Positions 1 to 32,364 of a stretch of DNA of 32,364 nucleotides are shown here, in pieces. Each line of letters starts with the position of its first letter. Position 1 is the first letter of the stretch. The notes under the pieces are model-generated. The model was not told the origin of the DNA, ran no database searches, and worked only from the letters and a program-made list of their open reading frames with translations. This DNA comes from Desulfuromonas sp. (lineage in GTDB: Bacteria; Desulfobacterota; Desulfuromonadia; Desulfuromonadales; Geothermobacteraceae). The stretch lies in the NCBI GenBank assembly GCA_002868905.1, contig PKUA01000024.1:1-32364 (forward strand), read 5' to 3'. The position numbers were made by a program, and so were the translations under genes.

Positions 1-134
1 AAGCGGTTATCACGACAGCAATCAACTATCTTATTTGATAAAAGTGTTCTTCCTTCTCTTTTTGTTGTGGTCTATTGATCCGGTCCACAGTCTTTCTCCT
101 TTTCACCATTTGCCAAAATTCCAAGGAGGAAATC

Positions 135-1595
135 ATGGCTAAATCGCTCCGTTCCATCCCAATCGCTCTTCTGCTTTTTCTGGCAATTTTTGCCTTCGCA
201 GCCAATACCTGGGGCGACCAAGTCATTAACGACGACCTGATCGTTCAGGGCTCTTTCCTTCCCGGTGGCGGCGGAGCCTGCATCGGCCAGGATTGCGCCG
301 ACGGTGAGGAATTCGGCTTTGAAACTCTGGTCCTTAAAGAGGAGAACACCCGAATCCAATTCGACGACACCAGCAATTCCGCTTCTTTTCCAAATCAGGA
401 CTGGTGGCTTTTGGCCAATGACCTCGACGGGACAACCAACGGTGAAAACTACTTCGGCATAAGCGACGGTAACGATCCGTTCGGCATCGATTTTCGTATC
501 GATCCGGGTGACAACATTTTTCATATCCATAATGACAGGATCGAGGTCGGAGCCGACACATCTCCCAGAAGGATCAGCAATGTCGCTGCCGGGGTCGATG
601 TCCAAGATGCGGCGACCTATGGACAATTCGCCCCGGTCCAGACCCAACTCAATACCTTGGTTCAGATCGGAAGTAACCCTACAGTTGTAATAAATAACCT
701 CGGTCAACGCATAACAACCGTTGAGAATACTGTCGATGATCTTCAGGGACGAATAATCGATGCTGAGATCGGCATTGCCGACAATGCTGAGCGGATCGAT
801 GAAAACAGCGCCGCCATCGGAGAACTTCAGGGGGAGATGGGGGAGTCACGCCTTGAGCTCGACGAACTCAAAGAACATGCCGGCGGTTACGACTGGACAG
901 GCTACGGCGCTTTGGGGGGAGCGAGCGCATCCGGTGATGGGAGCACTGCTTTCGGCTCAGGCGCCACCGCCTTTGGCCGGGACACCGCCATTGGGGCCAA
1001 TGCACGCGCCTCTGCCGATGGCAGCGTAGTCATCGGCGCGGACAGCCAGGTGGCTGCGGAGAACAGTGTTGCCGTCGGTGCAGACGCCTCGGTTGAGGCC
1101 GGAGCGACCGGAGGGGTGGCTCTCGGACAGAACGCACGGGTCACAAACGGTGCGATTGGCAGCGTCGCCCTTGGACAGAACTCCGTCGCCGACGAGGCAC
1201 AAACCGTTTCGGTCGGCAGCAGCGGGCAGGAGCGCCGTATCACCAACGTCGCAAGCGGCGTCAAGGACACCGATGCGGTGAACCTGTTTCAGCTCAACGA
1301 GATCGAATCCCGTATCGACACCGACATCACCCGTCTCGAAACCCGCAATGCAGACCTCGCCGACCGGCTTGACAATATTGGTGCCTTCGCCTCAGCCTTC
1401 TCGGCCCTGGTGCCGAACAGCCGGGCCGGCGACACCCAACTTGCAGTTGGAGTCGGCCACTACAGCGGTGCCAACGCCATGGCGGCCGGCCTGTTCCACT
1501 ACGTCAACGATAAGGTTCTCCTGAACACTGGTATCAGTACGGCCTTCGATGCGAATACCACAGCCGGTCGCGCCGGAATCACCATCGGCTGGTAA
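135..1595 (+). CDS. YadA-like trimeric autotransporter adhesin, first of a tandem pair
   Basis: 486-residue surface protein. I start it at ATG 135, behind an AAGGAGGAA ribosome site, which gives a signal peptide (residues 1-27). The order after that is an N-terminal domain with LKEENTRIQFDDTS and QDWWLLAND (about 65-110), a neck-like motif RRISNVAAGVDVQDAATYGQ (145-164), a coiled coil (185-248), YadA head repeats of the SVAVGADASV type (255-355), a second neck (ERRITNVASG, DAVNLFQL), a short coil, and a YadA membrane anchor (418-486) ending in Trp. In this family the anchors of three chains form one outer membrane beta-barrel and the head and stalk are displayed outside, usually for adhesion or autoagglutination. 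A paralogue follows 37 nt downstream, probably co-transcribed. The ligand cannot be told from sequence. Confidence 0.88.
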   Translation: MAKSLRSIPIALLLFLAIFAFAANTWGDQVINDDLIVQGSFLPGGGGACIGQDCADGEEFGFETLVLKEENTRIQFDDTSNSASFPNQDWWLLANDLDGTTNGENYFGISDGNDPFGIDFRIDPGDNIFHIHNDRIEVGADTSPRRISNVAAGVDVQDAATYGQFAPVQTQLNTLVQIGSNPTVVINNLGQRITTVENTVDDLQGRIIDAEIGIADNAERIDENSAAIGELQGEMGESRLELDELKEHAGGYDWTGYGALGGASASGDGSTAFGSGATAFGRDTAIGANARASADGSVVIGADSQVAAENSVAVGADASVEAGATGGVALGQNARVTNGAIGSVALGQNSVADEAQTVSVGSSGQERRITNVASGVKDTDAVNLFQLNEIESRIDTDITRLETRNADLADRLDNIGAFASAFSALVPNSRAGDTQLAVGVGHYSGANAMAAGLFHYVNDKVLLNTGISTAFDANTTAGRAGITIGW

Positions 1596-1632
1596 TCACT
1601 ACGGCACCCTGACTATGCAAAAGGAGACCATG

Positions 1633-3246
1633 ATGAAATGCTTTAGATCTTTACTCGGACCGGTAATGGTTTTTGCCATGGCCAGTTACCTCCTTTTCCC
1701 CCTGCCGGTCCTTGGAGACCAAGTTATAGCGGATGACTTGATTGTCCAGGGAAGTGGTTGTTTCGGCTATGACTGCGTCAACGGAGAGAGTTTTGACGAA
1801 AACACCATACGCTTGAAGGAGAACAATACCCGGATCCTGTTCGAGGACACCAGCGCAGCCCCTGGTGACCCTGACCAAGACTGGTGGCTGATCGCTAACG
1901 ATTCCTCCAACGGCGGACCAAACATGTTTGCCATCAGCGATTTTACCGGTATCGGGCCAAGCAACACTAACCGCCAGGGGATTCCCTATTCGACCGAAAC
2001 CGTTCCGTATGATCCGGATCTGTACCACCCTAGTATCTATTGCACCTCCGTCGGCAGCGGCGGGAACACCAACTTTCCCCCATACCCCGACGGATTTTTC
2101 GAATGTCCCGCAACGATCGACATAGACACCAACAAGCCGGAACAACTCCTGTTCATGGTCGATGCGGGAACCAACAGCTTTCAAATTCGATCCGGGCAGG
2201 TATTGGTCGGGACCGATGCAAGCCCGCGCCGACTGGTCAACGTCGCCAGCGGTAATCAACCGAACGATGTCATTAACGTCGGCCAGCTCGAGAATGCCGA
2301 GCAAGGCCTCGCGTTTGTCCAAGGGCTCAACGGAACCAGTGTGGCCGGGCTACCGGAGTTGCAGACAAACCTAAATGATGCGGAGCAGAGTCTCCCTGTC
2401 CTCGCTGCCGATTTCAGTGATGTGGAGCAGGGGGTGACCACGAACCGGCAGGCGATTGACCGGAACGTTACCTCCATCATCGGTCTCAGCCAGCAGCTCG
2501 CCGGCAACCAGAGCGACCTTAACTTTCTCAGGGAGCGTGGAATCGGACTCGATACCAACGGAGGAGAGGCAACCGCTTCTGGTGAAGGATCAGCGTCACT
2601 TGGAAGTGGAGCCAGGGCCAACGGCCGTGACACTGCTGTTGGAGCGGGGACAACGGTTGACGCCGACGGCAGCGTCGCGGTCGGCAACAACAGCACGGTG
2701 CAGGCAGTGAATGCCGTTGCAGTCGGGGCTGACAGCCAAGTCAACGAAAACGCGGCCGGGGGAATCGCCCTCGGCCAGGAAGCGCAGGTTGGGGAAACGG
2801 CGACCGGTGGCGTCGCTCTTGGCCAGGGAACTGAAAACGATGAATCCGATACCCTTTCGGTTGGAGGCACCGGAACGGAAAGGCGCATCAGCCACGTGGC
2901 AGCAGCCTCAACGGAAACCGACCTGGTCAACCGCTCCCAGTTGCAGGAAGCAGAGGTGCGAATGCAGTCAGGTGTTGATCGGGTCTCGGAACAATTGGAC
3001 GAACTCGACGAGCGAAGCGACCATGTTGGAGCCCTGTCCGCCGCCCTGTCCGCGCTTGTTCCCAATGGACGGGCTGGTGGAATAACACAAGTCGCACTCG
3101 GACTTGGCCATTACAGCGGCGAGAACGCAGTCGCCGCAGGACTTTTCGTCTACCTGAGCGACGGTGTCTTGTTCAACGCGGGAGTCAGCTCGGCTTTCGC
3201 CACCAACAGCACTGCCGGTCGGGCCGGGTTCGTAATCAGCTGGTAG
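1633..3246 (+). CDS. YadA-like trimeric autotransporter adhesin, second of a tandem pair
   Basis: 537-residue paralogue of the preceding gene. AAGGAG at 1621-1626 fits ATG 1633 (6 nt spacing) better than ATG 1630. It has a signal peptide, then the same N-terminal opening as its neighbour (GDQVIADDLIVQGS, LKENNTRILFEDTS, QDWWLIAND). It then carries about 70 extra residues rich in Pro, Tyr and Asn with two Cys (around positions 110-180) that the first copy lacks. The neck (RRLVNVASG), coiled coil, head repeats (SVAVGNNSTV and similar), second neck (ERRISHVAA) and C-terminal YadA anchor ending in Trp match the first copy. Type Vc secretion is expected. A hairpin 15 nt after the stop closes the unit. 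The pair probably arose by duplication, with divergence in the head and N-terminal region. Confidence 0.87.
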   Translation: MKCFRSLLGPVMVFAMASYLLFPLPVLGDQVIADDLIVQGSGCFGYDCVNGESFDENTIRLKENNTRILFEDTSAAPGDPDQDWWLIANDSSNGGPNMFAISDFTGIGPSNTNRQGIPYSTETVPYDPDLYHPSIYCTSVGSGGNTNFPPYPDGFFECPATIDIDTNKPEQLLFMVDAGTNSFQIRSGQVLVGTDASPRRLVNVASGNQPNDVINVGQLENAEQGLAFVQGLNGTSVAGLPELQTNLNDAEQSLPVLAADFSDVEQGVTTNRQAIDRNVTSIIGLSQQLAGNQSDLNFLRERGIGLDTNGGEATASGEGSASLGSGARANGRDTAVGAGTTVDADGSVAVGNNSTVQAVNAVAVGADSQVNENAAGGIALGQEAQVGETATGGVALGQGTENDESDTLSVGGTGTERRISHVAAASTETDLVNRSQLQEAEVRMQSGVDRVSEQLDELDERSDHVGALSAALSALVPNGRAGGITQVALGLGHYSGENAVAAGLFVYLSDGVLFNAGVSSAFATNSTAGRAGFVISW

Positions 3247-3261
3247 AGATGAGTGGGTGAC

Positions 3262-3290
3262 ACACGGGGCTGCTAACAGCAGCCCCGTGT
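3262..3290 (+). terminator. Hairpin terminator after the autotransporter pair
   Basis: A perfect 13-bp stem, ACACGGGGCTGCT against AGCAGCCCCGTGT, with an AAC loop begins 15 nt after the stop of the second autotransporter. There is no clean T-run directly after it, so termination efficiency is uncertain. Confidence 0.7.
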
Positions 3291-3604
3291 ATAAGATATG
3301 AACTTTTCAAACCTTTTTACTTCCATTGGATTGAGTTAAGCGGCCTCCGTGCCTTAACTCAACATTCGCAGAACCCGCGAACGTCCTGTGATGTGTGCAT
3401 GTAACACGTTTAAACTCGGCTCCAATTCCCCGAACATTTTCCAATAGACATCCCCTGTCAGGGGCAGGTTGCTGAGCGCGAGCGCGGACGGTGGCTGTGG
3501 CAGGCACATCTCTGGTTCGAAATGTTGGTATGGTACAGGATGTAAAAAGGTGCGCGGGGCGGAAAAGTGCAGGGAGGGGCGGGCGCGGTTTTGTCGGTGG
3601 AGAG
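3291..3604. other. Gene-free interval between convergent units, with inverted repeats
   Basis: About 310 bases between the autotransporter terminator and the diguanylate cyclase stop. I see no convincing gene; a 66-codon minus-strand frame has no ribosome site and no recognisable protein character. The interval has a perfect 10-bp inverted repeat (TTGAGTTAAG 3331-3340, CTTAACTCAA 3353-3362) and a small palindrome CCCCTGTCAGGGG near 3450. I looked for a GEMM-type c-di-GMP riboswitch here and did not find its conserved segments. Confidence 0.5.
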
Positions 3605-4813
3605 TCAGGCCTTAACCTGGTTGCGTCCCCCTTTTTTCGCCTTGTATAAATTCTGGTCCGCCCGCTTCAGGACAACCCCCGGTTTTTCGCCTTTACCTCT
3701 TTGCGCTGCGCCAATGCTGACGGTCACTTTTAGCAGGCGGGGGTCCCTGCTCTTCTTTTTCGCGCCTTTCGGTTTGCGTGGCGGTCGCGACCAGTGACGA
3801 AGTTGAAAGCCGGTTTCGGCAATTCTTTCCCGCAGGGTTTCCAGATGGGGCACTGTCTCCTCAAGGGTGCGTCTCGAAAACAGCACCGCAAATTCTTCTC
3901 CACCATAGCGAAACGCCTTGCCGCCACCGGTCACATTCTCCAGGACTTTCGAGACCATCTTCAGGACCTGGTCGCCGACATCATGCCCATATTTATCGTT
4001 ACAGCGCTTGAAAAAATCGATATCGACCATGGCGATCGTATAGTGCCCTCCCAGTTTCTCAAGAGATTCCTGCATGGCACGTCGACCGGGAAGGTTTGTC
4101 AGCTCGTCGCGGTAGGCGAGAGCATGAAAACTCTCAACTGTAGCAAGGACGAGGGTCAGGGCTCCGAGAGCAAACCAGGTCGTTGCTGGAATGCCGCCCA
4201 GGCTGAAAAGTCCTGCGCAGCTTAAAAACAGCACCGCCAGAAGCCCGCCATTCTGCGGAGTCGGTTGCTTCCAAAAACGGAGAAAAAGAATCAGGGCCGT
4301 CAGAATTATTGTCACCAATGCCGGGTCGGATAAGTCGGCCGGCTGAATGGTCAAGGGGATCCAGTCGCGAGCAACGAGGTCCTGGAATGTTTGTTTCCGC
4401 TCGCTTATAACCCAGGTTCCAGCAGCTCCGAGCAGGCCCAGCCAGGTCATGCGCAACAGCCCTCCTATGGCAAACAGGCCGGTTTCCCTCAGCAGGGAGA
4501 AGAGACAGAGATTCAGGGGGAGGGCAAAGCTTAACAGGGCGATGGTGATTGAACCGTTGTCAGTTCCACCGGTCCAGTAGAGGGTTCGGTCAGTCAGGAA
4601 CAGAAGGAGTAATGCAAACAGCAGCCTGGTTCGGTTGAGGCGCCAACAGAGCAAGCTCCCGAACAACACCAGCAGGCAGAGGGCAGGGTAGACGAAAGGG
4701 CCGACCTTCTCAACCTGGGCAGGGTAAACCTTTATCAGGGATGCCAGAAAGAGGGTGAGCCCTCCCGGCCAGAGCAGGGCGAGAAGGCGGCGGCGATTTG
4801 TGGATGAGGGCAT
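3605..4813 (-). CDS. Membrane-bound diguanylate cyclase (GGDEF domain)
   Basis: 402 residues. The N-terminal 230 residues are mostly hydrophobic and hold several membrane segments, resembling no sensor domain I can name. The C-terminal GGDEF domain starts at RDELTNLPGRR (235-245) and has the metal-binding MVDIDFFKR (262-270), NDKYGHDVGD and the active-site GGEEF at 304-308. A GGEEF signature and complete core predict active synthesis of c-di-GMP from two GTP. The inhibitory RxxD site normally just before GGEEF is absent (the segment reads VTGGGKAF), so product feedback may be missing. A basic insert of about 20 residues (around 341-360) lies before the last conserved strand. The gene follows a small secreted protein by 30 nt, probably in one transcript. 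Confidence 0.9.
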   Translation of the reverse strand: MPSSTNRRRLLALLWPGGLTLFLASLIKVYPAQVEKVGPFVYPALCLLVLFGSLLCWRLNRTRLLFALLLLFLTDRTLYWTGGTDNGSITIALLSFALPLNLCLFSLLRETGLFAIGGLLRMTWLGLLGAAGTWVISERKQTFQDLVARDWIPLTIQPADLSDPALVTIILTALILFLRFWKQPTPQNGGLLAVLFLSCAGLFSLGGIPATTWFALGALTLVLATVESFHALAYRDELTNLPGRRAMQESLEKLGGHYTIAMVDIDFFKRCNDKYGHDVGDQVLKMVSKVLENVTGGGKAFRYGGEEFAVLFSRRTLEETVPHLETLRERIAETGFQLRHWSRPPRKPKGAKKKSRDPRLLKVTVSIGAAQRGKGEKPGVVLKRADQNLYKAKKGGRNQVKA

Positions 4814-4843
4814 GTCAGAAGCTCGTTAGCCTAAAAATGGCGT

Positions 4844-5311
4844 TCAGGAAGATGGTCTGGTTTCGGATTCAGGCTCTTTCCGGCATGGCAATGCAACATG
4901 AATGATCTGCCCTCTTTTTCGAATGAAAATCTCTTCACTGGAGAAACCCGGTTTGAAATGCTCGCCGCGACATTCCAGCCTGTAATCCGCCTCGTAGGCG
5001 AGCCCGGGAATAAAAGCGGGGATGGTGTAGTCAATTCCATCGAGACTGCAGGTGATCTGACCGTCCAGCGATTCTTCGCCGACGTCGTGGTGCCCATTGC
5101 CGTCCTGATCATTGAAGGCGTTGACGACCAGGATCCCGCGTTCCGTTGCCAGGGGAGGAGGGGAGCCGAACAGAAGTTCGAGGATGCTCTCTTCGGGGGT
5201 CGGCCCCTGTCGGAGGTTGAATCTGGTCTCCGCTAATGCATTGGGTAGGTCGGCCGCAAGGAGAAACACCAGAACCAGCAAGGTGTTTTTCATTAGGTGT
5301 GACATCATCAT
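4844..5311 (-). CDS. Small secreted protein with an SdrB-like calcium-binding motif
   Basis: 155 residues with a signal peptide ending near ALA27. The mature part contains FNDQDGNGHHDVGEESLDG (66-84), which matches the opening of SdrD-B/prealbumin-like domains, where the Asp/Asn ladder (here D68, D70, N72, D76) binds calcium. The domain is a single short copy followed by a CSLDG strand and a YRLECRG strand, and three Cys (88, 114, 143) remain in the exported part. No lipobox or anchor was seen, so periplasmic or extracellular location is inferred. The start is uncertain because three ATG codons lie in a row at 5311-5303 and another is at 5293, none with a strong ribosome site. It precedes the diguanylate cyclase by 30 nt. 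Its function is not known. Confidence 0.7.
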   Translation of the reverse strand: MMMSHLMKNTLLVLVFLLAADLPNALAETRFNLRQGPTPEESILELLFGSPPPLATERGILVVNAFNDQDGNGHHDVGEESLDGQITCSLDGIDYTIPAFIPGLAYEADYRLECRGEHFKPGFSSEEIFIRKRGQIIHVALPCRKEPESETRPSS

Positions 5312-5325
5312 GTCGTGTCAGAATC

Positions 5326-5769
5326 TCAGCCGGATTGCGTTTTTTTGACCTCGAGCATTTCAATGTCGAAGCGGAGTTCCTTGCCCGCCAGCGGGTGGTT
5401 GGCATCGAGTTTTACGCTCGTCTCAGAGAGTTCGATGATGTGAAAGTGCATGATGGCGCCGTCTTCCCGCGTGACTTCCAGCTGTCCGCCAACGACCAGG
5501 TCGAGGTTGTCCGGCAAAAGGTCACGCGAGACCTCTTCGGCAAGCTTCTCATGATAGGGGCCATACCCCTTGTCGCAGCTGATTTCGATTGATTTTTGCT
5601 CTCCGGAAACCATGCCGATGACGGCTTCGTCGAACCCGGGGATGACTTCCTTTTTGCCGATAATGAAGTGCAGTGGAGGTTTCCCTTCGGAGGTATCGAA
5701 AATGGTTCCGTCGACAAGACGGCCGGTATAGTTGACTTTGACGGTATCACCAGGTTCTGCTATGAACAT
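5326..5769 (-). CDS. SlyD-type FKBP peptidyl-prolyl cis-trans isomerase
   Basis: 147 residues from ATG 5769, which is preceded on its strand by an AAGGAAA element; the frame is open further upstream but without a ribosome site. The first FKBP half has VKVNYTGRLVDGTIFDTS (10-27) and FIIGKKEVIPGFDEAVIGM (35-53). It is followed by an insert-in-flap domain (about 68-123) with YGPYHEKLAEEVSRDLLP, and the second half has LDANHPLAGKELRFDIE (121-137). This is the SlyD/FkpB layout: a cytoplasmic prolyl isomerase and holdase chaperone. The His-rich metal-binding tail of E. coli SlyD is absent, as in many relatives. It is read away from the ferredoxin gene across a 165-bp shared promoter region. Confidence 0.92.
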   Translation of the reverse strand: MFIAEPGDTVKVNYTGRLVDGTIFDTSEGKPPLHFIIGKKEVIPGFDEAVIGMVSGEQKSIEISCDKGYGPYHEKLAEEVSRDLLPDNLDLVVGGQLEVTREDGAIMHFHIIELSETSVKLDANHPLAGKELRFDIEMLEVKKTQSG

Positions 5770-5934
5770 ACAATAATTTCCTTTCCGATTTTTGCTTCGA
5801 AAATACCACAATTATGAATTGTTGGATACCAGTGCGGCGAATTTGCTGTCGACGGGCAAACCGCTTGACCAGCCATCCCACCCTCGGATAGAATTCGTCT
5901 CCACTCGATTCCGAAAGACTGAAAGGTAGCCGTG

Positions 5935-6117
5935 ATGAAACTGGTTGTCGATAAGACGAAATGTTGTGCTTCAGGTGAATGCGTCAAGATTTGTCCGACC
6001 AAGGCAATTACCATTGTCGAAGGGAAGGCGCAGATCGACATGAGTAAATGCGATCTGGACGGTATTTGTATCCCCGCCTGTCCGCAGCGAGCCATTGATT
6101 ACCTCGACGAGAGTTGA
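5935..6117 (+). CDS. Small dicluster ferredoxin with non-cysteine second ligands
   Basis: 60 residues. ATG 5935 is preceded by GAAAGGTAG with about 5 nt spacing and is preferred to the GTG just before it. There are two cluster-binding segments: C10-x2-S13-x2-C16-x3-C20-P and C39-x2-D42-x2-C45-x3-C49-P. In both, the second canonical Cys is replaced, by Ser in the first and Asp in the second; an extra C11 sits beside C10. Asp-ligated [4Fe-4S] clusters are known from Pyrococcus furiosus ferredoxin, and three-Cys sites may also hold [3Fe-4S]. The likely role is low-potential electron transfer in the cytoplasm. The partner is unknown: the gene stands alone and is closed by a terminator. Confidence 0.88.
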   Translation: MKLVVDKTKCCASGECVKICPTKAITIVEGKAQIDMSKCDLDGICIPACPQRAIDYLDES

Positions 6118-6142
6118 TCAATCAATTAAATGCCAAATGCTG

Positions 6143-6170
6143 AAAGCCCGCCGAACGGTGGGCTTTTTTA
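6143..6170 (+). terminator. Rho-independent terminator after the ferredoxin gene
   Basis: Stem AAAGCCCGCC / GGTGGGCTTT (one G-T pair) with a GAAC loop runs directly into a T-run. It begins 26 nt after the ferredoxin stop. Confidence 0.9.
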
Positions 6171-6272
6171 TTGGGCGGGAAAACGGTCCCGGTGACAGCC
6201 CAAATTGGCCTGTCGACGAAAAGCTGCTATTATGCAGCGAGAAGAAAAATTTGGTCCCAGATAAGAGATCCT

Positions 6273-8045
6273 ATGTACCTCGACTATTTCGGCCTCCAGG
6301 AAAAACCGTTCTCCATAGCGCCGGACCCGCGCTACCTTTTCATGTCAGAACAACATCAGGAAGCCTTGGCGCACCTGTTGTATGGGATAAGGACTGAAGG
6401 GGGATTTGTGCTGTTGACCGGCGAGGTCGGTACCGGTAAGACAACGGTCTGTCGCTGTTTGCTCGACCAGATGCCGGATGAATGCGATGTCGCTTTTGTC
6501 CTGAACCCACGCCTCAACGCGAGGGAGCTGGTGGCAACCATCTGCGACGAGTTTCATATCCCGTATGAACCGGGAGAGAAAAGTGTCAAGGAGTTAGTCG
6601 ATCGCCTGGTCGCTTTTCTTCTCGAGACGCATGCCGCAGGGCGAAATCCGGTTCTTATCATCGATGAGGCCCAGAATCTCGACCCGGAGGTGCTGGAGCA
6701 GCTGCGGCTGTTGACGAATCTTGAGACCAGCCGCAAGAAATTGCTGCAGGTCATTTTGCTTGGGCAGCCCGAGTTGCGGGATCTGCTGGCCCGTCCCGAT
6801 CTGCGCCAGTTGGCGCAACGGATTACGGCGCGGTTTCATCTCGGGCCGTTACGTCCCCATGAGATAGGGACATACATCCAGCACCGGCTGATGACCGCCG
6901 GGTGTGACATGCACCTGTTCCCAGCCTCTCTGGAAAAACCCCTTGCGAAATTGAGCGGTGGTGTGCCGCGCCTGTTGAACCTGCTGTGCGACCGCTCCTT
7001 GCTCGGAACCTTCGTCGAGGGGAAGCAGCAGGTCGAACCGCAAATCGTTCAACGTGCCGCCGGGGAGGTGTTTGGCGAAGAGCCGAAACCCAATAGTGGA
7101 TGGACCCCCGTCTGGCTCGGGATTGGCGGCGGCCTTTTGGTCGGAGTGCTCGTCGGTTTTTTGGCCTGGCAGCAGGTTCGGACGTCGCCGGAACCCGCCG
7201 TGGACGAGCGGCAAGCGACCGCGACAGTGACCGGAGCCGGGGCGGAAAATGGTCAGAAGCTTGCAGGTCGGACGCCCACCCAAACCGAAAAAATAGAGAC
7301 ACCCATACCGGCGGTCGGGGACGAGCCGAAAGAGTATGGCCGTGTCAACGTTACCCCTGCCGGGGATACGGTTGAGGAACCCGGTACGGTGCCGGGTTTA
7401 TCCGTACGTCCCGACGAACCTGCGATTGACCTGTTTGGCTGGCTGGTGCTCCACCAGGGGAGGGATGGTCGAGAGAATGCTCTGCAGGTCCTGATGGCCC
7501 TGTGGCAACAGCCCTCGTACGTGGGAGACGCCTGTACCGTGGCTGGCGAACAAGGTCTGCGCTGTTTCGAGACGGTTGGCAGTCTCGGCGTCCTGCGCCG
7601 TTTGAACCGACCGGTTGCACTCGAACTCGTCGCCCCCGACGGAGGGACCTTTTATGCCGCTCTTGTCGAAATACGAGATGACCTTGCCGTTCTGCGCCTC
7701 GGGGACAAACAGATGGAGGTGCCGACTTCCCGGCTGTTTGAAAACTGGCTGGGACGTTTTACCGTGATCTGGCAGCCACCACCAGGGTACCAAAAGGCCT
7801 TGCGACCGGGGGATGAAGGAGAGGTCATCGACTGGCTGAGCGTCAAAATGGTCGAATTGCAGGTCCTTGATCCTGAACAGCTTGTGGCTCCGGTCCGTCT
7901 CGATAACCATCTGCTCGATGCGGTGAAGACGTTGCAGGGGGAGAGCGGTTTGCAGGCGGATGGTATCGTCGGCCCGCGTACCCTCATGGAATTGAACACT
8001 CGGCTCGGAGGGTCCACGCCGCGTTTGCAGGAGGGGAACTCATGA
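6273..8045 (+). CDS. gspA: GspA/ExeA-type AAA ATPase with peptidoglycan-binding domain
   Basis: 590 residues from ATG 6273; the frame is open for 34 codons upstream, but those overlap the terminator and the homologous opening YLDYFGLQEKPFSIAPDPRY begins at 6276. The AAA module has Walker A GEVGTGKTT (50-58) and Walker B VLIIDEAQN (around 127-135). A single membrane segment lies near residues 277-300, followed by a periplasmic region with a C39-like fold region (about 385-500) and a peptidoglycan-binding motif (LDAVKTLQGESGLQADGIVG, about 548-567). In Aeromonas, ExeA with ExeB uses ATP to help the type II secretin assemble through peptidoglycan. The next gene encodes the GspB partner and overlaps by 4 nt. 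No secretin or other type II core gene is in this window. Confidence 0.92.
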   Translation: MYLDYFGLQEKPFSIAPDPRYLFMSEQHQEALAHLLYGIRTEGGFVLLTGEVGTGKTTVCRCLLDQMPDECDVAFVLNPRLNARELVATICDEFHIPYEPGEKSVKELVDRLVAFLLETHAAGRNPVLIIDEAQNLDPEVLEQLRLLTNLETSRKKLLQVILLGQPELRDLLARPDLRQLAQRITARFHLGPLRPHEIGTYIQHRLMTAGCDMHLFPASLEKPLAKLSGGVPRLLNLLCDRSLLGTFVEGKQQVEPQIVQRAAGEVFGEEPKPNSGWTPVWLGIGGGLLVGVLVGFLAWQQVRTSPEPAVDERQATATVTGAGAENGQKLAGRTPTQTEKIETPIPAVGDEPKEYGRVNVTPAGDTVEEPGTVPGLSVRPDEPAIDLFGWLVLHQGRDGRENALQVLMALWQQPSYVGDACTVAGEQGLRCFETVGSLGVLRRLNRPVALELVAPDGGTFYAALVEIRDDLAVLRLGDKQMEVPTSRLFENWLGRFTVIWQPPPGYQKALRPGDEGEVIDWLSVKMVELQVLDPEQLVAPVRLDNHLLDAVKTLQGESGLQADGIVGPRTLMELNTRLGGSTPRLQEGNS

Positions 8046-8863
8046 GCTACATTCTCGATGCCCTCAGAAAATCGGAGCAGCAGAGGCAACGCGGTAAAAT
8101 CCCCAATCTCGGCGGCGGCGGTGAGCCACCTCCGAAGCGCCACAGGGGAGGGCTGCTACGTTTGTTCGTTGTATTACTGGTGCTGAACGCGGGTCTGCTC
8201 GCCTGGTGGTTGTTGCGCTCTCCCTCGGAACCGTCACAACCTCAACCTCAGGTCGCACTTCAACCTCAGGAGGAACTCAAGCTGTCGGTGCCGCTACCAT
8301 CAAACACTCCTGCTGCTCCCGTGCCGCCTCCGGCAAGAGCCCCGCAACCGATCGAAGCGGTCAGCTCCACTCCGGGCGATTCCGGTGCTTTGCCTGTACC
8401 GGCTTCCGCAACCGAGGTCGATGAGGATGCGACGGTCATGGTGGTCGGCGGGCAGGAGGTCAGGGTCACGGTCTCGGACGCCATGAGCGGTGAGCAGGCC
8501 GCGGGACAGATTGAGCCTCCCATTGCAGCCCGGCCTGTCGAAATGACCTTCCCGCCGGCTGTGGAACCGGCATCGGAACCGAACGAGAGTGACACAGGGT
8601 CAACGCTTGCCGATTCCGTCCAATCGGATGAGAGCCTTCCTCGCTATCTTTTACGGGAGGTCCCGGATGGTTACCCTGTTCCGGAATTTGAAGTAACACT
8701 TCATTTCTACACCGATGAAGTCTCTTCACGCATGGTCAGACTTAATGGCCGACTCTTGCGTGAAGGGGACCAGGTCGATGACCGATGGCGGCTTTCTGAA
8801 ATTTCTCCGGAAGGGGTCGTCCTGGGCGGGACGGATTTCGAATTGTTCCTGGAGCGCCCCTGA
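8042..8863 (+). CDS. gspB: GspB/ExeB-type type II secretion assembly factor
   Basis: 273 residues. The opening SYILDALRKSEQQRQRGKIP is the hallmark of GspB-type proteins. A membrane segment follows at about 38-60 (LLRLFVVLLVLNAGLLAWWL), then a Pro/Ala/Ser-rich periplasmic linker. The C-terminal GspB domain contains LHFYTDEVSSRMVRLNGR and REGDQVDDRWRLSEISPEGV. It overlaps gspA by ATGA, indicating translational coupling. The pair is expected to form an inner-membrane complex that positions the type II secretin. The product is longer than some GspB proteins because of the low-complexity linker. Confidence 0.9.
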   Translation: MSYILDALRKSEQQRQRGKIPNLGGGGEPPPKRHRGGLLRLFVVLLVLNAGLLAWWLLRSPSEPSQPQPQVALQPQEELKLSVPLPSNTPAAPVPPPARAPQPIEAVSSTPGDSGALPVPASATEVDEDATVMVVGGQEVRVTVSDAMSGEQAAGQIEPPIAARPVEMTFPPAVEPASEPNESDTGSTLADSVQSDESLPRYLLREVPDGYPVPEFEVTLHFYTDEVSSRMVRLNGRLLREGDQVDDRWRLSEISPEGVVLGGTDFELFLERP

Positions 8864-8879
8864 ATTGAATGAAAACAGT

Positions 8880-9161
8880 ATGACCGAATCCGAATGGGAA
8901 CGACGCTGCCGACGCTGCGGTCGATGTTGCTACGAAAAAGTGGATGACGCCGGGAGGATTTTCGTTACGAGCCAGCCTTGCCCGCATCTCGACCAGGATA
9001 GTCGTCTCTGCCGAATCTATCATGACAGGGCAAGGCTCCATCCGGAGTGCATCAAGATAACCCCGGACATAGTTCCCCTCGGTTGGCTGCCGGCCGACTG
9101 CCCTTACGTCGCCGATGTGCCTGATTATGTTGCGCCAGCCCCGTGGCGGGATGAGACATGA
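8880..9161 (+). CDS. CxxCxxCC (YkgJ-type) cysteine-cluster protein
   Basis: 93 residues from ATG 8880, 16 nt after gspB; the frame extends upstream but inside gspB. The N-terminal CRRCGRCC (10-17) is the CxxCxxCC signature of the YkgJ/YcgN zinc- or iron-chelating family. Further conserved Cys occur in PCPHLD, LCRIYHDR, HPEC and DCPYV. The family is small and cytoplasmic, binds metal through these residues, and its biochemical role is not settled. It overlaps the following LysE-type gene by 4 nt, so they are probably translated together. Confidence 0.85.
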   Translation: MTESEWERRCRRCGRCCYEKVDDAGRIFVTSQPCPHLDQDSRLCRIYHDRARLHPECIKITPDIVPLGWLPADCPYVADVPDYVAPAPWRDET

Positions 9162-9790
9162 ACCTGTTGGCGATCGCGGGGACCTCCTTCCTGCTCGGGT
9201 TTTCAGGTGCCATGATGCCGGGCCCCCTGCTGACGCTGACCATCGCCGAGACCGTGCGACGCGGTGCAATCGCAGGGCCGCTGTTGATATTCGGGCATGC
9301 CTTGCTCGAGGGGGTTCTCGTCGTCGCGCTTTTTTTCGGACTTGCTCGCTGGGTTGAAAACCCGGGGGTGTTTCTGACCATCGCCCTGCTGGGCGGGGGG
9401 ATGCTGGTCTGGATGGGTGTCGGCATGCTGCGACAGCTGCCGTCCCTGCGGTTACAACTCTCCGGCGGAGAGAAAACCCGCCTGCATCCGGTCCCGGCAG
9501 GGGCGCTGGTGAGCATGGCCAACCCCTATTTCACTCTCTGGTGGGCGACGGTCGGTCTCGGGTACCTGCTGGTCGCTCGGGAAGCGGGAGCGGCGGGCGT
9601 GTTGGTCTTTTACCTGGCGCACATCGCCGCCGACCTGGTGTGGTATTCTTTTGTCTCAGGGACGGTCAATGTCGGCCGTCGCTTTATCTCCGATCGTGTT
9701 TATCGCGGGATGGTTGCTGTGTGCGCCGTTTTCCTGGTCGGCTTCGGTTGCTACTTCGGCTACTGCGGTCTGACGCAGGTAAACGGTTAA
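9158..9790 (+). CDS. LysE/RhtB-family exporter
   Basis: 210 residues with about six hydrophobic segments. The first carries FSGAMMPGPLLTLTIAETVRRG (residues about 15-36), the conserved opening of LysE/RhtB amino-acid exporters. A later segment, MANPYFTLWWATVG (around 120-133), matches the family's second conserved loop. Members export amino acids or similar small molecules using the proton gradient; the substrate cannot be read from sequence. The start overlaps the previous stop (ATGA), placing it at the end of the gspA-gspB-YkgJ unit. Confidence 0.87.
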   Translation: MNLLAIAGTSFLLGFSGAMMPGPLLTLTIAETVRRGAIAGPLLIFGHALLEGVLVVALFFGLARWVENPGVFLTIALLGGGMLVWMGVGMLRQLPSLRLQLSGGEKTRLHPVPAGALVSMANPYFTLWWATVGLGYLLVAREAGAAGVLVFYLAHIAADLVWYSFVSGTVNVGRRFISDRVYRGMVAVCAVFLVGFGCYFGYCGLTQVNG

Positions 9791-9832
9791 TAGACTCAGG
9801 TTATTAATGATTCAGGACTAAGGGAGAGAACT

Positions 9833-11254
9833 ATGGCGCAGATTCGATTCGGAACCTCGGGGTGGCGAGGAATTCTGGCCGAGGATTTTACTTTCGACAA
9901 TGTCCGGGTCGTCACCCAGGCGATTGCCGACCATCTCAAAGCCTACGCCGATGTCTCGGGTGGGGTGGTCGTCGGACACGACAGTCGATTCATGGGGCAG
10001 CGTTTCGCCCACGAAGCGGCACGCATTCTTGCCGGGGCCGGCGTCAAGGCTTGGGTCTGCGCCGAGACGACCCCGACACCGGTTATCGCTCATGCCATTT
10101 TGCAAAAAGGAGCGTGCGGCGGCATCAACTTTACGGCAAGCCACAATCCCAGTGACTACAACGGCCTGAAGTTCTCGCCGGCGAGTGGCGGGCCGGCCCT
10201 GCCGGAGACGACGGCGGATATCGAAGCACGCGCCAACGCCATGTTGGGGGAAATCTGTTACCGGGAGATGCGCCTCGATGAGGCAGTACGCACCGGCCTG
10301 GTCGAAGAGTTCGATCCGCGATCCGAGTATGTCGAGGCGGTACGGAGGCAGGTTGATTTCCAGGCCATTGCCAGCGGTAAACTCAAGGTCGCCTGTGACC
10401 CGATGTTCGGGGCAGGGATAGGATACGTCGATAAACTGCTTGAGGAAGCGGGTGCAGAGGTAACCACCATTCATAACACGAATGATCCGACCTTCGGTGG
10501 GGCGCCTCCCGATCCGGGCGAGGCTCATCTCGGCCGACTCAGCTCCCTGGTGGCGGACACCCCTGAAATTTCCCTTGGCCTTGCCACGGACGGTGATGCG
10601 GACCGGTATGGCATTGTTGATCGTGACGGACAGTTTATTGAGCCGAACTACGTTTTGGCCCTGCTGGCAGATTACATGATCCGGGTCAGAGGTGAAAAGG
10701 GTGCGTTGGCACGATCGGTCGCAACGTCGCATCTGCTGGATCGGGTAGCGAAACACCACGGCGTCGAGTTGCTGGAAACACCGGTCGGCTTTAAATACAT
10801 CGGTGACTATATCAGCCAGAACCGGATTCTGATCGGTGGAGAGGAAAGCGCCGGCTTAACGGTACGTGGGCATGTTCCCGACAAGGACGGCATCGTCGCC
10901 TGTCTCCTGGTGGCCGAGATGGTCGCCGTGACTGGTTGTTCACTCGTGGAGTTGCTGGAGGATCTTTATCGCAGGGTTGGTCCTTGTTACACCCGGCGTG
11001 ACAATCTGCGCCTCAACGAGGAGCAGGAAGAATCCTTGTCAGACAGGCTTTCTGTTCTGCAGGACGGCCTGGCAGGGTCCAGGGTGAAGGATGTGATCCT
11101 GGTTGACGGACACAAGTTTGTTCTCGAGGACGGAACATGGCTGCTGTTTCGCAAGTCCGGGACCGAGCCGGTGGTGCGGATTTATGGCGAAGCTGACAGT
11201 GAAGAGCGGCTTGAAGAGTTGATGGAGGCCGGCCGGGCCTTTGTCCTGGGCTGA
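9833..11254 (+). CDS. Phosphoglucomutase/phosphomannomutase family protein
   Basis: 473 residues, with an AGGGAGAGA ribosome site before ATG 9833. The alpha-D-phosphohexomutase landmarks are all present: RFGTSGWRG at the N-terminus, the phosphoserine loop TASHNPSDYNGLKF (phosphoserine S103), the metal loop DGDADR (about 253-258), the sugar loop GGEESAG (about 337-343) and the C-terminal phosphate-binding FRKSGTEPVVRIYGEA. It should interconvert 1- and 6-phosphates of glucose, mannose or glucosamine in the cytoplasm, feeding cell-surface polysaccharide or glycogen synthesis. The sugar specificity is not clear from these motifs. It stands alone between the exporter and a strong terminator. Confidence 0.92.
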   Translation: MAQIRFGTSGWRGILAEDFTFDNVRVVTQAIADHLKAYADVSGGVVVGHDSRFMGQRFAHEAARILAGAGVKAWVCAETTPTPVIAHAILQKGACGGINFTASHNPSDYNGLKFSPASGGPALPETTADIEARANAMLGEICYREMRLDEAVRTGLVEEFDPRSEYVEAVRRQVDFQAIASGKLKVACDPMFGAGIGYVDKLLEEAGAEVTTIHNTNDPTFGGAPPDPGEAHLGRLSSLVADTPEISLGLATDGDADRYGIVDRDGQFIEPNYVLALLADYMIRVRGEKGALARSVATSHLLDRVAKHHGVELLETPVGFKYIGDYISQNRILIGGEESAGLTVRGHVPDKDGIVACLLVAEMVAVTGCSLVELLEDLYRRVGPCYTRRDNLRLNEEQEESLSDRLSVLQDGLAGSRVKDVILVDGHKFVLEDGTWLLFRKSGTEPVVRIYGEADSEERLEELMEAGRAFVLG

Positions 11255-11280
11255 GCTCTTCTCCGGGAGACAATGAACAT

Positions 11281-11317
11281 AACCAGAAAGCGCCGGCATT
11301 GCCGGCGCTTTCTGGTT
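11281..11317. terminator. Strong terminator after the phosphohexomutase gene
   Basis: A perfect 17-bp stem (AACCAGAAAGCGCCGGC and its complement) with an ATT loop, 26 nt after the stop. It is symmetric and could work in both directions. Confidence 0.88.
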
Positions 11318-11343
11318 GAACCTGGATTCAATCTCATGCAAAA

Positions 11344-11374
11344 GAAAAGGCAGGTGATGGCCACCCGCCTTTTC
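11344..11374 (-). terminator. Hairpin terminator after the PxxKW gene
   Basis: GAAAAGGC / GCCTTTTC outer stem with an inner GGTG / CACC stem. Read on the minus strand it lies 29 nt after the stop of the cysteine-rich gene and runs into a T-rich stretch (CTTTTCTTTT). Confidence 0.7.
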
Positions 11375-11403
11375 AAACGACATGAAGGACGATGATTGAA
11401 ATC

Positions 11404-11682
11404 TTACCTGCCACCTCGTTTAGAGGCTTTCAGCGGGTTGATGCGCTGCTCGACCACCTTAGCTTCGACTTTGCGGTGAGTGGCGAAGTTGCAAATGTTG
11501 ACGGCCCATTTTTTGGCCGGCGAAGGAGCAACCGAGCAGACATTGCCGATGGTACCCTCGACAACGCGCTCGCACCCTTCGCAATCCGGTACGATGATCT
11601 GACAAGAACTCCCCTCAAAGGTGCAACCATTTTTGTTCCAGAAGGTGCACTCGGAGCCGGGAAGGACGGTTTGACACTGCAT
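11404..11682 (-). CDS. PxxKW-family cysteine-rich protein
   Basis: 92 residues with a perfect AAGGAGG site upstream of ATG 11682. Eight Cys lie at 3, 12, 20, 27, 34, 37, 49 and 64, including CEGC. The P55-A-K-K-W59 segment and the basic tail INPLKASKRGGR match what I recall as the PxxKW cysteine-rich family of Deltaproteobacteria. There is no signal peptide. The Cys pattern suggests metal or cluster binding, but no function is established. It is a single-gene unit with its own terminator, about 100 nt downstream of the helical protein gene. Confidence 0.75.
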   Translation of the reverse strand: MQCQTVLPGSECTFWNKNGCTFEGSSCQIIVPDCEGCERVVEGTIGNVCSVAPSPAKKWAVNICNFATHRKVEAKVVEQRINPLKASKRGGR

Positions 11683-11782
11683 TTGGACTAGCCTCCTTGA
11701 TAGCTGTTCGTTCTAAGACTGCCGATACTAATCTGTTCTTTCGAGTCGTGTCAAGTTGAAAAACCGGGACAAAGGTAGAAAA

Positions 11783-12598
11783 TTAACGCAACCCCCGCCG
11801 TTTCATCTCGTCCTGGATAACGTTGCGTTGAGCCTGCCCCAAATTTCGTTTCATGGCGAGTCCCCTCAATTCGCCGACGGGAATGTTTTTCAGCCAGAGG
11901 GTGAACCAAATCGCCGGAGTGCGGGGATGCTTGAGAATGGCAAGACGAACTCGCGGATAGGTTCCCCAGCGGCGATGCCTGGCAATCTGGCTCAGGCTGT
12001 CAGGGGTCGGTTTGCCGCTGCGCAGATACAGGTGCAGGGCCGATTCCGGCAGCCGAGGATTGTCGAGACATGTCTGGACGATGCGCGGCTCTCCTTCTCT
12101 CAGCAGGGCGCCGAGAAGCCCGGGAGGTGCTCGACGTGCCAGGGTCAGTTTGTTGCCGAGGGGGATTTCAGGTAGACGCTGGGTGATCTGGCGCTCGGCA
12201 GCCAGGCGTTGATCCGGTGGAACTCCGGGGAGGATGCAGAGATCAAGCAGTTCGAACAGGTAAAGATGGGGCATGATCGTGATCACCACCGGTGCCGGAG
12301 TTGCCGGGTTGCGGGCCATGGCGAGACGCAGTCGGTGACTCTTCTCCGGTTTCTGCAGGTTGTGGATCGCCTGCAGGAGTTCTTCACTGAGGTCGGTTCT
12401 TTTGAGCAAGGCCAGCAGGTGCTCTTCGGTGAGGTCCGGATTTTTCAGCAGATTGCGCAGGACCTCCGTGGCCGGGTCATGGATCAGCTCAAACAACTCT
12501 TCCGATGATGCGCGCAGGGCCTTGGCCAAACGGAGGGCCATGTCCCGGTCGAGTTGCCCACCGGCAGAGGAATTGTTTGAAGTCGGATCGGATTTCAT
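11783..12598 (-). CDS. Unknown all-helical protein with leucine-rich repeat-like units
   Basis: 271 residues, no signal peptide or membrane segment. The sequence is a chain of short amphipathic helices with recurring patterns such as LRNLLKNPDLTEEHLLALLK, KRTDLSEELLQAI, LRLAMARNPATPAPVV and VRLAILKHPRTPAIW. These resemble leucine-rich repeat variant or HEAT-like helical repeats, usually protein-binding surfaces. The C-terminus is basic (NLGQAQRNVIQDEMKRRGLR). I do not recognise a named family. It lies downstream of the adhesin gene on the same strand but is separated from it by a strong terminator, so it is probably transcribed separately. Confidence 0.6.
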   Translation of the reverse strand: MKSDPTSNNSSAGGQLDRDMALRLAKALRASSEELFELIHDPATEVLRNLLKNPDLTEEHLLALLKRTDLSEELLQAIHNLQKPEKSHRLRLAMARNPATPAPVVITIMPHLYLFELLDLCILPGVPPDQRLAAERQITQRLPEIPLGNKLTLARRAPPGLLGALLREGEPRIVQTCLDNPRLPESALHLYLRSGKPTPDSLSQIARHRRWGTYPRVRLAILKHPRTPAIWFTLWLKNIPVGELRGLAMKRNLGQAQRNVIQDEMKRRGLR

Positions 12599-12694
12599 GA
12601 CCGCTTCATCATAGCAAGACGGCAGGTCGGATGCAAAATCGATCCCCGGTCAGAGCGAAGGATTGGTTTGAACCATTCAGGAAAAGCAAACGAT

Positions 12695-12726
12695 AAAGCG
12701 GGAACGGCTGATGCCGTTCCCGCTTT
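12695..12726 (-). terminator. Terminator after the adhesin gene
   Basis: Perfect 14-bp stem AAAGCGGGAACGGC with a TGAT loop, 26 nt beyond the adhesin stop on the minus strand. Symmetric, so it may work both ways. Confidence 0.85.
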
Positions 12727-12752
12727 GGTTTTAATCGGAACACCGGTATCGT

Positions 12753-15700
12753 TTAGCTTGCGTAGGTGTCCGGGTTGAAGTCGACCTGCAGGCCGCCGTC
12801 GATCAAGTCCTGCAGGTTGCTGGCCGAATCGAACTGGTTGCCGGCGTTGACGTCGGCCAGGGTAACGCTGGTGTCACCGTTGCTGCCGGAGATCAGCAGT
12901 TCGACATCCGCACCGTCGACGGTCACATCGATCGTGACATCGTTGGCGTCGAACAGGGCATCGGCATTGGTGTCGAGCACGTCAGTCAGTTGCAGCACGT
13001 CGTTGGCGGTGTCGAAGTTGTCGATGTTGTGGTCCCCTTCGCCGCCGAGGGCGCTGAAAGCGAACACGTCGTTTGAATCATCGACCAGGATCGATTGCTG
13101 CGTGAAACTGCTCGTTTGCTGCTCGAACAGAGCTTCAACCTGCTGCGGAACCGGAGTCGATTCACTGGCATCGAAGGTGATGTCGAAGCTGCCGGTGGCG
13201 GTGTCGAGGTCGTCGTCGGTAGCGACGAAGTTGAGGGTCACCGTCTGGTCGATCCCTTCGGTCCCACCACGCCCCAGCACCAGGGTCGAGAGCCCGTAGC
13301 CGTTGGTGTTGGTCTCGGAGTTGGAGAACTCGAGGGCATCGAAGTGAACTCCGAGATTGAGTGGGTCAACATCGATCAAGTAGGTGTCGCCCGGGCCGAG
13401 GTCGCCGTCATCGAACGTGCCTCTCGCCACCACGGTGTTGCCGTCCCATGCCTTCCAGTGGGCGGTGTCATTGGCGGTGAACTGCCAGAAACCGAGGGTC
13501 ACCGCGTCGAGTTCGGACGGTGCATTGGTGATCGGGTCGCTGAAGTCGAGGCGGAGGACGTCGTCCGGGCTGCCGCCAGCGCCGTCCCCTTCGATCTTGC
13601 TCCCCGTGTCGACGCCCAGGGCGTTGGCATTATGGTTGACCGTTGCCGTATGGTCGGCCAGGGGGTCGGCTACCGGGTCGATGATGTCTTGTGTGGAGAA
13701 ATCACCGAGGTGGAAGTAGGCGGAGGCGGTGATATCCACACCGTCCATGACCACGAATTCCTGGGTGTTGCCGCCGGTGTAGCTACCACTGAACAGGTTG
13801 ATCGGCTCAACCGGCGCCCCGTCGATCTTGCCGTACATGGTGACTTCGTAGTTGCCGTCGCTCGGGTCGTTCAGTTCGGCGGTGAAGATCCAGGAGGTCA
13901 TGTCACCGGGAGTCCCGGGGTTGGTCGTCGCGATCAAAGTGGTGGTTCCGCCACCGACGAAGTAAATCGGAGCACCGTCGGAGGTCAGGTTGCCCTGGTC
14001 GCTGCTCGCCTGGGTCAAACCGTCATAGGCGCTGTCGAAGACCACGCCGTCCGGTCCTTCCGGACCATCGGCGCCGTAGGAGATGCCAAGGGAGGCGGTC
14101 TCGGTGTCGCCGGTATCGTAGGTGATGGTGACGTTACCGGTCCCACTGACCAGCGGGCTGTCATCTTCGATCACCGCTTGCGGTTTCGCCGAGTCCGCAA
14201 GGCTGGAGGTGATCTCCGTGCTGCCGACGGTGACGTCGAGGGCGATGGAAATATTGTCCTCGTCCGCCTCGTTGGCGCCGGCGGTGTTCAGAGGGTGCGT
14301 GACCGGCTCGGAGAGCAGCGTCTCGTAACGGATGGTGTACTCGTTGGGGTCGGAATTTTGCACGCTGTCCACGGTGATCCGGACGACTTCGTCGTTGTTG
14401 TCGTCACGGGTTCCGATCAGTGCATCGTCGGCCGCGCTCCAGGCGAAGTTGACTGCGACGCCATCGGCTGTCTGCAGCACAGTGCTGGTGCCGAGGGTAA
14501 TCGCGTCGACGTTGCCGGTGTAATTGGTGTCCACGTCGGTGAAGACAATGGTGCCGTTGGTGCCGCCACTGACTGTGGCGGATGCCGAGTTGGTGGTGTC
14601 AGCCGGGTTCGGCAGGGCGTCTGCGTTCGGATTCGCCAGCCCCTCTTCGGAGACATGGGTGTCGGTCTTGCTGTCGAAGACTGGCGGATCGTCAGTCGGG
14701 GTCACGGTGATGGTGACCGTGGCGGTGTCGGTGCCGCCGTTGCCGTCGCTGATCTGATAGGCGAACGAGTCGGTACCGTTGTAGTTGGCGGCCGGGTCAT
14801 AAGTGAAGGTGCCGTCGCTGTCGAGATTGACGGTCCCGCCGTTGCTGGTCAGGAACTGGATAGTGTTGTCGCCACCAAGTGCCGCAATGCTGCCGACAGT
14901 GGCGCCGCCCTGGACGACTGTCAAGCTGTCGCCGTCGATATCGTAGTCATCAACACCGCCGGTATCGCCCGGGTCACCTTCATGATTCAGAACGCCGTCG
15001 GCGATCAGGTTGACAGCCAACTGGGTATCCTCGCTGGTCGTGTAAGCATCATCCTGGGCCACCGGATCATCATTCTGAGGGGATACGGTGATCGTGACAG
15101 TAGCGGTATCGGTGCCGCCATTGCCGTCGCTGATCTGGTAGGCGAAGGTGTCGGTGCCATTGTAGTTGGCGGCCGGGTCATAGGTGAAGGTGCCGTCGCT
15201 GTCAAGATTGACGGTCCCGCCATTGCTGGTCAGGAACTGGATGGTGTTGTCGCCACCGAGAGGAGCGATGGTGCCGAGCGTGGCGCCTCCCTGGACAACG
15301 GTCAGCGTGTCGCCGTCGATATCGTAGTCATCGACGCCGCCAGTATCGCCGGGATCCCCTTCATGGTTCAGAACGCCATCGGCAATCAGGTTGACGTTCA
15401 GCTGGGTGTCCTCGTTGGTCGTGTAGGCGTCATCCTGGGCCACCGGGTCGTCATTGGATGCACCGACGTCGATGAACACGTTGGCCGTGGCGCTCCCGCC
15501 CTGACCGTCGCTAATGGTGTACTGGAAAGACTGCACACCGTTGAACTCAGCGTCGGGCATGAAGGTGAAGGAGCCGTTGCTGTTCATGTTCAGCGTACCG
15601 TTGGCCAGGTTGATCGGGCCGGCGATGGAGCCGCCGTTAACCTGGGTGACCGACAATGTCCCGCCGTCCGGATCAAAATCATCGACGACTTCCGGAGCAT

Positions 15701-17708
15701 CAATGTGGACGAGGATGCCGTTGGCGGCGTTGACCGTCAACAGGGTGTCTTCCTGCGCTTCATAGGAGTCGTCCCGGGCGATCGGGAGATCATTGACCGC
15801 ATTGACGATTATGGTAACAGTGGCGGTATCTGTGCCGCCGTTGCCATCACTGATGGTATATTGGAACTGCTGCTGACCGCTAAAATCCGGGTCAGGGGTG
15901 AAATTGAAGGACCCGTCGCTGTTGATGTTCAGGGTGCCATTCTCGAGGGCGATCGGCCCGCCGATGGGGCCGCCATTGACTGCGATCACTGAGAGAGGAT
16001 CGCCATCCGGGTCTTCGTCGTCAACTGTTTCCCCGGCATCGAGGTGGACGAGGGTACCACTGCCCGCGTTGACGAATAGCACTCCGTCTTCGTTCATGGT
16101 GTAGGTGTCGTTGCGGGCGATCGGACCATCATTCTCCTCGCTCATGATGATGGTGACGGTTGCAGTGTCGGTACCGCCGTTGCCGTCGCTGATCTCGTAG
16201 ACGAATGCGTCGTTGCCGTTGAAATTCGGCGCCGGCGTGTAATCGAAAGTGCCGTCGCTGTTGAGAGAAACGGTCCCGCCGTTATTGGTCAGGAAGACCA
16301 GGCTGCCACCACCGCCGAGCGGATTCAGATCGCCGAAATCCGCACCACCCTGGATGACAGTCAGCGCGTCACCGTCGAGATCGTAATCGTCCGCAGGTTC
16401 GCCCGGTTTGGTCGGATTTTCCTGGTCGCCCGGGTCGCCCTCGTGGTTAAGAACGCCATCTGCTATGTTGCCGACACTCAGTACGGTGTCTTCCTGCCCG
16501 AGATAGGTGTCGTCCTGCGCGACCGGGCCATCATTGGCCGGTCCCATGACGATAGTGACGGTCGCTGTGTCTGTGCCGCCGTTGCCGTCGCTGATCTCGT
16601 AGACGAATTCATCGGTGCCGTTGAAGTTGGCCGCCGGGTCGTAGGTGAAGGTTCCGTCGTTATTGAGTGTGACGACCCCGTCGTTGTTGGTGTTGAAAAC
16701 GATGGATCCGTTACCGTTCAAGGCTGCGAGGTCACCGAGGTCGGCGCCGGCCTGAACAACGGTGAGGGTGTCACCGTCGATGTCAAAATCATCGACGCCG
16801 TTGATGTCGCCGGGGTCCCCTTCATGGTTAAGCACGCCGTCAGCGACGTTGCCGACCACCAGTTCGGTGTCCTCGGTGCCGGCATAGGTGTCGTCCTGGG
16901 CGACCGGGCCGTCGTTGACAGGGTCGACCGTTATGGTGACGGTAGCGATGTTGCTGTCGAGTTCGCCGTCATTGGCGAAGTAGGTGAAGGTGTCGGTGCC
17001 GTTGAAGTTGGCATTCGGCGTGTAAGTGAACGAGCCATCCTCATTGATCCCGAGGGTGCCGAACTGCGGCGCATCGACCAGGGTAGAGGTCAGCGGATCA
17101 TTTTCCGGATCGCTGTCGTTCAACAGAATGCCGGAAGGCAGGATGGTGAGCGTTTCATCTTCGGCCACCGTGTAGGCATCATCTATGGCCGTCGGCGGAT
17201 CATTGACCAGAGGATCATCGGTGATGACATTCTGCTGCTCGGAGCCGGGAGTTCCGTCCGGATCCTGGGTGCCGAGCTTGTTGACTCCGGTGAGGGAATC
17301 CCCCAGGTCGTCCCGGTATTCCCCGGCGCCGCCACTCCCGGCGGTTGCTCCGGCGGCCGGCTCTTCAGTTGGGGCCGCTTCCAGGGCAGCCAACAGCGTT
17401 TCGGCCGGGATGGCTGTTCCGTCGTCGGTCCAGAGCATCATCGACTCGTCCTGCTCGGCCATGCTGGCAAAGTTTTCGAGGGTGATGCTGCCACCGTTGG
17501 CAAAATCGATGCGGAGATCACCACCGTCCATGGTGAGGGTCTGGGCGTTGATGTCGAAGCCGAATTGCAGCATTTCTCCAGGCTGCATGATGACGGTTTG
17601 AGATTCGCCCGCATCCGGCATGGTCAGCATCTCGGCAGATTTCATTGCTTCGGCATTAACCTGGGCATTTTCTTCGGGATTGCTTGTCATTTTCGTTTGG
17701 TCAGCCAT
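12753..17708 (-). CDS. Lap-type type I secreted adhesin with LapG-cleavable retention module
   Basis: 1651 residues, with a strong AAGGGGGAAG site before ATG 17708. There is no Sec signal. Residues 1-165 resemble a LapA-type retention module (LQFGFDINAQTLTMDGGDLR, FANGGSITLENF) followed by a P117-A-A-G120 site of the di-alanine type cut by LapG. Residues 170-1007 form seven cadherin-like repeats, each opening with PVAQDDTYxxxEDT and closing with ISDGNGGTDTATVTI. A non-repeated region (about 1008-1540) follows. The last 110 residues (FSALGGEGDHNIDNFDTAND, then DVLQLTDVLD) match type I secretion C-terminal targets of the VCA0849 type. The family model is export by ABC/MFP/TolC, plugging in the outer membrane by the retention module, and release by LapG. 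All those partners lie at 19157-25240. It is much shorter than Pseudomonas LapA. Long reading frames on the opposite strand are shadows of the repeats. Confidence 0.9.
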   Translation of the reverse strand: MADQTKMTSNPEENAQVNAEAMKSAEMLTMPDAGESQTVIMQPGEMLQFGFDINAQTLTMDGGDLRIDFANGGSITLENFASMAEQDESMMLWTDDGTAIPAETLLAALEAAPTEEPAAGATAGSGGAGEYRDDLGDSLTGVNKLGTQDPDGTPGSEQQNVITDDPLVNDPPTAIDDAYTVAEDETLTILPSGILLNDSDPENDPLTSTLVDAPQFGTLGINEDGSFTYTPNANFNGTDTFTYFANDGELDSNIATVTITVDPVNDGPVAQDDTYAGTEDTELVVGNVADGVLNHEGDPGDINGVDDFDIDGDTLTVVQAGADLGDLAALNGNGSIVFNTNNDGVVTLNNDGTFTYDPAANFNGTDEFVYEISDGNGGTDTATVTIVMGPANDGPVAQDDTYLGQEDTVLSVGNIADGVLNHEGDPGDQENPTKPGEPADDYDLDGDALTVIQGGADFGDLNPLGGGGSLVFLTNNGGTVSLNSDGTFDYTPAPNFNGNDAFVYEISDGNGGTDTATVTIIMSEENDGPIARNDTYTMNEDGVLFVNAGSGTLVHLDAGETVDDEDPDGDPLSVIAVNGGPIGGPIALENGTLNINSDGSFNFTPDPDFSGQQQFQYTISDGNGGTDTATVTIIVNAVNDLPIARDDSYEAQEDTLLTVNAANGILVHIDAPEVVDDFDPDGGTLSVTQVNGGSIAGPINLANGTLNMNSNGSFTFMPDAEFNGVQSFQYTISDGQGGSATANVFIDVGASNDDPVAQDDAYTTNEDTQLNVNLIADGVLNHEGDPGDTGGVDDYDIDGDTLTVVQGGATLGTIAPLGGDNTIQFLTSNGGTVNLDSDGTFTYDPAANYNGTDTFAYQISDGNGGTDTATVTITVSPQNDDPVAQDDAYTTSEDTQLAVNLIADGVLNHEGDPGDTGGVDDYDIDGDSLTVVQGGATVGSIAALGGDNTIQFLTSNGGTVNLDSDGTFTYDPAANYNGTDSFAYQISDGNGGTDTATVTITVTPTDDPPVFDSKTDTHVSEEGLANPNADALPNPADTTNSASATVSGGTNGTIVFTDVDTNYTGNVDAITLGTSTVLQTADGVAVNFAWSAADDALIGTRDDNNDEVVRITVDSVQNSDPNEYTIRYETLLSEPVTHPLNTAGANEADEDNISIALDVTVGSTEITSSLADSAKPQAVIEDDSPLVSGTGNVTITYDTGDTETASLGISYGADGPEGPDGVVFDSAYDGLTQASSDQGNLTSDGAPIYFVGGGTTTLIATTNPGTPGDMTSWIFTAELNDPSDGNYEVTMYGKIDGAPVEPINLFSGSYTGGNTQEFVVMDGVDITASAYFHLGDFSTQDIIDPVADPLADHTATVNHNANALGVDTGSKIEGDGAGGSPDDVLRLDFSDPITNAPSELDAVTLGFWQFTANDTAHWKAWDGNTVVARGTFDDGDLGPGDTYLIDVDPLNLGVHFDALEFSNSETNTNGYGLSTLVLGRGGTEGIDQTVTLNFVATDDDLDTATGSFDITFDASESTPVPQQVEALFEQQTSSFTQQSILVDDSNDVFAFSALGGEGDHNIDNFDTANDVLQLTDVLDTNADALFDANDVTIDVTVDGADVELLISGSNGDTSVTLADVNAGNQFDSASNLQDLIDGGLQVDFNPDTYAS
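14688..15449 (-). repeat. Near-identical tandem duplication, repeats 6 and 7
   Basis: Two adjacent 381-bp units (15069-15449 and 14688-15068) encode 127 residues each and differ at only about 10 amino acids. They share long identical DNA stretches, so this is the most recent duplication in the repeat array. Confidence 0.85.
14688..17201 (-). repeat. Seven tandem cadherin-like repeats within the adhesin
   Basis: The units are of about 97-134 residues: 170-266, 267-393, 394-527, 528-640, 641-753, 754-880 and 881-1007 of the adhesin. Units 2, 3, 6 and 7 share an inserted GVLNHEGDPGD segment. Units 4 and 5 instead have a VHLDAGETVDD / VHIDAPEVVDD segment and form a second subtype. The Asp/Asn-rich linkers are typical of calcium-stiffened adhesin rods. 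Confidence 0.85.
17349..17360 (-). other. Predicted LapG cleavage site (PAAG) in the adhesin
   Basis: Codes for Pro117-Ala118-Ala119-Gly120, directly after a helical stretch (ETLLAALEAAPTEE) and before a flexible Gly/Ala segment. LapG-type proteases cut in a di-alanine motif of the form [TAP]AA[GV] about 100-120 residues into their substrates, which fits position and context here. Confidence 0.65.
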
Positions 17709-17805
17709 GGCTTCCCCCTTGGGATTTATGGAGTATGCTTTGCTCGAGTTGCTTATCCTGTCCGGTTGATTGGGTCATGTTTTTGTTTTCTTTCATCGTT
17801 CCAGG

Positions 17806-18087
17806 TTAGTGAAGGCAGCTGATGCGCTCTATCTGGGCCGCGACCCCGACTTGATCCCCGATGCTTTCAATCCGTTTGACCTGGCCGAAACAATCAAGGT
17901 GGAGTGGTTGGCCGGGAAACGCGTAGTTCAGGTCAAGTGAAAAGCTTATATTTTCTCCGAGTGCATAAGAGTGGTCTGTCACAAAAAAGATGCCTGATCC
18001 ACTGATGTCTCGCGTCATTCCATTCGCATTGGCCAAGTGAACCGGAACCTCCATTTGTATCCTCTGTACAGATCGCTTGTCATGCAT
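17806..18087 (-). CDS. PilZ-domain protein, predicted c-di-GMP receptor
   Basis: 93 residues forming a single PilZ domain. Both c-di-GMP-binding motifs are present: RxxxR as R5-S-V-Q-R9, and DxSxxG as D27-I-S-G-S-G32 followed by IFF. ATG 18087 has a GAGG element upstream on its strand. The gene ends 97 nt before the adhesin start on the same strand with no clear terminator between, so they may share a transcript. Single PilZ domains act by binding partners when loaded with c-di-GMP; the context suggests an adhesin-related target, which is inference. Confidence 0.85.
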   Translation of the reverse strand: MHDKRSVQRIQMEVPVHLANANGMTRDISGSGIFFVTDHSYALGENISFSLDLNYAFPGQPLHLDCFGQVKRIESIGDQVGVAAQIERISCLH

Positions 18088-18127
18088 ATCAGACCTCGTC
18101 GGCTGGAATTCTTATCCTTTTGGTCAT

Positions 18128-18155
18128 ATTTTAATGGGTGGGACAAAAATGGCAA
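18128..18155 (-). promoter_or_regulatory. Possible sigma-70 promoter for the pilZ-adhesin unit
   Basis: On the minus strand TTGCCA (18150-18155) and TAAAAT (18128-18133) are 16 bp apart, about 40 nt upstream of the PilZ start codon. The match is good but comes from reading by eye. Confidence 0.35.
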
Positions 18156-18332
18156 TGTATCGAAGGGTTAAATTCTCTATATCTAAAGTTATACTTTGAA
18201 TGGATAACCTATGGAAATTGTCATATTGGAGTTACGTTTCGCGCTGCAGGGACCCGCTGGCCGAGTCTTGCAACATCCGCTACCAATCTTGATGGTTTAC
18301 GGTAATATAGTATGTCATTAAAGGAGAATTTA

Positions 18333-18971
18333 ATGCCCATCACAATCGTTGCTGCCGACCCGCATCCAATCTTCCTTCTTGGAATCGCACATTTTTTACA
18401 TTCGGTAAATGATATGGAACTTGTTGCACAATGCGACAAAGCCGCTGATATCATCCCTGCTGTGAAGGGGTTCAAACCCAGAGTTTTATTGACTGAAATC
18501 GATTTCCCGGAGGAGGACAGTTTGTCGACGATTCGTTCAGTCATGGATCATGACCCGGATGCCAAGATTGTTGTCCTGACTTCAAACATTAATGATGATC
18601 AGACGATTGCTGCTCTGCGTCTCGGGGTGCAGGGTGTGGTCTTGAAACACATGCCGAATCGTCTGCTGGCGCAATGCATTCGCAAGGTCGCGGTGGGTGG
18701 ACAGTGGTGGGAGAAAGAGTCGGTAGGGCATGCTATTGAAAAAATGCTAAGTCGAGAAGCGGGCGCCAGGCGCCTGGCAACCATCCTGACCGATCGCGAA
18801 ACGGAAGTCATGTGCCTGGTGGCCGAGGGGCTCAGCAATCGCGAGATCGCCAACCGCCTGATAGTTTCTGAGGGTACGGTGAAGATTCATGTCCATAACA
18901 TCTATGGAAAACTCGGGATCAACAATCGGGTCGATTTAACCCTGTATGCCCAGAAAAAGGGGATTGTCTGA
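18333..18971 (+). CDS. NarL/LuxR-type response regulator with Glu at the phosphoacceptor position
   Basis: 212 residues. AAAGGAGAA sits correctly before ATG 18333, so I prefer it to ATG 18312. The N-terminal receiver has VAADPHPIF, where the usual second acidic residue is Pro10. The end of strand 3 reads VLLTEIDFPEED, with Glu55 where the phosphorylated Asp normally is. The conserved Thr (VVLTSN) and Lys (VVLKHMP) are kept. The LuxR-type helix-turn-helix (about 148-205) has LTDRETEVMCLVAEGLSNRE and SEGTVKIHVHNIYGKLG and is intact. A constitutively active or phosphorylation-independent regulator is plausible. It is divergent from pilZ-adhesin across 245 bp, so it may control that unit. No cognate kinase is next to it. 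Confidence 0.88.
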   Translation: MPITIVAADPHPIFLLGIAHFLHSVNDMELVAQCDKAADIIPAVKGFKPRVLLTEIDFPEEDSLSTIRSVMDHDPDAKIVVLTSNINDDQTIAALRLGVQGVVLKHMPNRLLAQCIRKVAVGGQWWEKESVGHAIEKMLSREAGARRLATILTDRETEVMCLVAEGLSNREIANRLIVSEGTVKIHVHNIYGKLGINNRVDLTLYAQKKGIV

Positions 18972-19094
18972 CCTGGTTGCTCCAGTAGATAAATATCGGA
19001 ATCTTGCACTGGTAGGGGCGCCGCTTGCCGCGCCCCAGGGCTGAGCGAGGGCAGTTCAATGGTTAACCACCACAGCAATAGGAAGAACGTCACG

Positions 19095-19133
19095 AAAAAA
19101 CGGGCTGCCGAAAGCATCGGCAGCCCGTTTTTT
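19095..19133. terminator. Bidirectional terminator between the LuxR-type and tolC-like genes
   Basis: Perfect 17-bp stem AAAAAACGGGCTGCCGA with an AAGCA loop, A-run on one side and T-run on the other. It lies between two convergent genes and suits both. Confidence 0.9.
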
Positions 19134-19156
19134 ATTACGGGAGTGGAGTTGGAAAA

Positions 19157-20524
19157 TTACTCGCTTTTCTTGTTTTGCGCGGCGTAGAGTTCCTGGCCGA
19201 TACCAAGGCTTGAATTGATTTTCCCGGCCAGGGTCAGGAGCCGCTCGGCTGCGATGACTTCATTGGTTCTTGCGGTCACCAGCAGGCCTGAACTCTGAAA
19301 CAACTCATTGCGTGCATCAAGAACATCGAGAAGTGTCCTCTGCCCGACATTGAACTGTTTCATGTAGGAATCAAGTGTCTTCTTGTTAAAGCCGACCGAA
19401 TCGCCGAAGGCTACCACCTGCGCACGGGCGGATTCCAGCTCTGCCCAGGTGGAGCGGGTCTCTTCAATGACCTGGTCGAGCTGATCATCGCGAGCAGCGA
19501 CCGCCTGCAGGTTCCGGGACGTAGCCGCTTTGCGGTCAGCGACATCGGAGCCGCCATTGAGCAGGTTCCATCTCATGCGGATCATGGCCTGGTTGTTGTG
19601 CTCATAGGTTTCCGAGCTTTCAACCTGGTCATAGTAGGTGCTGCTCAACTCGGCGAAGAACTTCGGCATATAGTTTGACTTCGAGAGGCCGACGCGGGCC
19701 TTGCTCTCTTCGATGTTGGCCGTCAAGGCAAGAACCTTCGGGTTCCCCATCCGGGTCGCCTCAACCGCCTCATCGGCCGTTTTCGGGATCATCTCGGCCG
19801 GAACCGTATGAAAGGCGACATCACCGGCCTGTTTGCCGACAAGGCGCGTATAATTGGCCTTTGCGGACGCGAGAGCACTTTGGGTTTCAACCAGGGAGGC
19901 GGTAGCGCGCGCCAGCCGGGCGCGGGTCTGATCGACATCGGCGATGCTGCCGGCACCACCCTCCTGGCGCTCCTTCAGCATGTCGAGAATCTCTTTGTGA
20001 TCGGCCACATTCTTCTGGGCAAGACTGACCAGCTCTTTTTGCCGGTAGACTTCCATGTGGGCGATGATCGCGTCGAGGGCAATTGCCTCTGCGTTGTCGT
20101 ACACCCGGAAATTGGCCGAATCGAGTTTGGCTGTCTCGACGCCGACCCGACTGCCGGTTTCGCTTCCGTCAAACAGCAACTGGGAGAGGGTCAGGCCCGC
20201 TTCGAGTCGATCGTAGAAATGATCCTCGATATTTTCGGCCCTGGTTTTTTCATCGTTATGAGCTTCAAAACCATAGCCGGCATTGAGATCGAGGCGAGGG
20301 AAATATCCTCCCTTAGCTCTGTTGCGCTCATGCATGATCGCCGTTTGGTTGTTCTGCAGGACTTTGAGTCGCGGGCTGTATTGCAGGGCCGAAGAGACGG
20401 TGTCGGTCACAGTCACTTTCATCTCGGCGGCGTCCGTCGGTGGCACAACCAGGAATAGCCCGAGCAGTACCAGGCTGAGAGTCATGGCCAGAGTCCTGAT
20501 ACTTTTGTGTTTGGGGTCGATCAT
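19157..20524 (-). CDS. TolC-family outer membrane protein (LapE-like)
   Basis: 455 residues with a GAGGAGG site before ATG 20524 and a signal peptide ending near residue 32 (PPTDAA). It shows the two-fold TolC pattern: DTVSSALQYSPRLKV and AKGGYFPRLDLNAGYGFE at the N-terminus, repeated as ATRMGNPKVLALTANIEES and SKSNYMPKFFAELSSTYYDQ. The late segment YMKQFNVGQRTLLDVLDARNEL is characteristic of type I secretion outer membrane proteins. It should form the trimeric exit duct for the adhesin with the ABC and membrane fusion proteins. It is read away from them across a 342-bp intergenic region, so the two halves of the exporter can be co-regulated. Confidence 0.92.
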   Translation of the reverse strand: MIDPKHKSIRTLAMTLSLVLLGLFLVVPPTDAAEMKVTVTDTVSSALQYSPRLKVLQNNQTAIMHERNRAKGGYFPRLDLNAGYGFEAHNDEKTRAENIEDHFYDRLEAGLTLSQLLFDGSETGSRVGVETAKLDSANFRVYDNAEAIALDAIIAHMEVYRQKELVSLAQKNVADHKEILDMLKERQEGGAGSIADVDQTRARLARATASLVETQSALASAKANYTRLVGKQAGDVAFHTVPAEMIPKTADEAVEATRMGNPKVLALTANIEESKARVGLSKSNYMPKFFAELSSTYYDQVESSETYEHNNQAMIRMRWNLLNGGSDVADRKAATSRNLQAVAARDDQLDQVIEETRSTWAELESARAQVVAFGDSVGFNKKTLDSYMKQFNVGQRTLLDVLDARNELFQSSGLLVTARTNEVIAAERLLTLAGKINSSLGIGQELYAAQNKKSE

Positions 20525-20625
20525 GGTGTCTGCCTCCTCTATGTGTGTTAAACAAAGAAAGTGTGCTTATTTGTTGAATGAACCTTCATAGCCGGGACAT
20601 GTTTTTAGACCGTGGTTTAAACATA

Positions 20626-20653
20626 GATATATCAGAGAAAACCAACTTTCCAA
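20626..20653 (-). promoter_or_regulatory. Possible promoter for the tolC-like gene
   Basis: On the minus strand TTGGAA (20648-20653) and TATATC (20626-20631) are spaced 16 bp, leaving a leader of about 95 nt. The assignment is by eye. Confidence 0.3.
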
Positions 20654-20675
20654 GCCCGCACCGGAAAAAACCGAT

Positions 20676-20690
20676 CGTGCAAATTGCACG
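20676..20690. promoter_or_regulatory. Perfect inverted repeat CGTGCAA-A-TTGCACG, candidate operator
   Basis: 15-bp perfect dyad just upstream of the putative tolC-side -35 element and about 70 bp upstream of the putative ABC-side -10. The position suits a dimeric regulator acting on both divergent units. The protein that would bind is unknown. Confidence 0.45.
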
Positions 20691-20755
20691 AAGAGCGAAT
20701 TTTTTTCGAAAATGATCCCGGATAGTTACAGAAATCAGCAAGATCAAGGATTTAA

Positions 20756-20764
20756 TGTTATAAT
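20756..20764 (+). promoter_or_regulatory. Extended -10 element TGTTATAAT before the ABC transporter gene
   Basis: Consensus TATAAT with the upstream TGn of extended -10 promoters, giving a leader of about 95 nt. No good -35 hexamer was seen, as is common with extended -10 sites. Confidence 0.4.
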
Positions 20765-20866
20765 TCACCCAGCCAACTTGTTCATATTGTTATAAATTCT
20801 CAATCATTGGAGTTTGACAGCCATTTCACAATCAGGCTCCAATATAATAAATATAGTGAATTTGTG

Positions 20867-23116
20867 ATGCCGATACCCAAGAGACCGACAAGTCCCAATC
20901 AATCGCCCCCTGCAAACCCCACAGCTGATCCGACCGAAAAGGCGCCCAGGGCCCAGTCCGGTGGTCGCCATCCCTTCGTCACCCCAGGGATGGTCGACTT
21001 CGAGCCACCACTGCTTCGCTGCCTTTCGCTTATCTCGGGACGTCTCGGGCACCCTGTCTCGACCGTGGCACTGAAATCAGGGATACCTACCGGTCGGGAT
21101 CGTCCGACCCTCGCAGTCTGCATCCGGGCGGCCGAGCAGGTTGGTCTGATCGTCAAGACCTTCTATCGCCCCCAGTTGCAAAATATCTCCACCCTGACCC
21201 TGCCGTGTATTTTGATGCTTAAGGGGGAGCAGGCCTGCCTCTTGACGGGGATGAAAAAAGACAAGGCAAGGGTTGTCTTTCCTGAAAGGGGAGATTCCTC
21301 GACGGTGATTTCCGTCGATCTATTGCAGGAACAGTTCACCGGGTACACTCTCATGGTGCAGGTGGCCGGCAAATTGGACAAGCGGGCCAGCGATCTGAAA
21401 CTGCTAAATACCCGGGAATGGTTTTGGGGGACGGTTCTTAAGTTTTTCCCTATTTACAAACATGTTCTGCTGGCGACGGTTCTGGTCAACATCCTGGCTT
21501 TGGCAAGTCCGCTGTTTGTCATGAACGTTTACGACCGGGTGGTACCGAACAATGCGATCGACACGCTCTGGGCGTTGGCAATCGGCGTATTTATCGCTTA
21601 CGGTTTCGACTTCTTGTTGCGAAACCTGCGTGGCTATTTCGTTGATGTCGCCGGGAAAAACGCCGACATCATCATTGCTAGCAAGCTGATGCAGCAGATG
21701 ACGGCCATGCGGCTCGACCACAAACCGGATTCGGCCGGGACCCTGGCCAACAATCTGCGGGAATTCGAAACCCTGCGAGAGTTCTTCAGCTCCACCACCC
21801 TGATGGCATTGGTCGACCTCCCTTTCATTTTCATATTTATCGGCCTGATCAGCTATATCGGCGGTCCGCTTGGATTTGCTCCCCTGTTGGCCGTACCGCT
21901 GGTGATCCTGGTCGGTGTTTTCCTGCAGCAGCCGTTTCAGCGTGTTGTCGAGCGGAGCTTTCGGGAGGGCGCCCAGAAAAACGCACTTCTGGTCGAAGCC
22001 ATTACCGGGCTTGAAACGATCAAGACCAGCATGGCGGAAGGGCAGATCCAGAAACGGTGGGAGGAAGTCGTTGGCATGAACGCCAAGTCGACCAATCGCG
22101 CCCGTGCTCTCTCCAACTTCTCCATGACTTTCTCCCAGTGGTCGGCACAACTTGTCAGTGTCCTCATTGTCGTCGGCGGGGTTTACCTGATCGTCGAAGG
22201 AGAATTGACCCTCGGTGGCTTGATCGCGTGCAACATCCTGGTCGGGAGGGCCATGGCTCCACTCGGCGCGCTGGCTGCGATGCTGACCCGCTTCCAGCAG
22301 TCGCGTATGGCGCTGAAGTCCCTCGATCTGCTGATGCGTCAGCCGAACGAGAGGCCGGCGGGACATGAGTTTATCAAGATTCAGGATCTTGACCCCTCAC
22401 TCGAGTTCGATAATGTCTCATTCCAATACCCGGGTAGTCAGGTTCAGGCGCTAAACGATGTCTCTTTTAAGATTTCGGCCGGTGAAAAAGTGGGTGTCAT
22501 CGGTCGCACCGGTTCCGGGAAAAGCACCTTGGGACGTCTCTGTCTGAGCCTTTATCAACCGCAGGAAGGTGCCATCAAGATCGGTGGCATCGATCTTCGC
22601 CAATTGCATGTTGCCGACCTGCGTGCTCATATCGGGTATGTCAGTCAAGATAATTATCTGTTTTACGGGAGCATCCGGGAAAATATCGCCCTCGGTGTCC
22701 CGTACGTGGACGGGCAGACTATTTTACGTGCGGCCAATATCGCCGGAGTGACCGACTTCGTCAAAGGGCATCCGGCCGGGTTTGACTGGCAGGTCGGAGA
22801 ACGAGGGATGAACCTCTCCGGCGGACAACGCCAGGCGGTCACCATTGCGCGAGCACTTCTGCTCGATCCCGAAATCGTTATTTTGGATGAACCGACCAGC
22901 GCCATGGATAACAATGCCGAAATCATTCTGCGCCAGAGATTGAAGAGCAGCCTGGCAGATCGGACCCTGTTACTGTTCACTCACCGCACCAGCATGCTGC
23001 AACTGGTTGATCGTCTGGTGGTGGTTGAAGCTGGCCGGATTGTTGCCGACGGGCCGAAGATTGAAATTCTCAAGGCCCTCAGAAGTGGCGGCGTCCCCTC
23101 AGGCAAGAGAGCATAA
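20867..23116 (+). CDS. LapB-type type I secretion ABC transporter
   Basis: 749 residues from ATG 20867; the frame continues to a TTG at 20807, but no ribosome site supports it. The start is uncertain because the ATG site itself is weak. Residues 45-165 form a C39-like domain (LLRCLSLISGRLGHPVS) that lacks the catalytic Cys of true C39 peptidases, as in exporters of RTX and Lap proteins that are not cut during export. A membrane domain follows (about 190-480), then the ATPase with Walker A VIGRTGSGKST (about 543-553), signature LSGGQRQ (about 649) and Walker B VILDEPTSAMD (about 671). It powers adhesin export across the inner membrane. Its stop overlaps the next start by one base (TAATG). Confidence 0.93.
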   Translation: MPIPKRPTSPNQSPPANPTADPTEKAPRAQSGGRHPFVTPGMVDFEPPLLRCLSLISGRLGHPVSTVALKSGIPTGRDRPTLAVCIRAAEQVGLIVKTFYRPQLQNISTLTLPCILMLKGEQACLLTGMKKDKARVVFPERGDSSTVISVDLLQEQFTGYTLMVQVAGKLDKRASDLKLLNTREWFWGTVLKFFPIYKHVLLATVLVNILALASPLFVMNVYDRVVPNNAIDTLWALAIGVFIAYGFDFLLRNLRGYFVDVAGKNADIIIASKLMQQMTAMRLDHKPDSAGTLANNLREFETLREFFSSTTLMALVDLPFIFIFIGLISYIGGPLGFAPLLAVPLVILVGVFLQQPFQRVVERSFREGAQKNALLVEAITGLETIKTSMAEGQIQKRWEEVVGMNAKSTNRARALSNFSMTFSQWSAQLVSVLIVVGGVYLIVEGELTLGGLIACNILVGRAMAPLGALAAMLTRFQQSRMALKSLDLLMRQPNERPAGHEFIKIQDLDPSLEFDNVSFQYPGSQVQALNDVSFKISAGEKVGVIGRTGSGKSTLGRLCLSLYQPQEGAIKIGGIDLRQLHVADLRAHIGYVSQDNYLFYGSIRENIALGVPYVDGQTILRAANIAGVTDFVKGHPAGFDWQVGERGMNLSGGQRQAVTIARALLLDPEIVILDEPTSAMDNNAEIILRQRLKSSLADRTLLLFTHRTSMLQLVDRLVVVEAGRIVADGPKIEILKALRSGGVPSGKRA

Positions 23117-24507
23117 TGTCGATGTCCGAACAGAAGCCGAAACCCGAAGTCCCTCAGATGGAACAGCGACGCGGACTGCTCAGCCCGTACCGCAAGGAAG
23201 AAGAACTGTTCTTTATGAGTGAGGTCGATGCCGCGATTCATCGGCGCGGACATGCGTTCGCTTATCTTTTGACCCTGGCGATTGCCTCTTTGCTGGTGGT
23301 CTTTGTTGTCTGGGCCCATTTCACCGTGTTGGACGAAGTGACGCGCGGTATGGGGCAGGTTATCCCGTCGCAACGTGTGCAGGTCATCCAGAATCTCGAG
23401 GGTGGCATTCTGCAGGATATTTACGTAGAGGAGAACCAGATCGTCAACAAAGGGGACGTTCTGGTTCGGATCGACAACCAGCTTGCAGCCAGCCAGTATC
23501 GCGATGCCGCGGCCAAGGCAGCGGAACACCAGGCGGCCATCGTCCGGCTGCAGGCCGAGGCGGAAGGGAAAAGCAAGCTGGTGTTCCCTGCAGATCTCCA
23601 AACCCTCAACCCACAGGTTCTCGATGATCAGCGCGCCACATTCAGAGCGCGACTTCGTCAGCTGGATGCTGAGCTGAACGTATTGGAGTCCCAGTTGGTG
23701 CAACGTCGGCAGGAAATTGAAGAGATGCAGAGCCGCAGGGCCCAACTGGAACGAAGCCTGGAATTGGCCGTTGAACAGCGTAATATTGCTCAGCCGCTGG
23801 TAGAGCAAGGGGTTTATGCCAAGACCGATTTCCTGGCGGTTGAAAGGGATATTTCGAAGTTAAAAGGGGACATTGATGCCTTGCGGCTCGGGGAACCACG
23901 GGTAAGGGCTGCCGCGAGCGAAGCCCGGCGACGAATCGCACAGCGAAAAGCAGAATTTCAGGCCCAGGCGGTCGATGAGCTAAACCGGCGCCGGGGCGAG
24001 ATGAATTCTCTGCGCGAGATGATGTCCGCAGGAGAGGACCGGGTGACACGAACCGATGTTCGGTCTCCGGTGCGCGGAACGGTCAAACAGTTGAAACTGA
24101 CGACCCTCGGCGGCGTTGTCCGACCGGGTGAGCCGATCATGGAAATCGTTCCCCTGGACGACACGTTGTGGATCGAGGCGCAGATCAGACCGGCGGATAT
24201 CGCCTTCCTGCACCCGGGGCAGAAAGCGATGATCAAAATCACAGCTTACGATTTTGCAATCTTCGGCGGTCTGCAAGGGTTTGTCGAGGCAATCAGCGCC
24301 GATACGATTCAGAATGAGGATGGTGAGAGTTACTACAAGGTGAAGTTGCGCACCAAGACCAACGCCCTGAGCTATCGCGGAGAGAACTTGCCGATCATCC
24401 CCGGAATGACTGCCAGCGTTGATATCCTGACCGGGAAGAAGTCGGTCCTCGATTTTCTCCTGAAACCGATCCTGCGCATGAAACAGAATGCCCTGCGTGA
24501 GCGGTAA
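23116..24507 (+). CDS. HlyD/LapC-type membrane fusion protein
   Basis: 463 residues. It has a cytoplasmic N-terminus, one membrane segment (about 47-68) and the lipoyl half-motif IQNLEGGILQDIYVEENQIV, which opens HlyD-type adaptors. A long coiled coil follows (about 180-310; QLDAELNVLESQLVQRRQEI, then VEQGVYAKTDFLAVERDI), and the C-terminal beta-barrel carries VRSPVRGTVKQLKL-like and RPGEPIMEIVPLDDTLWIEA segments. It should bridge the ABC transporter and the TolC-like protein in the periplasm. It is coupled to the ABC gene by a one-base overlap and overlaps the protease gene by up to 20 nt. Confidence 0.93.
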   Translation: MSMSEQKPKPEVPQMEQRRGLLSPYRKEEELFFMSEVDAAIHRRGHAFAYLLTLAIASLLVVFVVWAHFTVLDEVTRGMGQVIPSQRVQVIQNLEGGILQDIYVEENQIVNKGDVLVRIDNQLAASQYRDAAAKAAEHQAAIVRLQAEAEGKSKLVFPADLQTLNPQVLDDQRATFRARLRQLDAELNVLESQLVQRRQEIEEMQSRRAQLERSLELAVEQRNIAQPLVEQGVYAKTDFLAVERDISKLKGDIDALRLGEPRVRAAASEARRRIAQRKAEFQAQAVDELNRRRGEMNSLREMMSAGEDRVTRTDVRSPVRGTVKQLKLTTLGGVVRPGEPIMEIVPLDDTLWIEAQIRPADIAFLHPGQKAMIKITAYDFAIFGGLQGFVEAISADTIQNEDGESYYKVKLRTKTNALSYRGENLPIIPGMTASVDILTGKKSVLDFLLKPILRMKQNALRER

Positions 24508-25240
24508 CAGGAATCGGCGGCTGATCATGCTTGGAGTCCGCTTATCTGTAGCCTCAGCCTGTTTCTGCCTGTTGTTGGCGACGGTCGGTTGCGGCTCAAA
24601 GGCAGCGGCCAAGGGGGATGGCGTGTCGTTGATTCCCCCCGGCAAAGGGCTGTTTCGCAGTCATGAATTCAGGAGCACATTGAAGGCGCTTCCGCATTGG
24701 AACAGGGTGTTGGACCGGGCCGGTCAACAGGGCGTCGAAATGGCTGCTTGCAATCCGAGGATTCAGAGTTGTTCGGCTGCGGCACTGAGTTGGCAAAAAA
24801 TTCTCGGGGAGGCAGCCGGCCTGGAAAACATGGAGTTGTTGCGAAAAATCAACAACTATTTCAACCGGTGGCCTTACCGGCTCGATATCGACGTGTATGG
24901 TGTCAGTGATTATTGGGCGACGCCAGGGGAGTTTTTGAAGCTCTCCGGTGACTGCGAAGATTATTGCATCACCAAATATTTTGCCTTACGCCAACTCGGT
25001 TTTCCGGCAGAAAAGATGCGCATTGTCGTTCTGCAGGATACCATCAGGAATCTGACACATGCGGTGCTGGCCGTCGAGACGGATGCGGAAACCGTTATTC
25101 TCGACAACCTTTCTAATTTGGTGCTGCCACACACACGCTATGAACACTATTTGCCACAATATTCCGTCAATGAACAGTTTCGCTGGGCCCATATTGCGCC
25201 GGGTTTAGCTCGGATGAAAGGCTCTTCCTCTAACCAATAA
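24488..25240 (+). CDS. lapG: LapG-type periplasmic cysteine protease
   Basis: 250 residues from ATG 24488; ATG 24527 is a fair alternative giving 237 residues, and neither has a strong ribosome site. An N-terminal export signal is followed by GCGSKAAAK, which may be a weak lipobox (TVGC). The protease fold has NNYFNRWPYRLDIDVYG, the active Cys in SGDCEDYC (C156), His in LTHAVLA (H191) and Asp in ILDNLS (D206), the catalytic set of the bacterial transglutaminase-like LapG family. In the known system LapG cuts the di-alanine site of its adhesin when not held by a membrane receptor. The substrate is probably the protein at 12753-17708. Confidence 0.9.
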   Translation: MPCVSGNRNRRLIMLGVRLSVASACFCLLLATVGCGSKAAAKGDGVSLIPPGKGLFRSHEFRSTLKALPHWNRVLDRAGQQGVEMAACNPRIQSCSAAALSWQKILGEAAGLENMELLRKINNYFNRWPYRLDIDVYGVSDYWATPGEFLKLSGDCEDYCITKYFALRQLGFPAEKMRIVVLQDTIRNLTHAVLAVETDAETVILDNLSNLVLPHTRYEHYLPQYSVNEQFRWAHIAPGLARMKGSSSNQ

Positions 25241-25251
25241 GAGGTGCAGGG

Positions 25252-27351
25252 ATGCGGCAGTCCATAGGAAACCAATTCTTCAGGGATTCAGTCGACAACA
25301 GTCGACAGCAGCCTGAGAGTATGAGGAAAACATTCTGGATCGGTTTGGCGATCATTCTGGTCGTCGCCGTTTCCGCCGTGGTCTGGACATACTGGGCCTC
25401 GAGTGTGCGGGAGCGGGAGTTCGAAGCCAATCTCGGAAAAAGACTGGAGCTGCTGGCTGGTTCGCAGGTTCAATTGGTCGAGGCGCTCCTGGAGACATCC
25501 ATCGAACAGGCGAATCGGGTCATTAATGCCGAGGTTTTTAAACTTTATGCTGCCGAAGTCGACCTGATCGAGGACGATGTGTCGTGGCTGGTGGCCGGGA
25601 ACCTGCCGGGGAAAGAGCCGCTGAAGGGGAACCTTTCAGATCTCTCCGAGCAACTTCCGATGATGCAGAACCTGTTGATTGAGTTCACCCGCATTTCCGG
25701 GTTTGTCGCCGGTCGAGTGGTCAACCGTAACGGCACGGTTTTCATTTCGACCGATGCAGCGACGACCCCTTTACGCAGCGGACAGGCTGAGCATGTGAAA
25801 ACGGCGCTGCAAAGCGCCAAGCCGACATTCGGTGCGATCCGCTACCAGGAAAGCGGGTTGGTTCTAGATACCTTTCTGCCAATCTTCCCACCGGAGGCAA
25901 GTGGGCTGGAGCAAAAACCTGTCGCCGTTCTGTTGTTAACCAAGGTGGTCGGGAAGCATTTTGATGAAATCCGGAACAGCTCCTTGTTGGAAAAAGGAGA
26001 ACAGATTCGCTGGATTCAGAAAATAGACATTAAATACGAAGAGATTGTCCCCTGGTTACCCGGTCAAATGCAGGTCCTCTCTGGTGGCGTTTCCCTCGAG
26101 GTGGATGAGGGGCTGACGTTTGCCAGCCGATCTTCCCTCGGTGGAGATCGCCGTGTTTATTCCCGCGCGATGACTATTCCCGGCCCCTCCTGGTGGGTGG
26201 TTGTCGAGGCAGACTACAGCATCGTGCGTGAGACTCTGCGGGGGGAACGACGTTCCATGCTGAGTATTGCCGGGCTGTTGGTACTCATATTCGCGGTCAC
26301 TTTCGGTGCTGTATGGGCGGCTTTGGTCAGCCAACAGGATCGCCGGGTGGCTCACCATTTCAAACGGTTGGCCGCCGAGATCGAAAGTCAGCGCCAGCTG
26401 CTCGATCAGATCAACAACAACATTGCCGATTACATCAGCCTGAAAGATCTCAAGGGGCATTATCAGTATGTCAATCCGGCATTTGCCAAGGCGGTAGGTC
26501 GAGAGCCGCAGGAGATCGTGGGGCTCGATGCCGAAGCTGTCTTCGGCTTCGATACGGCCAAGCGGTTAGAGCATTCGGAGCAGCAGGTCCTTGCCGGGTC
26601 CGGTCCCGTCACTTTCGAGGAGACGGTTTTTCTGCAGTCAAGTCAGCACCATCTGTTGATTTCGAAGGCACCGATTCGAGACAGTGACGGCAAAGTCAGC
26701 GGGATCGTATCGGTGTCCAGGGATATAACGTCCATGGTCGAGGTTCAGAAGCGACAGGAGCAGGCAACGCACAAGACGGTCGAGGCGTTGGTGCGCGCCA
26801 TTGAATTGACCGACCCCTACCTGGCAGGGCATTCACGGCTGGTCTCTGCGCTCGGAGTTGAAGTGGCAAAGGCTTTGAACGCCAGTAATGTCGATACCGC
26901 AACTGTCGAGACCGCCGCTCACCTCTCCCAGGTCGGGAAACTGTTTGTCGATCGAAAGTTGCTGAGCAAGGTTGATCCTTTAACAGCCGAGGAGAAGCGG
27001 GAAATGGAATCCCACGTCGACCACGCCGCCAAAGTTCTGAAGGGGATCGATTTCGGACTGCCGATCTTCGAGGCCATCTACCAAATGAATGAGCACCTTA
27101 ACGGGACCGGCTATCCCAAGCAATTGACGGGGGATGCAATTGAATTGCCTGCCCGAATTCTCGGTGTTGTCAACAGCTTCTGCGCTATGGTCGAGCCGCG
27201 TTCCTATCGGGCTGCCCGTCCGGTGGAGGAAGCTCTTGATATTATAACTTCTGAAAAAGATGGTTATGACGAGCAGGTGATCGCGGCATTAGGTGAAGTT
27301 GTCAATTCCGCCATTGGCGAGAAGCTTCTGGTGCGTCACATGGAGTCCTGA
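25252..27351 (+). CDS. Membrane receptor with periplasmic domain, PAS and degenerate HD-GYP domain
   Basis: 699 residues; GAGGTG precedes ATG 25252. Membrane segments at about 27-49 and 336-358 enclose a periplasmic sensor of about 285 residues. A helical linker (about 362-388), a PAS domain (about 388-497) and an HD-GYP-like domain (about 505-699) lie in the cytoplasm. The HD-GYP domain is worn: GHS (H527) and ESH (H588) are kept, but the HD pair is S559-Q560, HHE is M612-N613-E614, and the late metal Asp is N641. NGTGYP (617-622) is intact. It is therefore unlikely to hydrolyse c-di-GMP and may sense it. It starts 12 nt after lapG, where other species encode LapD, so a LapG-sequestering role is plausible inference. 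Confidence 0.85.
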   Translation: MRQSIGNQFFRDSVDNSRQQPESMRKTFWIGLAIILVVAVSAVVWTYWASSVREREFEANLGKRLELLAGSQVQLVEALLETSIEQANRVINAEVFKLYAAEVDLIEDDVSWLVAGNLPGKEPLKGNLSDLSEQLPMMQNLLIEFTRISGFVAGRVVNRNGTVFISTDAATTPLRSGQAEHVKTALQSAKPTFGAIRYQESGLVLDTFLPIFPPEASGLEQKPVAVLLLTKVVGKHFDEIRNSSLLEKGEQIRWIQKIDIKYEEIVPWLPGQMQVLSGGVSLEVDEGLTFASRSSLGGDRRVYSRAMTIPGPSWWVVVEADYSIVRETLRGERRSMLSIAGLLVLIFAVTFGAVWAALVSQQDRRVAHHFKRLAAEIESQRQLLDQINNNIADYISLKDLKGHYQYVNPAFAKAVGREPQEIVGLDAEAVFGFDTAKRLEHSEQQVLAGSGPVTFEETVFLQSSQHHLLISKAPIRDSDGKVSGIVSVSRDITSMVEVQKRQEQATHKTVEALVRAIELTDPYLAGHSRLVSALGVEVAKALNASNVDTATVETAAHLSQVGKLFVDRKLLSKVDPLTAEEKREMESHVDHAAKVLKGIDFGLPIFEAIYQMNEHLNGTGYPKQLTGDAIELPARILGVVNSFCAMVEPRSYRAARPVEEALDIITSEKDGYDEQVIAALGEVVNSAIGEKLLVRHMES

Positions 27352-27385
27352 AAGAATCTGGCAATTTTTTGCGGGAATTTAAGCT

Positions 27386-27769
27386 ATGGTCAAAGCTAAA
27401 TCTCATCTTCTGATCATCGATGACTGTTCCTTCACCCTGGAGGTGATGAAAGATCAACTCACTCGTGCCGGCTACGAGGTTTCAATTGCAGATAACGTTG
27501 TCTATTCCAACGACCTCATTTACGGTTCAAACCCGCCGAGTCTTATTCTCCTGGATGTGCTGATGCCTCTCATGGGCGGGGACCGGAAGGTTGAAATGCT
27601 GAAACGCCGCAGTAAAAGTAAGGAAATACCGGTGGTCCTGATGTCATCACTTCCTGTTGATCAATTACAGGCCAAGGCCCAGGAGGTCGGCGCTGATGCC
27701 TTTCTTCACAAGCCGATTAGTGAAGAGGCGCTGCTTGAAATGGTTGGTAGATTCATGCAGAAAGGGTGA
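27386..27769 (+). CDS. Single-domain response regulator (receiver)
   Basis: 127 residues, one CheY-like receiver with no output domain. The acidic pair (LLIIDDCSF), phosphoacceptor Asp (LILLDVLMP), conserved Ser (VVLMSS) and Lys (FLHKP) are all present, so it should be phosphorylatable. GCGGGAA lies upstream of ATG 27386. It follows the HD-GYP receptor by 34 nt and precedes a terminator, so it is the last gene of the type I secretion unit. It may tune the receptor or pass on a phosphoryl group. No kinase is encoded nearby. Confidence 0.9.
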   Translation: MVKAKSHLLIIDDCSFTLEVMKDQLTRAGYEVSIADNVVYSNDLIYGSNPPSLILLDVLMPLMGGDRKVEMLKRRSKSKEIPVVLMSSLPVDQLQAKAQEVGADAFLHKPISEEALLEMVGRFMQKG

Positions 27770-27787
27770 CGTTTCCCGTTCAGACTG

Positions 27788-27834
27788 AAAAGAGAAAGCC
27801 CCGTCCGGATTATCCGGACGGGGCTTTCTCTTTT
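27788..27834. terminator. Bidirectional terminator between the receiver and thiol peroxidase genes
   Basis: Perfect 21-bp stem, AAAAGAGAAAGCCCCGTCC continuing through GG, with an ATTAT loop and flanking A and T runs. The thiol peroxidase stop codon abuts its right edge. Confidence 0.93.
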
Positions 27835-28335
27835 TTAGGCAAGACTCTGCAACGCTGTTGCGTAATCGGGTTCCTGGGTAATTTCCGGGACCTGTTCCGT
27901 ATAAGTGATATTGCCCGTCTTGTCGATTATGACAACCGCCCGGGCAAGCAGGCCGGCGAGGGGCCCATCGACGATGGCCACGCCATAATCCTTGCCGAAA
28001 TCACGGTCGCGAAATGTCGAGAGGTTGACAACGTTGTCAAGACCCTCAGCCGCGCAGAAGCGTTTCTGGGCAAATGGAAGGTCTCCCGAGATACAGAGGA
28101 CGACTGTGTTGTCGAGATCAGAAGCCTCCTGATTGAAACGCCTGGCCGCCGTGGCGCAAACCGGGGTGTCGATGCTGGGGAAAATGTTCAGAATGATACT
28201 TTTCCCGCTATAGTCAGAGAGGCCAGACTCAGCCAGGTCGCCGCCGACAAGTTTGAAGTCGGGGGCCTGACTCCCCGTGGGGGGAAGGCTGCCGCTCGTG
28301 TGAATGGGATTTCCTTTGAGGGTGATTTTCGCCAT
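27835..28335 (-). CDS. tpx: Thiol peroxidase (Tpx-type peroxiredoxin)
   Basis: 166 residues from ATG 28335, which has a perfect AGGAGGA site on its strand; the open frame continues upstream without one. The opening ITLKGNPIHTSGSLP is typical of Tpx. The peroxidatic Cys is C60 in the motif PSIDTPVCATAARRFN and the resolving Cys is C94 in KRFCAAEG. It should reduce hydroperoxides in the cytoplasm or periplasm with thioredoxin as donor, protecting against oxygen stress. It is a single-gene unit. An inverted repeat lies about 60 nt upstream of the start. Confidence 0.95.
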   Translation of the reverse strand: MAKITLKGNPIHTSGSLPPTGSQAPDFKLVGGDLAESGLSDYSGKSIILNIFPSIDTPVCATAARRFNQEASDLDNTVVLCISGDLPFAQKRFCAAEGLDNVVNLSTFRDRDFGKDYGVAIVDGPLAGLLARAVVIIDKTGNITYTEQVPEITQEPDYATALQSLA

Positions 28336-28702
28336 TGATTCCTCCTGATAAAGTTTCATTCCGTGGCTAAGAGCCAGTTCCTGGTTCTCCATTCGGACGT
28401 GTAACCGTTCAGACGTCCGATTTCGACCAATTATAAGATATTTTTTTGATTTGTCTCCCGCCCAAGGTCGTAAAAACCCTGTTCGGCAGTATTTTCAGCC
28501 AAGAAGGGGCCTGAGTGGAAGGCGAAATTGATTTTTCGCCAAAACGGTGAAAGATATATTGACATGATTATCCACATGTGAATAATGGTTGCAGTGGTTG
28601 GAGATTACCAGATCGATTACGCCAGTCGGTATGCACAGGAGAATAGTGTTCGTGCGGGGGAATCGAGATTCTTGAACATTTTGATTTAGTGGGAGAAATA
28701 CC
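28336..28702. other. Divergent intergenic region with two dyads
   Basis: 367 bases between tpx (minus) and the unknown gene at 28703 (plus). It holds the inverted repeat TCGGACGT / ACGTCCGA (28393-28400 and 28413-28420) and an imperfect palindrome ATTATCCACATGTGAATAAT (28567-28586). A 69-codon minus-strand frame at its right end has no coding support. It presumably contains promoters for both genes. Confidence 0.5.
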
Positions 28703-29209
28703 ATGTTGGATCCATGTCAAAAGCAGACAAAGCATTATGATGAATTAAAACATGCGTTGAAAAAGGCAAAATCCAAAGCGCGGCGTTACCGCGATATCCT
28801 GGAGAATAATCGTGGACAAATGGCCCTGCAGCCTAACCGTTACAGGGAAAAGGAGCTCACCTGGATCGCTGAACTCTTATCTAATGGTCGGTACCCGCGG
28901 GATGTTGAAGAACGTACGCCAGACGATTTTTCCATGTGCGATCCACAGCGCCCGCTGTTGAAGGACTGCCATGAGTATGCCCTGGAAAGGGCCAATGTCT
29001 ATGTCGGGATTCGCAAACTCAATACTCAGCTGATTGAGGTTGAGCGTGCCATGAGCTTCATGCGCGACGATCCCGGACAATTAAGTGCCAACTGTTTCCA
29101 GGGGAATCTCCACATCCCTTGCCCCACTTTTGGAACCGAATGGTGTTCAAAAACGATTGGTCAAAATCAGTCCTCAGAACCGTGCATCATCATGCGCCAG
29201 ATGAATTGA
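28703..29209 (+). CDS. Unknown cytoplasmic protein with seven cysteines
   Basis: 168 residues with GGGAGAAA before ATG 28703. The N-terminal 55 residues are highly charged and probably helical (KHALKKAKSKARRYRDILEN), and the middle has another helix (NVYVGIRKLNTQLIEVERAM). Cys occur at 5, 79, 89, 131, 140, 148 and 161, the last four within 31 residues and so a possible metal site. There is no signal peptide or membrane segment. I do not recognise a family. It is monocistronic and ends near a hairpin. Confidence 0.65.
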   Translation: MLDPCQKQTKHYDELKHALKKAKSKARRYRDILENNRGQMALQPNRYREKELTWIAELLSNGRYPRDVEERTPDDFSMCDPQRPLLKDCHEYALERANVYVGIRKLNTQLIEVERAMSFMRDDPGQLSANCFQGNLHIPCPTFGTEWCSKTIGQNQSSEPCIIMRQMN

Positions 29210-29242
29210 AGCTCTGACGCTGGGATTATCTGGAAGCAACGG

Positions 29243-29276
29243 CAGCGCCGGTCATCGTGTTTGATGGCCGGCGCTG
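29243..29276. terminator. Hairpin between convergent genes
   Basis: 14-bp stem CAGCGCCGGTCATC / GATGGCCGGCGCTG with one G-T pair and a six-base loop, 33 nt after the unknown gene. No strong T-run follows, so it is a weaker terminator candidate. Confidence 0.6.
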
Positions 29277-29318
29277 TTGATTTGGGGTCAGACTTTTCGA
29301 AATGTTCAGAACAGTTTA

Positions 29319-29717
29319 TCAGGGGTTGCGTGTTGGAATACGCCACAGATAAAGGGTGACGCTGAACGCGATGGCGAACAGGCCTGCTCGTAACCAAAAG
29401 ATCGAAATGAAAAAGAGCGCTGAGATGGAGATGGTTGACCAGATGAGCAAGATAGCAACGATCTTGGCCCTGAGGGGAACCCCTTGCCCTTCATTGAAAT
29501 CGCGTATGATTGGGCCCAGCTGTGGATTTTCAATCAGTCGATTGTAAAATTTTTCTGAGCTGCGGGCAAAACATGCCGCTGCAAGTAAAAGTAATGGAAC
29601 TGTCGGGAGCAGCGGCAGGAATATACCTAGGATGGCCAATGCGGTGCTCAAGAGGCCAATAAGGATAAGGATCGGCTTCAGGATTGTCTCCCCAGTGGGC
29701 TTTGCGGATGGGCACAT
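29319..29717 (-). CDS. YbaN/DUF454-family small membrane protein
   Basis: 132 residues from ATG 29717; the frame is open further upstream inside nhaA. It has two hydrophobic blocks: ILKPILILIGLLSTALAILG, continuing into FLPLLPTVPLLLLAAACF, and KIVAILLIWSTISISALFF. The PLLPTVP motif followed by FARSSEKFYNRLIENPQLGP identifies the YbaN (DUF454) family of inner-membrane proteins of unknown function. It begins one base after the nhaA stop, so the two are probably co-translated. The ribosome site is weak, in line with coupling. Confidence 0.85.
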   Translation of the reverse strand: MCPSAKPTGETILKPILILIGLLSTALAILGIFLPLLPTVPLLLLAAACFARSSEKFYNRLIENPQLGPIIRDFNEGQGVPLRAKIVAILLIWSTISISALFFISIFWLRAGLFAIAFSVTLYLWRIPTRNP

Positions 29718-29718
29718 G

Positions 29719-30945
29719 TTAACTTGATGAAATGTTGATCGAATTGGTTCCCGTGTTAGTTTCGATGTTTTTGCGAGAGTCGAACATGAAGATGGCCCAA
29801 CCACAAATGCCGGATAGAATCGATCCGGACAATATCCCTATCCGGTGAGATAACATATAGTCATGGCCATATTCGCCGACGTGCTCGAAAGCAAGTCCGC
29901 CGATGAAAAGACTCATGGTGAAACCGATTCCGCACAGGGCCGATACGCCCAGCAGGTGTCGAGTGGTAGCATGGGCCGGCAAGGTGGCCAGGCCGGTTTT
30001 GATGGCGAGCATGGAGAATCCGTAGACCCCCACAATCTTCCCAACAAACAGACCTGCGACGATACCAAGAGCGACCGGCTCCAGAAAATTGTCCAGGCCG
30101 ATTCCGGCCAGGGGAACTCCGGCATTGGCAAAAGCGAACAGCGGTAAAATAAGAAAGCTGACGGTAGGGTGTAACCGGTGCATGAGGCGCTGCAGCATGG
30201 AATTCTGGGGATTGTCGGGGTTGCGGAGGGGGATGGACAAGGCAAGGGCGACGCCGGCCAGGGTGGCATGAACTCCCGATTTCAGTACGAAAATCCAGAG
30301 AAAAACCCCGACCCACATGTAGGGGTCGGTACGTTGGATATTGAGCCGATTCAATGTGGTTAGAACGATCAGGCAGAAAACAGCGAAGATTATCATGCTT
30401 GCCGAAAGGTTGCTTGAATAGAACAGGGCAATAATAACGATAGCCCCTAAATCGTCCATGATCGCCAGGGCAAGCAGGAAAATCTTGAGCGAAGTGGGAA
30501 CGCGTGGACCGATCAAGGCGAGAACGCCCAGGGCAAAGGCGATATCGGTCGCAGTCGGTATGGCCCATCCGTTCAATGCCGCTTCATTATCGGCATTGAA
30601 ATAATAGTATATGATAGCTGGGATCAACATGCCGCCGAATGCGGCGATTCCGGGAAGAATAATTTTGGATCGACTCGAGAGCTGACCAATCAGAATTTCC
30701 CGTTTGACCTCAAGCCCGATCAGGAAAAAAAAGACTGCCATCAGGCCATCGTTGATCCAGAGAAGCAACGGCTTGGCAATCTGGAAGAAGTCGCCGATCC
30801 GAATCTCAACGGGTGTTTCAAGGAAGTGGGCGTAGAGGGTTTGTAAACCGGTGTTGGCGCAAATCATCGCCAATACCGTTGCCATCATCAGAAGAATGCC
30901 CGATGAAGAGTCTTTTTTCAGGAAATTATTGATGAATAGGTACAT
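29719..30945 (-). CDS. nhaA: Na+/H+ antiporter NhaA
   Basis: 408 residues from ATG 30945; an in-frame ATG 20 codons upstream is less likely because homologues begin near FLKKDSSSGILL. Conserved elements include WINDGLMAVFFFLIGLEVKR, PTATDIAFALGVL (D134) and the ion-binding pair AIMDDLGAIVIIALFY (D164-D165), equal to D133, D163 and D164 of E. coli NhaA. GIGFTMSLFIGGLAF near the C-terminus also matches. It exchanges protons for sodium across the inner membrane, controlling pH and sodium level, which suits a marine or saline habitat. It is followed by the YbaN gene. Confidence 0.95.
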   Translation of the reverse strand: MYLFINNFLKKDSSSGILLMMATVLAMICANTGLQTLYAHFLETPVEIRIGDFFQIAKPLLLWINDGLMAVFFFLIGLEVKREILIGQLSSRSKIILPGIAAFGGMLIPAIIYYYFNADNEAALNGWAIPTATDIAFALGVLALIGPRVPTSLKIFLLALAIMDDLGAIVIIALFYSSNLSASMIIFAVFCLIVLTTLNRLNIQRTDPYMWVGVFLWIFVLKSGVHATLAGVALALSIPLRNPDNPQNSMLQRLMHRLHPTVSFLILPLFAFANAGVPLAGIGLDNFLEPVALGIVAGLFVGKIVGVYGFSMLAIKTGLATLPAHATTRHLLGVSALCGIGFTMSLFIGGLAFEHVGEYGHDYMLSHRIGILSGSILSGICGWAIFMFDSRKNIETNTGTNSINISSS

Positions 30946-31207
30946 GTTATGGCAGGAATCCTGATCATTGCATTGTGGGTAGCGACAATAAATCCAAAAT
31001 GGCAAGCCTGAATGTTTATAACGTTGTCAGTATAGCAGATTGGATGCCAGTGTACCTACGGAGAGATTCTTTTTGTGAGCACGAAAAACTGTGGCGATTC
31101 TGTTTGGCTCTTTATCCTCGTATAAGAGGATGGTACCCTGTAGTTTCGGAAATGATCAAATCCAAGAGGTCGCCGGCTGGGCCTGAGTGAGACGGGAGTT
31201 ATGTGGA
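30946..31207. other. Divergent intergenic region between nhaA and the S1-domain gene
   Basis: 262 bases. A 71-codon plus-strand frame (30975-31190) starts without a ribosome site and looks non-coding. A small hairpin ATCCTC / GAGGAT lies at 31114-31131. Otherwise nothing is recognised. Confidence 0.4.
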
Positions 31208-32364
31208 ATGGACGAGAAAACGGATCGCGCTGAAACAACAGGGGACGACGTTTCATTTGAAGAGCTTCTAGAACAGAGCCTGGAAGGTCTTGAACAACTT
31301 GAGCCGGGTCAGGTGGTGGAAGCCACCATCCTGAACATCGGCAGCGAGTGGACCTTTCTGGATGTTCGACAAAAAGGGGAGGGGCTCCTCGACAGTCGTG
31401 AGTTGCAGAATGCCGATGGAGAAATGTCCTGCGAGGTTGGTCAGACGTTGAGCGTCTACTTCCTCGGCGGGAGAGGGGGAGAGCTCAGGTTTACCACCCG
31501 GGTCGGGGGGGAAGGGTCCGGCTCTGCTCAACTGGAACAGGCCTGGAGAGGGCAGATTCCGGTTGAAGGACGTATCGAGAAGGAGGTCAAGGGGGGTGTC
31601 GAGGTGAGGTTGACAGGTTCAACCCGGGCGTTTTGCCCATTCTCCCAGCTCGGTTTGCCGCGTCGTGACGATGGCGCCGAGGTGACAGGCAGGATGCTGA
31701 CCTTCAAAATCAGTCAGTATGGAGAGGGTGGGCGGAATATCGTTGTGTCCCATCGGCAATACTTGGAAGAGGAACGGGCCAAGCAGCGTGAAGAGTTGAA
31801 GACCCAGCTCAAAGAAGGTGATGTCGTGGGCGGAGTCATCGAATCTGTAAGAGATTTCGGCGCGTTTATTGATATTGGCGGGGTTACAGGCTTATTGCCG
31901 GTCTCCGAGGCGGCATGGGGGAGAGTCGAAGACTTAAACGATCATCTTCAGGTCGGACAGGAACTGCAGGTGGCAGTAAAATCTCTTGACTGGGAGAATG
32001 ATCGGATTTCCTTCAGTCTGCGAGACCTGAAAGCCGACCCTTGGCTCGGGCTTGAAAAACGATATCCGGTCGGTTCATCTCACCCCGGGAAAGTGAAGCG
32101 CCTGGAGAGGTTTGGTGCTTTTGTTGAGCTCGAGGAGGGGATCGAAGGTTTGCTGCACATCTCACAGCTTGGCGAGGGACGGCAGCTCAAGCATGCCAAG
32201 GATCGGCTTGCCGTGAATGAGGTCGTACAGGTCGGTATTGAGGCAATCGATTCGGACCGTCGTCGAATCTCTCTCATCAAGGGGGCCGTAGACAAGACCG
32301 AGGCTCCTGCCGGTTATTCTGACGGGGAAGGAGCCTCGCTTGGAACGCAGGGCGAATCGCTTAA
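31208..32364 (+). CDS. S1 RNA-binding domain protein (ribosomal protein S1-like), C-terminus cut off by the window
   Basis: At least 385 residues, open to the window edge. It starts at ATG 31208 behind CGGGAG. An acidic N-terminus (about 1-30) is followed by S1-type units: EPGQVVEATILNIGSEWTFL (about 33-90), a second weaker one (about 118-185), a clear third (EGDVVGGVIESVRDFGAFID, about 200-270) and a fourth (GKVKRLERFGAFVELEEGIE, LLHISQLGEG, about 285-355). The layout resembles short S1-like or Tex-type RNA-binding proteins more than full six-domain RpsA. It should bind mRNA or act at the ribosome; the exact role is unclear without the C-terminus. Confidence 0.85.
   Translation, partial: MDEKTDRAETTGDDVSFEELLEQSLEGLEQLEPGQVVEATILNIGSEWTFLDVRQKGEGLLDSRELQNADGEMSCEVGQTLSVYFLGGRGGELRFTTRVGGEGSGSAQLEQAWRGQIPVEGRIEKEVKGGVEVRLTGSTRAFCPFSQLGLPRRDDGAEVTGRMLTFKISQYGEGGRNIVVSHRQYLEEERAKQREELKTQLKEGDVVGGVIESVRDFGAFIDIGGVTGLLPVSEAAWGRVEDLNDHLQVGQELQVAVKSLDWENDRISFSLRDLKADPWLGLEKRYPVGSSHPGKVKRLERFGAFVELEEGIEGLLHISQLGEGRQLKHAKDRLAVNEVVQVGIEAIDSDRRRISLIKGAVDKTEAPAGYSDGEGASLGTQGESL

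Follow-up and report, generated by a model that had tools for sequence, protein, structure and literature searches.

A degenerate HD-GYP protein of Desulfuromonas sp. as a probable DvhD-like c-di-GMP receptor beside a LapG-type protease

Introduction

What function is left to an HD-GYP domain that has lost most of its metal ligands and kept its GYP loop? The question is raised by one gene in a 32,364-nucleotide stretch of DNA from Desulfuromonas sp., which was analysed as a whole and is called the window below. An earlier note, made from the letters of the window, considered catalysis by this domain unlikely and saw a parallel to LapD, in which a degenerate c-di-GMP enzyme domain serves for binding. 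The reading that we favour, at a probability of roughly 0.9, is that the gene encodes a DvhD-like c-di-GMP receptor built on a dead HD-GYP domain, and that this receptor controls the release of an adhesin by the protease encoded next to it.

Results

Domain structure and orthology of the receptor

The receptor gene and the domains of its product are:

25252..27351, + strand: DvhD-type receptor, an open frame of 699 amino acids (TM, dCache, TM, PAS, stalk helix, degenerate HD-GYP)
residues 24-52: TM1
25408..26250, + strand: periplasmic dCache domain, residues ~53-333 (PF02743, weak, E 2e-4; 9rc2, E 6.7e-44)
residues 334-362: TM2
26401..26733, + strand: PAS domain, residues 384-494 (PF08448/PF00989)
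26788..27330, + strand: degenerate HD-GYP domain, residues 513-693 (PF13487, E 8.7e-40)

Pfam recognized the PAS and HD_5 domains strongly and the dCache domain weakly, and found none of the domains of LapD (LapD/MoxY periplasmic, GGDEF-EAL) in the receptor. The best matches in the PDB were 9rc0 (E 1.9e-89), 9rbz (E 1.7e-56) and 9rc2 (E 6.7e-44), which cover residues 60-320 and 377-693 and whose titles name the PAS/HD-GYP part of DvhD, the HD-GYP domain with c-di-GMP and the periplasmic domain, respectively. DvhD is DVU1020/BfsD of Desulfovibrio (Nitratidesulfovibrio) vulgaris Hildenborough. An AlphaFold2 model of the receptor had a mean pLDDT of 80.5 and a pTM of 0.45, so that the folds of its single domains are usable and their mutual placement is not. 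With this predicted structure as the query, hits 1-6 of a Foldseek search were the six DvhD chains and the next HD-GYP protein was PmGH, while the modelled dCache domain matched that of DvhD with a TMt of 0.90 and an rmsd of 2.0 A. The DvhD architecture, TM-dCache-TM-PAS-HD-GYP, was thus recovered by Pfam, PDB match, model and alignment. Within the HD-GYP domain the two proteins share 50% identity over 203 residues, without gaps and with identical numbering, and a tree of the cytoplasmic part, for which the program warns of long branches, placed the DvhD family and the receptor in one clade apart from the active HD-GYPs (100/100). By sequence, fold and context, the receptor is an orthologue of DvhD.

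DvhD has SQ for the HD pair and M/N for the two His, hydrolyses no c-di-GMP with any added ion, and shows no metal in its 1.8 A structure (Font et al. 2026, PMC13090378). It binds c-di-GMP with a Kd of ~99 nM, and 3'3'-cGAMP only ~5 times more weakly; for c-di-GMP it has a canonical site (Y523, L577, K582, Y621, M646, R650, Y652, E668) and a bridging site (K520, P567, R569) that is required for the full effect; binding splays the stalk helices (PMC13090378). The protein responds to c-di-GMP inside cells and controls the LapG-type protease DvhG in a c-di-GMP-dependent manner, for which it was termed functionally analogous to LapD (PMC13090378). Since these measurements were published for an orthologue, the idea that the dead domain had become a c-di-GMP-binding receptor in the manner of LapD was right but already in print, and the receptor is a further example of a system that work of 2024-2026 had described in a sulfate reducer. 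A reconstitution study of the DvhD system, Karbelkar et al. 2024 in PNAS, is among the work cited by Font et al.

Loss of most metal ligands

The altered motifs and the retained loop lie at:

26926..26931, + strand: S559-Q560, replacing the HD pair
27085..27093, + strand: M612-N613-E614, replacing HHE
27100..27117, + strand: NGTGYP loop, residues 617-622, kept; in DvhD, Y621 contacts the phosphate of c-di-GMP
27172..27174, + strand: N641, replacing a metal-ligand Asp

All of these residues, together with the retained H527 and H588, were confirmed in the translation as the earlier note had given them, and K563 is kept as well. The active phosphodiesterase PmGH has eight metal ligands, E185, H189, H221, D222, H250, H276, H277 and D305 (PMC4159591). 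Aligned with PmGH, the receptor retains H189 (H527) and H250 (H588), and has Y523 at E185, S559 at H221, Q560 at D222, M612 at H276, N613 at H277 and N641 at D305. A Tyr aligned with E185 is normal for Y/F-subfamily HD-GYPs as well; the informative losses are therefore those of five of the seven universal ligands, and the receptor does not have the full His/Asp set of active HD-GYP phosphodiesterases. That catalysis is unlikely, as had been proposed, is further borne out by the inactivity of DvhD, with the same SQ/MN, in the presence of every metal tried (PMC13090378). By comparison with PmGH and DvhD, the receptor's HD-GYP domain can probably no longer cut c-di-GMP.

The substitutions are conserved across the family, in which S559 is found in 89% of 38 members (the rest having Cys), Q560, M612 and N641 in 97% each and N613 in 95%, and H588, E614, Y621 and K563 in 100%. 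Orthologues with an intact HD pair, which would have spoken against the earlier note, were absent among the ~50 relatives examined, and chance, a sequencing error or a local oddity of this copy is thereby ruled out. In the same genome, three other HD-GYP proteins have HD, HHE and GYP intact, indicating that the motif loss is specific to the receptor gene. Finally, dN/dS over the degenerate domain was 0.05-0.14 in close pairs within the receptor's clade, which indicates that it is maintained under strong purifying selection and rules out a useless domain in decay.

The c-di-GMP pocket and the bridging site

27187..27210, + strand: M646, R650, Y652 and R653, four residues of the canonical DvhD pocket for c-di-GMP, each retained
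26809..26811, + strand: T520, standing where DvhD has the bridging-site K520
26950..26958, + strand: D567-R568-K569, replacing the loop P567-S568-R569 that lines the bridging c-di-GMP site in DvhD

At the nine canonical positions (Y523, L577, K582, Y621, M646, R650, Y652, R653 and E668) the receptor and DvhD are identical (9/9). Among 38 core members, Y621, R650 and R653 are invariant, Y523, L577 and M646 are present in 95-97%, and the K582 position is mostly Lys or Arg. The residue that confers base specificity by reading the second guanine, E668, is present in the receptor and variable in the family (24%).

The bridging site of DvhD is not retained, its K520, P567 and R569 being T520, D567 and K569 in the receptor. 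This is shared by the receptor's closest group, in which T520 occurs in 20/20 and D567 and R568 in 19/20 each; in the tree, the receptor falls inside a clade of 17 rows, all with D567 (100/99). P567 clusters within the Desulfovibrionaceae, on the branch that includes D. vulgaris DvhD, and occurs in one row elsewhere, and because of this confinement we did not treat the bridging site as defining the family. The alignments thus indicate that the canonical site is a family trait and that the bridging site, as the crystal structure shows it, is a lineage trait. Without that site, the switch of the receptor may differ in detail from that of DvhD. We tentatively suggest, at somewhat less than even odds, that the bridging site has been lost or rebuilt in the Desulfuromonadales branch, so that a dimer would hold two rather than three c-di-GMP molecules, or an Asp-Arg pair would hold the bridging nucleotide. 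Such a change, if real, would give a different affinity and cooperativity, and since the canonical pocket alone is widely conserved, the role of the bridging site could be tested by comparing natural orthologues.

Protease, exporter and adhesin

The following genes accompany the receptor:

12753..17708, - strand: large repeat adhesin, 1651 aa, with an N-terminal retention-type module followed by cadherin/Big_9 repeats
17349..17360, - strand: PAAG, adhesin residues 117-120, the predicted cleavage site, after the predicted targeting helix PAETLLAALEA
19157..20524, - strand: TolC-family outer membrane channel (TIGR01844 above cut-off), divergent to the exporter genes
20807..23116, + strand: LssB-type type I secretion permease/ATPase (TIGR03375 above cut-off)
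23116..24507, + strand: HlyD-type type I secretion adaptor (TIGR01843 above cut-off)
24488..25240, + strand: LapG/DvhG-type BTLCP periplasmic cysteine protease, 250 aa (PF06035, E 1.7e-21)

As in DvhD systems, the receptor thus adjoins a LapG-type BTLCP protease and a type I secretion operon. The protease matches the LapG model NF045674 with E 1.6e-31, under the NCBIfam equivalog cut-off, and has the Cys-His-Asp of BTLCP proteases and their calcium-binding D-C-E motif, in SGDCEDY (GDCED, C156), THAV and LDN. It lies directly upstream of the receptor, is a single copy in the genome, and is adjacent to the receptor in all core loci whose sequence extends to that flank. Its signal (24488-24600) ends in the lipobox-like LATVGC-GS, with C35, and a similar form is seen in many of its relatives within the order, so that the protease may be a lipoprotein tethered to the membrane. 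DvhG, by contrast, is anchored by a TM helix and has a long disordered linker, and the two forms may answer a common need to hold the protease at the membrane.

The 1651-aa adhesin is likely the substrate of the protease. Its PAAG fits the cleavage motif of the DvhG system, [T/A/P]AAG (PMC13090378), and homologous adhesin N-termini have TAAG, PAAG or VAAG at the same position, with three exceptions. The adhesin N-terminus occurs once in the genome and, within the order, in 23/33 receptor-positive and 0/103 receptor-negative genomes (Fisher p 1.5e-18, a value that overstates independence because the genomes are related and were counted as independent). The order ABC-HlyD-protease-receptor recurs in loci of Desulfuromonadales and Desulfovibrionales, the protease-receptor pair is also found in a Rhodospirillales MAG, and in two Desulfuromonadales MAGs the adhesin, a LuxR-type regulator, TolC, ABC, HlyD, protease and receptor are clustered as in the window. 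By gene content, the adhesin-release system around the receptor is complete in the window.

Other genes of the window include two adjoining, slightly overlapping frames (75-3246), each a YadA-type trimeric autotransporter with stalk and anchor domains, and a GGDEF diguanylate cyclase (3605-4813, - strand), which could supply the signal. A single-domain CheY-like response regulator is encoded directly downstream of the receptor (27386-27769); it was rejected as a part of the system, as it does not stand beside the receptor in other loci. No RNA families or tRNAs were found in the window.

Distribution and second copies

The four remaining genomes of the family to which the window belongs (G091-G094) are without the receptor, which is common in another family of the order, and this patchy distribution suggests transfer or repeated loss. 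One orthologue (L021, G013:C92:44541-46475) has an in-frame TGA, its match stopping at residue 662, and is possibly truncated or misassembled. In a group that branches with the Desulfovibrionaceae (rows L050-L064; genomes G211, G244, G299, G323, G388, G464, G481 and G500), two DvhD-like copies are present in 7/8 genomes. The protease-side copy has lost the GYP Tyr (GTGQP, GTGLP or GSGHP) and has Ala for H588, Asn for Y523 and Gln for K582; in the HlyD-side copy, which has no adjoining protease, the GYP Tyr is retained. This pattern suggests that in the two-copy genomes ligand binding and protease control are split between the copies, or that the copies form a heterodimer.

Alternative roles of the domain

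The residues that remain leave some room for continued hydrolysis of a cyclic dinucleotide, by way of a metal set that is unusual or reduced (H527, H588, E614, K563): besides the two His ligands, E614 and K563, the receptor keeps D521 (D183 of PmGH), and among its relatives L045 retains the late Asp and L028 has His at 613. We give this hardly any credence, since H221A, D222A, H276A and H277A each abolish the activity of PmGH (PMC4159591) and DvhD, with the same substitutions, is both inactive with all ions tried and metal-free at 1.8 A (PMC13090378). It is also very improbable that the degenerate HD-GYP domain is a mere structural element for dimerisation and that the dCache or PAS domain provides the true input. 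dCache and PAS are typical sensory domains, and the bridging site that ties the DvhD dimer is not kept in the receptor; however, few parts of the HD-GYP domain are as conserved as the canonical pocket, and the response of DvhD to c-di-GMP was seen in cells (PMC13090378).

A c-di-GMP receptor is also to be weighed against a receptor whose physiological ligand is another dinucleotide, such as 3'3'-cGAMP or pGpG. The small difference in affinity of DvhD for 3'3'-cGAMP (~5x) and the Hypr GGDEF enzymes making cGAMP that have been noted for some Deltaproteobacteria (PMC13090378) would allow for this, as would the variability of E668 among relatives. E668 and the rest of the canonical contacts are nevertheless all present in the receptor itself, and a GGDEF protein, of Hypr type or not, is encoded in the same window, so that we regard a different ligand as unlikely, if less so than the two roles above.

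Discussion

The sequence of the window, its operon, the conserved pocket, the purifying selection and the orthology with DvhD are direct observations, and from them a course of events can be proposed for a c-di-GMP receptor at this locus. At high cytoplasmic levels, c-di-GMP would bind the pocket formed by Y523, L577, K582, Y621, M646, R650, Y652 and E668, upon which the HD-GYP dimer would rearrange and the stalk helices would splay. This change would be relayed by PAS and the TM helices into the periplasm, where the dCache domain would then restrain the adjoining LapG-type protease, and the large adhesin would remain anchored. When c-di-GMP drops, the protease would be freed and would cut the adhesin at PAAG, after the retention module, and the cell would detach. 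The lack of hydrolysis, the binding, the conformational change and the control of DvhG were established with DvhD, and the window protein would share them by analogy.

The closest known system is that of DvhD itself, with the same domain order, the same SQ/MN/N substitutions, all nine canonical c-di-GMP contacts, an adjoining LapG-type protease and type I exporter, and an adhesin with a retention module and a [T/A/P]AAG site; the differences are the T, D and K that replace K520, P567 and R569, an identity of ~50% in the HD-GYP domain, and the lipobox-like signal of the protease where DvhG has its TM anchor. PmGH (4mcw), an active phosphodiesterase, shares the HD-GYP fold, the GYP loop, two His ligands and the Lys, but has all eight metal ligands, of which the receptor retains two, with Tyr aligned to E185. 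The NosR-type degenerate HD-GYP response regulators likewise have an altered catalytic motif and are thought inactive, but they are receiver-HD-GYP proteins that act within a two-component system rather than with a protease, and their motif, HG-GTP, shows that GYP is altered as well, unlike in the receptor (PMC12570481). A search of the genome with the LapD profile PF16448 was without a match, and control genomes gave none either. With LapD of Pseudomonas fluorescens the receptor shares the logic, in which a degenerate c-di-GMP enzyme domain acts as a receptor and controls periplasmic LapG from the inside out, but LapD is a LapD/MoxY-HAMP-GGDEF-EAL protein and the two are unrelated in sequence and domains. 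The receptor would work like LapD but is no LapD, and the replacement of LapD by an HD-GYP protein is a system that Desulfuromonadales, like Desulfovibrio, have maintained.
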